A DNA stretch of 64,000 nt from an uncultured Acidobacteriia bacterium (GTDB lineage Bacteria > Acidobacteriota > Terriglobia > Bryobacterales > Bryobacteraceae). The notes below the pieces were generated by a model. That model was given only the letters and a program-made list of their open reading frames with translations. It had not been told where the DNA came from and searched no databases. The stretch lies in the NCBI GenBank assembly GCA_903925975.1, contig CAIYHG010000124.1, forward strand, positions 36,397-100,396, read 5' to 3'. A program made the position numbers and the translations under genes. Shown here piece by piece: positions 1-64,000 of this stretch; the stretch's first letter is position 1, and the number at the start of each line of letters is the position of its first letter.

Positions 1-2
1 CG

Positions 3-299
3 CAGGCGGCGCCTTACCCCGGAGCGAACCTGTTCTCCCTCGCCAGCGGAGGCGCCATCTACATCCGCGACCCGCATCAGAAGGTGGTGGAGCGGCAGTT
101 GAACGGCGGGGTGTTCTGCCCGCTCACGGATAAGGACTGGCGGCTGATCCGCCCCTACCTCGAAGAGAACGAGCGGCTCTTCGGCGTCAAGGTGCAGGAT
201 CTGCTGACCGTGGACGGCCAGCTCCGCGAGCCGCAGAGCGTCTACCGCAAGGTGGGGGCCGTGTCGCTTTCGATATTGGCCGGGGAGAAGAAGAAATGA
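3..299 (+). CDS. C-terminal part of a GXGXG / glutamate synthase alpha-subunit-like domain protein (truncated by window edge)
   Basis: Frame open from base 3 (PGANLFSLASGGAIYIRDPHQKVVERQLNGGVFCPLTDKDWRLIRPYLEENERLFGV); resembles the C-terminus of the archaeal-type GltB GXGXG domain; stop overlaps the ATG of hdrC. Confidence 0.5.
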   Translation, partial: QAAPYPGANLFSLASGGAIYIRDPHQKVVERQLNGGVFCPLTDKDWRLIRPYLEENERLFGVKVQDLLTVDGQLREPQSVYRKVGAVSLSILAGEKKK

Positions 300-868
300 C
301 GGGCGGGATGGCTCCATCAATCGAGATCGAGAGCATCGGCGGCAGTCTGGCGGGCGATGTGCAAGCGCGCAGCGGGACCTCGCCGATGAGCTGCTTTCAG
401 TGCGCAAAATGCTCCAGCGGTTGCCCGGTTGCCGCCCGCGCCGATATCAAGCCGCACGAATTGGTACGCATGGTGCAGATGGATCAGCGCGAGGCGGTGC
501 TCTCCAGCCGCTTCATCTGGGAGTGCACGTCCTGCCAGACGTGCGCCACGCGATGCCCGCAGAACGTCAGCGTTGCCGGCATGAATGACGCCTTGCGCGC
601 CATGAGCCGCGCCGCCGCGGCGCCTGCCCCGAGCACCGTGCCCGCGTTTACCGAGGTCTTCCTGGACGCCGTACGCAACCGCGGACGCGTATCCGAGCTG
701 GCTCTGATGATCCGCTACAAGCTGCGTACGGGGCGGTTCTTTGAGGACGCGGACAAAGCGCCGGTGATGTTGAAGAAGGGCAAGCTGCCGCTGTTCGGAA
801 CGCAAGTGGGCGGCAAGAGCGAGCGCAAGGCTCTGTTTGCGCGCGCCGCCAAGGGAGGCGCGAAGTGA
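296..868 (+). CDS. hdrC: Heterodisulfide reductase subunit C-like 4Fe-4S protein
   Basis: Two CxxCxxCxxxC clusters (CFQCAKCSSGCP, CTSCQTCATRCP) in a 190-aa protein, followed by HdrB and HdrA. Confidence 0.85.
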   Translation: MTGGMAPSIEIESIGGSLAGDVQARSGTSPMSCFQCAKCSSGCPVAARADIKPHELVRMVQMDQREAVLSSRFIWECTSCQTCATRCPQNVSVAGMNDALRAMSRAAAAPAPSTVPAFTEVFLDAVRNRGRVSELALMIRYKLRTGRFFEDADKAPVMLKKGKLPLFGTQVGGKSERKALFARAAKGGAK

Positions 869-1737
869 GTTACACATTCTTTCCAGGCTGCTCGCTCGAA
901 GGCTCGGCCAAAGACTTCCACAGCTCCACCATGGCCGTCGCGGCGAAACTGGGTCTGGGCCTGCCCGAACTGAAGGATTGGATCTGCTGCGGCTCTACCG
1001 CGGCTCACGCAAGCGACCCGCTGCTGGCCGACGCACTTCCCGCGAAAAGTCTCTCGGCCGCGGGCGGCGCCACCGTAGCGGTGGCCTGCGCCGCCTGTTA
1101 CTCCCGCCTCAAGACGGCGAACCATCACATAGCCTCCGATGCCGCGCTACGAGCCAAAGTCGCCGAAGTTGTGGGGCGCGACTACGACGGCCGCACGCCC
1201 GTGCTGCACATGCTGGAGATTCTTTGCCGGGACGTAGGCCTCGACCGAATCGCGGCGGCCGTCAGCCGTCCGCTGTCCGGGTTGAAAGTGGCTTGCTACT
1301 ACGGCTGCCTGCTGGCGCGTCCGCCAGAGATCACGAACTTCGATGACGCCGAGAACCCCACGCTGATGGACAAGCTCATGGAGGCGGCCGGGGCAGAGCC
1401 AGTCGATTGGCCGTACAAAACTGAATGCTGCGGAGCGAGCGCGTCCATCACGGATTCGAGCATCGTGCTCGATCTGGGCAACAAGATCTTGGCGATGGCC
1501 CAGACGGCCGGCGCCGATTGCATCGTGACGGCGTGCCCTCTGTGCCAGTTGAACCTGGACCTTCGGCAGAAGGACATGGAAGCCAGATTCGGGCGCACGT
1601 ATAACCTGCCGGTGTTCTACTTCACGCAGTTGCTGGGCCTGGCCATGGGCTGCCCGGCGGACAAACTATCGCTGGCAAGTTTGGTGGTGGAGCCGCAGGC
1701 GTTGCTCCAAGCCAAGGGAATCGGCGCTGAGGCATGA
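865..1737 (+). CDS. hdrB: Heterodisulfide reductase subunit B-like protein (CCG domains)
   Basis: SYTFFPGCSLEGSAKDF start and cysteine-rich CCG motifs (CCGSTAAH..CAACYSRL; CCGASAS..CPLCQLNLD). Confidence 0.9.
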   Translation: MSYTFFPGCSLEGSAKDFHSSTMAVAAKLGLGLPELKDWICCGSTAAHASDPLLADALPAKSLSAAGGATVAVACAACYSRLKTANHHIASDAALRAKVAEVVGRDYDGRTPVLHMLEILCRDVGLDRIAAAVSRPLSGLKVACYYGCLLARPPEITNFDDAENPTLMDKLMEAAGAEPVDWPYKTECCGASASITDSSIVLDLGNKILAMAQTAGADCIVTACPLCQLNLDLRQKDMEARFGRTYNLPVFYFTQLLGLAMGCPADKLSLASLVVEPQALLQAKGIGAEA

Positions 1738-4700
1738 CTATGATCTCGAAGAAGGAGAATGCGCATCACGCGCCTGAGGCTGTGGGCGCGGTGTTGGTCT
1801 GCGGCGCGGGCATCGCCGGCATCCAGGCGTCTCTCGATCTCGCCGAGAGCGGCTTCAAAGTCTACCTCCTGGATTCTTCCCCCGCCATCGGCGGGCGGAT
1901 GGCCCAGCTCGATAAGACGTTCCCCACCGGCGACTGCGCCATGTGTACGCTCTCGCCCAAGCTGGTGGAGTGCGCGCGGAACAAGAACATCGAGATCATC
2001 ACGCTCGCCGATGTGCAGGAAGTCTCTGGCGAGCCGGGCAATTTCAAGGTCAAGATCCGGCAGAACCCGCGCTACGTGGATCTGAGCAAGTGCAACGCGT
2101 GCGGAGACTGCACCGACGCCTGCCCCGTGGATCTTCCCAACGAATTCGACCGCAAGTTGGGGACGCGGAAGGCCATCTTCCGCCCCTATCCGCAAGCCAT
2201 TCCGAACGTCTTTGGAATCTCGAAGGCCGAAGGGCGCGCGCCGTGTAAATCGGAGTGCCCGGCCGGCGTGAATGCGCAGGGCTACGTGGCCCTGGTGGCC
2301 GCCGGCAAGTTCAAGGAAGCTTACGACCTGATTCGCGAGCGCTGCCCTCTGCCCGCCGCGTGCGGGCGCGTATGCCAGCACCCTTGCGAGGAGAGTTGCA
2401 ACCGCGGCGAGATCGATGAAGCCGTTTCCGTCCGCAATCTGAAGCGCTTCGTGGCCGATTACATTCACGCCAACCCGGAACAGTATCCGGCCGCCAAGCC
2501 GCGCGCATCGAAGCAGACCGCGAAAGTTGCCGTGATCGGCGGCGGCCCCGCCGGGCTGACTGCCAGCGCGGATCTGGCGCTGCTGGGATACGGCGTCACG
2601 CTCTTTGAAGCGCAGCCCCATCTGGGCGGCATGCTGCGTTACGGCATTCCCGCTTATCGCCTGCCCAATGACGTGCTGGATAAGGAAATCCAGTACATTC
2701 TCGATCTCGGCGTGGAAGCCAGAACGAACGCGCCCGTGGCCGATCCGGCAAGTCTCTTGCAGTCCGGATTCAACGCGGTGTTCGCTGCGCCCGGCGCCTG
2801 GATCAGCCGCAAGCTGGGCATCGCGGGCGAGGATGCGCCTGGCGTATGGGCCGGCCTGGATTTCCTGCGCGACGTCAACAGCGGCAAGACGCCGGTGATC
2901 GGTCCGAACGTAGTCGTGATCGGCGGCGGCGACGTGGCCATGGATGCGGCCCGCTGCGCTCTGCGCATGCCCGGCGTGAAGACGGTGCGCGTGGCGTGTT
3001 TGGAGAGCCGCGCCGAGATGCCGGCCCACTCCTGGGAAGCGGCCGAGGCGCTCGAAGAGGGCGTGGTCTTCCACAATGGCCTGGGCCCCGTACGCATCGA
3101 GATAGTGGGCGGCAAGGTCGCCGGAATTTCTTTCCGCGCCTGCACCAGCGTGTTCGACGAGAGTAAGCGGTTCAATCCCAAGTTCGACGATTCCAAAACG
3201 AGTTCACTGGCGGCCGATACCGTGATCGTGACCATCGGCCAGGGTATCGATTCGGCCGGGTTGGGCGTGGCCACCGGTCCCGGTGGACGGATCGGCGCCG
3301 ATAGATATTCCCAAGCCACGAACGTTCCTGGAATTTTCGCGGGCGGCGACGCGGTGCTGGGGCCGGCATCCATGGTGGATGCGATGGCGCAGGGGCACCG
3401 GGCGGCCGAATCCATCGACGCCTATTTGCGCGGCGCCCGGGCGGCGCAGGCGCCGCTATTGAACACGCTTCCGGAAAAGGCTCCCAATCCCCGGCCTGAC
3501 GCTCCCCGGCAGGACCGCGTGGCGATGCCGCATTCCGCTCCGGCGGCGCGCCTGGGAAGCTTTACCGAAATCGACCTGGGCTACAGCCCGGAGCAGGCTA
3601 TCGCCGAGGCGCGGCGCTGCCTGGCTTGCGGCGGGTGCAGCGAGTGCATGCAGTGCGTGAAGGCCTGCTCGGCAGGGGCCGTGCGGCACGATCAACTGCC
3701 GGGCGAGCGCGAGATCGCCGTGGGCAGCGTGCTCCTCACGCCCGGTTTTGAGACGTTCCAGGCATCGCTCCGCGGCGAGTTCGGCCACGGGCGCTACCCC
3801 AATGTTCTTTCGAGCATTCAGTTCGAGCGCATGCTCTCGGCTGCCGGTCCAACGGGCGGCCACGTGCAGCGTCCCTCGGATGGCGGCGAAGTTAAGAAGA
3901 TCGCGTTCATCCAATGCGTGGGCAGCCGCGACGCGGCGCGGGGCAATAATTACTGCTCGTCCATCTGCTGCATGAGCGCCACCAAGGAAGCCATGGTGGC
4001 GATCGAACACGCGCAGGGAAAGGAGATGGAAGTATCCATCTTCTGCATGGACGTGCGCGCGTTCGGCAAGGACTTCGATAACTACGTCAACCGCGCCCGC
4101 GACGAGAACGGCGTGAAGTACATACGCGCGATTCCCTCCCGCGTGATCGAGACGCCCGGTTCGAAGAACCCGGCGGTTCGCTACTTCGACCAGAGCGGCT
4201 CCGAACAGCAACAGGAGTACGACTTGGTGGTGCTCAGCGTGGGGATGCGCGTTCCCGCCGAACTGCGGCAGTTAGCCGCCCGGCTGGGCGTGGAGCTCAA
4301 CGAATTCGGTTTTGCGCAAACGGGGCGACTCGCTCCGCAGGAAACTTCCCGGCCCGGCATCTATGTGGCAGGGGCGTTCCAGGAGCCCAAGGACATTCCC
4401 GAAGCCGTGGCGCAAGCCTCGGCGGCGGCCGTGTGCGCGATGGACCGGCTGGCCCAATCTCGCGGCACGATGATCCAGCGGCGCGAGTACCCTTGGGAGC
4501 GCGACATCACGGACGAAGAGCCGCGCGTGGGCGTATTCATCTGCCACTGCGGCAGCAATATCGCCTCGGTGGTGGATGTGGAGAAGGTGGCCCAATCCGC
4601 CGCGCGCATGCCCAACGTTCTGCATGCCGAAGCGAGTCTTTACACCTGCTCGGATACGAACCAGCAGCACATCAAGGACATGATCAAGACGCACCGGCTC

Positions 4701-6206
4701 AACCGGTTGGTCGTGGCCTCGTGCTCGCCGCGCACGCACGAAGTACTGTTCCAGGAGACGCTGCGCGATAGCGGACTGAATCAGTACCTGTTCGCGATGA
4801 CCAATATCCGCGACCAGGATTCCTGGGTTCATAAGACCGACCACGTTGCCGCGACCGAGAAGGCCGTGGACCTGATGCAGATGGCCGTGGCGCGCGCGTG
4901 GCATCTGAAGCCGCTGCAAACCGGCCAACTGCCCGTGACCGCTTCGGCGCTCATCATCGGCGGCGGGTTAGCGGGTATGACGGCGGCGATGGCCATCGCC
5001 GGCCAGGGCTTCGCAGTGCATCTGGTGGAGAAGGAGGCGGCTCTCGGCGGCCTTCTGCGCGGCATCCACAACACGCTCGATGGCGCGGATGTGCAAGCCC
5101 ACCTGAAGCAACTCGTCGCCAAGGTGCAGGCGAATTCCAAGATCCGCGTGTACTTGAATGCCACCCCGGCCAGCATTAAGGGCCATGTGGGCAACTTCAA
5201 GAGCGTGCTGAACGTGGCGGGAACGGAGACGCCCATCAGCCACGGAGTTGTGATCATCGCCTCCGGCGGGCAGGAACGAACGACCGAACTTTACCTGCAC
5301 GGCAAGAACCCGCACGTGACCACGCAGTCGAAGCTCGAAGCCGCGCTGGCGGGCGGAAAACTGCCGCCCGAACTGGCGGGCAAGCAGTCTCCCACGGTGG
5401 TGATGATTCAGTGCGTGGAGAGCCGTAACGATAAGAACCCTTATTGCAGCCGGGTCTGCTGTTCGGAAGCGGTGAAGAACGCGCTGGAGATCAAACGGCG
5501 GCTGCCGCAGGCCAGAGTGGCCGTGCTGGGCCGCGACATCCGCACCTACGGATTCCGCGAGCTGCAATTTGAAGCGGCGCGCAAGGCCGGGGTGCTGTTC
5601 ATCCGCTATCCGGAGAAGAGCGACCCGGTGGTGACCGAAGAGAACGGCCAGCTCAAGGTGACGGTCCATGACGTGGCGAGCAATCGCGAAGTCACGCTGC
5701 GGCCGGACCTGCTGACGCTCTCGACCGGTATTGCTCCGGCGGCTGACAATCCGATACTTTCGGGGCTGCTGCGGAGCGCGTTAACGGCGGATGGCTTCTT
5801 TCTTGAAGCGCACCCGAAACTTCGCCCGGTGGACCTTGCCAATGAAGGCGAGTTCCTCTGCGGCGTCGCGCACTCGCCCAGATCCATCGACGAGACCATC
5901 GCGCAGGCGCAGGCGGCCGCGGGGCGGGCCACCACGATACTCTCCAAGACACACCTGGAGATTCCCGGACAAGTGGCGCGCGTCAACACCGAAGACTGCG
6001 TCGCGTGCGCCACGTGCGTGAAGGTTTGCCCGTACGGCGCGCCGATGATCAACAGTCTCAAGAAGGCGGAAATCCAGGGCGCCAAGTGCATGGGCTGCGG
6101 AAGTTGCGCGGCGGCCTGCCCGGCCAGGACCATCACCCTCCAGCACCAGGAAAGCGAGGCCGTGGTGGCGATGCTCGATGAGTTGCTCGTGGGAGTGAAC
6201 GCATGA
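1734..6206 (+). CDS. hdrA: Tandem HdrA-like protein with an embedded GltD/NADPH:acceptor oxidoreductase-like FAD-NAD(P) module
   Basis: 1490 aa; three flavin Rossmann motifs (GAGIAG, GGGPAG, GGGLAG), GltD-like CKSECPAGVNAQGY..CGRVCQHPCEESCNRG and GGGDVAMDAAR, canonical HdrA GVFICHCGSNI..CSPRTHE, C-terminal double 4Fe-4S ferredoxin. Confidence 0.9.
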   Translation: MTMISKKENAHHAPEAVGAVLVCGAGIAGIQASLDLAESGFKVYLLDSSPAIGGRMAQLDKTFPTGDCAMCTLSPKLVECARNKNIEIITLADVQEVSGEPGNFKVKIRQNPRYVDLSKCNACGDCTDACPVDLPNEFDRKLGTRKAIFRPYPQAIPNVFGISKAEGRAPCKSECPAGVNAQGYVALVAAGKFKEAYDLIRERCPLPAACGRVCQHPCEESCNRGEIDEAVSVRNLKRFVADYIHANPEQYPAAKPRASKQTAKVAVIGGGPAGLTASADLALLGYGVTLFEAQPHLGGMLRYGIPAYRLPNDVLDKEIQYILDLGVEARTNAPVADPASLLQSGFNAVFAAPGAWISRKLGIAGEDAPGVWAGLDFLRDVNSGKTPVIGPNVVVIGGGDVAMDAARCALRMPGVKTVRVACLESRAEMPAHSWEAAEALEEGVVFHNGLGPVRIEIVGGKVAGISFRACTSVFDESKRFNPKFDDSKTSSLAADTVIVTIGQGIDSAGLGVATGPGGRIGADRYSQATNVPGIFAGGDAVLGPASMVDAMAQGHRAAESIDAYLRGARAAQAPLLNTLPEKAPNPRPDAPRQDRVAMPHSAPAARLGSFTEIDLGYSPEQAIAEARRCLACGGCSECMQCVKACSAGAVRHDQLPGEREIAVGSVLLTPGFETFQASLRGEFGHGRYPNVLSSIQFERMLSAAGPTGGHVQRPSDGGEVKKIAFIQCVGSRDAARGNNYCSSICCMSATKEAMVAIEHAQGKEMEVSIFCMDVRAFGKDFDNYVNRARDENGVKYIRAIPSRVIETPGSKNPAVRYFDQSGSEQQQEYDLVVLSVGMRVPAELRQLAARLGVELNEFGFAQTGRLAPQETSRPGIYVAGAFQEPKDIPEAVAQASAAAVCAMDRLAQSRGTMIQRREYPWERDITDEEPRVGVFICHCGSNIASVVDVEKVAQSAARMPNVLHAEASLYTCSDTNQQHIKDMIKTHRLNRLVVASCSPRTHEVLFQETLRDSGLNQYLFAMTNIRDQDSWVHKTDHVAATEKAVDLMQMAVARAWHLKPLQTGQLPVTASALIIGGGLAGMTAAMAIAGQGFAVHLVEKEAALGGLLRGIHNTLDGADVQAHLKQLVAKVQANSKIRVYLNATPASIKGHVGNFKSVLNVAGTETPISHGVVIIASGGQERTTELYLHGKNPHVTTQSKLEAALAGGKLPPELAGKQSPTVVMIQCVESRNDKNPYCSRVCCSEAVKNALEIKRRLPQARVAVLGRDIRTYGFRELQFEAARKAGVLFIRYPEKSDPVVTEENGQLKVTVHDVASNREVTLRPDLLTLSTGIAPAADNPILSGLLRSALTADGFFLEAHPKLRPVDLANEGEFLCGVAHSPRSIDETIAQAQAAAGRATTILSKTHLEIPGQVARVNTEDCVACATCVKVCPYGAPMINSLKKAEIQGAKCMGCGSCAAACPARTITLQHQESEAVVAMLDELLVGVNA

Positions 6207-6682
6207 TTCAAACGGATCGAGAAGAAACCACGGCGACTGTTGCCGGCGCCTGGGAACCGCAGGTGATCGCTTTCTGCTGCAATTTCTGCGCGTATGCGGC
6301 GGCCGATCTGGCGGGCGCGAAACGCATGCAGTATCCCGTAAACGTGCGGATCATCCTTACGCCGTGCACGGGCAAGATCGAAATGGAACACATCCTCGAT
6401 GCCTTCGAAAAAGGTATCGACGGAATCCTGGTGGCGGGGTGCCTCGAAGGCGGCTGCCACTTCATCGAGGGCAACCTGCGGGCGCGCAAGCGCACCGACC
6501 GTATCCGCGAGATGCTCGACGAAATCGGCGTTGGCTCGAAGCGGCTGAAGATGGTGAATTTCTCGGCCGCCGAAGCGCCGGCCTTCGTCAGGCACGTTAC
6601 CGAGATTGTCGAAACCGTTCGTGCGCTGGGTCCGAATCCCCTGAAAAAGTCATCGCAGAAAGAGAGCGCGGTAGAAGCATGA
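6203..6682 (+). CDS. mvhD: Hydrogenase iron-sulfur subunit (MvhD/FrhD family)
   Basis: CCNFCAYAAADLAG..VRIILTPCTGKIEMEHILDAFEKGIDGILVAGCLEGGCHFIEGN motif set. Confidence 0.88.
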   Translation: MIQTDREETTATVAGAWEPQVIAFCCNFCAYAAADLAGAKRMQYPVNVRIILTPCTGKIEMEHILDAFEKGIDGILVAGCLEGGCHFIEGNLRARKRTDRIREMLDEIGVGSKRLKMVNFSAAEAPAFVRHVTEIVETVRALGPNPLKKSSQKESAVEA

Positions 6683-7347
6683 TAGTCGCCACCCCCAAAT
6701 CCGTTACCGAACTGAAGAACACGATTGCGCAGCACGGCAAGGTCCTGTTTGTGGGCTGCGGCACGTGCGTTACGGTGTGTCTGGCCGGCGGCGAGCGCGA
6801 GGTCGGCATCGCCTCCTATGCCGTGCGCATGGCGCGCAAGATTGAGGGCAAGCCGCTCCAGCTTTCGCAGATGACGATTGAGCGCCAGTGCGAAAACGAG
6901 TTCATCAAGGATGTGGCGGAGGAAGCCGCCAAGGTGGACGCCATCGTATCGTTCGCCTGCGGCGCCGGCGTGCAGGCGATGGCCGAGCGCTTCCCCGGCA
7001 AGCCGGTCTACCCCGCGCTGAACACGCAGTTCCTCGGCATTCTGGAAGAGCAGGCCGTCTGGACGGAGAAATGCCTGGGCTGCGGCGATTGCATGCTGGC
7101 GCAATTCGGCGGCATATGCCCCGTGACCAGATGCGCCAAACGCATGCTGAACGGCCCCTGCGGCGGCTCCACCGAAAAGCACTGCGAAGTGTCTGCCGAC
7201 CGTCCCTGCGCCTGGCAGTTAATCTACAAGCGCCTGGAGAGCGTCGGCCAACTAGACCGGTTAGACGCCATCATGCCCCCGAAGGACTGGAGCACCGCGT
7301 GGTACAGCGGCGCGAGGCAGGTTGTGAGAAAAGATCATCGGGTGTAA
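6679..7347 (+). CDS. metV: Methylenetetrahydrofolate reductase C-terminal-domain (MetV-like) iron-sulfur/zinc protein
   Basis: In-frame ATG at 6679 overlaps mvhD stop; CGTCVTVCLAGGEREV..CLGCGDCML..GICPVTRCAKRMLNGPCGG motifs. Confidence 0.8.
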   Translation: MIVATPKSVTELKNTIAQHGKVLFVGCGTCVTVCLAGGEREVGIASYAVRMARKIEGKPLQLSQMTIERQCENEFIKDVAEEAAKVDAIVSFACGAGVQAMAERFPGKPVYPALNTQFLGILEEQAVWTEKCLGCGDCMLAQFGGICPVTRCAKRMLNGPCGGSTEKHCEVSADRPCAWQLIYKRLESVGQLDRLDAIMPPKDWSTAWYSGARQVVRKDHRV

Positions 7348-7383
7348 GGGCCCGCGCAATCCTCGTGCGACTCGAGAAACAAA

Positions 7384-7403
7384 GCCGGTCATTGCTGACC
7401 GGC
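7384..7403. terminator. Perfect 8-bp stem-loop downstream of the hdr/metV operon (possible terminator, no clear T-run)
   Basis: GCCGGTCA-TTGC-TGACCGGC. Confidence 0.4.
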
Positions 7404-7556
7404 TGTCTGAGTCTCCCGTGCGGACAGGGGACTGAAGTCTCGGGCATACCGGTCAGCAAGGTGGGGCCTAGCTACGATTCAGGCCTACTTGTGCGACGAA
7501 CCCCGGACTAGCTCCAAGCGCGCTACCATTGATTTCTGCCGCTGCAGCGTCTTAGG

Positions 7557-8159
7557 GTGAACATGTTCCACAGTCCTTACCTCCGTTGCCCCGCGTGCGG
7601 GATTCTGGTATGCGACCCCACCTTCGATTTGGTGAGAGTAGATAACCCGGCGCCATGTTGTGGTGCGCACGGAGAATCTCGCAGCATCTGGCCCGGCCTC
7701 CAAGCAATCAAACTGCTGGAAATAGCACAAGACCAAGATCAGGAGTCGCCGGAGGGCCAACGAATATCGGTACTCTTCTTAGCCTCAGCCCTTGAATTGA
7801 TGCTAGAGGACGTTCTCGTAGAACTGCTCCAGCAGCACACAAATTCAGAGGCACTGCGGGAGGCAGTTCTGGACGCCCATCAGGGCGTTGAGCGGCGTCG
7901 CACCCTCTTTACTAAGCTCAATCGTGCGTCTCTCGGCGAGGTGTTAGCAGAGCAGTGGGGGAAGGAATTCTTGCAGGACTGGAAGACGCTAGCCGAGCGC
8001 AGGAACAAGATCGCACACGGCAAGTACTATTATCGAGACTCGAATGACTTGGAACTCGTTCGCAGGATAAGTAGTGGCCTTCTCCGCGCCTTCGTCGAAG
8101 TTCACAATCATGTAACGCGGCAGATGGCTGTTGATTCCGCTTGCGGTCCTACCCAGTAA
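7557..8159 (+). CDS. HEPN-like domain protein with N-terminal zinc-ribbon-like segment
   Basis: CPAC...CC near the N-terminus; RRNKIAHG matches the HEPN Rx4-6H motif. Confidence 0.5.
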   Translation: MNMFHSPYLRCPACGILVCDPTFDLVRVDNPAPCCGAHGESRSIWPGLQAIKLLEIAQDQDQESPEGQRISVLFLASALELMLEDVLVELLQQHTNSEALREAVLDAHQGVERRRTLFTKLNRASLGEVLAEQWGKEFLQDWKTLAERRNKIAHGKYYYRDSNDLELVRRISSGLLRAFVEVHNHVTRQMAVDSACGPTQ

Positions 8160-8328
8160 GGATTCTCCGGATTACTGCCCCGTCAGGCGGCGAGGGACGG
8201 CGGACAGTAACCAATCACTCCAATTCCGTTGAGAGTGCGCGGATCGCAGCGCTCAGCGGTAAGCGTCCCGCAGATTCTTCAATCCACGTCACAAACTGCT
8301 TATGCCGCAGTGCGGTATACTCCGAGAA

Positions 8329-8670
8329 GTGGACGATGCACGCGAGATCACGGTTTATCAGCTCCCGAAGTTCAAGGCTGAGGCGACGGAGTTGATGGGC
8401 GCCGATGGCATTGAGGCGCTGGCGATTTATTTGATTGACCATCCCGATGCCGGCGACGTGATGCCCGGGTCGGGTGGAGTCCGGAAGCTGCGATGGGCAG
8501 CGAAGGGCAAAGGGAAGCGCGGCGGCGCCAGGATCGTTTACCTGTACGTCGTGATTGCCGCCAGCGTTTACCTGATTCGTTGTTACGCCAAGAACGTCAA
8601 GACGGATCTGACCGCGGACGAGAAGAAACAACTACGGCAAATCGCGGCCCATCTGAAAGGAGCGCACTAG
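8329..8670 (+). CDS. RelE/HigB-like toxin of a type II toxin-antitoxin system
   Basis: GGVRKLRWAAKGKGKRGGARIVYLYV..VYLIRCYAKNVKTDLTADEKKQLRQIA typical RelE/HigB; followed by XRE antitoxin; GTG start at 8329 preferred over the 8302 ATG because a TATACT box lies between. Confidence 0.75.
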   Translation: MDDAREITVYQLPKFKAEATELMGADGIEALAIYLIDHPDAGDVMPGSGGVRKLRWAAKGKGKRGGARIVYLYVVIAASVYLIRCYAKNVKTDLTADEKKQLRQIAAHLKGAH

Positions 8671-8671
8671 A

Positions 8672-8983
8672 ATGCCCAGGAAGACCGGCGCGAAGAAGGC
8701 TACATTCGGCGCGGACTTGATCGAGGGAATGGGACTCGTACTGGCTCACCAGAGGGGCAAGGTGGAACTGGAGCAGGCCTGGCCGAAGCCGATCGATGTC
8801 AAAGCAATTCGCAAGCGGGTGAAAATGTCCCAAGCCGAATTCGCGCGGGCGTACGGCCTCAGCAAGCGAGCCTTACAGGAGTGGGAGCAGGGCGGCAGGC
8901 AGCCCGATTCGGCAGCGCGGGCCTACCTGACGGTGATCGCGAAGGAGCCGGCGGTAGTGCGCCGGGCATTGGCTAGCGAATGA
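8672..8983 (+). CDS. XRE-family HTH antitoxin (HigA-like)
   Basis: KRVKMSQAEFARAYGLSKRALQEWEQGGRQPDSAARAYLTVI helix-turn-helix. Confidence 0.8.
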   Translation: MPRKTGAKKATFGADLIEGMGLVLAHQRGKVELEQAWPKPIDVKAIRKRVKMSQAEFARAYGLSKRALQEWEQGGRQPDSAARAYLTVIAKEPAVVRRALASE

Positions 8984-9130
8984 ACAGGAGGCCCGTTCGC
9001 TCCGTTCTCCGCTCCCTGCGGAACGCGGCCAGCGGAGAGTCAAATTCGCGCTTGAACGCGCGGCTGAACGCCGCCCCGGATTCATCGCCTACGTCGCCGG
9101 TGATCTCCGTAGCGCTGACAGCTTGCGTCG
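8973..9130 (-). pseudogene. Remnant of the C-terminus of an AraC-family regulator
   Basis: Minus-strand frame reads ..ITGDVGDESGAAFSRAFKREFDSPLAAFRRERR..stop, the signature AraC C-terminal helix, with no upstream domain. Confidence 0.5.
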
Positions 9131-9135
9131 GTGAC

Positions 9136-12100
9136 TCAGTGAAAGTCGTGCGATTCCGGCGCAGCCCCCGCTCGCAGCGGCTCGATCCGCGCGGCTTTTA
9201 CTGACACTACGTTGTCTACGTTTTGTAAGGCGCCGTCGATTATGAGGAATGTTTCCGAAAGCACTTCGGCTTTATAACGCTCGAAGGTGTCCGGAGTGAC
9301 GATGGCGTTCATGAGGCCGGTTTCGTCTTCCATGCTCAGGAACACGAACCCGTGGGCGGTGCCCGGGCGCTGGCGGACGATTACCGCCCCGGCGATGCGC
9401 ACCACGCGGCCGTTGCGAAGCTTCGTGAGATCGATGGCTCGCGTAACGCCGCGCGCGTTCATCTCATCGCGCCGGTACGCCATGGGGTGCTTGCCAATAG
9501 TCAGGCCGACGCCGCGATAGTCTGCCCCGAGGCGCTCTTCATCGGTCATGCGCGCGAGCGGCGACGCTTGGCCCTTCTCTTCCAGGAACTCGAGCAGCGG
9601 GCCAACCGGCAGTGCGGCCCGCTGCGTCTGCCAGAGCGCATCGCGGCGGTGCATGCGGTCGAGCGAATTCAATGCGCCGATTTCGGCAAGACGATTCAAT
9701 TCGTCTTTGCGCAGTTCGGGGACGCGCAGCGCGAGGTCGTCAATGCTGGTGAACGGGCGCGCGCGCAGGATGGCGCGCCCGGCTTCGGCGCGGAGGCCTT
9801 TTGCGTAGCGCAGGCCCAGGCGCAAGTGGGGCGGACCCCCTGGTCCGCGCGGGTCCCCCTGGACCCGCTGCCCAGAGGCTGGCGCAAGCTTCTCTGGCCG
9901 GCCAGGGGGTCGGCCGCGGACCAGGGGGTCCGCCCCGCCAGGCTCCAGCGTGCAATCCCAATCGGAGCGCTGCACATCTACCGGCAGCACGTGCAGGCCG
10001 TGGCGCTGGGCATCTTTGATGAGGATGGCGGGAGCATAAAAACCCATGGGCTGGTTATTCAGCATGGCGCAGGTGAACGCGCCCAGGTAGTGGCACTTCA
10101 AATACGCGCTGGCATAGGCAATCAGCGCGAAACTGGCCGCGTGGGATTCGGGAAAACCGTAGAGCGCGAAGGCGGTGATCGAGTGAACGACGGCGTCCTG
10201 CGTCGCGCCCGTGATCCCATTGCGTTCCATGCCCGCGCGCAGTTTCACTTCGATATCGGCCATGCGTTTTTCCGAGCGCTTGAAGCCGAGCGCGCGGCGC
10301 AATTCCTCCGCCTGGCCGCCCGTAAAGCCGGCCGCGATCATGGCCATGCGCAGCAACTGCTCCTGAAACAACGGCACGCCGAGCGTCCTTCGCAGCACGG
10401 GTTCGAGCGAGGGATGCAGGCAATCCGGCCGCTCCCTTCCCTGCCGCCGGTTTAGATACGGGTGCACCATTTTCCCCACGATGGGCCCAGGCCGAATGAT
10501 CGCCACCTGCACGACGATGTCGTAGAACCGCTCCGGCCGCATGCGCGGCAGCGTGGCCATTTGCGCGCGGCTCTCCACCTGAAACATGCCCACGGTATCG
10601 GCCTTTTGCAGCGCTCGATAAACCGCGGGATCGTCCGGCGGCAGATGAGCCAGGTCCACTTCTTCGCCATAGGATGCGGGAATGAGCGTCAGGCAATCTT
10701 CGAGCACGGCCATCATGCCCAGGCCGAGCAGGTCCACCTTGATGATGCCCATATCGGCGCAGTCTTCCTTATCCCACTGCACCACCACGCGCCTGGGCAT
10801 CGCGGCCGGTTCGAGAGGCACTACCGAATCGAGCTGCCCCTGGCACACCACCATGCCGCCCGAATGCTGCCCGAGGTGGCGCGGCAGGTCTTGCGCCATG
10901 CGGTATAGCTCGAAGAATTTGCGCACGCGCGGGTGATTGAGGTCGAAGCCCGCATCGCGGAATTGGGCTTCGGTAGTTTCCTTGGGGTCTTTCCATTCCC
11001 ACGCGCGCGCCAGGCCGGAAAGTTTTTCGAGCGTGGTGATTTCGAAGCCGAGCGCCTTGCCGATCTCGCGTGCGGCGGAGCGCCCACGATAGGTGATGAC
11101 GTTGGCCGTCATGGCCGCTCCGAGTTTTCCGAAGCGCTCGTAGACGTACTGGATGGCGCGCTCGCGCTTTTCGCCGCTGGGGAGGTCCATATCGATATCC
11201 GGCCACTCACCGCGCTCTTCGGAGAGGAAGCGTTCGAACAGCAGTTCCATGCCTACGGGATCGACGGCCGTGATTCCCAGGGCGTAGCAGACGGCGCTGT
11301 TGGCCGCGGACCCGCGCCCCTGCGCCAGAATGTTGTTCTCGCGGCAGAAGCGCACGATATCCCAAACGATGAGGAAATAGCCGGCCAGCTTCAGTTTTTC
11401 GATCAGCGCCAGTTCGCGCTCGATCTGGCGCCGCGCGCGCTCGTGATACGGGCGGTAGCGCCATCGCGCGCCCTCGTCCACGCGCTTGCGGAGAAAAGCG
11501 ATCTCCGTCTCGCCACCGGGCGTCGAGTAGCGCGGAAATTCGTAGCCCAGGTCGGCGAGCGTGAAGCCGAGGCGCGCTGAAATTTCGCGCGTATTGGCAA
11601 TGGCCTGCGGGAGATCCGCGAACAGGCGCGCCATTTCGGCGGCGGGCTTCACGTGGCGTTCGGAGTTTTGTTCGAGCAGGCGCCCGGCTCGGGCGAGCGT
11701 TGTTTTGTGGCGCACGCAGGCGAACGCATCCAGCAGTTCGCGTTGGGGTGGCGTCGCGTAGGCCACGGCGTTGGTCGCCACCCGAGGAATGCCGAGCCGC
11801 CGCGCGCGCTCCACGATTTCCTGGTTGCGCGCTTCCTCATCGCGGCGGTAATGGCGCTGCAATTCGGCATAGACATTTCCGCTTCCAAAGATATCGAGCA
11901 GGCGCTCGTCCGGGCGCCGGGTAATGCAAATGAGGCCGCGCGCAAATTCGGCGAACTCATCCAGCGTCGCGGCCCCCTCGCCTTTTTTCGCGCGCAGCTT
12001 CATCCGCGTGATCAGGCGGCACAGGTTTTGGTAGCCCTCGCGCGTTTCCGCGAGAAGCGGATACGAGATGCCGTTTGTGCAACTGACTTCCGCGCCGACG

Positions 12101-12291
12101 TGCGCGCGGATGCCCGCCTTTTGCGCGGCCATGTGAAAGCGCGGCGCGCCGTAGAGGCCGTTGCGATCCACCAGCGCCATGGCCGGCATGCCCAGCGCTG
12201 CGCAGGCGCCCGCCAGTTCCTCAGGAACAGCGGCGCCTTCCAGAAAACTGAAGCCGGAGCGGGCGTGGAGTTCGACGTAGGCCTCAGTCAT
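9136..12291 (-). CDS. dnaE2: Error-prone DNA polymerase III alpha subunit DnaE2/ImuC
   Basis: YVELHARSGFSFLEGAAVPEEL, GRGSAANSAVCYALGITAVDP, DIDMDLPSGEKRE, third gene of an imuA-imuB-dnaE2 cassette; start set at in-frame ATG 12291. Confidence 0.92.
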   Translation of the reverse strand: MTEAYVELHARSGFSFLEGAAVPEELAGACAALGMPAMALVDRNGLYGAPRFHMAAQKAGIRAHVGAEVSCTNGISYPLLAETREGYQNLCRLITRMKLRAKKGEGAATLDEFAEFARGLICITRRPDERLLDIFGSGNVYAELQRHYRRDEEARNQEIVERARRLGIPRVATNAVAYATPPQRELLDAFACVRHKTTLARAGRLLEQNSERHVKPAAEMARLFADLPQAIANTREISARLGFTLADLGYEFPRYSTPGGETEIAFLRKRVDEGARWRYRPYHERARRQIERELALIEKLKLAGYFLIVWDIVRFCRENNILAQGRGSAANSAVCYALGITAVDPVGMELLFERFLSEERGEWPDIDMDLPSGEKRERAIQYVYERFGKLGAAMTANVITYRGRSAAREIGKALGFEITTLEKLSGLARAWEWKDPKETTEAQFRDAGFDLNHPRVRKFFELYRMAQDLPRHLGQHSGGMVVCQGQLDSVVPLEPAAMPRRVVVQWDKEDCADMGIIKVDLLGLGMMAVLEDCLTLIPASYGEEVDLAHLPPDDPAVYRALQKADTVGMFQVESRAQMATLPRMRPERFYDIVVQVAIIRPGPIVGKMVHPYLNRRQGRERPDCLHPSLEPVLRRTLGVPLFQEQLLRMAMIAAGFTGGQAEELRRALGFKRSEKRMADIEVKLRAGMERNGITGATQDAVVHSITAFALYGFPESHAASFALIAYASAYLKCHYLGAFTCAMLNNQPMGFYAPAILIKDAQRHGLHVLPVDVQRSDWDCTLEPGGADPLVRGRPPGRPEKLAPASGQRVQGDPRGPGGPPHLRLGLRYAKGLRAEAGRAILRARPFTSIDDLALRVPELRKDELNRLAEIGALNSLDRMHRRDALWQTQRAALPVGPLLEFLEEKGQASPLARMTDEERLGADYRGVGLTIGKHPMAYRRDEMNARGVTRAIDLTKLRNGRVVRIAGAVIVRQRPGTAHGFVFLSMEDETGLMNAIVTPDTFERYKAEVLSETFLIIDGALQNVDNVVSVKAARIEPLRAGAAPESHDFH
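9826..9939. repeat. Palindromic BIME-like repeat inside dnaE2 (in frame)
   Basis: 22-bp perfect inverted repeat GGGGCGGACCCCCTGGTCCGCG (9828-9849) / CGCGGACCAGGGGGTCCGCCCC (9915-9936); each arm is itself a GCGGACC-CCCT-GGTCCGC hairpin. Confidence 0.85.
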
Positions 12292-13552
12292 AACTGCCCT
12301 CCACGAACCAGCCGCGCGGATTGCAGTAGATGCGGTAGAGCGCGCCGTCGCTGAGGGCGATATCCCACTCGTCGCGCGACCACGGGTCGGGCGTCCACCA
12401 ATCCCCCGAAGTCCGCCACGGCCCGGCCAATTGCAGCACCTCGCCGCGAACGCCTTCGGCCGCGACAAACCGGGGGCGCCCGGAATCGATTCTCACGCGC
12501 GCCGCACGCGCGGGGCGGAATACGCGGAATGCCAGACGGCAGGCGCCCGCGCCCCTAGCGGTTGGCGGCGGATTTCTGGACGGGCAAGCTAAAGCATGCC
12601 CCACCAAGGCCTCGGCCATCCGAAACGCCCCCGGCCGATGCGTATCCGGCAGTTCCGGAGAACCCACGTTGCCTTCGCCCACAATGGCCCTGATGCGCGC
12701 CAGAGTGATTTCGAGTTTGACTGGCTCAGGGGCCGCGGGAAGAAACAGGCCGCCTTGCGCCGGGCGCGGCTTCACCGGGTTCATTCCCAGCCACACCGCG
12801 ATAATCGCGCGGGCAGGCGGATGCGCAGCCAGATCCAGTTGCAGCAGCTTCAAAAACGATTTGGAATCGAGCGCCGGCGCGGGCAGCCGCAGCGTGCGCT
12901 CATGCGCCGCGCGGTTTTCCAGTTGCAGCCGGAGCCTCAGTTCGTCGGTGGCGAGCGCGCGCGTCGCCAGGCGCGTGCACAACCCGTTCAATAAACGCGC
13001 CAACAGAAATGACAGCGGCTCCAGCAGGTCCACCGGATACTCCAGCTCGATCTCGTCCTCGTAACGCGCCGGTTCTTCAATGGGCCGCAGTTTGCGCTCG
13101 GCCTCGCCGCGCGCCAGTTCCCGAAGGCGCAATCCTTCCGGGCCGAGCCGTTCGGCGATTCCCAGCGGCGGCAGCGCGGCAAGTTCCCGAAAACGCCGGA
13201 TGCCCCATCGCTCCAGCGTTTCCAGCAATGCGGACGAGGGGTCAAGCTGTTCGAGCGGCAATTCCCCTAGAAACTTGGCTTCATCGCCGTGGGGCACGAT
13301 GTTGATGCCCGCAAATCCCCGCGCCGCGCAGATTGCCGCATCGGGGTTGGAGGCGAGCGCAATGCGAACGCGGGCGCCGGTTTCGCCGGCCCGGCGCGCG
13401 ATGGCCGCCGCCACATCGTGCGGCAACCCGAAAAGGCGGTCGAGGCCAGAGGCATCGAGGGTAACGGTTTGGGGACCGGTCTGCTCCACAACGGGGGAGA
13501 ATTCCAGGGCCAAAGCGGCGAGATTTCCGGTTCCGTGCAGGCACGCGAACAT
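12284..13552 (-). CDS. imuB: Y-family polymerase-like protein ImuB
   Basis: ETGARVRIALASNPDAAICAARGFAG..ALLETLERWGIRRFRELAALPPLGIAERLG; between imuA and dnaE2, overlaps the dnaE2 start. Confidence 0.85.
   Translation of the reverse strand: MFACLHGTGNLAALALEFSPVVEQTGPQTVTLDASGLDRLFGLPHDVAAAIARRAGETGARVRIALASNPDAAICAARGFAGINIVPHGDEAKFLGELPLEQLDPSSALLETLERWGIRRFRELAALPPLGIAERLGPEGLRLRELARGEAERKLRPIEEPARYEDEIELEYPVDLLEPLSFLLARLLNGLCTRLATRALATDELRLRLQLENRAAHERTLRLPAPALDSKSFLKLLQLDLAAHPPARAIIAVWLGMNPVKPRPAQGGLFLPAAPEPVKLEITLARIRAIVGEGNVGSPELPDTHRPGAFRMAEALVGHALACPSRNPPPTARGAGACRLAFRVFRPARAARVRIDSGRPRFVAAEGVRGEVLQLAGPWRTSGDWWTPDPWSRDEWDIALSDGALYRIYCNPRGWFVEGSYD
12545..12604 (-). repeat. GTGGGG-type hairpin repeat inside imuB (in frame; left boundary approximate)
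   Basis: Minus strand GTGGGGCATGCTTTAGCTTGCCCG; encodes the atypical segment VGHALACPSRNPPPTARGAG. Confidence 0.6.
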
Positions 13553-13554
13553 AG

Positions 13555-14301
13555 CTACTCCCGAGTGCGGACCAAAAACGAAGCGTTTACCGCGGGGCCG
13601 GGCTTGCGGCGCGCCGTGTGAACGCGAACGCCGTCGAGTAGCCGGGCATGGGCCGGAATCGCCGGAGCGCCGCGCCAAAGCGTGCTTTCGCGGGCGCATT
13701 CGAGCGTGAGCGAGGAGCAGGTTTTCGCGTTCGATTGCCGTGACACGGCCAGCAGCACGGCCGGCGTATGCTCCACAGCCCGTCGCAGCCGGAACCACGA
13801 AGTGAGCGAGATACGCCGCGCCATCTCGGGCGGCGTATCGCCCAAATCCATCGCCACCATGCCGAACCCGCCGCCCTGCAACAGCAGATCGGCCGCCTGA
13901 AGCGCGTGCTCGGCATTGTGCCCGCAACGAACCCAGAGAAGGCGTTCCAGGCGGACGCCGGCCGCGGCGGCGGAGGCGGGGTCGAAGGCGTCCTCGGCGT
14001 CTATGAGGGCGCAAAATTCCGGTGGGGAGGGGAACTGGGCAGCCCTGCCGGACTGCCCAAGGCAGGCCAGGAGGCCTACCCCACTGGTCGCTTCCGCGAG
14101 AACCGCAATCAGCAGCGCCGTTCTGCCGGAGGAAGCCGGGCCCACGATTTCCGTCAGCGCGCCGCGTGGCAGGCCGCCGATGGCGCGGTCAAGGGCGGGC
14201 ATACCGCTCGAAATAACCTGCGGGGCGGGCCGGGACTGCCACTCCAGGGAATCGCCCAGGACCGTTTCGAACCGCCGTTTCAAGACCGTCGCCGTACCCA
14301 T
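13555..14301 (-). CDS. imuA: RecA-like mutasome accessory protein ImuA
   Basis: GMPALDRAIGGLPRGALTEIVGPASSGRTALLIAVLAEATS Walker-type region; cassette position. Confidence 0.85.
   Translation of the reverse strand: MGTATVLKRRFETVLGDSLEWQSRPAPQVISSGMPALDRAIGGLPRGALTEIVGPASSGRTALLIAVLAEATSGVGLLACLGQSGRAAQFPSPPEFCALIDAEDAFDPASAAAAGVRLERLLWVRCGHNAEHALQAADLLLQGGGFGMVAMDLGDTPPEMARRISLTSWFRLRRAVEHTPAVLLAVSRQSNAKTCSSLTLECARESTLWRGAPAIPAHARLLDGVRVHTARRKPGPAVNASFLVRTRE
14022..14084. repeat. 63-bp GTGGGG...CCCCAC-bounded repeat inside imuA (21 codons, in frame)
   Basis: Minus strand GTGGGGTAGGCCTCCTGGCCTGCCTTGGGCAGTCCGGCAGGGCTGCCCAGTTCCCCTCCCCAC; interrupts the RecA-like LAEAT..EFCALIDAEDAFDP continuity. 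Confidence 0.7.
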
Positions 14302-14321
14302 GTATTCGCCTTTTATTCGCC

Positions 14322-14340
14322 CTGTACTATACTTTTACAG
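14322..14340. promoter_or_regulatory. Candidate SOS/LexA-type palindrome upstream of imuA
   Basis: CTGTA-CTATACTTT-TACAG, 21 bp upstream of the imuA ATG; minus-strand TTGACA at 14356-14361. Confidence 0.35.
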
Positions 14341-14409
14341 GACGGGGCGGGTAGGTGTCAAGGAGGGCCTTTAATCGGCAGTTGGAATGATAACGTGCAT
14401 AATACCTAT

Positions 14410-14715
14410 ATGGAGAATGCGACGTTTTGCGTGCCGGAACAGGCCTTAACCGAGTTCTGTTTACGCAACGGGATACGCAAACTCTCACTTTTCGGCTCAG
14501 CGCTTACGGATCGCTTTCGGCCAACCAGCGATGTAGATCTCCTGGTGGAGTTTAAGCCGGAAATTCGTGTGGGTTACTTGAGAATGGCCGCTATGGAGCG
14601 CGAACTTTCGGCGCTTTTCGGCCGCGAAGTCGATTTGCGCACTCCCGATGAACTCAGCCCCTATTTCCGGGAGGATGTAACTCGGTCGGCACGCACTCAA
14701 TATGTCAGTTCCTGA
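14410..14715 (+). CDS. MNT-domain nucleotidyltransferase antitoxin (MntA-like)
   Basis: LSLFGSALTDRFRPTSDVDLLVEF (GSx10DxD) followed by HepT-like gene. Confidence 0.85.
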   Translation: MENATFCVPEQALTEFCLRNGIRKLSLFGSALTDRFRPTSDVDLLVEFKPEIRVGYLRMAAMERELSALFGREVDLRTPDELSPYFREDVTRSARTQYVSS

Positions 14716-15043
14716 CACGATTCGACTCCGCCACATGCTCGACGCGGCTCGCGAAGCCGTCGGGTTCGGGGCAGGAAGCACGACGCCAGAGCTACTTCAG
14801 AATCGCATGTTGGCGTTGGCGATCATCCGGTGCATAGAAATCATCGGGGAGGCTGCTTTTAAGGTCAGTCCGGAAACTCGCGCCCGGCATCCGGAAATCC
14901 CGTGGGTAGACATCATCGGAATGCGTCACCGGCTCGTTCACGCCTATTTCGATGTGGACCTCAACCGCCTTTGCGACACGATTTCAGAAGACCTGCCGCC
15001 TCTGATCGCGATGCTTGAAGCGATCTTGCCTTCTGCGGCCTAG
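14702..15043 (+). CDS. HepT-like HEPN ribonuclease toxin (DUF86)
   Basis: IPWVDIIGMRHRLVHAYFDVD contains the Rx4HxY HepT motif; overlaps the MNT gene. Confidence 0.88.
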   Translation: MSVPDTIRLRHMLDAAREAVGFGAGSTTPELLQNRMLALAIIRCIEIIGEAAFKVSPETRARHPEIPWVDIIGMRHRLVHAYFDVDLNRLCDTISEDLPPLIAMLEAILPSAA

Positions 15044-15170
15044 TATCTGCCTCATAACAACGTAAAAGGAATTGCCACAGGCCAGTGCGGCGCCTAGTAG
15101 TCTTCGAAATCGTTATTACGGTGGCGTTTGGCCGTTCCGTGAGTTAGAGTTATGCAGCATAAGGAGTCGC

Positions 15171-15638
15171 ATGGCCAAGACTGCAAGTGCGGGCAAAACG
15201 GCGCCGGCCGCCGAAACTCTTGCCCCAAACGCATTCATCGGCAAAACCAGTGCGCCTGATGACGCCGACCTCGCCCGTGCGCTGGGTTCGACAAAACCGC
15301 TATGGGATCAGATCGTTGCGGTCCTGGAGGAAGAGCACGGGGTCGCGATACGGGAGTGGAACTCCTACTCGCCGAAAGCGGGGTGGGCGCTGCGATTGAA
15401 ACGGAAGAAACGAACCATCGTCTGGATGAGCCCGTGCAATGGCTGCTTTCGGGTCACGTTCATTTTGGGCGGCAAAGCAGTAGCGGCAGCGCAGCAAAGC
15501 AAGCTGTCGTCCCGCGTCCTGCGTATGATTGACGAGGCGCCGCAATACCCTGAAGGAAGAGGCATCCGGTTCCAAGTTGACGGGCCGAAAGAGATAATTA
15601 TTGTTAAGCAACTGGCCCAAATCAAGCTGGAGAACTAG
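15171..15638 (+). CDS. DUF3788-like protein
   Basis: GSTKPLWDQIVAVLEEEHGVAIREWNSYSPKAGWALRLKRKKRTIVWMSPCNGCFRVTFILGGKAV. Confidence 0.6.
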   Translation: MAKTASAGKTAPAAETLAPNAFIGKTSAPDDADLARALGSTKPLWDQIVAVLEEEHGVAIREWNSYSPKAGWALRLKRKKRTIVWMSPCNGCFRVTFILGGKAVAAAQQSKLSSRVLRMIDEAPQYPEGRGIRFQVDGPKEIIIVKQLAQIKLEN

Positions 15639-15767
15639 GAGCTCGTTGAAAAATCCATGGCAGGCGAAACCGCCTGCCCCACCTGGCCGCGCAAGTGCTT
15701 GAGAGTGGTGGCGCAGGCGGTTTCACCTGCGGTCCCCGATGAGAACAGGCTTTTTCAACAAGCTCCT
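15637..15767. repeat. 131-bp MITE/BIME-like element with 17-bp terminal inverted repeats
   Basis: AGGAGCTCGTTGAAAAA (15637-15653) versus TTTTTCAACAAGCTCCT (15751-15767), 16/17 match; inside are two oppositely oriented GTGG[GC]GCAGGCGGTTTC[GA]CCTGC hairpins. Confidence 0.75.
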
Positions 15768-15799
15768 AAGCTCCAACATCCCTGCCTGACGGCGCGCTT

Positions 15800-16468
15800 A
15801 TGAAGAAATGGACAGTGGTCGAAAGAACGCTTACGCCCGACGGCCAAGCCATCTCGCTCGATGAGCATGACGGCAGCTATGCCATTCGGGTCGGCAGCGC
15901 GCAGCTCATGTCGACGCGCCAGCACGCCTCCGAAGAGAAGCTCGCGGCACTGGCTTGCGCGCATTTGGAAGGGAAACGCGGCGCCCGCGTTCTGATCGGC
16001 GGACTGGGTTTCGGCTTTACTTTGCGAGCTTCGCTATCGGCTCTTGCGTCTGACGCCACCGTGGTTGTGGCCGAGATCCTGCCCGCCGTCATCGAGTGGA
16101 ATCGAAACCCGGTCTACAAACTCGCCGGCGATGCCATGGCCGACCAAAGGGCGACCGTTCTGCAACAGGATGTATGGGACGTGATTCGCGTGGAGCGGAT
16201 GGGCTTTGACAGCATCATTCTGGACGTGGATAACGGGCCGGCCGCGCTGACCACTGGCGGCAATGAACGCCTCTATGAGGAACCAGGGTTGAAACTGGCG
16301 CGGGGCGCCTTGCGACCGGCGGGCTGCCTGGCATTCTGGTCCGCGGCCGCCGATCCGGAATTCGAAAGACGCTTGGCCCGCGCGGGGTTCACAGTCGAAG
16401 TGCACCTATCCCGGGCGCGCCCGAATTCCGGGAGCCGCCACACGTTGTTCCTCGGGCGGCTAAAATAG
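15800..16468 (+). CDS. Spermidine synthase-like methyltransferase-fold protein
   Basis: VLIGGLGFGFTLRASLS..VVVAEILPAVIEWNR..FDSIILDVDNGP. Confidence 0.65.
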   Translation: MKKWTVVERTLTPDGQAISLDEHDGSYAIRVGSAQLMSTRQHASEEKLAALACAHLEGKRGARVLIGGLGFGFTLRASLSALASDATVVVAEILPAVIEWNRNPVYKLAGDAMADQRATVLQQDVWDVIRVERMGFDSIILDVDNGPAALTTGGNERLYEEPGLKLARGALRPAGCLAFWSAAADPEFERRLARAGFTVEVHLSRARPNSGSRHTLFLGRLK

Positions 16469-16476
16469 ACGCTTCC

Positions 16477-16833
16477 ATGGCGAATATCCAGGTCTTCGGC
16501 GTGAAGAACTCGCAGGCGACGCGCGCGGCGGAGCGCTTCTTCAAGGAGCGGCGCGCGGCGATTCAGATGATCGACCTGAAGAAGAAGGCCATCGCCCCCG
16601 GCGAAATTAGACGGTTCGTCGAACGCTTCGGCTGGGCCGGATTGCTCGATTCCGAGGGCAAGGCCTACATCGAAGGCGGGCTCAAGTACCTGAAACTCTC
16701 CGAATCCGAACTGCTGGCGAAGATCGAGCGGGACCCCGCATTACTGCGTCTCCCGCTGGTCCGCGGCGGCAAACTGGTCAGCATCGGCCACGACGAAGCC
16801 GCCTGGAAGGCCATGCTCGCCCCGCCCGCCTGA
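16477..16833 (+). CDS. ArsC/Spx-family thioredoxin-fold protein
   Basis: IQVFGVKNSQATRAAERFFKERRAAIQMIDL..LLRLPLVRGGKLVSIGHDEAAWKAML. Confidence 0.7.
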   Translation: MANIQVFGVKNSQATRAAERFFKERRAAIQMIDLKKKAIAPGEIRRFVERFGWAGLLDSEGKAYIEGGLKYLKLSESELLAKIERDPALLRLPLVRGGKLVSIGHDEAAWKAMLAPPA

Positions 16834-16965
16834 GGCGGTCGGTTATCCAACGATTGGGGAAGGTACATCCCGTAATCAGCCGGGTCAGGCCGTGCAGAAG
16901 ATCGGAAAGCGTGGCGCGGCCCGGAGGCTTATTCTTTACACCCGAACGCGGCTCGCGTCCGGCTC

Positions 16966-18609
16966 TTAGGCTTCCACCCAGTTGCGGCGGTCGATGATGG
17001 TATGGGGTTCGTAGCTCTTCCCGGCTTCGAGGCGCTTGTCTTCGCGGCGGCTGGTCCACCAGAGAACCGGCCCGAGAACGCGGCTGGCGGTGGCGGCCAC
17101 AATTCCGAACTCCTGCTCGATTTCCTTGCGCAGGGTGCGAATATGGGCGGACACCTCGCCGTTGACCTTCTTCAGGCGGCGCTCCATGGCCCAGAGCATG
17201 GCGGGGTATGCATGTCGCAGCAGGTGCGATTCGCGATGGATGCGCTCGCGCACACGCTTGTCGGCATGGTTCTTATACCGCTTCCAGCCTTCGAAGCTCG
17301 TGCGGCAGATGCGGAACAGGCTCGGACCGTTGCGCTCGAAATCCCAGCGGAACGCGCGATTCAGAAGCTCGCCCGATAATTCCCGCGAGATTGCCGCGTG
17401 TTGGAAATTGAAGGAGTCCTGCCCGTGGATATCAGCCAGATCCACATCGAGCAACCTGCCCTGCTCCTCCATCTCCTGGTAGAGCGGAGTTCCGGGTACG
17501 GGCGTGTACAGCATGAACTGATGCAGATCGGTTTCGTGGGAGACGGCGTGCTCGATTTCCTCTTCGATGTTCTCGGGCGTGTGGTGTTCGAGGCCGATGA
17601 TGGTGGAGCCCAACAGCACGATGCCATGCTCGCGCAATTCCCTCGTCAGTTGATGGGTATCCGTGCCCTCAAGCTTGGCGTATCCCGCGCGCGGCGATTC
17701 CAGGCCGAGCCAGATGGTAGAGATTCCCAACTCGATCAGTTCGTCGTAGGTGTATTTCTTGATCGCGTTGGCGGAGGAGAAAATATGGAATGCCCAGCTC
17801 TTCCCGGCGGCCTTCATCCTCGCCAGCAGATCGAGCGCCCGCTGGCGCTGCAGCAGGAAGTTCTCGTCCATGATGAAGAAGGAGCGTACGTGCCGTTTGG
17901 TCTCGACTTCCTCCATCAGCTCAAACAGTTCGTCGCCGGTGGAGTACCAGTTCAGAATCTTTCCCTTGCCCCCGAAGAATGCCGACGTAGTGCAGAAGTT
18001 GCAGCCCATCGGGCAACCGACTGAGCTTATGATCGTGGCCGTGGAATCCAACCCGTCTGGAATCCTGACGCCCATCACGCGCAGGTCGAATCCGGATGAG
18101 AGTTCGGGATGGCGGATGGGCGCGTCTACGTCTTCGCCCAGATACCGCCGCATCCACTCAATGCCATCGCCCTTGACAATATGGTCCGCATCCAGGAGAT
18201 GCTCCACGCCGGGTATTGCGGCCACGTGCCCGCCCACGACGATTGTCGATTGGGGAGAAATCTGGCGGACCATCCGGCACATTTCGCGCGCCTTGCCCAC
18301 GTTCACGATGATCGAGGAGATGCCGACGATGTCGTAGTGATTGGCCTTCAGTTCTTTGGCAAAGGCTTCGCGAGTGGGGAAGTCGAGCACCGAGCACGGC
18401 GCCGAGATGTTCTCCTGGATCATGAGGATGCCCCAGGAACGATGGAAGCGCCGCACGGAAAATGCGCCCTGCAGCTTGGTTACCTGGTTATGGTAAAGCT
18501 CCATGGGGTTCATGGTGCGGCTGCCGAACTCATCGTTTTGCGCGTAGGGGCCGAAGACAGACGAGAGGAGCACGCGGGCCTGCGCGCCCTTCGGATGTTT
18601 ATCGATCAT
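16966..18609 (-). CDS. B12-binding-domain radical SAM protein
   Basis: IVGISSIIVNVGKAREMCRMVRQISPQSTIVVGGHVAA and radical SAM CPMGCNFC. Confidence 0.8.
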   Translation of the reverse strand: MIDKHPKGAQARVLLSSVFGPYAQNDEFGSRTMNPMELYHNQVTKLQGAFSVRRFHRSWGILMIQENISAPCSVLDFPTREAFAKELKANHYDIVGISSIIVNVGKAREMCRMVRQISPQSTIVVGGHVAAIPGVEHLLDADHIVKGDGIEWMRRYLGEDVDAPIRHPELSSGFDLRVMGVRIPDGLDSTATIISSVGCPMGCNFCTTSAFFGGKGKILNWYSTGDELFELMEEVETKRHVRSFFIMDENFLLQRQRALDLLARMKAAGKSWAFHIFSSANAIKKYTYDELIELGISTIWLGLESPRAGYAKLEGTDTHQLTRELREHGIVLLGSTIIGLEHHTPENIEEEIEHAVSHETDLHQFMLYTPVPGTPLYQEMEEQGRLLDVDLADIHGQDSFNFQHAAISRELSGELLNRAFRWDFERNGPSLFRICRTSFEGWKRYKNHADKRVRERIHRESHLLRHAYPAMLWAMERRLKKVNGEVSAHIRTLRKEIEQEFGIVAATASRVLGPVLWWTSRREDKRLEAGKSYEPHTIIDRRNWVEA

Positions 18610-18704
18610 GTAGGGAATTCCAAACGCGGAGGTCCAGGTGCGGAGGTCCGCTGAACTACTTCAGTGTAACAGTTAGGACGGTTTCGCGCTTGGGACGGCT
18701 CCAG

Positions 18705-19244
18705 CTAGCGCGCCGGAACCGTCCAAAGAAAGATTTTGTTGCCGTCCACGGTTTCCACCTTGTCCGGTTTCCAGTCGCCCATGTCGAAGCTGTGGGAAAC
18801 GATGCGCGTGCCGGGCTTGAGTTCTTTCAGCAACTTGGGGCGAAGGCGCAGATTGACGTCGGGAAGCAGGTATAGCATCACCACGGTGGCATCGTGGATA
18901 TCGGCCGCAAACAGATCGTTGACCTCAAAACGGACGAGGGGTTCCACGCCAGCGGCCTTCGCGCCGGCTCGCGCTTCGGCAATGCGGACAGGATTGTTGT
19001 CTATGCCCGTTCCATGGGCGCCGTACTGCTTCGCCGCGGCGATCACCACGCGGCCGTCGCCGCACCCGAGGTCGTAGACCACGTCGTTCTTCCCCGTGCC
19101 GGCCAGCTTGAGAATGGCGTTCACAATCTCTTCGGGCGAGGTCACGTAGGGGGCGTTGATGAATATCTCGCCCTTGTCTTGGGCGGCGGCAACGCTGGCG
19201 AGCAGGGCGATCATTAGCGGGAGAATTCGCGGCATAAACTTCAA
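18705..19244 (-). CDS. Exported class I SAM-dependent methyltransferase
   Basis: Signal peptide; VVYDLGCGDGRVVIAAAKQYGAHGTGIDNNPVRIAEA. Confidence 0.75.
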   Translation of the reverse strand: MKFMPRILPLMIALLASVAAAQDKGEIFINAPYVTSPEEIVNAILKLAGTGKNDVVYDLGCGDGRVVIAAAKQYGAHGTGIDNNPVRIAEARAGAKAAGVEPLVRFEVNDLFAADIHDATVVMLYLLPDVNLRLRPKLLKELKPGTRIVSHSFDMGDWKPDKVETVDGNKIFLWTVPAR

Positions 19245-19264
19245 TTTTAACCGGCTGCGGTCAG

Positions 19265-19299
19265 TGGTAGAATGGTATATATAAGGTGTTCTTCTACCA
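19265..19299. promoter_or_regulatory. Candidate VapBC autoregulatory operator
   Basis: Perfect 8-bp inverted repeat TGGTAGAA...TTCTACCA flanking a TATATA box and touching the vapB ATG. Confidence 0.5.
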
Positions 19300-19571
19300 T
19301 GGCGCTGAACATCAAGAATGCGGACGTGGAGCGGCTGGCGAGTGAAGTGGCCAGAATCTCCAATGAAACCAAGACCGAGGCCATTAGGCGTGCGCTATTG
19401 GAACGGCGGATTCGGTTGCAGGCGCGCATCGGAAAGGCCGGAACTCGCAAGAGCCTTCGCGATCACCTGGAGCGGAATGTCTGGCCTCTGGTACCCCAGG
19501 GCGAACTCGGGAGAGTTCTCACCCGCGAAGAGGAAGATCGCATTCTGGGCTACGGCCCCGAGGGCTATTGA
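19299..19571 (+). CDS. VapB-type antitoxin (Rv0623-like)
   Basis: MALNIKNADVERLASEVARISNETKTEAIRRALLERR; followed by PIN toxin. Confidence 0.85.
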   Translation: MALNIKNADVERLASEVARISNETKTEAIRRALLERRIRLQARIGKAGTRKSLRDHLERNVWPLVPQGELGRVLTREEEDRILGYGPEGY

Positions 19572-19574
19572 GCC

Positions 19575-19961
19575 ATGGTCCTGGACAGTTCGGCGATTGT
19601 CGCGATCCATTTGAAAGAACCGGGGTGCGACCGGCTGATCGAAGCCATCGAAAGTGCGGAAGTGGTGGTGGTGGGCGTTCCGACGCTGCTCGAAAGCGCG
19701 TTGGTGCTCTCGAACCGTCTGGGTCAGGACGCGCGCCCGCTGCTCTATGGCTTCATCCGGCGCCTGGGAGTTGAAGTCGTCCCATTCAACGAAGACCATC
19801 TGGACGCGGCCATGTCCGCTTTCCTCCGATACGGGAGAGGGCGCCATGCCGCGGGCCTCAATTTCGGCGACTGCATGTCTTACGCAGTGGCGGACGTTGC
19901 CGGCATGCCCCTGCTATTCATCGGCGAAGACTTCGCCCGGACCGATCTTCCGAGAGCCTAG
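19575..19961 (+). CDS. VapC-type PIN-domain ribonuclease toxin
   Basis: MVLDSSAIVAI..ES..NFGDCMSYAVADVAGMPLLFIGEDFARTD. Confidence 0.9.
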   Translation: MVLDSSAIVAIHLKEPGCDRLIEAIESAEVVVVGVPTLLESALVLSNRLGQDARPLLYGFIRRLGVEVVPFNEDHLDAAMSAFLRYGRGRHAAGLNFGDCMSYAVADVAGMPLLFIGEDFARTDLPRA

Positions 19962-19988
19962 AAGGGCTCATCGCACGCCGTTCCCTGC

Positions 19989-20399
19989 TCAGTACATCGC
20001 CGGATAGGCCAAGCGCATTTCGCCGGCTCGGTTTCGGGCGGTCTCAATCTTGATCAGTGGGCCCGCGTCCATCCCGGGGCAGTAGCCGGCGGCCTTGCGC
20101 CATTCGCGGCGGCTCTCCACCAGTTCCGGCCAGAAGGGGAAGACGCGGCACTGCGTCGGTTTCGCCTCGTGGATCGAGCAGCCCTCGTCCGTCAGGAAGC
20201 TGCACTGCGATTGGCGGGGCACGCGGAGGCGCAGCCGGTTGCGCGTGCGGTAAACGTACCGGCGTTCGAATTCGCGCTTCGTCACGTGGAGAAACTCCGC
20301 TGCCCGCTCCAAATCTTGCTCTGTCAGATAGACGAAGCCGGGTTGCCGGCAGCAGACCGTGCAACCGCGCTGGCATGCGAATCGCAACCCCTGCGGCAT
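19989..20399 (-). CDS. YkgJ-family cysteine-cluster protein
   Basis: CQRGCTVCCRQPGFVYLT..QCSFLTDEGCSIHEAKPTQCRVFPFWPEL. Confidence 0.8.
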   Translation of the reverse strand: MPQGLRFACQRGCTVCCRQPGFVYLTEQDLERAAEFLHVTKREFERRYVYRTRNRLRLRVPRQSQCSFLTDEGCSIHEAKPTQCRVFPFWPELVESRREWRKAAGYCPGMDAGPLIKIETARNRAGEMRLAYPAMY

Positions 20400-20485
20400 G
20401 AATCTATTATCGCTGAGAACGGTTTCGGTCTTTACTTATCCACCGGTTGTGGTATATTTCATCCACCAATGACGGGGAGGCACTC

Positions 20486-20914
20486 ATGTCCCTTGTGCGT
20501 GATATCGTTGACGAGCGAATGCTCTTTTCTGTGGAGGAGCAGCAGACGGTCACACAGGTTGCGGCGCGGATGACGGAGCTCAATGTGGGCGCCATTGTTG
20601 TGCTTAGCAGCGGCCAACTGAGCGGTGTCTTCAGCGAGCGCGACCTGATGCGGCGGGTTTTGCTGGGCAGGCTCGATCCGGATCATACGCCGGTCAAGGA
20701 AGTGATGACCCGGGAACTGGCCACGATCGAAGACTCCGCCAGCGTGGAGCAGGCGGAGGAGGCCATGCGCGTGAATAACTGCCGGCACCTTCCCGTGCTA
20801 CGGAACGGGCGGCTCACCGCTTTCCTCTCCATGCGGGACCTGCTGAACTACGAACTCGCCCGCAAGACGGAGGAACTCCATCACATGCGGGCGTATATTC
20901 AAAGCAACACGTGA
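20486..20914 (+). CDS. CBS-domain protein
   Basis: Two CBS repeats (VTQVAARMTELNVGAIVV..GVFSERDLMRRV; VEQAEEAMRVNNCRHLPVLRNGRLTAFLSMRDLL). Confidence 0.85.
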   Translation: MSLVRDIVDERMLFSVEEQQTVTQVAARMTELNVGAIVVLSSGQLSGVFSERDLMRRVLLGRLDPDHTPVKEVMTRELATIEDSASVEQAEEAMRVNNCRHLPVLRNGRLTAFLSMRDLLNYELARKTEELHHMRAYIQSNT

Positions 20915-21279
20915 GTTCAGGCATTGTAGTCTTCGCCCACGGCTCTCCCCTGGAGCCGGCTAATGAGGGAGTGCGCGCGACGGCGCGCCAACTGGCGCTG
21001 GCCGGCGGCTTCCCGCACGTCGAGGCCGCCTTTCTCGAACGGGGCGAACCGGACTTGGCCGGGGCCGTTGCCCGGTTATGTGCGCTCGGCGTTACGCGGG
21101 TAGTGGTTCTTCCCTACTTCCTGACGCTGGGGATACACCTGGAGCGCGATCTGCCCCGCCTTGTGGCTGCTATCTCAAATGAACATAAAGGGTTAAGCAT
21201 AGAGGTAGCCAGTCCGCTGGAGGGCCATCCAGGGCTGGTATCGGCGCTGCTGGACAGGGCCGGAGAAATGAAGGCGTAG
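20911..21279 (+). CDS. CbiX/SirB-like sirohydrochlorin chelatase-family protein
   Basis: GIVVFAHGSPLEPAN..VEAAFLERGEPDLAGAVARLCALGVTRVVVLPYFLTLGIHLERDLP. Confidence 0.75.
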   Translation: MSSGIVVFAHGSPLEPANEGVRATARQLALAGGFPHVEAAFLERGEPDLAGAVARLCALGVTRVVVLPYFLTLGIHLERDLPRLVAAISNEHKGLSIEVASPLEGHPGLVSALLDRAGEMKA

Positions 21280-21286
21280 CCCCTCC

Positions 21287-21307
21287 ATTGAGTCCTTCAC
21301 ACTCAAG
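21287..21307. promoter_or_regulatory. HAIR (HspR-associated inverted repeat) operator
   Basis: ATTGAGT-CCTTCAC-ACTCAAG versus consensus CTTGAGT-N7-ACTCAAG; an HspR gene lies at the end of the same gene run. Confidence 0.7.
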
Positions 21308-21313
21308 GATTTC

Positions 21314-21342
21314 TTGACAATCACCTACTAAGGTTTGATAAT
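21314..21342 (+). promoter_or_regulatory. Sigma70-type dnaK promoter
   Basis: TTGACA (21314-21319), 17-bp spacer, GATAAT (21337-21342), immediately after the HAIR site. Confidence 0.7.
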
Positions 21343-21432
21343 GGTTATGGACTAATGCCGCCCTCATTGGCGGCACGCCATAAAACTTAGGAAAACCGCA
21401 CTACCAGCGAGAACGAGGGAGGCTTTTTAGCA

Positions 21433-23355
<1,923 letters not shown>

Positions 23356-23385
23356 GCACTACGGCCAGGGCTCGAATCGCGGGCC

Positions 23386-23425
23386 GGAGCCGGGCAAGCG
23401 CACGCGCGCCGTTTCGCCCGGCTCC
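23386..23425. other. dnaK-dnaJ intergenic stem-loop
   Basis: GGAGCCGGGC (23386-23395) / GCCCGGCTCC (23416-23425), perfect 10-bp stem, 20-nt loop. Confidence 0.6.
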
Positions 23426-23453
23426 GGGGCCGCAATGCGCCCGAGAGGTTTCT

Positions 23454-24653
23454 ATGGCAGCGCCTAAACACGATTACTACGAAACGCTGGGAGTGGAGCG
23501 GAAGGCTTCGTCAGACGATATCCGCAAGGCCTACCGGAAGCTCGCGCGCAAGCACCATCCCGACTTGAACCCGGGGGATCAGTCCTCCGAGGACCGCTTC
23601 AAGAACGTGCAGGAAGCTTACGACATTCTGAGCGATTCCAAGAAGCGCCAGATGTACGATCAGTTCGGGTTCTACTCGGACGCAGGATTCCCCGGCGCGG
23701 GTCCCGGGCCTCAGGGCGGCCCCGGTCCGCAGCCTGGCATGGATTTCAACGGTTTCGATTTTTCCGACTACTTCGGCGGGGCGGGAGCGCCCGGCGGCGG
23801 TGGGGGGGCTGGCCGGCGCAGGCAGGATCAGGCGTCGGGCGGGCGGTTCCAGGATATCTTTTCGCAGTTCTTCGGCGGCCGCGGGGCCGGCGCGGCTCAG
23901 CCCGAGCCACAGAAGGGCAGCGATCTCGAATACGCGATGGATATCGGCTTCTGGCAGGCCATCAAAGGCACCCAGGCCCGGCTGAACATCACGCGCTACG
24001 AAGTTTGCGATACCTGCCACGGTTCCGGCGCAACGGGCGCCAATGAAGTGGCCTGCCCCGAGTGCAAGGGCAGCGGCCAGGTGAGCCAGATGGCGGGCGC
24101 CATGAAATTCAATATCACCTGCCCCCGCTGCGGCGGCGGCGGAAGGCTGCGGAACGCGTGCCCCACATGCGGCGGCGATGGCCGGGTGGCCCGCACGGAA
24201 GCCGTGGAAGTGCGTATCCCTCCCGGAGCCCGCAATGGGTCGCGCCTGCGCGTGCCCGGAAAGGGCAACGCCGGCACAATGGGGTCGCCGGCCGGTGACC
24301 TCTATATCACCACCAGGGTGGAAGATCACCCGCTATTCCACCGCGAGGGCGACAACATTGAAATCAAGGTTCCGGTAACCGTGTGGGAGGCCGGCCTGGG
24401 CGCGAAGATCGAAGTTCCCACTATCGATGGGCGTACCCAGCTCAAGATTCCGCAGGGCACCAAGAACGGCCAGCGCTTCCGGTTGCGCGAAAAAGGCGTG
24501 CTCAATTTGAGAACGAACCAGCGCGGGGATCAGATTGTGGAGGTAGCCATCGAGGCTCCCGCACCCCGCGACGAGCGCACCAAAGAGCTGCTGCGCGAAC
24601 TGGCGTCGCTGCACACCGAGGATCCGCGCGCCGGCATCTGGACAGACGTCTGA
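23454..24653 (+). CDS. dnaJ: Chaperone DnaJ
   Basis: J-domain HPD; four CxxCxGxG-type zinc motifs; C-terminal domain. Confidence 0.95.
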
Positions 24654-24664
24654 GGAGAGTCCCC

Positions 24665-25078
24665 ATGGCGAAAGCGAAATCCAAAGCGGCCTACATGATC
24701 TCGGCGGTGGCGGAGCAGTACGCGATTCATCCGCAAACGCTCCGCCTCTATGAGCGTGAGGGACTCCTCAAGCCTTCCCGCAGCGAAGGCAATACCAGGC
24801 TCTTCACGGATGGCGACCTGGAGCGGCTCGAGGTGATTCTGCACCTGACTCGCGATCTGGGCGTCAATCTTGCCGGCGTCGAGATCATTCTGAACATGCG
24901 CGAGAAGATGGGCGAGATGCAGACGCAGATCCAGGAGTTCATCTCCACGCTCAACCGCGAACTCGCGGCCCGCACCACGCGGCCGCAGGAAAGCGCGGAG
25001 CGCAATTCGCTGATTCCCGTGGTGAACCTGCGGGCCCCGGCGGGCTCATCATCGTCCGGGACGCGGCGTTCGCGCTAG
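24665..25078 (+). CDS. hspR: MerR-family heat-shock repressor HspR
   Basis: YMISAVAEQYAIHPQTLRLYEREGLLKPSRSEGNTRLFTDGDLERLEVILHLTRDLGVNLAGVEIIL; position after dnaJ. Confidence 0.9.
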   Translation: MAKAKSKAAYMISAVAEQYAIHPQTLRLYEREGLLKPSRSEGNTRLFTDGDLERLEVILHLTRDLGVNLAGVEIILNMREKMGEMQTQIQEFISTLNRELAARTTRPQESAERNSLIPVVNLRAPAGSSSSGTRRSR

Positions 25079-25153
25079 CGCTGTCCCGCTCCGGAGTTAC
25101 CGCAAACGGCCATCCGCATCAAGCTATGATGTGTATTCAGGCCTTCCTGCTGC

Positions 25154-25840
25154 ATGAGCACTCAAGCCCCAGCCGCGCGCAATCTAACCTTGGCGTACGT
25201 AGCGCCATTCGTGGTGTTCGTGGTCGCGATGGGCCTGGAGCGCGCGTTTTCGCTGCCGTCGGCAGTGTACTATCCCCTGCGGTTCATCCTGGTCTGCCTG
25301 GTGCTGATTGTTGTGTCCCGCCGGGTGATTCCGTTGCGCCCGTCGGCGCCGCTCGCGAGCATTGCCATAGGGATCGCGGTGTTTCTGATTTGGATCGGTC
25401 CCGACGTGATCTTCGGTCCGGCCTATCGCCATCACTGGATCTTCGAGAACGCGATTCTCGGCCAGGCGGCCAGTTCGGCCGGGAGCGGCCTCCGCGGGAA
25501 CGTGCCATTTATCGTCGTGCGCACGCTCAGTTGCATGATCACCGTTCCCATTCTGGAGGAACTGTTCTGGCGCGGCTGGTTGCTGCGCTGGCTGATTGGC
25601 CACGAGTTCACCAAGGTTCCAATCGGCGCATACACGGTTTCCGCCTTTTGGATGGTAGCCCTGTTGTTTGCTTCCGAACACGGGCCTTACTGGGAAGTCG
25701 GCCTCGCCGCTGGTCTCATTTACAATTGGTGGCTGGTTCGAACTAAGAATCTGGCCGATTGCATTGTGGCGCACGCCGTCACCAACGGCGCTTTGTCCGC
25801 CTACGTTCTACTCACGGGAAACTGGCAATACTGGCTATAA
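25154..25840 (+). CDS. CPBP-family CAAX-like intramembrane protease
   Basis: VPILEELFWRGWLLRWL (EExxxR) and WMVALLFASEH / LADCIVAHAVTN motifs. Confidence 0.85.
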   Translation: MSTQAPAARNLTLAYVAPFVVFVVAMGLERAFSLPSAVYYPLRFILVCLVLIVVSRRVIPLRPSAPLASIAIGIAVFLIWIGPDVIFGPAYRHHWIFENAILGQAASSAGSGLRGNVPFIVVRTLSCMITVPILEELFWRGWLLRWLIGHEFTKVPIGAYTVSAFWMVALLFASEHGPYWEVGLAAGLIYNWWLVRTKNLADCIVAHAVTNGALSAYVLLTGNWQYWL

Positions 25841-25973
25841 CGGAATTCCGGCGAGACAACACAATCCACCGATCTGCAAAGGCTTCGATTCCAACTGAAG
25901 TTTGCATTTCAGATAAAGGAGTGCCATTATCTGAACCGGAGGCCGACGTTCCGGGGACTCATAGGACAGAATC

Positions 25974-26597
25974 ATGATGACGCCAAGAGTCGCGGTTCTA
26001 TTGCTTGGGCCACCCGATTGCGGAAAGGGAACTCAAGCCGATCAACTGGTGAGCCGTTTCCCCCTGAAACATATCAGTAGCGGCGAAGCCTTAAGGGCAA
26101 TAGCGAAACAGCAAACCGAGCTCGCCGATCGCGTCCGCCAGCAAATGCTTGGCGGTGGCCTGGTGAGCGACCAGGTAGTCAACGACGTGGTGGTTCAAGC
26201 GCTGGCTACGATAGGCGATGGCCAGTCTCCTGTCCTTGACGGGTATCCACGCAACCCCGACCAGACCGTCATTATCTTGAAGGCCCTGGCCGACTTGGGC
26301 TATGGCAAGGTAATAACAATTTACCTCGACGTTCCCCCGGAGATTTGCAGGGACCGGTGGCTGCATCGCTGCCACAGAACCCACGCGCAAGGAACGCTGC
26401 GGGAAGACGATGCGGCGGGCGAAGAAGTCTTCCATCAAAGGATGGCTACCTTCGAGGAGCACACCATCCCGGCGTTGAAGTGCCTTCAACAAAGCACGGA
26501 AGAATTCCGCATTGACGGCAGCCCCGCGGTAGAAATTGTGGCGGATGCCATTGCTAACTGCTTAAGCAAGTTCCTGCCGGCGTGCACGCGCGCGTGA
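25974..26597 (+). CDS. Adenylate kinase-family protein
   Basis: AVLLLGPPDCGKGTQADQLVSRFPLKHISSGEALR..VLDGYPRNPDQ; divergent LID region. Confidence 0.8.
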   Translation: MMTPRVAVLLLGPPDCGKGTQADQLVSRFPLKHISSGEALRAIAKQQTELADRVRQQMLGGGLVSDQVVNDVVVQALATIGDGQSPVLDGYPRNPDQTVIILKALADLGYGKVITIYLDVPPEICRDRWLHRCHRTHAQGTLREDDAAGEEVFHQRMATFEEHTIPALKCLQQSTEEFRIDGSPAVEIVADAIANCLSKFLPACTRA

Positions 26598-26644
26598 TGG
26601 CGCTCCCGGCCGCAGACGACTGCGCCGAGCAATCGTTGCGTTCC

Positions 26645-26684
26645 GCGAGCCATCCAGAGGAGCTTCGCCGGTGAGGCGCAACCG
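26645..26684 (+). repeat. Copy 1 of a 40-bp imperfect direct repeat
   Basis: GCGAGCCATCCAGAGGAGCTTCGCCGGTGAGGCGCAACCG; 34/40 identical to 27506-27545. Confidence 0.75.
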
Positions 26685-26753
26685 CATTGGCGCGGTCACG
26701 GCGACGCGTTCCGGTCTCGGCGGAGGCGCGCCGCCGGCAGCCAGATCAGCCCG

Positions 26754-27269
26754 TTACCGACCAGGCTCGGTTGGAGCCGGTTCCGGCGGATTCTTCCGTG
26801 CGCCCTGTGCTTGCGCTTCCGCGGTTTTGCGGAGCGCATCCACGTCGGCGATATCCTGCGGGCGTCCTGCCGCCAGCTTCGCTGCCACTAAGTCGGCGGC
26901 GGAAATGAAATACGCATTAAGTCCGGTGGCCGCATCAATCAACCCTTCCACCCTGCGCTCCCATGCGGCGTCAAAATCAACGCCGGGAAGATCGGGGAGA
27001 ATATCGAAGCCTCGCGGATCGCGTCCAAAACGAAAAAAGCTGCCGCGGTCCGCAAACTCTTCCGGGCTAACGCCTTCAAGCGCTGCGCCAAATTCGGCAA
27101 GCGCGGCATACACCGCTTGGGCGTTAGCGTGGTCCGCTTTTATGAAAAGGTCGATATCCTTCGTAAAACGAGGCTGGGCGTGAAAGATGACAGCGTAACC
27201 GCCGACAATCAAGTACCTAACGCCATGGGCATTGAAGGCGGACAAAAGGTCTTTGTAGTCTTGGTACAT
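26754..27269 (-). CDS. Nucleotidyltransferase (AbiEii/DUF6036-like)
   Basis: HGVRYLIVGGYAVIFHAQPRFTKDIDLFIKAD (GGYAV..KDIDL). Confidence 0.75.
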   Translation of the reverse strand: MYQDYKDLLSAFNAHGVRYLIVGGYAVIFHAQPRFTKDIDLFIKADHANAQAVYAALAEFGAALEGVSPEEFADRGSFFRFGRDPRGFDILPDLPGVDFDAAWERRVEGLIDAATGLNAYFISAADLVAAKLAAGRPQDIADVDALRKTAEAQAQGARKNPPEPAPTEPGR

Positions 27270-27423
27270 CCGGCTCCATTTCCCAACCTTTGAGTGCGTA
27301 GGCGGTCTCGATCATTTCCTCAACCGCGTCAATCCGCTCGTGCACAGGCCGACTCTGCCAGTACCGATACTCGTCGGCCTTCATCTCGTCGAGGTTGGCG
27401 TACCTGCGAATGATCGGACCCAT
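27217..27423 (-). CDS. Small protein encoded upstream of and overlapping the nucleotidyltransferase gene
   Basis: ADEYRYWQSRPVHERIDAVEEMIETAYALKG; overlaps the start of the 26754-27269 gene. Confidence 0.6.
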   Translation of the reverse strand: MGPIIRRYANLDEMKADEYRYWQSRPVHERIDAVEEMIETAYALKGWEMEPDVPRLQRPFVRLQCPWR

Positions 27424-27505
27424 GCCTTGTTTGTAACATGCGAAGCGTGGCGCTTCAACTCGGAGCGACCAACTGCCCCGCCCGAATCCAGGGTCATAGG
27501 CTCCC

Positions 27506-27545
27506 GCGAGCCTTCGAGAGGATCTTCGCCGGCGTGGCGTAACCG
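27506..27545 (+). repeat. Copy 2 of a 40-bp imperfect direct repeat
   Basis: GCGAGCCTTCGAGAGGATCTTCGCCGGCGTGGCGTAACCG. Confidence 0.75.
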
Positions 27546-27636
27546 GGCCGGCCCGGTCTCGATTGAGATTTCGGTTTCGACGGGGTCATGCGCCAAGCAG
27601 CGTTGCCTCGCCTGCCGCTAAAATAGCGGGTAGCCA

Positions 27637-29562
27637 ATGATTCAACTCACCGGGGCGGGGAAGCGCTACGGCCCCAGAATCCTGTTCGATAACGCCGACT
27701 GGCTTGTCACGCCGAATGATCGCACCGGCATTGTGGGCGCCAATGGAACGGGCAAATCGTCCATCCTTAAAGTCCTGGCGGGGATCGAAGGTCTCGATTC
27801 CGGCACGATTGCCGTCCAGAAGAGCGTCGATATCGGCTACTTGCCGCAGGAAGGGCTTTCGCTTTCGGGCCGCACCGTATTCGCCGAATGCATGACCGTC
27901 TTCGCGGCGTTGCGGGCGCTCGAAGAGGAGCAGGAAGACTTGGCTCACCGCATGGCCGAGCTCGATCCGAACGGGCCCGAGTATGCGCAGGTGGCGAACC
28001 GGTTTCACTGGGTGGAAAACGAGTTCCGCGCGCGCGATGGCTATGCCGTGGAATCGCAAGTGGGCATGGTTCTCTCGGGCCTCGGTTTTCCGCAGCGCGA
28101 ATGGAAGAAACACACGGAGGAGTTCTCCGGCGGCTGGCAAATGCGCATCGCGCTGGCGAAGCTCCTGCTGCAGAAACCCAATCTTCTGCTGCTCGATGAG
28201 CCGACCAACCATCTCGACCTCGAAGCGCGCAATTGGCTGGAGGAGTACCTCGGCGCGTATCCGTACGCTTTCGTGCTGGTGTCGCACGACCGCTACTTCC
28301 TGGACACCACCGTGCGCAAGATCGTCGAGATCTGGAATAAGGGACTGCACGTCTATACCGGCGGCTTTTCGCGTTACGAGCAACTGAAGGACGAGCGGCG
28401 CGCCCAGCTTCAGGCGGCGTACGACAATCAGCAGGACAAGGTGAGGCAACTGGAAGCGTTCATTAGCCGCTTCCGTTACCAGGCCACCAAGGCGAAACAG
28501 GTACAGAGCCGAATCAAGGAACTGGAACGCATCGAGCGGATCGAGATTCCGCCCGACGAGAAATCGATTCACTTCAGCTTTCCCCAGCCGAAGCCGAGCG
28601 GACGCGTGGTGGCCGAGTTCCGCAAGGTCTCGAAGAGCTACGGCGACCACCTCGTCTTTTCGGACGCGGATTTCTACATCGAGCGCGGCGACCGCGTGGC
28701 GCTGGTGGGCGTGAACGGCGCGGGAAAGTCCACCATGATCAAGATTCTGGCGGGCGTTGAGGCGGTAAGCAGCGGCGAATACATTCTGGGCCACAACGCC
28801 GAGCCGGATTATTTCGCGCAGGACCAATACAAAGAGATGGATACCGCCGCGCGCATGATCGACGACCTCGCCACCGTGGCGCCGCGCGCGACCAACACCG
28901 AACTGCGTTCGATCCTCGGGTGTTTTCTATTCTCCGAGGACGACGTCTTCAAGACTATAGGCGTGCTCTCGGGGGGCGAGCGGAACCGTTACGCGCTGGC
29001 GCGGATGCTGATGCAGCCCTCGAACTTCATGCTGCTCGACGAGCCCACCAACCACCTGGATATACGCGCCAAGGACGTGCTGCTTACCGCGCTTCAGGAA
29101 TACGCCGGAACCGCCGTCTTCGTCTCGCACGACCGCTATTTCATCGACCGGCTGGCCACGCGCATTATTGAGGTGGAAGATGGCCGCGTGCACGTCTACC
29201 CCGGCAACTACGAGGATTACCTCTGGAGAAAGCAGGGCGGCGGCGCCCCGCAAGCCGCCGCAGCCGCGTCCGAAACGGAGTCGAGAGCCGCGGCGCCCGC
29301 CGCGGACGAGCAGGCTGCAAAGCAGGAGAAGCGCCTCAACCCGATCAAGCTGCGCCAGATGAAGGAACGCCAGGATTCGATCGAGGAAGAAGTTGCCCGG
29401 CTAGAGACGGAAATCGCCGACTACGAGGCGGCGCTGGCGAGTTTTGTCAGCGTCGAAGAGACTTCGCGTGTTTCCGGATTGCTCGATGCGCGCCGCGCCG
29501 ACCTGGAGGCGCTGCTGGGAGAGTGGGAGGAAGTGTCACAATCTATCGAAGCCAACTCGTGA
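27637..29562 (+). CDS. ABC-F family ATP-binding protein
   Basis: Two ABC ATPase cassettes (GANGTGKSS, GVNGAGKST; two LLLDEPTNHLD-type motifs), no transmembrane region, C-terminal coiled coil. Confidence 0.93.
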   Translation: MIQLTGAGKRYGPRILFDNADWLVTPNDRTGIVGANGTGKSSILKVLAGIEGLDSGTIAVQKSVDIGYLPQEGLSLSGRTVFAECMTVFAALRALEEEQEDLAHRMAELDPNGPEYAQVANRFHWVENEFRARDGYAVESQVGMVLSGLGFPQREWKKHTEEFSGGWQMRIALAKLLLQKPNLLLLDEPTNHLDLEARNWLEEYLGAYPYAFVLVSHDRYFLDTTVRKIVEIWNKGLHVYTGGFSRYEQLKDERRAQLQAAYDNQQDKVRQLEAFISRFRYQATKAKQVQSRIKELERIERIEIPPDEKSIHFSFPQPKPSGRVVAEFRKVSKSYGDHLVFSDADFYIERGDRVALVGVNGAGKSTMIKILAGVEAVSSGEYILGHNAEPDYFAQDQYKEMDTAARMIDDLATVAPRATNTELRSILGCFLFSEDDVFKTIGVLSGGERNRYALARMLMQPSNFMLLDEPTNHLDIRAKDVLLTALQEYAGTAVFVSHDRYFIDRLATRIIEVEDGRVHVYPGNYEDYLWRKQGGGAPQAAAAASETESRAAAPAADEQAAKQEKRLNPIKLRQMKERQDSIEEEVARLETEIADYEAALASFVSVEETSRVSGLLDARRADLEALLGEWEEVSQSIEANS

Positions 29563-29718
29563 GACCGGCTTAGATTCAAGACGCCGTCGCCGGGACGTGT
29601 GAGCAATCCTCTGGACCCATCTCTCAAAAATTGAACGGCTTCGCCGCGTAAGCGCTGCCGGTCTGGCGTGCGGTCCTGGGTTCGAACTGGCCCCGAAAAC
29701 GCCGGGCAGGGCGGAATC

Positions 29719-29949
29719 CTACTCCTGAGCCGGCATTTGCTGCTCGATCTCCCGCCAGGCGCTGACCTTAAGGCGGCGGCACACCCAGCAGAGCGATTCA
29801 TTGCCGGTCATCAAGAGTTCCGTATCGGCCCCGCAGACGACGCACTTCACCGTCTTCTTCAGGCTGTCCTCGGAAATCGACCGTTTTGCCTGCTCCAGGA
29901 TTTCTTCCGGAACTACCCGGTCCGGTCTTGCCTGCGCCTTTCGTTTCAT
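29719..29949 (-). CDS. Small zinc-ribbon-like protein
   Basis: CVVCGAD..ESLCWVCRRL. Confidence 0.5.
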   Translation of the reverse strand: MKRKAQARPDRVVPEEILEQAKRSISEDSLKKTVKCVVCGADTELLMTGNESLCWVCRRLKVSAWREIEQQMPAQE

Positions 29950-30027
29950 TGATCCCCAGTTCCGATTTCACTATGGCAGAAACCGCGCCCTGGGACAATG
30001 CCCAGCCCCCCTTGGTACGTACCAGGC

Positions 30028-30210
30028 TTACGCCGCTTCCGGAATCTGTACTACGGCAGCTACATCCAGAGCCGAAGCGCATCTCGGGCACTTTTGGCCC
30101 GCCGCCACCCTCGCTCTGCTTCCCCTCAAATCGATTGCCGCCGGTACGGTATGGGTGCAAATCGGGCAATACGCCAGCCCCAGTGGTCCATTCTGTGACA
30201 GTGCTTTCAT
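30028..30210 (-). CDS. Small zinc-ribbon-like protein
   Basis: YCPICTHTVPAAIDLRGSRARVAAGQKCPRCASALDV; in-frame ATG at 30210. Confidence 0.4.
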   Translation of the reverse strand: MKALSQNGPLGLAYCPICTHTVPAAIDLRGSRARVAAGQKCPRCASALDVAAVVQIPEAA

Positions 30211-30366
30211 CTGTACCGCCTCACTACATCGGACGTAAGAATAACAGCATGGGTTGTAGAAAGATCGTAAATATTGTTGGATCGAACAGTACATATAGAT
30301 GTACGGCAAAGCCTGGGGCAGCAGGCCAGCCGGAACCCGGTTTCGGGGGGTGGTACGCTAATTCGT

Positions 30367-30660
30367 ATGCAGCAGCCCCCCGCACCCAATATCCATCTCG
30401 TCCAGACGCCCGATTATAGAGAGAATTACGCGAATAGCGTCCAGATCCGCGTGAGCCTGTGGGATTTCGTGCTGATGTTCGGCCGTATCGATCAGACCGC
30501 GCCCGATCACGTTACGATCCAGAATTTTCAGGGAGTTTATCTCAGCCCGCAACAGGCCAAAGCGCTGCTGAACGTGCTGACGCAGAACGTCACGCAGTAC
30601 GAGTCGGCATTCGGCGAAATCCGGCTGGAGCCGCAGGCGGCCAATAGCAGCGTGCAGTAG
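30367..30660 (+). CDS. DUF3467-like protein
   Basis: YRENYANSVQIRVSLWDFVLMFGRIDQ..VTIQNFQGVYLSPQQAKALLNVLTQNVTQYESAFGEI. Confidence 0.75.
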   Translation: MQQPPAPNIHLVQTPDYRENYANSVQIRVSLWDFVLMFGRIDQTAPDHVTIQNFQGVYLSPQQAKALLNVLTQNVTQYESAFGEIRLEPQAANSSVQ

Positions 30661-30665
30661 GGGTC

Positions 30666-32201
30666 ATGACCGCGCCCGGAACCCGGCCGCGCCGCATCGG
30701 CGTAGGCGTCTATCTGTTCTTCCTGGCGGCTTTCGCCCTCGTGCTCTTCCTGGGACACGCGCCCTTCCTGGCGCTGCCCTACTATTGGGACGAGGTCGGC
30801 CAATTCATCCCCGCGGCGCTCGACTTTTCCCACGGCGTCTGGATTGCGCATTCACCCAGCCTGCACCCTCCGGCCGTGGCCGCCTATCTAGCGGGCGCGT
30901 GGGCGGTGGCTGGCTCCACGCCGGTGGCTACGAAGGCCGCCATGCTACTGGCGGCCTCATTCGGAGTGCTGGCCGCGTTTCTGCTGGCGATCGAGCTTTC
31001 GAAACGCGCCCGGAATAAGCCCGCGCTGCTGGCCGTGGGGTTGCTGTGCCTCTCGCCGGTGTTCTTCTCCCAATCGATGCTGGCGCAGTTGGACGCCCCG
31101 GCGATGCTGTTCGCGTCGCTGGCCCTGCTGTGGTTTCTGCAGAATCGCATGGCGCTGGCCGGCGCAGCCTGCCTGCTCTTGGCGCTGACCAACGAGACGG
31201 GCCTGATCGTGCCGCTTGTATTCGCGGGCTGGCTGGCTTATGAGCGCCGCTGGCGCGACATGGCATGGTTCGCCCCAGCCGTGCTGGCGCTCGGCGCCTG
31301 GGCCGCTGTGTTGAAACACGCTACCGGGTACTGGGGCGGGAGCGCGGAGTTCCTCCGCGCCGGCCTGACTTTGAATCCCGCGGAGATCGGAATCACTTTC
31401 GTTCGCCGCGCGTATTACCTGTTTGTCGCGAACCTGCACTGGATCGGAACGGCGGCGATGATATACGCGTGGCGGAAGAGCGCGCTCTTTCAAAGCCGCG
31501 CGTGGCGCATCGCCTGGGCGCTAATCGGCGCGCACATCGTTTTGCTCGGCTTCAGCGGAGAAGCGGCGCTCAACCGTCATCTGCTCCCGGTTCTCCCCAT
31601 CCTCTACGCCGCCATGGCCGGGAGCCTGATGGAGTTCCCCAAGATCCCGCGCATCGCCTATTCCGCGGCGCTGCTGGCGGGCCTTGCGGCGTGCAATCTG
31701 ATTAATCCGCCGTATCCGTTCCCGCTTGAGGACAATCTGGCATTCTCGGATTTCGTCCGCCTTCAGCGTGACGCGGCGGACTACCTGCAGCGTAACTTCC
31801 CGCAAGCGCGAGTTTCCACGGTATGGCCGATGACGGTAGAGCTGGCGCAGCCGGAACTGGGCTACGTGAAGCGCGCCATGGCTGTGCGGAACATCCACGA
31901 TTTCTCCAAGGCCACTCTGGATTCGACAGCCTGGGGCGCCTCCGACGTGGTCGTGGTCTATTCCCGAACATGGGATCCGGCGCGCAGCCTGATGCGCTGG
32001 AATTGGGTGAGCGCCTTGTGGACGCGTTGGTACGGCCCGCTCGGCGATGATGGGCTGGCGGATGTGGAATCGAGGATTCCGTTTCCCTCGTTGCAGCGGT
32101 TGGAACTAGGCGGCCAGTGGATTCAGATCTACGCGAACAGGCGCCGGGGTCACGCGCCCTTCGGATGGCCCGCCGCGCCGGCAGCCGGTTCCCGGTTCTG
32201 A
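30666..32201 (+). CDS. Polytopic membrane glycosyltransferase-like protein (GT39/PMT-like)
   Basis: Multiple hydrophobic segments; YYWDEVGQFIPAALDF near the N-terminus. Confidence 0.65.
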   Translation: MTAPGTRPRRIGVGVYLFFLAAFALVLFLGHAPFLALPYYWDEVGQFIPAALDFSHGVWIAHSPSLHPPAVAAYLAGAWAVAGSTPVATKAAMLLAASFGVLAAFLLAIELSKRARNKPALLAVGLLCLSPVFFSQSMLAQLDAPAMLFASLALLWFLQNRMALAGAACLLLALTNETGLIVPLVFAGWLAYERRWRDMAWFAPAVLALGAWAAVLKHATGYWGGSAEFLRAGLTLNPAEIGITFVRRAYYLFVANLHWIGTAAMIYAWRKSALFQSRAWRIAWALIGAHIVLLGFSGEAALNRHLLPVLPILYAAMAGSLMEFPKIPRIAYSAALLAGLAACNLINPPYPFPLEDNLAFSDFVRLQRDAADYLQRNFPQARVSTVWPMTVELAQPELGYVKRAMAVRNIHDFSKATLDSTAWGASDVVVVYSRTWDPARSLMRWNWVSALWTRWYGPLGDDGLADVESRIPFPSLQRLELGGQWIQIYANRRRGHAPFGWPAAPAAGSRF

Positions 32202-32225
32202 ACTTCAGGCCGGCGTGGCGCGTTT

Positions 32226-32273
32226 GTGGCGTGGGCCTCCAGGCCTGCGGAGTCGAGATTCGTCTCGACTTTT
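32226..32273 (+). repeat. 48-bp double-hairpin repeat, copy 1; terminator-like
   Basis: GTGGCGTGGGCCTCCAGGCCTGCGGAGTCGAGATTCGTCTCGACTTTT; 7-bp stem with TTCG tetraloop followed by TTTTT; 46/48 identical to 57244-57291. Confidence 0.85.
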
Positions 32274-32316
32274 TCAGCGGGTAGCGTCACCCTGCCCGCA
32301 GCCGCGAACCCGCCGA

Positions 32317-33495
32317 TCACCGTCCCGCAGCTGGCCCCGCGGCCGGAGGCCGCCGTTTCAAAGGGTCTCCGTGCAGATACGAGATCAGGTCGGCCATCTC
32401 AGATCCGCTGAACCGCGGCCACGAAATTCCCTTTAGCCGCATGCGGTCGAGCATCACGGGGCCATGCTTCCAAAGCGCCGCCGCCATGCCAAATGATGTG
32501 ATCGTCCCCGCCATCGCCGCGCGGCTCGGCGCACCGCTCGAAGCGTCGTCATGGCACGCGCCGCAGCGCTTCCGGGCAAACACCTTCCCGCCCTGCGCGA
32601 CGTCGCCGCGTTCTTCGAAAAACTGCATGGAGATCAGGTAGCCCACTACCCGGCGCATTTCCTCCTGCGTGAGCGGCGCCGGATCAACCCGCGTTCGCGT
32701 GGCGTGGTTCCACATGGCCGCGGCAAACTCGGTAAGGCTGTAACGGGTAGGCTGGGCTTCCAGGGATAACTCGCCCGTATGGCAGCCTGCGCAGCCCTTC
32801 GAGGTGAATAGCTGCTCTCCCGACTCCGCCGGGCCGGGCTGAAACTCCACGGCGCGGTTCGATGTCTGCCGGGTTCGCACGTACGCCAGTAGGTCTGTCA
32901 ATTCCTGGCCGGAGAGCAGTGGATACGGAATCCCCACCCTGCCGAACGTGGGCTTCATGTCCCTGGAGTGGTTCCACATCTGCGCGGCCAATTCAATCGG
33001 GTTGGCAACTGCCTCCCAATTCGTCACCGGACGAATGCTGTCACCGGCCGCTGACCCAGTCCCGTGGCACTGCGCGCACTTCTTGGAGTCGAAGAGCCGC
33101 GCGCCCCGGCCGGCATCGCCCGGCTGCGCGAAATCGCGAACGGCAAAGAGGTAGACGAACAGGTCCGCCCCCTCCTGCTCGGCCAAGTCCGGCTTGGAGA
33201 TCGAGGCCTTCTCCATCGCCGCCCACATGACCGGGGCATGGCTCCACAACAAACCCGCCATTACCGACGGACTGAAGTTGCGGACGGCGCCCCGCCCGAG
33301 GTCTGGTGCGCGCTTGCCTCCCACCCCGTTAATGCTGTGGCATGCGCCGCAGTTGCGTGTCTGGAATACGGCCATACCGCGGTCCGCATCGCCGGGCGGC
33401 AAGATTCTGGTAGCGCCGCTCGCGGCGGCCCCTGCGCCGATAATAGCCAGCGCAATTTGTAGCAGCGTTCTCAGGTTGGCAGAGTGCAAGACCAA
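32317..33495 (-). CDS. Tetra-domain c-type cytochrome
   Basis: Four CxxCH motifs (CGACHS, CAQCHG, CAGCHT, CGACHD), each in a repeated cytochrome c module. Confidence 0.88.
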   Translation of the reverse strand: MVLHSANLRTLLQIALAIIGAGAAASGATRILPPGDADRGMAVFQTRNCGACHSINGVGGKRAPDLGRGAVRNFSPSVMAGLLWSHAPVMWAAMEKASISKPDLAEQEGADLFVYLFAVRDFAQPGDAGRGARLFDSKKCAQCHGTGSAAGDSIRPVTNWEAVANPIELAAQMWNHSRDMKPTFGRVGIPYPLLSGQELTDLLAYVRTRQTSNRAVEFQPGPAESGEQLFTSKGCAGCHTGELSLEAQPTRYSLTEFAAAMWNHATRTRVDPAPLTQEEMRRVVGYLISMQFFEERGDVAQGGKVFARKRCGACHDDASSGAPSRAAMAGTITSFGMAAALWKHGPVMLDRMRLKGISWPRFSGSEMADLISYLHGDPLKRRPPAAGPAAGR

Positions 33496-33510
33496 ATTCT
33501 AAACAGAATT

Positions 33511-33535
33511 AGCCCGGAAGTCATCCTCCCGGGCT
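33511..33535 (-). terminator. Stem-loop downstream of 33586-33978
   Basis: AGCCCGG-N11-CCGGGCT. Confidence 0.45.
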
Positions 33536-33585
33536 CAAGCAATTCGATCAAACGCGCAACTAAGCCAAGGCTTAGTCTCGCTTCG

Positions 33586-33978
33586 TCAGCGCATGGCGAG
33601 AACGACCGGCTGCGAGGCAGTCACTTTGCTCTTCTGCAGCTCGCGCTCCACTCGCGACATGGGCACGTTGGATTTGGACGCGCCGATCCATATCTGGGAA
33701 AGAAAATACTGGCTACCATAAGCGTTGAACACCAGTTTGTACTCCCCCGAGGAATTCTGGCTCTGGGGCCGCGCGTTCACAAAATAGGCAGCGCCTTGGT
33801 CAATGCTTTCGACCTTGAGGGCGGCCGATCCGGCCTCATACTTCATTTCGTATTGTCCGGCGGGAGCGGTCGTGCTGCCGATCGCGAACTCAAACGGGAC
33901 GCTAAACTTGGCGGTTTGTGCGCATAGCGGCAAGCTCAGAGCTGCCGTTGCGAGAACTGTAAGCAATAACTTCTTCAT
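33586..33978 (-). CDS. Exported hypothetical protein
   Basis: MKKLLLTVLATAALSLPLCAQ signal peptide; beta-rich remainder. Confidence 0.65.
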   Translation of the reverse strand: MKKLLLTVLATAALSLPLCAQTAKFSVPFEFAIGSTTAPAGQYEMKYEAGSAALKVESIDQGAAYFVNARPQSQNSSGEYKLVFNAYGSQYFLSQIWIGASKSNVPMSRVERELQKSKVTASQPVVLAMR

Positions 33979-34437
33979 GTTTCCCCTCCCAGGGTTGCGC
34001 TTGCCGGGCCAAAACGCGCGCGAGGTGTGGCGCCCGGAGGCTCCGGCTAAGTCTATTTCGGTTTCCATACTCTAAAGCTGAGTGTTGAGATCCAGTTTAT
34101 ACGGTATGGCCATGTACACAAGCTCCAAGTTCAGGAGCTAGTGTTCTTGCGCACGAGTGAAGATATTTTCTTGTTGACTAGTCTAAGTGCCGCTAAGCGC
34201 CACTGTGCAGTTATTGAATTACTCTCGGCGCTACTTAGTCGCTGGAATCGCTCTTCTTGTAGAATCCACTTGCTAGTGGGTGGTTAGGAGGAACTTCGCG
34301 GGTTTCCGAATTGACCTGCTGCCCTTTCAATGTGGCGGAGCAGGCCTGTTTCTTCCGGACGGATGCAAATACTCAGGTAGCTGGTTTCCGCAAACCCCGT
34401 CTTTGGGGCCTATGATCATTTCTCGCTGGCCAATGAA

Positions 34438-34836
34438 TCATGCCCCGGCGCTCACCGGGTGGCGTTGCCGCATGAGGAGCAGGCCGAAGGTTGCCGGTAT
34501 CAGCGTCAGCCATCCGGCCAAAATAGCGCCGGCCGGAGACCCCCAGATTGCGATTTGCTGCGCCCACACCATCAGCGCGCCCAAAACGTGCGCGGCCATC
34601 ATGGCACAACTGACCCGGCGCTGAATGCCAGGGTCCACGATCTCCCTGACAGCCAGAAGTAGCACGCCCACAAGAAAGAATCCTACACCGGCAAGCCGGA
34701 TCAGTGACCAGCTCCCAAAATCGTGATGTACGAACGTTCCGAAAAACGAGACGGAGTCCGGTCCGCGAAGCATCAGGAGAAGGCCCATAACACTCGCACT
34801 CCAGCCGTCAATTGACACAATCCGACGAAAGTTCAT
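34438..34836 (-). CDS. Small membrane protein, hypothetical
   Basis: Four hydrophobic stretches. Confidence 0.55.
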   Translation of the reverse strand: MNFRRIVSIDGWSASVMGLLLMLRGPDSVSFFGTFVHHDFGSWSLIRLAGVGFFLVGVLLLAVREIVDPGIQRRVSCAMMAAHVLGALMVWAQQIAIWGSPAGAILAGWLTLIPATFGLLLMRQRHPVSAGA

Positions 34837-34994
34837 GCGGATATTCTAGAGCTTTCGGTTCGCGGACGCCACGGGTTACTTGCGAGAAAGCGGTCCGTAG
34901 CCCGCGTTGCTCCCCAGCGCCATATAAGTGGCCTTTCGGAAACCGTTAGCTTCTAGATCTCCGGCGCCGCTTGCCGCGCCATCCACCATCGCCG

Positions 34995-35822
34995 CTACCG
35001 CCTCGCTGCAATCACTCTCGGAATTCCAGCGAGGTCGGGCTCCACCTGAACGTCATTCCATCCGCCCAGCATGGCGCTGACCCGTTCGCAGCTTCCGAAA
35101 CCTAGTTCCATCACGAGCCAGCCGCCGGGGCGCAGCACGCGGGGGGCGTCCGCGATGATTCGCTCGTAGATCTCGAAACCCGTTTCGCCGCCGAACAGCG
35201 CCACGTGCGGCTCCCAGTCGCGGACTTCGCGCTGGAGCCCTTCGCGCTGTGTGGTGGGGACGTAGGGCGGGTTGGAAACGATCAAGTCCATTGCGGCAGG
35301 CGCTATGGACGCCATCAGGTCGCAAACGGCAAATTGCACGGCCGCACACAAACGGTGGGCGTTTCCCGCGGCTACGGCAACCGCGGCAGGCGAGATGTCC
35401 GTGGCCCAGGTCTCCGCTCCGGTTTCGAGCCGCAGGGTCACCGCTAGCGCGCCCGAGCCCGAGCCCACGTCCAGGATTCTAGCAGGCGCGCGCTCCTTCG
35501 CCAGATTGAGCGCCACTTCCACTACGTGCTCGGTTTCCGGCCGCGGGATCAGCACGTCGGAGGTAACGCGAAACTCACGGCCATAGAATTCCTGCCGTTG
35601 GGTGATGTACTGCGTGGGCTTGCCGTTGAGGCGTTCGTGCAGATAGCGGCCGTAATGAATCCACTCGACGCTGGTCAGTTCGTGCTCGGGATGCGCGTAG
35701 AGATAGACGCGTTCGCGGCCGAGCGCGTGGCAGAGCAGAACTTCCGCCGTCAGCCTGGGTGCGCCCACGCCGCCATCTTCCAGGAGTTGCACGCCCTGGA
35801 GCAGCGCCGTCCCGGCCGTCAT
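34995..35822 (-). CDS. prmC: Release factor glutamine methyltransferase
   Basis: ILDVGSGSGALAVTL..DLIVSNPPYVP; adjacent to prfA. Confidence 0.95.
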   Translation of the reverse strand: MTAGTALLQGVQLLEDGGVGAPRLTAEVLLCHALGRERVYLYAHPEHELTSVEWIHYGRYLHERLNGKPTQYITQRQEFYGREFRVTSDVLIPRPETEHVVEVALNLAKERAPARILDVGSGSGALAVTLRLETGAETWATDISPAAVAVAAGNAHRLCAAVQFAVCDLMASIAPAAMDLIVSNPPYVPTTQREGLQREVRDWEPHVALFGGETGFEIYERIIADAPRVLRPGGWLVMELGFGSCERVSAMLGGWNDVQVEPDLAGIPRVIAARR

Positions 35823-35828
35823 CGTGGG

Positions 35829-36908
<1,080 letters not shown>

Positions 36909-36914
36909 GAAGAG

Positions 36915-37913
36915 TTACGCGATGACCAATTCTCCGCCCTGGGATTTCTCGAGTTCCATCGCGCCTTCGAGGGCGCGGATGGCCACGGCGGTTTGCGCAT
37001 CGTCGGGCGGTTTCGTAGTGATGCGCTGCAGCCAGAGGCCGGGGGCGGTGAGTCCGGCCAGAATAGAGCCGCGCTTCTTGGCGGCAAAACGGATCAGTTC
37101 ATAGCTCAGGCCAACTATGACTGGAAGCATTCCGATGCGTACCAGGAACTTGGCCCAAAAGCTTTGCACCGGAATCAACATATAGACAAGCATCGAGAGC
37201 ACCATCACCACCAGCAGAAAACTCGTCCCGCAGCGGGGATGGAAGGTGGTGAACTTCTGGGCGTTCGCAACGTTCACGGGCTTGCCCGATTCGAAGTTGA
37301 AGACTACCTTGTGCTCCGCGCCGTGGTATTCCCAGATGCGCCGCATGTCTTTCCAGCTGGAAACCGCGAACAGGAAGCCCAGAAAGATCAGGATGCGCAC
37401 TACGCCATCCACCGCATTGAACACGATCAAATTGTTCAGCGCGGGGAACGCCGGCTTCAGGCGCGTAACGGCGTAGAGCGGCACCAGCTTGTACATGAAG
37501 ATGAAGAACGCGAGCGAGAAGATCAGGCTTCCCGCCATGGCCCACTTAGGCGGTTCCTTGCCCTGGAGCTTCGGGTCCTCCGTCATCTCGTCTCTCATGG
37601 CCACGTCGGCCGAGAAGCGCAGGGCGCTGATGCCTAGTTTCATCGCCTGATAGAGCGTGCCGATTCCCCGCAAAACGGGGTGCCGGTAAATGGGATACAG
37701 CTCCGAGATGCGGCCGATGGGCTTCTCTTCCGTAACGATTTCGCCGTTCTTGCGGCGCACAGCCACGCAATAGCTGTGGGGCGCACGCATCATAACGCCT
37801 TCCATCACGGCCTGGCCGCCGACGAGGGTTTCCTCGCCGCTCTCCAGCGCGGGCAGCATTTGGGAATGCAGAAAGATGCGGAAACATCTACGCAGGGACA
37901 CCAAGATATTCAC
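36915..37913 (-). CDS. DUF1385 membrane protein
   Basis: LVGGQAVMEGVMMRAPHSYCVAVRR..WEYHGAEHKVVFNFE..FHPRCGTSFLL; start near 37913 (GTG) or 37859 (ATG). Confidence 0.85.
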   Translation of the reverse strand: MNILVSLRRCFRIFLHSQMLPALESGEETLVGGQAVMEGVMMRAPHSYCVAVRRKNGEIVTEEKPIGRISELYPIYRHPVLRGIGTLYQAMKLGISALRFSADVAMRDEMTEDPKLQGKEPPKWAMAGSLIFSLAFFIFMYKLVPLYAVTRLKPAFPALNNLIVFNAVDGVVRILIFLGFLFAVSSWKDMRRIWEYHGAEHKVVFNFESGKPVNVANAQKFTTFHPRCGTSFLLVVMVLSMLVYMLIPVQSFWAKFLVRIGMLPVIVGLSYELIRFAAKKRGSILAGLTAPGLWLQRITTKPPDDAQTAVAIRALEGAMELEKSQGGELVIA

Positions 37914-37954
37914 TGTACTCCTTCTATTATACCGGGCGGGGAAGGGAAATACGC

Positions 37955-38845
37955 TCATGGGAGAAGACCTTCCAGTGCCGGGCCAAGTTCCGGGAATTGA
38001 AAGCGGAACCCCTCCCGTTCGGCGGCCTCGGGAATCGCGCGCTGGCTGCTCAGAAGAACTTCCGCCATATCGCCGAACGCCAGCTTCAGCGCGAGGCCGG
38101 GGACGGTGAACACGGCGGGGCGCCCAAGGGCAGCTGCCAGCAACTTCGTGAACTCGCCATTCGTTACCGGATGCGGGCTGCATGCGTTGAACGCGCCGGC
38201 GACGGGCTTTTCGGCGGCGAAGCGGAAGAGTTCCACCAGATCGGCCGCGTGGACCCACGGCATCCACTGGCGGCCTCCGCCGAGCCTGCCCCCGAGGCCA
38301 AGGCGGAACGGCAGCAGCATACGGCCGAGCGCCCCGCCCGAGGAATCGAGCACCACGCCGATGCGCAGGCGAACCACCCGGATGCCAAATGCCTCCGCCG
38401 CTTGCGCTTCCCGTTCCCAGGCTGCCGTGACCTCGGCGAGAAATCCGCTGCCCATGGCCGCGCTTTCGCTGAGGAGTTCATCGCCGCGCGAGCCGTAATA
38501 GCCCGCCGCCGAAGCGCAGACCAGCGCCGGCTTGCGCGGCAGACGGCCAAGCGCGCACACCAGATTGCGTGTGCCAATCACCCGGCTATCGAGAATGCGG
38601 CGCTTCACTTCGGGGCTCCAGCGCCGTGCGACGCTCTCGCCCGCCAGATGGATTACTGCGTCGATTTCGTGCAGCGCCTCTTCGGGCGGTTCGCCCGCCT
38701 GCGGGTCCCACTTCACGCCGGGGATGCCCCCGGGGCCGGGCGCGCCGCTGCGTCCCAAGGCAACAACGCCGTGGCCCGACGCAGTGAGCGCCCGCGCCAA
38801 TCGGCGGCCAATCAGTCCGGAAGCGCCGGTGATGGCGATGTTCAT
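37955..38845 (-). CDS. TIGR01777-family NAD-dependent epimerase/oxidoreductase
   Basis: MNIAITGASGLIGRRLARALTASGHGVVALGRSG..VIHLAGESVARRWSPEVKRRILDSRVIGT. Confidence 0.9.
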   Translation of the reverse strand: MNIAITGASGLIGRRLARALTASGHGVVALGRSGAPGPGGIPGVKWDPQAGEPPEEALHEIDAVIHLAGESVARRWSPEVKRRILDSRVIGTRNLVCALGRLPRKPALVCASAAGYYGSRGDELLSESAAMGSGFLAEVTAAWEREAQAAEAFGIRVVRLRIGVVLDSSGGALGRMLLPFRLGLGGRLGGGRQWMPWVHAADLVELFRFAAEKPVAGAFNACSPHPVTNGEFTKLLAAALGRPAVFTVPGLALKLAFGDMAEVLLSSQRAIPEAAEREGFRFQFPELGPALEGLLP

Positions 38846-40224
38846 GCGCCCGCCCGCTTCCCCGATTTTGCCAGCGCCTCGATGCCTGCGATGTAAGCGG
38901 GGACGTCTGTCTTTCGATCCATCCCCGCGCGCGACATGGAGCGGATGGCGCCGTAGATGGGGCGCTGGGGCCAGGGCCGGTCGTGAAGGCCAAGGCACCA
39001 AAGGATGCTGGCGAACGATGCCGGGTTTTGCCCGTCGAGCGCGTACCGGTTGTTGAGGTAGAGCATTGTGCCGAGCGCCTCCTCCGGCGTGGCCGACCAC
39101 TCGAAGATCTTCTTTCCCCAGTACATCCGGTAGTAGCCGTGAATCTTGCCGCGTAACAGCAGCTCTAGCTGGGTAGCGTTCCAAAGAGCGTCGCCGGTCG
39201 AGGCGCTCTCGAACTGCTCCAGTGAATATAGCGCCTCGCGGCGGTCGCTGCGGTGGGCGTCGAGCGTCTTGCGCGCCCATGCGGGCAACGCTTCGAGCGA
39301 GTCGATAGACGGTGCGTAGCGTGCAAAGTTGAAGGCCAGTTCGCGGCGGACAATCATTTCTTCTAGAAATTCGTCTGCTATCAGTTTCTCCGCCCGCGCG
39401 CGTTCGCCGGCGGCCAGCGCGATCTCTAACGCCGAAACCACGCCCGAGCGCAGATACGGGCTCAGGTCCGACGTGGCGCGCGCGGCGGGGTCATTCTTCT
39501 GCTGGGAATAGCGCGCCAGGCCCGAATCCAGAAAAGCCGCCAGGCGGCGTAGAGCCTCGCGTCTGCCCCCGCGGAAGCCGAGCGCAGGCGCAACGCCGTG
39601 ATCGATCTCGCAGTCTGCGGCCAGCGCAGGCACATCGCCGGCGCGGATTTCGGTGTGGAACGGCGGCGTCTCGCCCGTGAAGCGGCGCCTTAGCTTCACC
39701 TGCGGAACCGGCGAGAGGTAGTGCGGCAACAGCCGGTGAATCTTGGGGCGGAGGGAGTACGCTGCATAGGACTGCGCGCCGATGGCGCCGGACGGTACGA
39801 TGCACATCGAATCCACGGCGAAGAATGCCGGAGCGGCGGGCGGCGCCGGAGCAGGCGAGAGTGTTTCCGGAACTTCGTCGGTCACCGCCGCGGCCGCCGC
39901 GGCGGCAAGCTCAGCGATGGGGTCGGGTTCGCCCCGCCGCCTAGCGAGGTGGAAAGCATATCCCGCACCGAGCCGCCGGAAAGCCGCGCCGGTTTCAGCG
40001 GCGGCTTCGAGCCGGAACGAATGCAGCCGGTCGCTGGCGTACGGGTAATCGCAAGAGAGGCCTTCGGCGGCGAGAAGGGGCAGGTCCAGGTGGTTGGCCA
40101 GGTCCGTGGCAAACGCAAGCGCGTGATTCGACTCCGCCCGGTGGGCGCTTCTCATCCAATAGAGGACGTACTTGCCCGTGGGTTGGGTATCGGCGCTGTT
40201 CAGTTTCCGGACACGGTGGTCCAT
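38842..40224 (-). CDS. Class II deoxyribodipyrimidine photolyase
   Basis: YVLYWMRSAHRAESNHALAFA..FNFARYAPSIDSLEALPAWARKTLDAHRSD..KIHGYYRMYWGKKIFEWS. Confidence 0.92.
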   Translation of the reverse strand: MDHRVRKLNSADTQPTGKYVLYWMRSAHRAESNHALAFATDLANHLDLPLLAAEGLSCDYPYASDRLHSFRLEAAAETGAAFRRLGAGYAFHLARRRGEPDPIAELAAAAAAAVTDEVPETLSPAPAPPAAPAFFAVDSMCIVPSGAIGAQSYAAYSLRPKIHRLLPHYLSPVPQVKLRRRFTGETPPFHTEIRAGDVPALAADCEIDHGVAPALGFRGGRREALRRLAAFLDSGLARYSQQKNDPAARATSDLSPYLRSGVVSALEIALAAGERARAEKLIADEFLEEMIVRRELAFNFARYAPSIDSLEALPAWARKTLDAHRSDRREALYSLEQFESASTGDALWNATQLELLLRGKIHGYYRMYWGKKIFEWSATPEEALGTMLYLNNRYALDGQNPASFASILWCLGLHDRPWPQRPIYGAIRSMSRAGMDRKTDVPAYIAGIEALAKSGKRAGA

Positions 40225-40306
40225 ATTCTATTGGATGCGGCAGCGCCGCGATGGCTTCGCGTGGCGCCGGTAAGTCAATGACGGGAAAGCCAAAGCACGC
40301 CGCGCC

Positions 40307-40813
40307 TCAGTTTGGCGGATTCAGAAACAGGATGACGCCATCACCACGGATCACCAGTTCCGCCGCTGCGCTTCCCGGGGCCGCGCCCGGCCGGGCTTCC
40401 ACCCGGCCGTAGATGACGGCCCAGCGGTCGTAGTCCGGGGTCCCGAAACGGAAATTGGCGAGGCTGGTCCGCTTTTTGACCTCGGCGAACTTGCGGTTTA
40501 GCTCGGCGCCATCGAGTTCGAAATCGCCGGGCGGCTTAGGGGCTGTCTTCCCATCCTCAACCAGGCGCATTTGCGCCGGCCGGTCCACCGCCGGGTCGCA
40601 GGCCTGCTCTCCCACCGAGCGTCCAGCCTCGCGAAACGAGTACCGCCCAAGCACGGGAAGGCTCTTGCCAACCTGTGCGGGCAAATCACGGACGATCTCA
40701 CAAACCGTCACGGGAATCAGCGGGGCTCCGGCGGGCAGGGCGCAACCGCAACAGAGGGCCAGCCCGAGCCCGGCCCCGTAGGCACGGCGGCCGATGGTCG
40801 TTTTCAAGCGCAC
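40307..40813 (-). CDS. Exported hypothetical protein
   Basis: N-terminal hydrophobic segment; long ORF. Confidence 0.5.
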   Translation of the reverse strand: MRLKTTIGRRAYGAGLGLALCCGCALPAGAPLIPVTVCEIVRDLPAQVGKSLPVLGRYSFREAGRSVGEQACDPAVDRPAQMRLVEDGKTAPKPPGDFELDGAELNRKFAEVKKRTSLANFRFGTPDYDRWAVIYGRVEARPGAAPGSAAAELVIRGDGVILFLNPPN

Positions 40814-40891
40814 TTATCCTTAACCTGAAATAGACTCACTTTGTTCGCGCCGCGTTTCGCGAAAAGGGGGCGAATGACTCGGGGCCTGCGT

Positions 40892-41347
40892 TTACTTCTC
40901 TTTCAGGTTGATCGTGCCGCGGCATCCGTGCGCGTTGCAGCAGCACCGCACGGATTCGATCTTATCCGAGAACCGGTAGTCCACCGTCAGTTCCTCTCCC
41001 GGCAGAATGATCCGCTTGCTCAGGTAGAGGATGTGCCCCTTCATGATGCAGGCGGTCAGATTCGGCTCACAGCTATGGTTAATGATCTCCGCGCCGCTGC
41101 CGCCGAAGGCGCCGTCGAGGGTCCAATAATCGTCCAGCGTGAAGAGATACGTCAGCGAGCCCTGCCCGCGGCGTTTTGTCTCCCGGCGGCTGATGCGCTC
41201 TCCGGTGTACTCGATCACCTTCCTCCGCGCTGGAATGCGTTCGAGTGCGTACACGCCTCGCCCATGAATGCGGGAAGTTCTGATCTCCATGCGGAACAAG
41301 GCATAACGCGGGTCGATGGATGGGGACTTAACCAGGGACGTGGCCAT
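40892..41347 (-). CDS. SET-domain protein
   Basis: GRGVYALERIPARRKVIEYTGERIS..INHSCEPNLTACI..GEELTVDYRF..CRGTINLK. Confidence 0.88.
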   Translation of the reverse strand: MATSLVKSPSIDPRYALFRMEIRTSRIHGRGVYALERIPARRKVIEYTGERISRRETKRRGQGSLTYLFTLDDYWTLDGAFGGSGAEIINHSCEPNLTACIMKGHILYLSKRIILPGEELTVDYRFSDKIESVRCCCNAHGCRGTINLKEK

Positions 41348-41467
41348 TTTTCGATGTGGTTCGATTTTATCGCAATGCCGCGGCTCCGCGCTCTTCGGCC
41401 ACCATCGGTGCGTAAGCTCTGAGTGCTGACCGGGCCCAGAACGGGACTTGGAAGAAGGCGCCCCCCA

Positions 41468-41490
41468 GTGGGGCGGGCACTCGTGCCAGG
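41468..41490 (+). repeat. GTGGGG-type hairpin repeat next to RAYT remnant
   Basis: GTGGGGCGGGCACTCGTGCCAGG. Confidence 0.55.
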
Positions 41491-41539
41491 AATTTTGGTG
41501 AGAACTTCGGCATGCCGCCTGGACAATGCTCTCGTGGCG

Positions 41540-41734
41540 TATCACCAGCCGCGTTTACCGCGCCTCGACGCAGTGGGCCGGCCGCTGTTTGTCACGTTCT
41601 GGCTGCATGGAAGCCTGCCCGCTCACCGCGCTTTCCCGCCCGCTGGCCTCATGAGCAGCGGCAAGGCATTCGCCGCCATGGACCGCTGGAAGGAGCCGAC
41701 GCCGGGCCGCTGGCAGGCGCGCAAAAGAAATTAG
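41540..41734 (+). pseudogene. Truncated REP-associated tyrosine transposase (RAYT/Y1_Tnp-like) remnant
   Basis: RLPRLDAVGRPLFVTFWLHGSLPAHRAFPPAGLMSSGKAFAAMDR matches the N-terminal signature of IS200-like REP-associated transposases; catalytic C-terminal part missing. Confidence 0.65.
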
Positions 41735-41770
41735 GCCGGCGGAACAGGATCCATCCGTGTTCCGCCGGCC
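41734..41770. repeat. Perfect 13-bp stem-loop at the end of the RAYT remnant
   Basis: GGCCGGCGGAACA-GGATCCATCCG-TGTTCCGCCGGCC. Confidence 0.75.
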
Positions 41771-42033
41771 CTCGGCTGCGGCTTGCCGTCGCGTACTCCC
41801 CGTGACGGCTGGTCCAACGCGCCGCGCCGGTCGTTCATTCCCTTCGTCCGACGCCCCGATTATAGGCGCGAATGCCAGCTTCGGACCCGATTTAATCTGC
41901 GCGGATGTGAAGCCCCGCACAACCCGGCCGCTTCCGGGATAAATAATTCCGATTCCTGCCATAGAAAGTTCTGTCTTGGGGCGGCCAAACCGGCGGGGGA
42001 CAATGTTTTTGGAAAGATTTCTATTTCGCGCTT

Positions 42034-43416
42034 ATGAAGCTTTTGTGTTGGCTCGTACTCTGTCTGTCGCCCGCGGCGTTCGCGGCGGAGCAGCTTCCGG
42101 ACGTTGCGGCCCGTCTCACCGCCGTCGAAGCCGCCGCTAGATCGGCCCAAAGCGCTGGCGATAACGCATGGATGTTGGTTAGCGCCGCATTGGTGCTGAT
42201 GATGACCGGCCCCGGTTTGGCCTTGTTTTACGGCGGGCTAGTGCGGCGTAAGAACGTGCTCGGCACGATGATGCACAGCTTTATTCTCATGGCCGTAGTG
42301 ACGGTGATCTGGGCGGTTTACGGGTATAGCTTCGCTTTCGGCGGATCTGGCTCCTTTTTCGGCAATTTTCAGTTCGCCTTCCTGAATAACGTCGGTGCGG
42401 CGCCCAACCCCGACTACGCTGCCACCATTCCCCATCAGACCTTCATGGTCTACCAGTTGATGTTCGCCATTATCACGCCCGCGCTGATTTCCGGGGCGTT
42501 TGCGGAACGGATGAAGTTCAGCGCCATGTTGCTCTTTACGGTCCTTTGGACCACGTTGATCTACTTCCCGATGGCGCACATGGTGTGGGGCAAAGGCGGC
42601 ATCCTGAACGCCTTTCTGGGCGGCGCCATCCCGTGTCTGGATTTTGCCGGGGGCACGGTGGTGCATATCACGTCCGGAGTGTCCGCCCTGGTTTGCGCCT
42701 TGTACCTTGGGCGGCGGGTCGGTTACCCCGGAGAGGGCTTCAAGCCGCACAGCCTTGTCCTCAGTTTTATCGGCGCCTGTCTGCTCTGGGTGGGATGGTT
42801 CGGATTTAACGCCGGCAGCGCGCTGGCAGCTTCCGGTCTGGCGACCAGTGCTTTCGTGGCCACTCACTTCGGCGCCGCTGCGGCGGCTCTGGGATGGATA
42901 GCGGCGGAGTGGATGCACACGGGCAAACCCAGTATTCTTGGCGGTATCTCGGGCGCAGTCGCCGGGTTGGTGGCGATCACCCCCGCCTCCGGGTTCGTGA
43001 AGCCCTTCCCGGCTATGGTTATCGGCCTCTGCGCCGGCGCGGTCTGCTATCTCATGGTGGTCCGCGTGAAACACATGTTTGGCTATGACGACGCGCTGGA
43101 CGCCTTCGGCGTTCACGGCGTCGGCGGCACCCTGGGCGCGATTCTCACCGGCGTATTCGCCACCAATGCGGTCAACGATGCGCTGAAGGATTCCGCTGGC
43201 AAGCCGCTGCCGCTCGGCCTCGTTGACGGCCACGCGGGCCAGATCGTCAACCAGCTTATCGGGTCGGCGATCGCCTGGGCATTGGCCATCGTAGGAACCT
43301 TGATCATCCTCAAGATCTGTGACGTTCTCGTCGGCGTGCGCGTGTCCAGGGAGCAGGAGATTGAAGGACTCGACCTGTCCATGCACGGTGAGGAAGGGTA
43401 TATTCTCGAATCGTGA
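42034..43416 (+). CDS. amtB: Ammonium transporter
   Basis: [61 protein letters not shown]; followed by glnK-like gene. Confidence 0.95.
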
Positions 43417-43754
43417 TGAAAAAAATCGAAGCAATCATTCAGCCGTTTAAGCTCGACGAGGTAAAGGAGGCGCTCAAAGGCGCCGGCGTCGACGGCATGA
43501 CGATCACCGAGGTCCGCGGACACGGGCGCCAGAAGGGCCACAAGGAAGTCTACCGCGGCCAGGAATACAACGTCGATCTCCTCCCCAAGGTGAAGCTCGA
43601 GATGGTTGTGCCTGGAGCCCGTTGCGATGAAGTCGTGGCCATTCTGGCCAAGGCCGCACGCACCGGCAAGATCGGCGACGGCAAGATCTTCGTGTTTGAC
43701 GTTGCCGAAGCCATTCGCATCAGAAACGACGACCGTGGAGAATCGGCCCTCTAG
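43413..43754 (+). CDS. glnK: Nitrogen regulatory protein P-II (GlnB/GlnK)
   Basis: [50 protein letters not shown]. Confidence 0.95.
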
Positions 43755-46137
43755 CCCCGACCCCAGAACCCGCCTTGGAGAGCGCTCCGGCCGCGTCGAT
43801 GCCTCCGTGCTCGAATCGGCCGTGGGCCTGCTTTCCGAAGGGCGTGGCGCGCGCTTCGCCCTGCTTGCCGTAGGCGGCTATGGGCGGCGCGAACTGTTTC
43901 CCCATTCGGATGTGGACTTGCTGCTGCTCACGCAAGCCGAAGAAGATGCGCGCGAATCGAAGCCCGCGATCGCCGCATTTCAGCAGCGGCTTTGGGACGG
44001 CGGGATGCAGGTCAGCCATTCGGTCCGCACCGTGGAAGAGTGCGTCCAAGTCCACGACGGCAACGTCGAACTGAATATCTCTCTCTTGGACCGCCGCTTT
44101 CTTGCCGGCAATCGCGAACTCTACAGCTCGCTCGAAGAGAAGTTTCCGCGCTTCCTGAGAGCCAGCCGGGACGTGCTTGTAGCCAACCTTTCGCGGTTGA
44201 CGCGAGATCGATACGCCAAGTACTCCGATACCTTCTACCACCTGGAACCGAACGTGAAGGAAACCCCGGGCGGGTTGCGCGACCATCACCTGATCTACTG
44301 GCTGGAATGTCTCCGCGGAAATCCCTGGCCCGAAGCCTCACCCGAACTCGCCCGCAGTTTCGAACACATGGCGCGCATCAGGCTCTGGCTCCACGACCAC
44401 TCCACCCGCGACCAGAACGCGCTCACATTCGATTTGCAGGACGCCATCGCCGAGGATTGGAACTCGGGCGACGCCGCCGGGTTCATGCGCGAGTATTACC
44501 GCCAGTCCCGAGCGGCCTATCGCGCGGCCACGCGGGAACTGGAATCGCTTGAGGCCAGGACCAGCGGCCTGCTCGCCAACTTCCGCGACTGGCGGTCGCG
44601 TCTGGGCAACGCCGATATCGCCGTCCGCAAGGACAGGGCGCACGTGCGCGAACCGCACCTGATGCAGCGCGACCCCGAACTCGCTCTGCGCCTGTTCGAG
44701 TTCACGGCCCGGCACGGAATTCCGCCATCGGTCGAAACCGCGCGCCGCATTGAAGCCTGCCTCCCGGCCTTCGACGCGCACTTCGGCGTGGAGCGGCCCC
44801 TGTGGCCGGCTTTGAGCCGCTTGTTCGCTCTTGAGCATGCGCCCATGGCGCTACGCGCCATGCACGAAACGGGCGCTTTGTATTCCTTCTTTCCGGAATT
44901 GAAGGGCATTGAGTGCCAGGTGATCCGCGATTTCTACCACCGCTATACGGTAGACGAGCACACCATTGTCGCCATTGAGACCCTGCGTTCGCCGCAAGGC
45001 TCCTACGCCGGCCTTCTGGCCGAAGCCGGCAACGTCCCCGCCATGATTCTGGCCACGCTGTTCCACGATGCCGGCAAAGGTGAAGAGGGAGAAGGCCACG
45101 TCACGGGCTCGGTCCGGCTCGCCGAAATCGCAATGGAGCGCATCGGCGTTTCGCAGCCGGAGCGGGAACTGGTGGTGTTCCTGATTGGCAACCATCTGGT
45201 GCTCTCGGCAGTGATGCAATCACGCGATGTGTTTGACCCCGAAACCATCCGCGAGGTGGTGGCGCAAATGGGAACCGTGGAACGCCTGAAGGGGCTCACG
45301 CTGCTCACTTATGCCGATATTTCGGCGGTTAACCCTTCCGCCATGACCCCATGGCGCGCCGAGCAACTGTGGCAGCTCTATCTGGCGGCCTACAACGAGA
45401 TCACCCGCACCCTCGAATCCGAACGCATCGATAGCGCCGTCGCCATCGCCGCGCACGCCGAATTTCTGGAAGGTCTTCCCATACGGTACTTGCGAACTCA
45501 CTCGGAAGCCGACGTCGCCAGCCACGTGGCGCTCGAAGAGAAAAGCCGCAAGAAGGGCGCCGCCGTCGAGATAGAACGGCTGGACGCTGCATGGCAGATG
45601 ACGCTCGTCGCCAAAGACCGTCCGGGCCTGTTTGCCTCCGCGGCTGGAGCGCTGGCCGGCTTCGGCCTCAACATCTTGCGCGCCGAAGCGTATACGAACA
45701 GCCGCGGCGAGGCGCTCGATGCCTTCGTGTTCGCCGATCCGCTGCGCAATCTGGACCTCAACCCCTCCGAAGTCGATCGCCTGCGCGCCACTGCCGAACG
45801 GGTTCTTTCGGGCCGCATGGATGTGAAGGAGTTGCTGAAAGGGCGCCCCAAGCCCGTTCTCCCCAGCCGCAAAGCGCACATTCCTTCGACCGTCAATTTC
45901 AATTCCAGCGCCAGCAAGACGGCCACGCTGATCGAAATTGTGGCCGAAGACCGTCCGGGGCTGCTCTACGACGTGGCCTCCACGATATCCTCCGAGGGCG
46001 GCAATATCGAGGTGGTCCTGATCGATACCGAGGCCCACAAGGCGATCGACGTCTTCTACGTCACCAAAGATGGCCGCAAGCTGGACGCCCCGGAGCAGGA
46101 CGCGATGGCCGAAGCGCTTCGCGCCGCCCTCGGCTGA
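43735..46137 (+). CDS. glnD: [Protein-PII] uridylyltransferase
   Basis: [26 protein letters not shown] domain LFHDAGKG; two C-terminal ACT domains; GTG start overlaps glnK. Confidence 0.92.
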
Positions 46138-46233
46138 TCCCCCCCTCCAATTGCGCGCCTTCGCACGTTTTGCGGGTTAGCGCGTCGCCATCCTTGTAAT
46201 CGAAATTCGACAACGAACATCGATAGTTTATAC

Positions 46234-46551
46234 ATGGCGATGGATACCAAGCTGTGTTCCGGCCTGATCCGGATCCACGTATTGCACCGTGCCGCGGCGG
46301 CGCCCGTCTTCGGTCTGGGGATGATCGAGGAACTAGCGCGCCATGGTTACCGCATTAGTCCGGGAAGCCTGTATCCCATGCTTCACGGGTTAGAGAAGAA
46401 AGGGTATCTGCTGTCCACCGAAGAGCGGCGCGGAAAATCGCTCCGCAAAGTCTACCGGGCCACCGCGCTGGGGAAGAAAGCGCTGGCTTCGGCGAAACGC
46501 GGCGTTCGGGAACTGCTCCGGGAAATCATGCCGGAAGAATTAGGGCGCTGA
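46234..46551 (+). CDS. PadR-family transcriptional regulator
   Basis: GLGMIEELARHGYRISPGSLYPMLHGLEKKGYLLSTEERRGKSLRKVYRATALGK. Confidence 0.88.
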   Translation: MAMDTKLCSGLIRIHVLHRAAAAPVFGLGMIEELARHGYRISPGSLYPMLHGLEKKGYLLSTEERRGKSLRKVYRATALGKKALASAKRGVRELLREIMPEELGR

Positions 46552-46555
46552 TCGA

Positions 46556-47938
46556 TTGAGAAGAATGTATCGCGCGGCAGCGGCCGCCGCAATTCTGTTA
46601 GTGAGCCGCACGCTGCCGGCGCAGACCGCCGGCGGCCTCACGCTGGAGCAGGCCGTTCAGACAGCGCTCGCGCGCTATCCTTCCGTTCGCGTTTCGCAGG
46701 CGCAAATCGACGAGACCGCCGCAGCCATCTCCCTGGCGCGCGCCGCCTATCTTCCGCGCATTGACGCGGCCGCTCAGGTGAACCGCGCGACGCGCAACAA
46801 TGTCTTTGGCCTTCTGCTCCCGCAAAGCACGCTCCCTCAGATCTCGGGACCCGTGCTCGGAAGCAATAACTTCGGAAGCGTGTGGGGAAGCGCCATCGGC
46901 GCGCTGGTCACCTGGGAGCCTTTCGATTTCGGCCTTCGCTCGGCCAATGTAGGCTCGGCGGCAGCCGCTCGCGCGCAATCCGAAGCAGCGTTAAAGAAAA
47001 CCGAGTTCGCCTTGGCGGTCCAGGCCGCCGACGCCTACCTGACTCTCGCCGCGGCCCAGGCGACCGTGCGCGCCGCTCAGGCCGGCGTAGACCGCGCCGA
47101 AGTGGCTGCCCGTTCGGTGAAGGCTCTCGCCGACGCCGAACTTCGGCCCGGCGCGGACGTGTCGCGCGCCGAAGCGGAACTCGCGGCGGCCCGAACGCAA
47201 TTCATTCAAGCGGGGACCGCTGTCGAAATGGCCAAAGCCCTTCTCGCGGGCTTCACCGGCGGGGATCCCGGCCAACTGACGCTGGCCGCTCCCGCCTTCG
47301 AGCGCCTCCCGGCAGTACGGCCTCCCGAAACCGCCAACCTTGCCGCCAACCCCGAAGCGCTGGAGCGCCAGGCCGCCGTCGAACAGGCCCAGGCCCAGAT
47401 GCGCGCTCTCGAACGGTCGTATTTTCCCCGCTTCTATTTGCAGGCCGCAGCCTCGGCGCGCGGTTCCGGCGCGGAGGTGGACGGCACGCGTCTCGGTGGC
47501 CTCAATGGCCTTGCCCCCTCGGTGCAGAACTACGCGCTTGGCTTTAGCGTGCAGTTCCCCATCCTCGACTTCGTGGGTATTCGCGCCCGTATCGCGGCCC
47601 AAGCCGCTACGGTGCAGGAACGCGCCGCCCTGGCTGACCAGGTAGCCGTCGAACTCCGCGCGCGCTGGAATAGCGCGGTCGCCGAAATCAACGGCGCGCG
47701 TCAGGTGGCGGCCAACACGCCCGCCCAGGTCTCCGCTGCCCGCGACGCCGAGCGGCAGGCTTCGGCGCGCTACGAATCCGGCTTGGGGAGCATTGACCAA
47801 CTTGCCGAAGCGCAGCGCGTGCTCACGCAGGCTGAAATCGACGACGCACTCGCCCGGTTGGGCGTTTGGCGGGGCCTGCTGGGGATCGCCGCCGCTGCCG
47901 GGGACATCCAGCCATTCGTTGCCGAGGCCGCCCGATGA
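46556..47938 (+). CDS. TolC-family outer membrane efflux protein
   Basis: LTLEQAVQTALARYPSVRVSQAQIDE and tandem TolC repeats; precedes RND permease. Confidence 0.85.
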   Translation: MRRMYRAAAAAAILLVSRTLPAQTAGGLTLEQAVQTALARYPSVRVSQAQIDETAAAISLARAAYLPRIDAAAQVNRATRNNVFGLLLPQSTLPQISGPVLGSNNFGSVWGSAIGALVTWEPFDFGLRSANVGSAAAARAQSEAALKKTEFALAVQAADAYLTLAAAQATVRAAQAGVDRAEVAARSVKALADAELRPGADVSRAEAELAAARTQFIQAGTAVEMAKALLAGFTGGDPGQLTLAAPAFERLPAVRPPETANLAANPEALERQAAVEQAQAQMRALERSYFPRFYLQAAASARGSGAEVDGTRLGGLNGLAPSVQNYALGFSVQFPILDFVGIRARIAAQAATVQERAALADQVAVELRARWNSAVAEINGARQVAANTPAQVSAARDAERQASARYESGLGSIDQLAEAQRVLTQAEIDDALARLGVWRGLLGIAAAAGDIQPFVAEAAR

Positions 47939-47964
47939 GCTTGCACTGGGGAGGGAAATAACGT

Positions 47965-50900
47965 ATGCGCCTCGTCCTGGCTGCGCTTGGCCGGCCTCTC
48001 ACGCTCATCGCGGTTCTCATTGCGGTCGGCTTCGCCGCCGCGCTCGCCATCCACCGAATGCCCGTGGACATCTTCCCGCAAGTGGGCGACCCCGCCATCT
48101 ATGTCGCGCAACCCTATGGCGGCATGGACCCCGCGCAGATGGAAGGCTACCTCACCTATTACTACGAGTATCACTTCCTCTACATCACGGGGATCGACCA
48201 CGTCGAAAGCAAGTCCATCCAGGGCGCCGCTCTGATGAAGCTCGTGTTCCACGAAGGCACGAACATGAGTCAGGCGATGTCGGAAACGGTTGGCTACGTG
48301 AACCGCGCGCGCGCGTTCATGCCGCCGGGCACGGTGCCGCCGTTCATCACGCGCTTCGACGCGGGCAGCGTCGCCGTAGGCCAACTGATCTTCAATAGCG
48401 CCACGCGCTCTCAAGGCGAGCTTCAGGATTTCGCGCTCAACCGCGTGCGGCCCCTGTTCGCGACCATCCCCGGCGTCTCCGCGCCGCCACCCTTCGGCGG
48501 CAACCAGAGAACCATCGTCATAACCCTCGACCCCGATAAACTGCGCCAGCATGACGTCTCGCCCGACCAGGCCATCGCAGCCGTTTCCGCGGCTACGCTG
48601 GTGATGCCATCGGGAAATCTTTCTGCCGGGTCGGTCACCAGCATCGCCCGCACAAACGCCGCTCTCGGCGCCAATCTGTCCGAACTTCTCGATGCCCCTG
48701 TCCACCCGAAGTCTGGCGCCACGGTTACTTTGCGCGACATAGGAACCATCGAAAACGGGACCGATATCGTCACTGCCTACGCCCACGTGAACGGCAAGCG
48801 CACCGTCTACATTCCGGTCACAAAACGCTCCGACGCCTCCACGCTGGCAGTGATCAATGCCGTCAAGGCCGCTATCCCCGAGTTCAAGAAAGCCGTTCCC
48901 GATGACGTGGATGTGCGCCTTGAATTCGATCAATCCCCCACCGTCACGAATTCCATTCGCGGCCTCGTACTGGAAGGGCTGCTTGGCGCCGGGCTCACCG
49001 GCCTGATGGTGCTCCTCTTTCTCCGCGATTGGCGCAGCGCGCTGATCGTCGTAGTGAACATCCCATTCGCCTTGTTGGCGGCAGTCGCGCTTCTGTGGCT
49101 AACCGGCCAAACCATCAACATCATGACGCTCGGCGGGCTCGCGCTCGCCGTGGGCGTACTGGTGGATGAGGCCACGGTCGAAATCGAGAATATCCACACG
49201 GAGATGCGCTCTGGCATCTCGCCGGCGCGCGCCGTGGTGAACGCGGCGAGCAAGACGAACATGGCGCGCCTGCTTTCGATGCTCTGCATCCTGGCCGTCT
49301 TCGTCCCCTCGTTCTTCATGATCGGCGTAAGCCGGCAGTTGTTCGTTCCGCTCTCGCTGGCTGTAGCGTTTGCGATGATTGCGTCCTACCTGCTGTCGAG
49401 CAGCCTCGTACCCGTCTTCTCGGCCTGGCTCATGCGGCCCGTGCGGCACGAAGCCCCGGCGCGCGATGGCCACTTACGGCGGTTCTACAACAGCTACGTA
49501 GGTATCTTCCTTCGACTGCGATGGCCGGCTGCCATTGTGTACCTCGGCGTTTCGTTCGGCATCGTGGCGCTGTTACTGCCGCGCATGGGAACCGAGATCT
49601 TTCCCGATTCGCGCGCGCCGCTTCTGCGCCTGCGGCTTCGAGCCCCCGCCGGAACGCGCGTCGAAGAAACCGAACGCATCGTGCTCCGCGCTTTGGACGT
49701 GATCCGCCGCGAGGCCGGACCAGATAACATTCAGATCACCAGCGATTTCGTCGGCGTCGTGCCTTCGAGCTATCCCGTCGATCTGATCCATCTGTTTACG
49801 AGCGGACCGCAGGAAGCCATCGTGCAGGTTGCGCTCCGCCCCGGCGCCCCCGGCGGCGAGGACCTGCGCGAGCGCCTGCGCGGCGCGCTCCGGCGAGAGT
49901 TGCCGCAGCTTCAGGTGTCCTTCGAAGCGGGCGATATCGTGAGCCAGGTGATGAGCTTTGGCTCGCCCACCCCCATCGAAGTTGCAGTCCTCGGGCCGAG
50001 CTTGCCCGAACTCTACGCCTACGCCGCAAAGGTTCAAACCCGCATGGCCGCGCTCCCGTTTATACGCGACCTGCAGATTCCCCAGGAAGCGCGCTATCCG
50101 ACTCTCGACGTGAATATCGATCGCGAACGCGCCGGCCAGCTCGGCCTCACCATGGCCGACGTCGCGCGCTCCGTCGCGCCGGCCACCTCGTCGTCGCGTT
50201 TCACCCAGCCGAACTACTGGCGCGACCCGAACACCGGCAACGCTTTCCAGATTCAGGTGCAGTTGCCGCAATACCGCATGCAGGGGCCGGGCGAACTGGG
50301 CGGCATTCCCATCTCGAAGGACGGCCACTCCGCGGCGCTGCTCGCGGATGTGGCCGAGTTGAAGCCGGGCTTCATGCCGGGGATGATCGAGCGCTACAAC
50401 GGCAGGCGCGTGGTGAGCCTCACGGCCAACGTGCACGGCATGGCTCTGGGCGATGCCGCGCGGGAACTGAATCAGGCGCTCGCCAAGTTGGAAGCGCCGC
50501 CCCGGGGCATATCGGTGACGCTCCGCGGCCAGATTCCGCCTCTCGAAGCGACCATCTCGGGATTGCGCACGGGGCTGCTGCTGGCGGTTCTCGTAATCAC
50601 GCTATTGCTGGCAGCCAATTTTCAGTCCGTGCGTCTGGCGGCTGCAATCGCGCTCACCGTACCCGCCGTCACGGCGGGAGTATTGCTGGCACTTCGCCTT
50701 ACGGGCGCCACCTTGAACCTGCAATCCTTCATGGGCGCGATCATGGCCATCGGAATCTCTGTCGCGAATTCTATCCTGCTCGTCACCTTTGCCGAGCGAT
50801 TCCGCCACGAAGGCGCAACGCCGCTCGAAGCCGCGCGGCACGGGGCCGCCAGCCGCGTGCGCGCTATTCTGATGACCGCCTCCGCCATGGTCTTCGGCAT

Positions 50901-51105
50901 GCTGCCGATGGCCATTGGCTTTGGAGAAGGCGGCGCGCAAACGGCGCCCCTCGGGCGCGCCGTCATCGGCGGTTTGATCGCCTCCACGTTCGCCACGCTC
51001 ACCGTGCTGCCGGGAATCTATGCCATCCTGCAGCGCGGAGCATCGCCCCATTCCGCATCGCTAAACCCCAACGACCCCGGGAGCCGCTACTATGACCCTG
51101 CGTAA
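47965..51105 (+). CDS. RND/AcrB-family efflux permease
   Basis: 1046 aa; MPVDIFPQV, LVDEATVEIENIHTEM, ALTVPAVTAGVLLAL transmembrane motifs. Confidence 0.93.
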   Translation: MRLVLAALGRPLTLIAVLIAVGFAAALAIHRMPVDIFPQVGDPAIYVAQPYGGMDPAQMEGYLTYYYEYHFLYITGIDHVESKSIQGAALMKLVFHEGTNMSQAMSETVGYVNRARAFMPPGTVPPFITRFDAGSVAVGQLIFNSATRSQGELQDFALNRVRPLFATIPGVSAPPPFGGNQRTIVITLDPDKLRQHDVSPDQAIAAVSAATLVMPSGNLSAGSVTSIARTNAALGANLSELLDAPVHPKSGATVTLRDIGTIENGTDIVTAYAHVNGKRTVYIPVTKRSDASTLAVINAVKAAIPEFKKAVPDDVDVRLEFDQSPTVTNSIRGLVLEGLLGAGLTGLMVLLFLRDWRSALIVVVNIPFALLAAVALLWLTGQTINIMTLGGLALAVGVLVDEATVEIENIHTEMRSGISPARAVVNAASKTNMARLLSMLCILAVFVPSFFMIGVSRQLFVPLSLAVAFAMIASYLLSSSLVPVFSAWLMRPVRHEAPARDGHLRRFYNSYVGIFLRLRWPAAIVYLGVSFGIVALLLPRMGTEIFPDSRAPLLRLRLRAPAGTRVEETERIVLRALDVIRREAGPDNIQITSDFVGVVPSSYPVDLIHLFTSGPQEAIVQVALRPGAPGGEDLRERLRGALRRELPQLQVSFEAGDIVSQVMSFGSPTPIEVAVLGPSLPELYAYAAKVQTRMAALPFIRDLQIPQEARYPTLDVNIDRERAGQLGLTMADVARSVAPATSSSRFTQPNYWRDPNTGNAFQIQVQLPQYRMQGPGELGGIPISKDGHSAALLADVAELKPGFMPGMIERYNGRRVVSLTANVHGMALGDAARELNQALAKLEAPPRGISVTLRGQIPPLEATISGLRTGLLLAVLVITLLLAANFQSVRLAAAIALTVPAVTAGVLLALRLTGATLNLQSFMGAIMAIGISVANSILLVTFAERFRHEGATPLEAARHGAASRVRAILMTASAMVFGMLPMAIGFGEGGAQTAPLGRAVIGGLIASTFATLTVLPGIYAILQRGASPHSASLNPNDPGSRYYDPA

Positions 51106-52186
51106 TCGCCTTCTTATCCTCTGCTCGGCCGCGCTCGCTAGCGCTTTACCGGTGCTCTCCCAACCCGCGTTTGTTGCCGTGATTTCACGCCCCGTATCCC
51201 GCACCGTCGATCTTCCGGGAGAGTTCGAACCGTATCTGAGCGTTTCGCTTCATGCGCGCGTGCCGGGTTACGTGGAGCGCGTGCTTGTGGATCGCGGCAG
51301 CGCCGTCAAAGAAGGCCAAGCCCTGATCGAATTGAGCGCTCCGGAAATGACCGCCCGCATCGCCGAAGCCGCCGCCAAAGCGCAATCCGCCGAGTCCGAC
51401 CGCGCGCAAGCCGAAGCGCGGCTCACCGGCGCCCGGAGCACGTACGACCGCCTGCGCAAAGCGTCGCAGACGCCCGGCGCAATTGCGGGCAATGAACTCG
51501 TGCAGGCGGAACAGGAGGTGCAGGCGGCCGAAGCTCTGTCGCGTTCGCGTGCCCAAGCCGTCACCGCCGCGCAGGCGAGCCAGCGCGCCTTGGAAGAACT
51601 CGAAACCTATTTGCGAATCACCGTGCCGTTTGATGGCGTCGTCACCGAGCGTCTGGTTCATCCGGGCGCGCTCGTGGGACCCGGTTCGGATACGGCCTTG
51701 CTGACCGTTCAGCAGATCTCGCGGCTGCGTCTGGTGGTGTCCGTGCCCGAGGAATACAGCGGAGACATCTCGGCCGGCGCCAAAGTCACGTTTCACGTTT
51801 CCGCATTTCCCGGTAAGGCGTTTACCGGCGCGGTCGCCCGCAGCGCGCACGCACTTGACCGCAGCTCACGCACGCTGCCTGTGGAACTGGACGTAGCTAA
51901 CAGCGATGGCGCGCTCGCTCCTGGAATGTATCCGCGAGTAAGCTGGCCGGTCCGCTCATCGGGCGCCGCGTTGCTGGTCCCGAAAACCGCGGTAGTCACC
52001 ACCACGGAACGCACCTTCGTGATTCGCGACCGCAACGGCGCTGCCGAGTGGGTGGACGTAGCGAAGGGCGCGGCCGATGGCGACCTCATCGAAATCCGAG
52101 GCGATCTACACCCCGGTGACAAAGTAGTCAGCCGCGCCACCGACGAAATCCGCAACGGTGCACGCCTGCAGGCAGCCGGCAAATAG
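51092..52186 (+). CDS. RND efflux periplasmic adaptor subunit
   Basis: Lipoyl-like hairpin (HARVPGYVERVLVDRGSAVKEGQALIEL..LRITVPFDGVVTERLVHPGALVG). Confidence 0.9.
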   Translation: MTLRNRLLILCSAALASALPVLSQPAFVAVISRPVSRTVDLPGEFEPYLSVSLHARVPGYVERVLVDRGSAVKEGQALIELSAPEMTARIAEAAAKAQSAESDRAQAEARLTGARSTYDRLRKASQTPGAIAGNELVQAEQEVQAAEALSRSRAQAVTAAQASQRALEELETYLRITVPFDGVVTERLVHPGALVGPGSDTALLTVQQISRLRLVVSVPEEYSGDISAGAKVTFHVSAFPGKAFTGAVARSAHALDRSSRTLPVELDVANSDGALAPGMYPRVSWPVRSSGAALLVPKTAVVTTTERTFVIRDRNGAAEWVDVAKGAADGDLIEIRGDLHPGDKVVSRATDEIRNGARLQAAGK

Positions 52187-52297
52187 CGCTGACGGCCCGG
52201 CCGCGAGGGAGCGGTAGCGTGAATTATCCGCTGAACTTGATGCCGAGGCAACCCAATTGCCCCAAAGGGCCGAAGGCCCGAGTGGCTGCCCCGGCGT

Positions 52298-54556
52298 TTA
52301 CTTGATGACCGCCTTTTCCGCCGCCTCGTTCTCGTAATCGTCCTCGACGCGTACGGCAATCGTGTGCTCGCCGGGCGCTGCGTCGAGCGTCAACGCGTAG
52401 TCCAATTCGGAAGCATCGGAAAGCTTGGTTACCGGCGCGGCCATGGTCCAGTCGCCGCCGTCGAGCGAATATTCCGCCTGCGCGATATTGTTCAGCGCGT
52501 CCGCCGCGTGCCAGCGCGCCTCCAACTTTGCGCCATTCCGCGCGGCCGTGAGATTGGTGATTTTAGGCGCGGCGTTGTCGATGATGAATGGGTCGCCGAT
52601 TGTCACAGCCGAGAGCGCATCCGCGGGCGGATTGTCCGGCAGGTCCGAAACCGTTACGCGAAGCCGGTATTCGCCATCCGCGTACGCCGTGGAATCCCAC
52701 GAGTAGTATTTCTCTGAGAGCTTATCCTTCAGCGGCTTCCACTGAGTCTCGTTCTCGCCCTTGATTTCGAGCGTGTAGCTCATCTCGTCGCCGTTCGGGT
52801 CGAGCGCCAGCCAGCGCGCCCCCACGCAGCCCTTCGCGTAAGTCATCGCGGGCGTTATGGTGACAGTCGATTCCGCCGGCGGGGCCACAGCGGGGCGCGG
52901 CGCCGCGCGCGCCGTGAGCATCGGCAGCGTGACCGATGCAGGCGCGGGGGCCGCAGCCGCGGCGGGCGCGGGGAAGCGGAAATTCGGCGGCGTCATCTCG
53001 ATGCGGTCCACCCGAGGCTCCAGATTCTTCGGCAGGTAGGCCACGTCCACGTAGTCGAGTTCCGGCGACTCCCCGGATGCGCTGCTGGTCAGCGTGGCCT
53101 TCCATTGGACGAACCGCGCCGGGGGAGAACCGATGTGTCCGCCTTTCGGAACTGTAACCGGCGCCGACCACGCGCTCCAGTTCTGCTGCGGCGATTCCAC
53201 GTTGCCGCTGCGCGTCGCAATGGCCACCTGCCCGCCCTTCAACGCGCTGTCAAAACTCAAACGCCCCCACTGCGAATGCAAACCGCTATCGAACACATCG
53301 CTTTCGATCGTGCCTTCGCGCGCCACCCCCGGGCCTATCTCGTAAACCTTCCCGGTGTTTCCGGTGGCCGCATAGAGCTTTCCGTTGCTGCCCGTCTGGA
53401 ACGCCGTCACCTGGCCGGCCGGCTCGGTCAGCAGCGCCGTATATGTGGTCGGCGATTCGATGCGGTAGATATTTCCCTTGTTGCCCGCGCCCACCAGCGC
53501 CCGGCCGGCGTGGTCGAACGCGATCGCGTAAGCTACATCCTGAGCGTGGTTCCAAACGCGTCGCGGCGTTCCGTCCGCGTCAACGCGATAGACGTCGCTG
53601 CCGCCGGTAACTGCCGCCGGCGCCCCGGTTTGAGCGGGCGGAGCGGCCTGCCTCGGGGCCGCCGTGAGTTGCCCGGGAGCGGTCGGGTTGGCGACCGCGG
53701 CCGGCGCCGGAGCCGCCGCGGGCGCCGGCGCGGGCTGCGGAGCGGGCGCTGGCGCCGGGGCTTGCTTCAAACCCACCGCAGCCGCGTAGATGGCGCCGTC
53801 GGGAGCCACGGCCACCGCCGTCACTTCGCGTTTCGGAGTCTGGTAGAGCACGAAGCCCTGCCCCGCGGGCGAGACCCGCAGCACGATGCCTCCCGGTTCG
53901 GTCCCCGCGATCACCTGGTCCTGCCGGTCCACGGCGAGGGAGCGGATGTGCGTCTCATCCATGTGGAAGAACGCCGCGCCCTTGCCGTCGGGCATCACGC
54001 GATGGATATCGCCGTGATCCCCCGTAGCGATGTATAGATTTCCCTTGGAGTCAAACGCCATTCCCCAGATGTACTTGGCCTTAGGGTCATAGAATACTTC
54101 GGATTTCCCGGCGGGGTCCACGCGGTAAACGCTGCCGTCGGGAGAAGTGGCTACGTACACGCGGTCTTTCGAATCCACGGCGATGGCGTGGATTTCGAGC
54201 GCATCCCACTCCGCCAGCACACGCGCTTTGCCGTCCGGCGGAATGATGTAGAGCTTGGCGCCGGTGCCGCCGCCCGCGTAGAGATTCCCCTTCGAATCCC
54301 GCGCCAGCGCCCACAGATAGGCGTTTGAGGCGTCGAAAAGTTCCCGCGATTCGGGCGCCAGGCTCAGCAGCCCGTCGCTCCGCGAGGAAAGGTTCTTCAT
54401 GACGCCTTTTTCAAAATCCGCGTATTCGCCCTGTGTCCAGGTACGCGTTTCGCCGGCGTGCAATAGGGCCGCGGCGGGCAGCAGAAAAGCCGCCCAGCGT
54501 GTAACGGCGCGTCGCCGCCATAGGCGGGGCGCCGGGAAACTCGAAAGATTTCTCAT
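52298..54556 (-). CDS. Exported beta-propeller (NHL/WD40-like) protein
   Basis: Repeated ..DSKGNLYIATGDHGDIHRV.. / ..DSKDRVYVATSPDGSVYRVDP.. blades; Ala/Pro-rich linker. Confidence 0.75.
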   Translation of the reverse strand: MRNLSSFPAPRLWRRRAVTRWAAFLLPAAALLHAGETRTWTQGEYADFEKGVMKNLSSRSDGLLSLAPESRELFDASNAYLWALARDSKGNLYAGGGTGAKLYIIPPDGKARVLAEWDALEIHAIAVDSKDRVYVATSPDGSVYRVDPAGKSEVFYDPKAKYIWGMAFDSKGNLYIATGDHGDIHRVMPDGKGAAFFHMDETHIRSLAVDRQDQVIAGTEPGGIVLRVSPAGQGFVLYQTPKREVTAVAVAPDGAIYAAAVGLKQAPAPAPAPQPAPAPAAAPAPAAVANPTAPGQLTAAPRQAAPPAQTGAPAAVTGGSDVYRVDADGTPRRVWNHAQDVAYAIAFDHAGRALVGAGNKGNIYRIESPTTYTALLTEPAGQVTAFQTGSNGKLYAATGNTGKVYEIGPGVAREGTIESDVFDSGLHSQWGRLSFDSALKGGQVAIATRSGNVESPQQNWSAWSAPVTVPKGGHIGSPPARFVQWKATLTSSASGESPELDYVDVAYLPKNLEPRVDRIEMTPPNFRFPAPAAAAAPAPASVTLPMLTARAAPRPAVAPPAESTVTITPAMTYAKGCVGARWLALDPNGDEMSYTLEIKGENETQWKPLKDKLSEKYYSWDSTAYADGEYRLRVTVSDLPDNPPADALSAVTIGDPFIIDNAAPKITNLTAARNGAKLEARWHAADALNNIAQAEYSLDGGDWTMAAPVTKLSDASELDYALTLDAAPGEHTIAVRVEDDYENEAAEKAVIK

Positions 54557-54571
54557 TCTGTTTGTAAGCGG

Positions 54572-56407
54572 TTACTTCACTTGAATGCGAAGCGTGTAGC
54601 TGCCGGTCACCATATAGTCGAACGGAATCGCCATCTGTTCCGTGGCGGTTTCCGCCGACGTGACCATGGCGCGGCTCGGCGCGCGTCCTGCCTGCATCAC
54701 GTTCAACGCCGAAGAGGGCAGGCTCGGCAGGGTCTTGTCTTCGTAATACGCCGTGGTGCTCGAATCGATCAGCGAAACATACAGCTTGTTGTTGCTCCGC
54801 TCCTGGTTCAGCAGAGACACTGTTTCCGCGATGCCGATGAAGCGGTTCGCCTGGCCCGCCATGCTCTGCATCCGATTGGCCGTATCGGCGTCGCTCAGCA
54901 CGATGCGGTGCTCGCCCTTCGAAAGCCCCGACGGAATGTGAAGAGTGAACTCCTTCACGATGGGGTCGCCGCGATACGGGCGCAGCATCACCTTGAGCGC
55001 GGCGTCATCTCCCGGCCGCACGTCGGCGTTCGCCACCCAGGCGTTCTCAATCGTTGCCGCCCGGCGTTCGGGCAACAGGTCCACCGTAAGGTTCACGCTT
55101 CTTACGTCCGCGGTCTTCACGTTATTCAGGTACAGCCGGTTGAACTTATCGCCCCACCATCCGGCCAGCGCGACAGAAGGCGGAACCGGCACTTCGCCCG
55201 AAGTCTGCATGGTCGAAAGCGAAATATTCGAGGGCCCGCTCATCTCCACCTTCCCGCTCAGGCGGTAGGTGGCCTCGTCGGCGAAGTCGTTCATCTGCGA
55301 GAGCGAGTTATAGAGCGTCAGCATCATCAGGTAGGGCGTCCATTTCTGATGCACGAAGACGTTGAAATGGAAGTCCTGCTCGCGCAATACGGCGGCCTTG
55401 TCGTCGAGCGACCGCATCTTCATGGTCACCGGGATCATCGGAGATTCCTGCCCGAGCTCGCCCATGATGCCGCTGTGCCGGTCCTGGCGCAGCGCGCCCA
55501 CAATGTCCGTGGCATTGGCCATCTTGTTCGGCTGGAATGTCGAGGCCAGCGTGGTCAGCACTTCCCCCTTCGCCATGGGCATATCCACTGGCCCGAGGTT
55601 GAAGAACGAATGCCCGAAGGCGAGGATATTCTTGCCGTCGTTGTAGGTAACCGTGCCCAAGCCGGTCACGCTCATATCGCCATCCACCAGCACGCCCGCC
55701 ACCGTCTCGCCGGGGCTGAGCGATTGCTGCCACCCCGCCACGGGCTTGTTAGTCTTGATCGAACTGCCCGCGCCGCCGCCCTGCACGGTCGCGATGCCCA
55801 TCTGCTGGAAGATCGGGGCGAACTGCCGGATAGTTTCGTCGGTGAACCCGGAAAGCGAAACCGGGGTTTCAATCGGAACCATGAACGGCTGCGCCGAAAC
55901 GGGCTGCCCCAGCAACTCAGCCGGAACCGGGACGCGGTCGGCCGCGCGCGGCGCGTCGGGGGCGCGCGCGGTGTCCGGACGCGTTTGGTCCAGCTTATTG
56001 ATATCGAGCATCAACTCGATCGGCGTAATGCCGCAGATCGCGTCCGGGGAGAACTGGCTCAACCGCAGCGCCACCGCGCCAATCAACTTGCCGTCGATAT
56101 ATACAGGGCTGCCGCTCATTCCGCCGGCGACGTTCGTGCGGATCGCCTGCCCGCCCATCTTGGCGAGAATCACGTCCTGCTTCGGCCCCCACATGTCTTT
56201 CCAGCGGCCGATGATCTCAATTGGTACGGGCTCGGGCTCCGTTCCCTGGAAGACGGTCCAGGCTGTCCCTTGCATGCCGGGTTTGACCTGATCGAGCGGC
56301 ATGATTTCCACCTTGCCGGCCTTGGGGCGGGAAGGAAGCGCATCTGCCGCGTACCCAGTCGCGGCGGCCGCGAAACCGAAAAGAAACGCGGCGGTTCGCA
56401 GGTTCAT
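54572..56407 (-). CDS. SpoIVB-like S55 peptidase-domain protein
   Basis: DQVKPGMQGTAWTVFQGTEPEPVPIEIIGR..GGMSGSPVYIDGKLIGAVALR..DGKNILAFGHSFFNLG. Confidence 0.85.
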   Translation of the reverse strand: MNLRTAAFLFGFAAAATGYAADALPSRPKAGKVEIMPLDQVKPGMQGTAWTVFQGTEPEPVPIEIIGRWKDMWGPKQDVILAKMGGQAIRTNVAGGMSGSPVYIDGKLIGAVALRLSQFSPDAICGITPIELMLDINKLDQTRPDTARAPDAPRAADRVPVPAELLGQPVSAQPFMVPIETPVSLSGFTDETIRQFAPIFQQMGIATVQGGGAGSSIKTNKPVAGWQQSLSPGETVAGVLVDGDMSVTGLGTVTYNDGKNILAFGHSFFNLGPVDMPMAKGEVLTTLASTFQPNKMANATDIVGALRQDRHSGIMGELGQESPMIPVTMKMRSLDDKAAVLREQDFHFNVFVHQKWTPYLMMLTLYNSLSQMNDFADEATYRLSGKVEMSGPSNISLSTMQTSGEVPVPPSVALAGWWGDKFNRLYLNNVKTADVRSVNLTVDLLPERRAATIENAWVANADVRPGDDAALKVMLRPYRGDPIVKEFTLHIPSGLSKGEHRIVLSDADTANRMQSMAGQANRFIGIAETVSLLNQERSNNKLYVSLIDSSTTAYYEDKTLPSLPSSALNVMQAGRAPSRAMVTSAETATEQMAIPFDYMVTGSYTLRIQVK

Positions 56408-56534
56408 TGGTTGAAATACTCCAGTTGCGTTTATTGTACTATGGCGGGCAAAAGCGCCATTCGAGAGCGTTTACAATCAATGATGTAATCGCTCTCGGTC
56501 TCTTACATAGACTCGTCCGCATCGATTTCGGTTT

Positions 56535-56744
56535 ATGGCTGCCACGCGAATTCTGCGCCACGTTCTCGGCTGGACCCTGCTTGCCGGCGGGGTGGCAGGT
56601 ATTCTGCTTCCAGTGATCCCCGGAATTCCGCTCCTGATCGCCGCGGCGGCGGTGCTCGGCTCAGACCACTTTCTGATTCGCCCGTGGAAGAAACACTTCG
56701 ACCGCTGGCGAGCGGAACGCAAGAAAACCGGCGGCCCGGAGTAG
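56535..56744 (+). CDS. Small two-helix membrane protein
   Basis: LGWTLLAGGVAGILLPVIPGIPLLIAAAAVLGSDHF. Confidence 0.6.
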   Translation: MAATRILRHVLGWTLLAGGVAGILLPVIPGIPLLIAAAAVLGSDHFLIRPWKKHFDRWRAERKKTGGPE

Positions 56745-56951
56745 ACGCTTCCCCCACCCTCACCCGCGAAAGCCATCCGAGCCCCGAGCGCCCAGCCAGG
56801 GGTGGCATCACCATCCAGATGGGCTCAGCGTTCGGCGCCTCGCGAAACCACGCAGTCACGGCCGTTCGCATCCCCCTAACTCGTTCATAAACAAAGCCCA
56901 CCGCCTCCGCACCTGGCTCACCGCGCGGTCTCGCCCAGCTACCATACGGAC

Positions 56952-57221
56952 GTGGAGCGCTTAACGAATGTGGACCGCGCCTGTTCCGTCGCCCTGGGGA
57001 TACTGGCCGCCGAACTCAATAGTGAATTGACCATTATTTTGGGGGGCATTACGGAAGCCGCCGCCCGGCTGGAGCCCGGCCATCCCGCGCGGAAGCGCCT
57101 CAGGGAAGCCCAAGGCGCCATCCAACGCAGCGCTCGCGCCTGTCTGTGTGTTCTGGATTTCCGCGCCCGCCACGGCCTGCGGTCCACCCGGGCCGCGCTC
57201 GAATCCGTGCTGGACGGATGA
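56952..57221 (+). CDS. Small helical hypothetical protein
   Basis: 89-aa ORF, weakly like a degenerate histidine-kinase dimerisation helix pair. Confidence 0.4.
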
Positions 57222-57243
57222 AGCCGGTCGCGCCGCGTCGACC

Positions 57244-57291
57244 GTGGCGCGGGCCTCCAGGCCTGCAGAGTCGAGATTCGTCTCGACTTTT
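57244..57291 (+). repeat. 48-bp double-hairpin repeat, copy 2, in the tsaD leader
   Basis: GTGGCGCGGGCCTCCAGGCCTGCAGAGTCGAGATTCGTCTCGACTTTT; 46/48 match to 32226-32273. Confidence 0.85.
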
Positions 57292-57349
57292 CTTTGGGGT
57301 GATGCAGGAGCCCCTGAAGGATGTTCCGCACGCGTCATACTGTAAGTTA

Positions 57350-58429
57350 GTGCGCATTCTCGCCATTGAATCTTCCTGCGATGAGACCGCCGCCGCCGTG
57401 GTGGAAAACGGCGAGACGGTTCTCTCTTCCGTGGTCGCCTCGCAGATGAGCACCCACGGCAAGTACGGAGGCGTAGTGCCCGAACTGGCGTCGCGCGAGC
57501 ACCTGCGCGCCATCGTGCCCGTGGTGCGCGAGGCGCTGGAGCGCGCGGGAGTGGCGCTCGAAGACCTCTCTGCCATCGCCGCCACCGTGGGCCCTGGCCT
57601 GGTAGGCTCGCTGCTCGTGGGCCTGACCTACGCCAAGTCTCTCAGCTTCACTTCCGGGGTTCCGCTCATCGCCGTGAACCACATCGAAGGCCACATCCAC
57701 GCCGTCATCATGGAAGCCCGCCGCGCGGGCACTCCCGTCACTTACCCGGCTCTTGCTCTAGTAGTGAGCGGCGGCCACACGCATCTGTTTGAAGTGAAAG
57801 AGGGTTTCGAGTATCGCGTGCTGGGCCGAACTCGCGACGATGCCGCCGGGGAAGCCTACGATAAAGTCGCCAAGTTGCTCGGCTACAGCTATCCGGGCGG
57901 CCCGATTATCGATGCCCTGGCGCCCTACGGCAACCCCGCCGCCGTGCGTTTCACCTTCGCCAAGATGAAAGGCAACGCGCTCGATTTCAGCTTCAGCGGC
58001 CTCAAAACCGCCGTCCTGCGCTGGGTGGAGGCGCGCGATCTGGCAGCCGAAATCGCCGCCCGCCGTGCCTTGCAGCGCGAACAACCGTATCCCGCCACCG
58101 AAGACTGGCTGAAGATCACTCCGAAGGAAACACTCGACTTATTGGCTTCGTTCCAACGCGCCGTGATCCACGAATTGCTCACCCGGGCCGCCGCTTCCGC
58201 CGAAACCATCTCTGCCCGCGCGCTGATTATCTCGGGCGGTGTGGCCTGCAATTCCGGCCTGCGCGCCGCCGCGGCCGCCGCCGGCCTGCCCTACCCGGTC
58301 TACTTCCCGACGCATGGCCTCTCCACCGACAACGCCGCCATGATCGCCGCCGCAGCTTTCCCCAAGTTGGAGCGAGGCGAGTTCGCCGCCCTGGATATCA
58401 AGGCGCAAGCCAACCTGACCCTGGCCTGA
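57350..58429 (+). CDS. tsaD: tRNA threonylcarbamoyladenosine biosynthesis protein TsaD
   Basis: [42 protein letters not shown] start at 57350. Confidence 0.95.
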
Positions 58430-58438
58430 GGGGAGCCC

Positions 58439-59464
58439 CTACGCGCTGAGCTTTAGCTGGCCGCAGGCGGCATAGATATCCAGGCCGCGCGGCTTGCGCA
58501 GGAAGCAGGGCAGCCCGCGCCTCACGATCTGCTGGAAACTCGCCACTCGCTCCGGGGACGGCGTCTCGAACGGGATTTCCGGGCCGGCGTTCAGCGCAAT
58601 CAGGTTCACCTTGCAGTTCAGGTTTGCCAGCAACCGGACCACGCGCCGCGCGTCGGCGTCGGAATCGTTCACGCCCTTGAGCAGCACGTATTCGAAGCTC
58701 AGCTTCTCCCACGGGCGCAGCGGGTAGGCCTTGCACGCCGCCAGTAGGTCGCTCAGGCTGTACTTGCGCGTGACGGGCATGAGTTCCTGCCGCGTCTCCT
58801 CGGTGGAGGCGTTCAGCGAAATGGCCAGCTTCGGGCGCACCGGTTCGCGGCCCAGTTCGGCGATCTTGGGCACAATCCCCACCGTAGAAACCGTGACGCG
58901 CCGCGGAGAGAGCCCGAAGCCCGCCGGGTCAAGCAGAATGCGCGTGGCTTTCAAAACGCTGGGGAGGTTCAGCAGGGGCTCGCCCTGCCCCATCATGACG
59001 ATGTTCAGCCGGCCGCCCTCGCGCCGCAGGCCGTTGAGCTGCGAAATCAACAGCACTTGCGCCACAATCTCGCCCGCCGTCAGGTTGCGTTCCAGGCCCA
59101 AAAGGGCGGTCATGCAGAACGTGCAGCCCACGGCGCACCCAGCCTGGCTCGAAATGCAGATGGTGTCGCGCTCGCCTTCGGGCATGAGCACGGCTTCCAC
59201 CGTGCGCCCGTCATCCAGCCTCAGAAGATACCGGCGCGTGCCGTCGGTGGAGACGTACGTCTTGGCGGCCTCGGGCAGCCCGATCGCGTGGCTCTCGGCA
59301 AGCTGTCTGCGCAGTTCCGCCGGCAGCGCGGAAATCTGCATGAGCTCGCTCGCCTGGCCGTGATAGATGGCCTCGTAAAGCTGCTTCGCCCGAAATGAAG
59401 GTTGACCGGGGCCCAAGGCCTCGCGCAGTTCCGCGAGGTCCATGCCCACCAATGGCTGGGACAT
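58439..59464 (-). CDS. rlmN: Dual-specificity RNA methyltransferase RlmN
   Basis: [45 protein letters not shown]. Confidence 0.95.
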
Positions 59465-59551
59465 CTGCTTCCAGTGTATGAAATGCGCCGCGGCTGTAGG
59501 GAGAGCGCCGCAAGGTATAATGAAGTCAGTCACATCGGCGCCATCCAAAGC

Positions 59552-60838
59552 ATGACATCATCCTTTACGCCCCTTAGGGACATCGAGACCACCATCCTCG
59601 ACAACGGAGTTTGCGTTATCACGGAGACCATGCCACACGTGCGCTCCGTCTCCGTCGGCATCTGGATCGGAGCCGGTTCGCGCCGGGAATCCGGCGAGCA
59701 GAACGGCATCTCGCACTTCATCGAGCACATGCTGTTCAAGGGGACCACGAGCCGGTCGGCCGAGGATATTGCCCGCTCTGTGGATTCCGTGGGCGGCAAC
59801 CTGGACGCCTTCACCGCCAAGGAACTGGTCTGCTTCAATACCAAGGTTCTTGACGAACACCTCTCGCTGGCGTTCGACGTTCTGGCCGATCTCGTGCTGC
59901 ATCCCATGTTTCGCGAGGAGGATATCGAGAAGGAAAAGGGCGTCATCCTCGAAGAGATCAAGATGGAGGCGGACAGCCCCGACTACTTGGTCCACGAAAT
60001 CTTCTCGGCCAACTTCTGGAAGGATCACCCTCTCGGCAAGCCCATCCTCGGCACGCGCGAATCCGTGAAGCGCTTCGACCAAGATAGGATTCGCGGCTAC
60101 TACTCGCAGGTCTATTCGCCGGCGAACATGCTCGTAACCGGCGCCGGGAACCTCACGCATGACAGGCTGGTAAAGCTGGTGCGGGAGCATTTCGCATCCG
60201 TGCCGGCGGGCGAACCGCAGGCGGTGGAGGCCATTCCCACCACGCACGCGCGGATTGCGCTGCGCAACAAGAAGTCTCTCGAACAGGTGCACATGTGCCT
60301 GGGCGTGCCGTCGTATCCGCTACCGCACCAGGAACGCTTCGCGTGCTACGTGCTGAACACCCTGTTGGGCGGCGGCATGAGTTCGCGGCTGTTCCAGAAC
60401 ATCCGCGAGCGGCAGGGATTGGCCTACGCGGTGTTCTCGGAGCTCAGCCCCTATCGCGATACGGGCTGCCTTTCGATCTATGCGGGAACGTCCGTCGAAT
60501 CCGCGCGCAAGGTGGTTGAGTCCATCATGAACGAGTTCCGGCAGCTCAAGAGCGAGCGCATTGCGGACGAGGAATTGCGGCGCGCGAAGGACCACCTGAA
60601 GGGTTCGCTCATGCTCAGCCTGGAATCCACGGCCAGCCGCATGTCCAACCTGGCGCGGCAGAAGATGTACTTCGGCAAGTTCTTCAGTCTCGACGAAGTC
60701 CTCGAAAGCATCGAATCCGTCAGCGCCGATGACGTGCAGCGCATCGCGCGGACTTTCTTCGACCCCAAGCAGATCGCGCTCACCGTGCTGGGCAACCTGG
60801 AAGATCTGAAGATCGGCCGCGAAGACCTGGCCTGCTGA
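59552..60838 (+). CDS. M16-family zinc peptidase
   Basis: [14 protein letters not shown] (HxxEH). Confidence 0.93.
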
Positions 60839-60855
60839 CGGTAGCAGCTTCCTGC

Positions 60856-60975
60856 GTGGGGCGGCCAATCCTGGCTGCCGCCGGCTTTCGGCCGGCGTCT
60901 TCGAAGGACGAGACGCGTACCCGACGTCCGGACGCGCCGCCTGACGGCCGCGGGCTTCACATCCCGCCCCACACC
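60856..60975. repeat. Intergenic cluster of GTGGGG-type hairpins
   Basis: GTGGGGCGGCCAATCCTGGCTGCCG at the left, CCCGCCCCACAC at the right, GCCGGCTTTCGGCCGGC between. Confidence 0.65.
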
Positions 60976-61063
60976 TCACCGCGCAGTTCGGCCCTACGTA
61001 TCCCGCGGCAGCATAGAGACTGCCGAGGAGATTCGGCGGCCGCGCCAGGTGCGCGCGCGTATC

Positions 61064-62473
61064 TTATTCGACGGCCCGTGTGCGCTCGAAGATCTGCGCT
61101 TCGAATACGTAGAGCGCCGCCTTCGGATCGCGCCACGCGTGCGGCGCCAGGCGGCTCTTGCGGGCCACCGCATCGAAAAACTCCTCTGCTCCCCAACCGC
61201 GCTCGGCCGCGACTTGCGGCAACAGCAGGCCCGAGTTCGCCCCCAGCTTCAGATAGAGACCGTGCCTCCCGGGCCGGCACTCCGATGCATCGCGGATGCG
61301 GCGGAAGGGGGTCAGGATCGAGATTTCGATATCAAGCGCGCCGGAAAGGGCCACCCCCGGCTTGAAGCGGCCGTCGTCCAGCGCGGCGGCCAGCGCCAGT
61401 TCCGCCGCCTCCTCGCGAAGCGGGCTGCGGCTTTCGCGAACGCCTATGCATCCCAGAAGCTCCTCGCCGCGGCGCAGGGTGACGAATGCGGCCCTCCACG
61501 AATCGAGCGCCTTCGTGCCGCCCACAGCCGGAACGGGAACCCGCCCGCCCAGCGCGCGCAGGCGCCCCAGAGTGGCGCCGACGCAATCGAGCAGCAGTTC
61601 GCCGTCACCCTCCGGCAGGTCGAACGCATTGCGCGGAAGATATCCCAATGCGGCGTAGCTCACCGAATGCCGGAAGTCGCCGGTGATTTCTCCCGAAGTC
61701 TGGTAATCGAGCGTGGCCGGCCACAGCCTGCCGTCGATGCGCCGCAGCGTTTCGATCAGCAGTGCGATCGGCCCCGTGCCGCAGACGGTCGCTCCGGTGC
61801 GGCTGAGGGCGTCGTGGAAGCGCGCGCTGCGAAGCGACCCCGCCGCGTCGATGCACTCGAAGTCGAGTTGTTCGATGCGCTCGGCGGTGTGCCGGTCGGC
61901 GGGGAAAGGCGTGAACCCAAACTCGCGGCCATAGTGCGTGAAATCGGATGAAGCCACGAACGCCACCCCGGGTTCCCAGAGCGCGGCCAGCGCATCGGCC
62001 GCCGCCTCACGCTCCTCCTCGCTCAAGCTGCCTACATAAAGCGGCGTGATGCGGGCGTGGGGCGCGGCGAGCTGCAGAAACGGGAGCTGTATCTCGAAGG
62101 AATGGTCGCACACGCGCGCTTCCGGGGCGAGAGGAAAGCCGCTCCATGCCGAATCGATTTCCACCGCGCCCAGAGGCGTCAATATCGCTTCCACATCCGG
62201 CGCCGACACGCCTTCGAAATGCCCGTGATGAGGAAAAGCGAGCAGCACAATCCGCTCCGGCGCCGTCTCGCGCAGGCTGCGGTAGGCCGACCAGGCCACC
62301 GCGCCCGAATACGCCGGCCCGGCATGCGGAACCACGAAGCCCAAAGCGCCGCCCAAAACCGAGGGCCGGCGAACGCGCGAGTCTTGTTCCTTCGATTCCA
62401 GCAGGCTGCGCAACTCCACTGCGCCGGCCGGGTACCAGTTGCCGCTGAACGGAGATACGTGGGTCAGCATATT
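61064..62473 (-). CDS. AmmeMemoRadiSam proteins B (Memo) and A (AMMECR1) fused
   Basis: Memo: FSGNWYPAG..GFVVPHAGPAYSGAVAW..SSDFTHYGREF; AMMECR1: GCIGVRESRSPLREEAAELALAAALDD; start at the MLTHVSPF methionine. Confidence 0.88.
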   Translation of the reverse strand, partial: NMLTHVSPFSGNWYPAGAVELRSLLESKEQDSRVRRPSVLGGALGFVVPHAGPAYSGAVAWSAYRSLRETAPERIVLLAFPHHGHFEGVSAPDVEAILTPLGAVEIDSAWSGFPLAPEARVCDHSFEIQLPFLQLAAPHARITPLYVGSLSEEEREAAADALAALWEPGVAFVASSDFTHYGREFGFTPFPADRHTAERIEQLDFECIDAAGSLRSARFHDALSRTGATVCGTGPIALLIETLRRIDGRLWPATLDYQTSGEITGDFRHSVSYAALGYLPRNAFDLPEGDGELLLDCVGATLGRLRALGGRVPVPAVGGTKALDSWRAAFVTLRRGEELLGCIGVRESRSPLREEAAELALAAALDDGRFKPGVALSGALDIEISILTPFRRIRDASECRPGRHGLYLKLGANSGLLLPQVAAERGWGAEEFFDAVARKSRLAPHAWRDPKAALYVFEAQIFERTRAVE

Positions 62474-62569
62474 GCGTTCTATCGACACGACTGTCCGCGC
62501 CACAACCGCGTTCTTGCATCAATAACTTACTAAGTCAGCGCAAAACCAAGTGACATTGCGCTCATAGTC

Positions 62570-63682
62570 TCATCCACATCGAGTATGCAACAGGCCTTCG
62601 GGTTCCGGCGCCCGGAATTGCGGCGTGCGCCACACTCCGGGGATGTTCGCGCCGCAATCGGGGCAGCGGCCCGAAGAGTCAAGCGTGTTCCTCAAGACGC
62701 GGAAGCCGCGCCGCTCCACAATGGCGCGTCCGCATCCGGGGCAGTAGGTATTTTCAAGGCCGCTTGTCTCTCCCGGTAAGTTGCCCGCATACACGTAGCG
62801 CAACCCCGCAGCCTTTCCGATAGCGGCCGCGCGCAACAGCGTTTCCGGTGGCGTGTTTTCGGGTTTCTGCATCCTGTAATCCCGGTGAAAGGCCGTTACG
62901 TGCCACGGAATATCGCGGGAAATGCCCGCCAGGAACTCGGCCATGCGGCTGAGTTCGTCATCCGAGTCGTTGAATCCCGGTATCACCAGAGTCACCACTT
63001 CGAGCCAGAAGCCCATGGCGTGAATGCGCCGGATGGAGTCGAGTATAGGGCCGATCCGGCCGCCGAGTTCGTGATAACGCCGGTCCTCAAAACTTTTCAG
63101 ATCCACTTTATATAGGTCCACCCACGGCCGCAGGTATTCCAGAACTTCCGGAGTGGCATTGCCGTTCGATACAAAGCCGGTGAGCAATCCCGCCGCTTTG
63201 GCCTGGCGAAACACGGCCACGGCCCATTCGGCGGTGATGAGCGGCTCATTATAAGTACTGATCACGGCCGCCGCCCGGCTCCGTGTGGCCATTGCGGCCA
63301 GCCCGGCGGGGTCCGCGGGGGTGAAGTCAAGCGCTGACCTGACCTCCCGCAGCGCTTGGGACGAAACCCAGTTCTGGCAGTACCCGCAGTGCAGATCGCA
63401 CCCCAGCATCCCGAAGCTGAGGGCCGCGGCGCCGGGGACCGCGTGGAAGAAAGGCTTCTTCTCAATGGGGTCGCACTGTACCGAATTGACGTAACCGTAC
63501 GGGGCATAGAGCTTGCCGCCGCGATTGTAGCGGACCTTGCAAACTCCTGAAAATCCGGGCGTTATAGGGCATCGGTGGCCGCAGGCAAAGCACTCGACGC
63601 GGTTGCGGTCGAGAGGCCGATAAAGCTCTGCCTCACACACCTCACGCGCCAGCCGGCCAGCCAGGGTTTCCGTATCTGACAT
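62570..63682 (-). CDS. amrS: AmmeMemoRadiSam system radical SAM enzyme
   Basis: CFACGHRCPITPGFSGVCKVRYNRGGKLYAPYGYVNSVQCDPIEKKPFFH..LGCDLHCGYCQNW. Confidence 0.9.
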   Translation of the reverse strand: MSDTETLAGRLAREVCEAELYRPLDRNRVECFACGHRCPITPGFSGVCKVRYNRGGKLYAPYGYVNSVQCDPIEKKPFFHAVPGAAALSFGMLGCDLHCGYCQNWVSSQALREVRSALDFTPADPAGLAAMATRSRAAAVISTYNEPLITAEWAVAVFRQAKAAGLLTGFVSNGNATPEVLEYLRPWVDLYKVDLKSFEDRRYHELGGRIGPILDSIRRIHAMGFWLEVVTLVIPGFNDSDDELSRMAEFLAGISRDIPWHVTAFHRDYRMQKPENTPPETLLRAAAIGKAAGLRYVYAGNLPGETSGLENTYCPGCGRAIVERRGFRVLRNTLDSSGRCPDCGANIPGVWRTPQFRAPEPEGLLHTRCG

Positions 63683-64000
63683 GAGTCGTTTCCTGGCTCT
63701 CATTTTAGTCCTTGGCTGGCCCTGATAAAGAAGCTAGGACGAACGGCCGAATTCCGGAGAACGGTACTAGTACTCTTTGGTAAAGCCCGGAATTCAAGCC
63801 CTTACACTGCAACAAGTTACTAGTACTGCATGACGTGATTTGTGCAGTAAATCTGTTGACTAGCAGGCTGCTGAAAATCCGCTGCTGACGAACCGGCGAC
63901 TCACTCCGTACGGTTCTTGGTGCGGTTTTGGGGGCATCCGGGGCTCATCCCCGTCGGCCCGTGCTGAAAAACGCCGCTTTTCGGCGTCTCCAGATACACG

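Follow-up and report, generated by a model that had tools for sequence, protein, structure and literature searches.

The stretch of DNA analysed here (the window, 64,000 nucleotides) opens with a run of tightly packed genes in which a glutamate-synthase-type domain precedes HdrC, HdrB, HdrA, MvhD and MetV. The preliminary description had suggested one assembly linking NAD(P)H, ferredoxin, C1-folate and possibly glutamate synthase chemistry, and the question is which reaction such an operon would serve. Glutamate synthase is one of the main routes by which nitrogen enters metabolism, and the donors known for it are NAD(P)H via GltD, ferredoxin and, as a proposal, F420. We propose, with a probability of about one half, that the operon encodes a split glutamate synthase (FMN1, FMN2 and GATase-GXGXG) that would be fed by a module of MvhD, MetF, MetV and a Moorella-type HdrCBA replacing the GltD subunit.

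Layout of the operon

Base 1 of the window is base 36397 of contig C124 (C124 position = window position + 36396), and the host is an Acidobacteriota genome of 3.87 Mb, 86% complete. ORF calling returned six plus-strand ORFs in this region, the first of them (3-299) open at its 5' end, and confirmed all five of the 4-nt overlaps that had been read between them (296/299, 865/868, 1734/1737, 6203/6206 and 6679/6682). The identities assigned to HdrC, HdrB, HdrA, MvhD and MetV were likewise backed by Pfam and NCBIfam models (Table 1).

When the contig was extended upstream, both gltB-type domains and metF were found, giving a ten-gene operon in the order mvhD1-metF-FMN1-FMN2-(GATase-GXGXG)-hdrC-hdrB-hdrA(GltD)-mvhD2-metV. 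The first ORF had been taken for a GltB/GXGXG-like gene; the family was right, but an isolated GXGXG domain was rejected, as the reading frame continues upstream. Since the window starts at base 36397, ORF 3-299 is only the last 98 codons of an 862-aa GATase-GXGXG gene. The earlier remark that no metF follows metV is true of the window; metF nevertheless lies 5.3-6.3 kb upstream of window base 1, in the same operon. Overlaps of 4 nt occur at seven of the nine junctions, with FMN1/FMN2 (12515/12518 in the numbering of locus L007) counted only if FMN2 begins at its in-frame ATG; that of FMN2 with GATase-GXGXG is at L007 14107/14110. The gene order is not due to chance, because independent genomes show the same order, and the GATase-GXGXG gene lies inside it.

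Table 1. Features of the operon and of its 3' side
Feature	C124 coordinates (L007 in brackets)	Window coordinates	Strand	Basis and remarks
mvhD1	29597-30205	upstream of window		FlpD, 85.9 bits
metF	30141-31061 (10141-11061)	upstream of window		MTHFR PF02219, 82.6 bits; start codon uncertain
FMN1	31073-32518	upstream of window		Glu_synthase, 64 bits
FMN2	32485-34110	upstream of window		Glu_synthase, 303 bits; ATG at 32515 gives the 4-nt overlap
GATase (class II)-GXGXG, 862 aa	34107-36695 (14107-16695)	3..299 (3' end)	+	GATase_6 PF13522 and GXGXG PF01493
hdrC		296..868	+	NCBIfam HdrC models, E down to 6.5e-17; two CxxCxxCxxxC motifs
hdrB		865..1737	+	PF02754, two stretches (CCG domains), 82.4 bits; TIGR03288, 201 bits
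hdrA, 1490 aa		1734..6206	+	NF040770 (HdrA2), 935 bits; PRK12771, 533 bits
mvhD2, [2Fe-2S] subunit		6203..6682	+	PF02662 (FlpD), 159 bits
metV		6679..7347	+	PF12225/DUF5981, 126.6 bits
Perfect hairpin AGCCGGTCA-TTGC-TGACCGGCT		7384..7405	+	3' of metV; read directly from the sequence

A predicted glutamate synthase in three subunits

The GATase part of the 862-aa protein carries a catalytic Cys32 (EEEGG-CGV, after a propeptide whose cleavage is predicted) that was invariant in 14 aligned sequences, together with conserved HQRYPT, HNGD and TDTE motifs, and its GXGXG domain matched PF01493 at 48.5 bits. FMN2 aligned (E 7.6e-51) to solved GltB chains over their residues 857-1172. The equivalents of Azospirillum brasilense Glu978, Lys999 and the [3Fe-4S] cysteines Cys1102/1108/1113 were kept in 77/77 FMN2 sequences; we take Glu978 to have a role in coupling the glutaminase to the synthase and to correspond to Glu1013 of the ferredoxin-dependent enzyme. 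FMN2 also has eight N-terminal cysteines, from which two more [4Fe-4S] clusters are predicted. Judged from these residues, FMN2 is a complete synthase domain. Two positions differ uniformly in this family from A. brasilense GltB, Gln943 (His) and Glu889 (Tyr). As Gln943, which presumably contacts 2-oxoglutarate, is among such differing residues, the substrate of the synthase is only a predicted one.

FMN1 has a degenerate FMN barrel plus two clusters of the ferredoxin type. We considered FMN1 as the GltB central domain, and this was weakened when hhalign placed it on the FMN domain. A single ORF holds both FMN1 and FMN2 in loci L042 and L084. The operon has no single large subunit of ~1500 aa with the order GATase-central-FMN-GXGXG, its parts being divided among FMN1, FMN2 and GATase-GXGXG; the enzyme is therefore GltS-like and not GltB itself. 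It shares with GltBD the class II GATase with N-terminal Cys, the FMN domain with the [3Fe-4S] cysteines, the GXGXG domain and a GltD-type NAD(P)H module. It differs in the split and reordered GltB parts, in the added degenerate FMN1 and in the extra 2x[4Fe-4S] on both FMN1 and FMN2. A free gltD is also missing from the operon; the GltD domain sits within HdrA, and is absent from clusters without hdrA. The split archaeal glutamate synthases, including the proposed F420-dependent GltS, likewise have separate domains and a borrowed donor subunit (FrhB) (PMC3087415, PMC9012536), whereas here the donor would be MvhD/MetV/MetF with or without Hdr, and GATase and GXGXG are fused.

The HdrCBA-MvhD half

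HdrA is a fused pair of HdrA copies, of which the second occupies residues ~925-1490. The first, TrxR-like half is interrupted between its two ferredoxin motifs by a GltD/NfnB-type insert (residues ~165-620), so the GltD-like module recognized earlier inside HdrA was borne out by the PRK12771 match. Segments of the protein match the structures 5odc_A and 8rvu. Glu/Lys signatures of bifurcation are present in both halves (E698/K751 and E1202/K1248), and from these signatures alone we infer that HdrA may bifurcate electrons. The insert motif GGGDVA...CLESR looks like one for NADH-like nucleotide binding; three relatives (L058, L060 and L062) have a YRR form that is NADPH-like by sequence. HdrC carries motifs for 2x[4Fe-4S]. 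Of the two HdrB CCG domains, the second agrees with the spaced motif, and the first has all five cysteines but misses the spacing used. The four cysteines of MvhD2 were kept in 86/86 sequences.

This half is already known. An HdrCBA-MvhD-MetVF methylene-THF reductase was described by Mock 2014, as cited in PMC9430772, and the clusters of Moorella thermoacetica and Sporomusa ovata have the hdr-mvhD-metV order of the window. The M. thermoacetica HdrA, like the present one, is ~1490 aa long with a GltD insert and E/K signatures in both halves, E696/K750 and E1204/K1246 (PMC9430772). These clusters differ in that metF here stands near the operon start and not after metV, and in that, as described, they are without the glutamate-synthase set and the extra mvhD of the window. 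The insert in HdrA was considered as a new feature and rejected as such, being known from M. thermoacetica HdrA and from HdrL of Desulfobacterium autotrophicum (PMC2702500); ANME-1 type III HdrA and HdrA9-11 also have it (PMC12054007, PMC9012536). For HdrL and the ANME-1 proteins, however, no adjacency to glutamate synthase plus MetFV is reported. The distribution of the Met complex is reported to be narrow (PMC6085437). The Hdr-MvhD-MetV part has thus been partly studied in Moorella and Sporomusa, and no biochemical definition of the whole module was found. Across 5.39 million open papers searched in full text, as distinct from subscription papers and preprints, no account of a glutamate synthase connected to MvhD/MetV/Hdr came up, and the combination provisionally appears to be undescribed.

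Distribution of the cluster

A scan of 85,462 genomes gave at least 516 relatives of the GATase-GXGXG protein. We surveyed the loci of the best 80 of these, chosen by similarity to the window's protein. Among them, 53 had at least 6.5 kb of upstream sequence; FMN1/FMN2 were present in all 53, mvhD upstream of the synthase in 52, metF in 43 (41 upstream, 2 downstream) and hdr genes downstream in 19. In many loci metV-metF lies directly 5' of FMN1 with a 4-nt overlap, and seven clusters (L063, L079, L095, L113, L101, L121 and L126) are without metF. Some synthases adjoin a GlcD-like FAD/Fe-S protein (L042, L048) and others stand with mvhD only; the GlcD-like neighbours suggest a synthase core that would accept different donors. 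In the f28 genomes the cluster persists while HdrA is degenerate or absent. Two loci, L083 and L104, have a complete mvhD-metV-metF-FMN1-FMN2-GATase set followed by a complete hdrCBA-mvhD-metV-metF set, and the window's operon looks like a merger of two such sets in which one metF and one metV were kept.

Hosts were found in Acidobacteriota, Myxococcota, Actinomycetota, Planctomycetota, Verrucomicrobiota, Armatimonadota, Thermodesulfobacteriota, Chloroflexota, Nitrospirota and two candidate phyla, about ten phyla that are nearly all labels of MAGs. GATase-GXGXG matches occurred in 19/297 sampled Acidobacteriota genomes and in 0/2 sampled genomes of the window's own family. By manual count, the strong form was present in ~55/198 genomes of the phylum of a Desulforapulum autotrophicum MAG, the sulfate reducer that carries locus L114.

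Nitrogen and one-carbon context

A glnA, amtB or glnK gene was nearby in 22 of 98 loci (examples of glnA and amtB were confirmed by Pfam), including L037, L038, L041 and L060 of the window's clade. With a handful of such genes per genome, we roughly estimate the chance expectation at ~2-3/98. Full-length GltB was not found in 18 of 32 cluster genomes, with incompleteness of the MAGs as a caveat. Three of these (G309, G320 and G324) yielded a glutamine synthetase and no glutamate dehydrogenase, which in possibly incomplete MAGs may have been missed. In about half of the cluster genomes the only full-strength synthase domain is the cluster's FMN2. The window's genome has an ordinary GltB and GDH, so the cluster would be a second GOGAT there.

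Acetyl-CoA synthase (CdhC) was found in 20 of 32 cluster genomes, many of them labelled sulfate reducers, and was not found in the other 12; the window's genome and several near-complete f28 genomes are among those where it was not found. A constant tie of the cluster to the Wood-Ljungdahl pathway was rejected on these counts, and for the same reason metF-metV-hdr genes in MAGs should not be taken to indicate that pathway. The nitrogen side looks more central to the cluster than the C1 complex.

MetF and MetV

The window's MetF keeps the folate triad (E37, D125 and Q196, equivalent to Glu28, Asp120 and Gln183), and a folate role for it there may persist. The MetF tree excludes two mis-picked reading frames (L138 and L140), a fusion (L132) and the distant sequences L133-L136; it has two clades. 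The Asp120 equivalent was kept in 37/37 members of clade II; in clade I, that of the window, it was replaced by one of seven residues in 19/22, the window's MetF being among the three that keep it. Our reading is that folate binding may matter less where MetF works for the synthase, which would explain this loss. At least two MTHFR matches were present in each of the 46 cluster genomes tested, and the cluster as the only source of methyl-THF was rejected. These matches and the loss of Asp120 make it unlikely that methyl-THF supply is the main job of the cluster.

MetV has 13 cysteines that are invariant in the alignment. Sequence searches returned no solved homologue for it, and the best match of a fold search (E 2e-3) overlapped only in part, so that none was usable. 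A MetV tree did not assign the window's metV to the synthase set or to the Hdr set.

Proposed electron path and its alternatives

The gene order, the domain content, the catalytic and cofactor residues, the conservation of the cluster and the nitrogen-gene neighbours are the observations on which our preferred reading builds. Beyond these, we infer a physical complex, an electron path with its direction, bifurcation, a preferred cofactor and what MetF does. The GltD insert of HdrA would be reduced by NAD(P)H (for this protein probably NADH), and electrons would pass from the FAD(s) of HdrA to MvhD and, relayed by the flavin of MetF and the Fe-S centres of MetV, on to FMN1 and from there to FMN2. 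Ammonia freed from glutamine at Cys32 of the GATase would form 2-iminoglutarate with 2-oxoglutarate, to be reduced to glutamate at FMN2. From the HdrA flavin another electron could go to ferredoxin or a similar low-potential acceptor, which would make glutamate synthesis bifurcating. The potentials are -0.32 V for NADH, about -0.12 V for 2-oxoglutarate/glutamate and about -0.42 V or lower for ferredoxin; bifurcation is thermodynamically possible, since the acceptor lies well above NAD(P)H. That this is a first electron-bifurcating glutamate synthase, in which NAD(P)H at the GltD domain of HdrA would drive both glutamate formation and ferredoxin reduction, with MetF and MetV as electron-transfer parts in this clade, is an extension we put forward tentatively and consider doubtful. 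Bifurcation would be an add-on and not the common function, because in f28 relatives the synthase cluster persists while HdrA is degenerate or missing. Contact between parts of the module has a precedent, as pull-downs in Sporomusa link MetF with HdrA, HdrB and MvhD (PMC9430772). Against the split synthase with a replaced GltD subunit stand the folate triad of the window's own MetF, the ordinary GltB in the same genome and the His of FMN2 at Gln943.

The current could also run the other way through the folate enzymes. MetF and MetV, working in reverse, would then send electrons from methyl-THF via MetV and MvhD to the synthase, with Hdr adding or removing electrons; methyl-THF oxidation lies at about -0.20 V against about -0.12 V for the synthase. 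The frequent placement of metV-metF directly before FMN1 agrees with this, as do the intact folate Asp of clade II and of the window, and the acetyl-CoA synthase of 20/32 genomes, many from labelled sulfate reducers that may oxidise methyl-THF. We nevertheless judge it unlikely, given that neither the window's genome nor several near-complete f28 genomes yielded an acetyl-CoA synthase, that clade I has largely lost the Asp, and that seven clusters do without metF. To a similar degree it seems improbable that the operon co-expresses two enzymes that form no joint complex, one a ferredoxin-dependent glutamate synthase and the other a methylene-THF reductase of the Moorella Hdr-MetVF type. Each half does occur apart, the synthase beside a GlcD-like protein or with mvhD only, and the Hdr-MetVF half complete by itself in L083/L104, in Moorella and in Sporomusa, where MetVF does not co-purify with Hdr/MvhD (PMC9430772). 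However, the linkage is kept across about ten phyla, mvhD precedes the synthase in 52/53 loci, and the folate residue is being lost in this clade's MetF. Moreover, the window's operon has a single metF and a single metV, one on either side of the synthase and hdr genes, so the two halves would have to share parts.

Another product is conceivable for the synthase-like part, from an N-methylglutamate-synthase-like or other oxo-acid aminating reaction. Archaeal-type and N-methylglutamate synthases have their domains on separate subunits, as here, and the uniform changes of FMN2 at Gln943 and Glu889 would fit. We regard this as very unlikely, as the family has kept the loop Glu, the Lys and the [3Fe-4S] cysteines, glnA/amtB/glnK are neighbours, and in about half of the genomes the cluster holds the only full-strength synthase domain.

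If the preferred reading is right, a widespread synthase built on Mvh, Met and Hdr parts would have a new kind of donor and would connect nitrogen assimilation with one-carbon and bifurcation modules. A bifurcating form, if true, would recover energy that ordinary GOGAT wastes. The locus also bears on the role of MetV and the second acceptor of Moorella-type HdrCBA-MvhD-MetVF complexes.

Boundaries of the operon

A promoter scan 5' of mvhD1 gave no match. The hairpin 3' of metV is a plausible candidate for the operon end, and a weak one because no T-run follows it. Read by eye, the operon is flanked by a histidine-kinase-like ORF upstream and an unrelated ORF downstream.

Relatives of the operon and of its HdrA and GATase-GXGXG proteins

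The proteins of the whole ten-gene operon share ~52-84% identity between the window and three loci (L052, L053 and L054) from MAGs labelled Bryobacterales, Actinobacteria and Anaeromyxobacter. The comparison points to a putative transfer of the operon between phyla, or else to mis-binning.

In the f28 group of genomes, which has related synthase clusters, HdrA was only 1106-1150 aa long and lacked the bifurcation Lys motif in the clusters L037, L038 and L039 (G122, G180 and G037), while the clusters L036, L040 and L041 had no hdrA. We also observed reading frames of ~2,540 aa in five genomes (G414, G524, G378, G359 and G472) that gave ~340 bits against the GATase-GXGXG profile, and these are possibly giant glutamate-synthase-like fusions.

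Two further loci, L083 and L104, carry an hdr set downstream of the synthase genes. The mvhD in this set is read as a frame of only 28-31 aa, and 941-1175 nt without an assigned gene lie between hdrB and hdrA. The short mvhD and the gap would both be expected if an in-frame TGA encoded selenocysteine here. A selenocysteine-containing HdrA/MvhD is on record for D. autotrophicum (PMC2702500).

Other partners and neighbouring features

A further MetVF cluster (see table) suggests a general role for MetVF as a plug-in redox unit.

Candidate and additional features
Feature	Location	Strand	Remarks
ImuA-ImuB-DnaE2 mutagenesis cassette (candidate)	window 9136-14301	-	appearance by eye
Toxin-antitoxin pair (candidate), RelE/HigB + HTH protein	one of window 8302-8983 and ~14450-15043		appearance by eye
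Toxin-antitoxin pair (candidate), MNT nucleotidyltransferase + HEPN protein	the other of these two		appearance by eye
MetVF cluster: ferredoxin + FlpD (MvhD) domain protein, LarA-like protein, metV, metF	L139:1-3906		partly present in L138 and L140 too

The synthase core (FMN1, FMN2 and GATase-GXGXG) has relatives at L042, L045, L046, L048 and L124, where metF/metV genes are lacking. A GlcD-like FAD oxidase lies near each of them, and that of L042 carries a ferredoxin domain.
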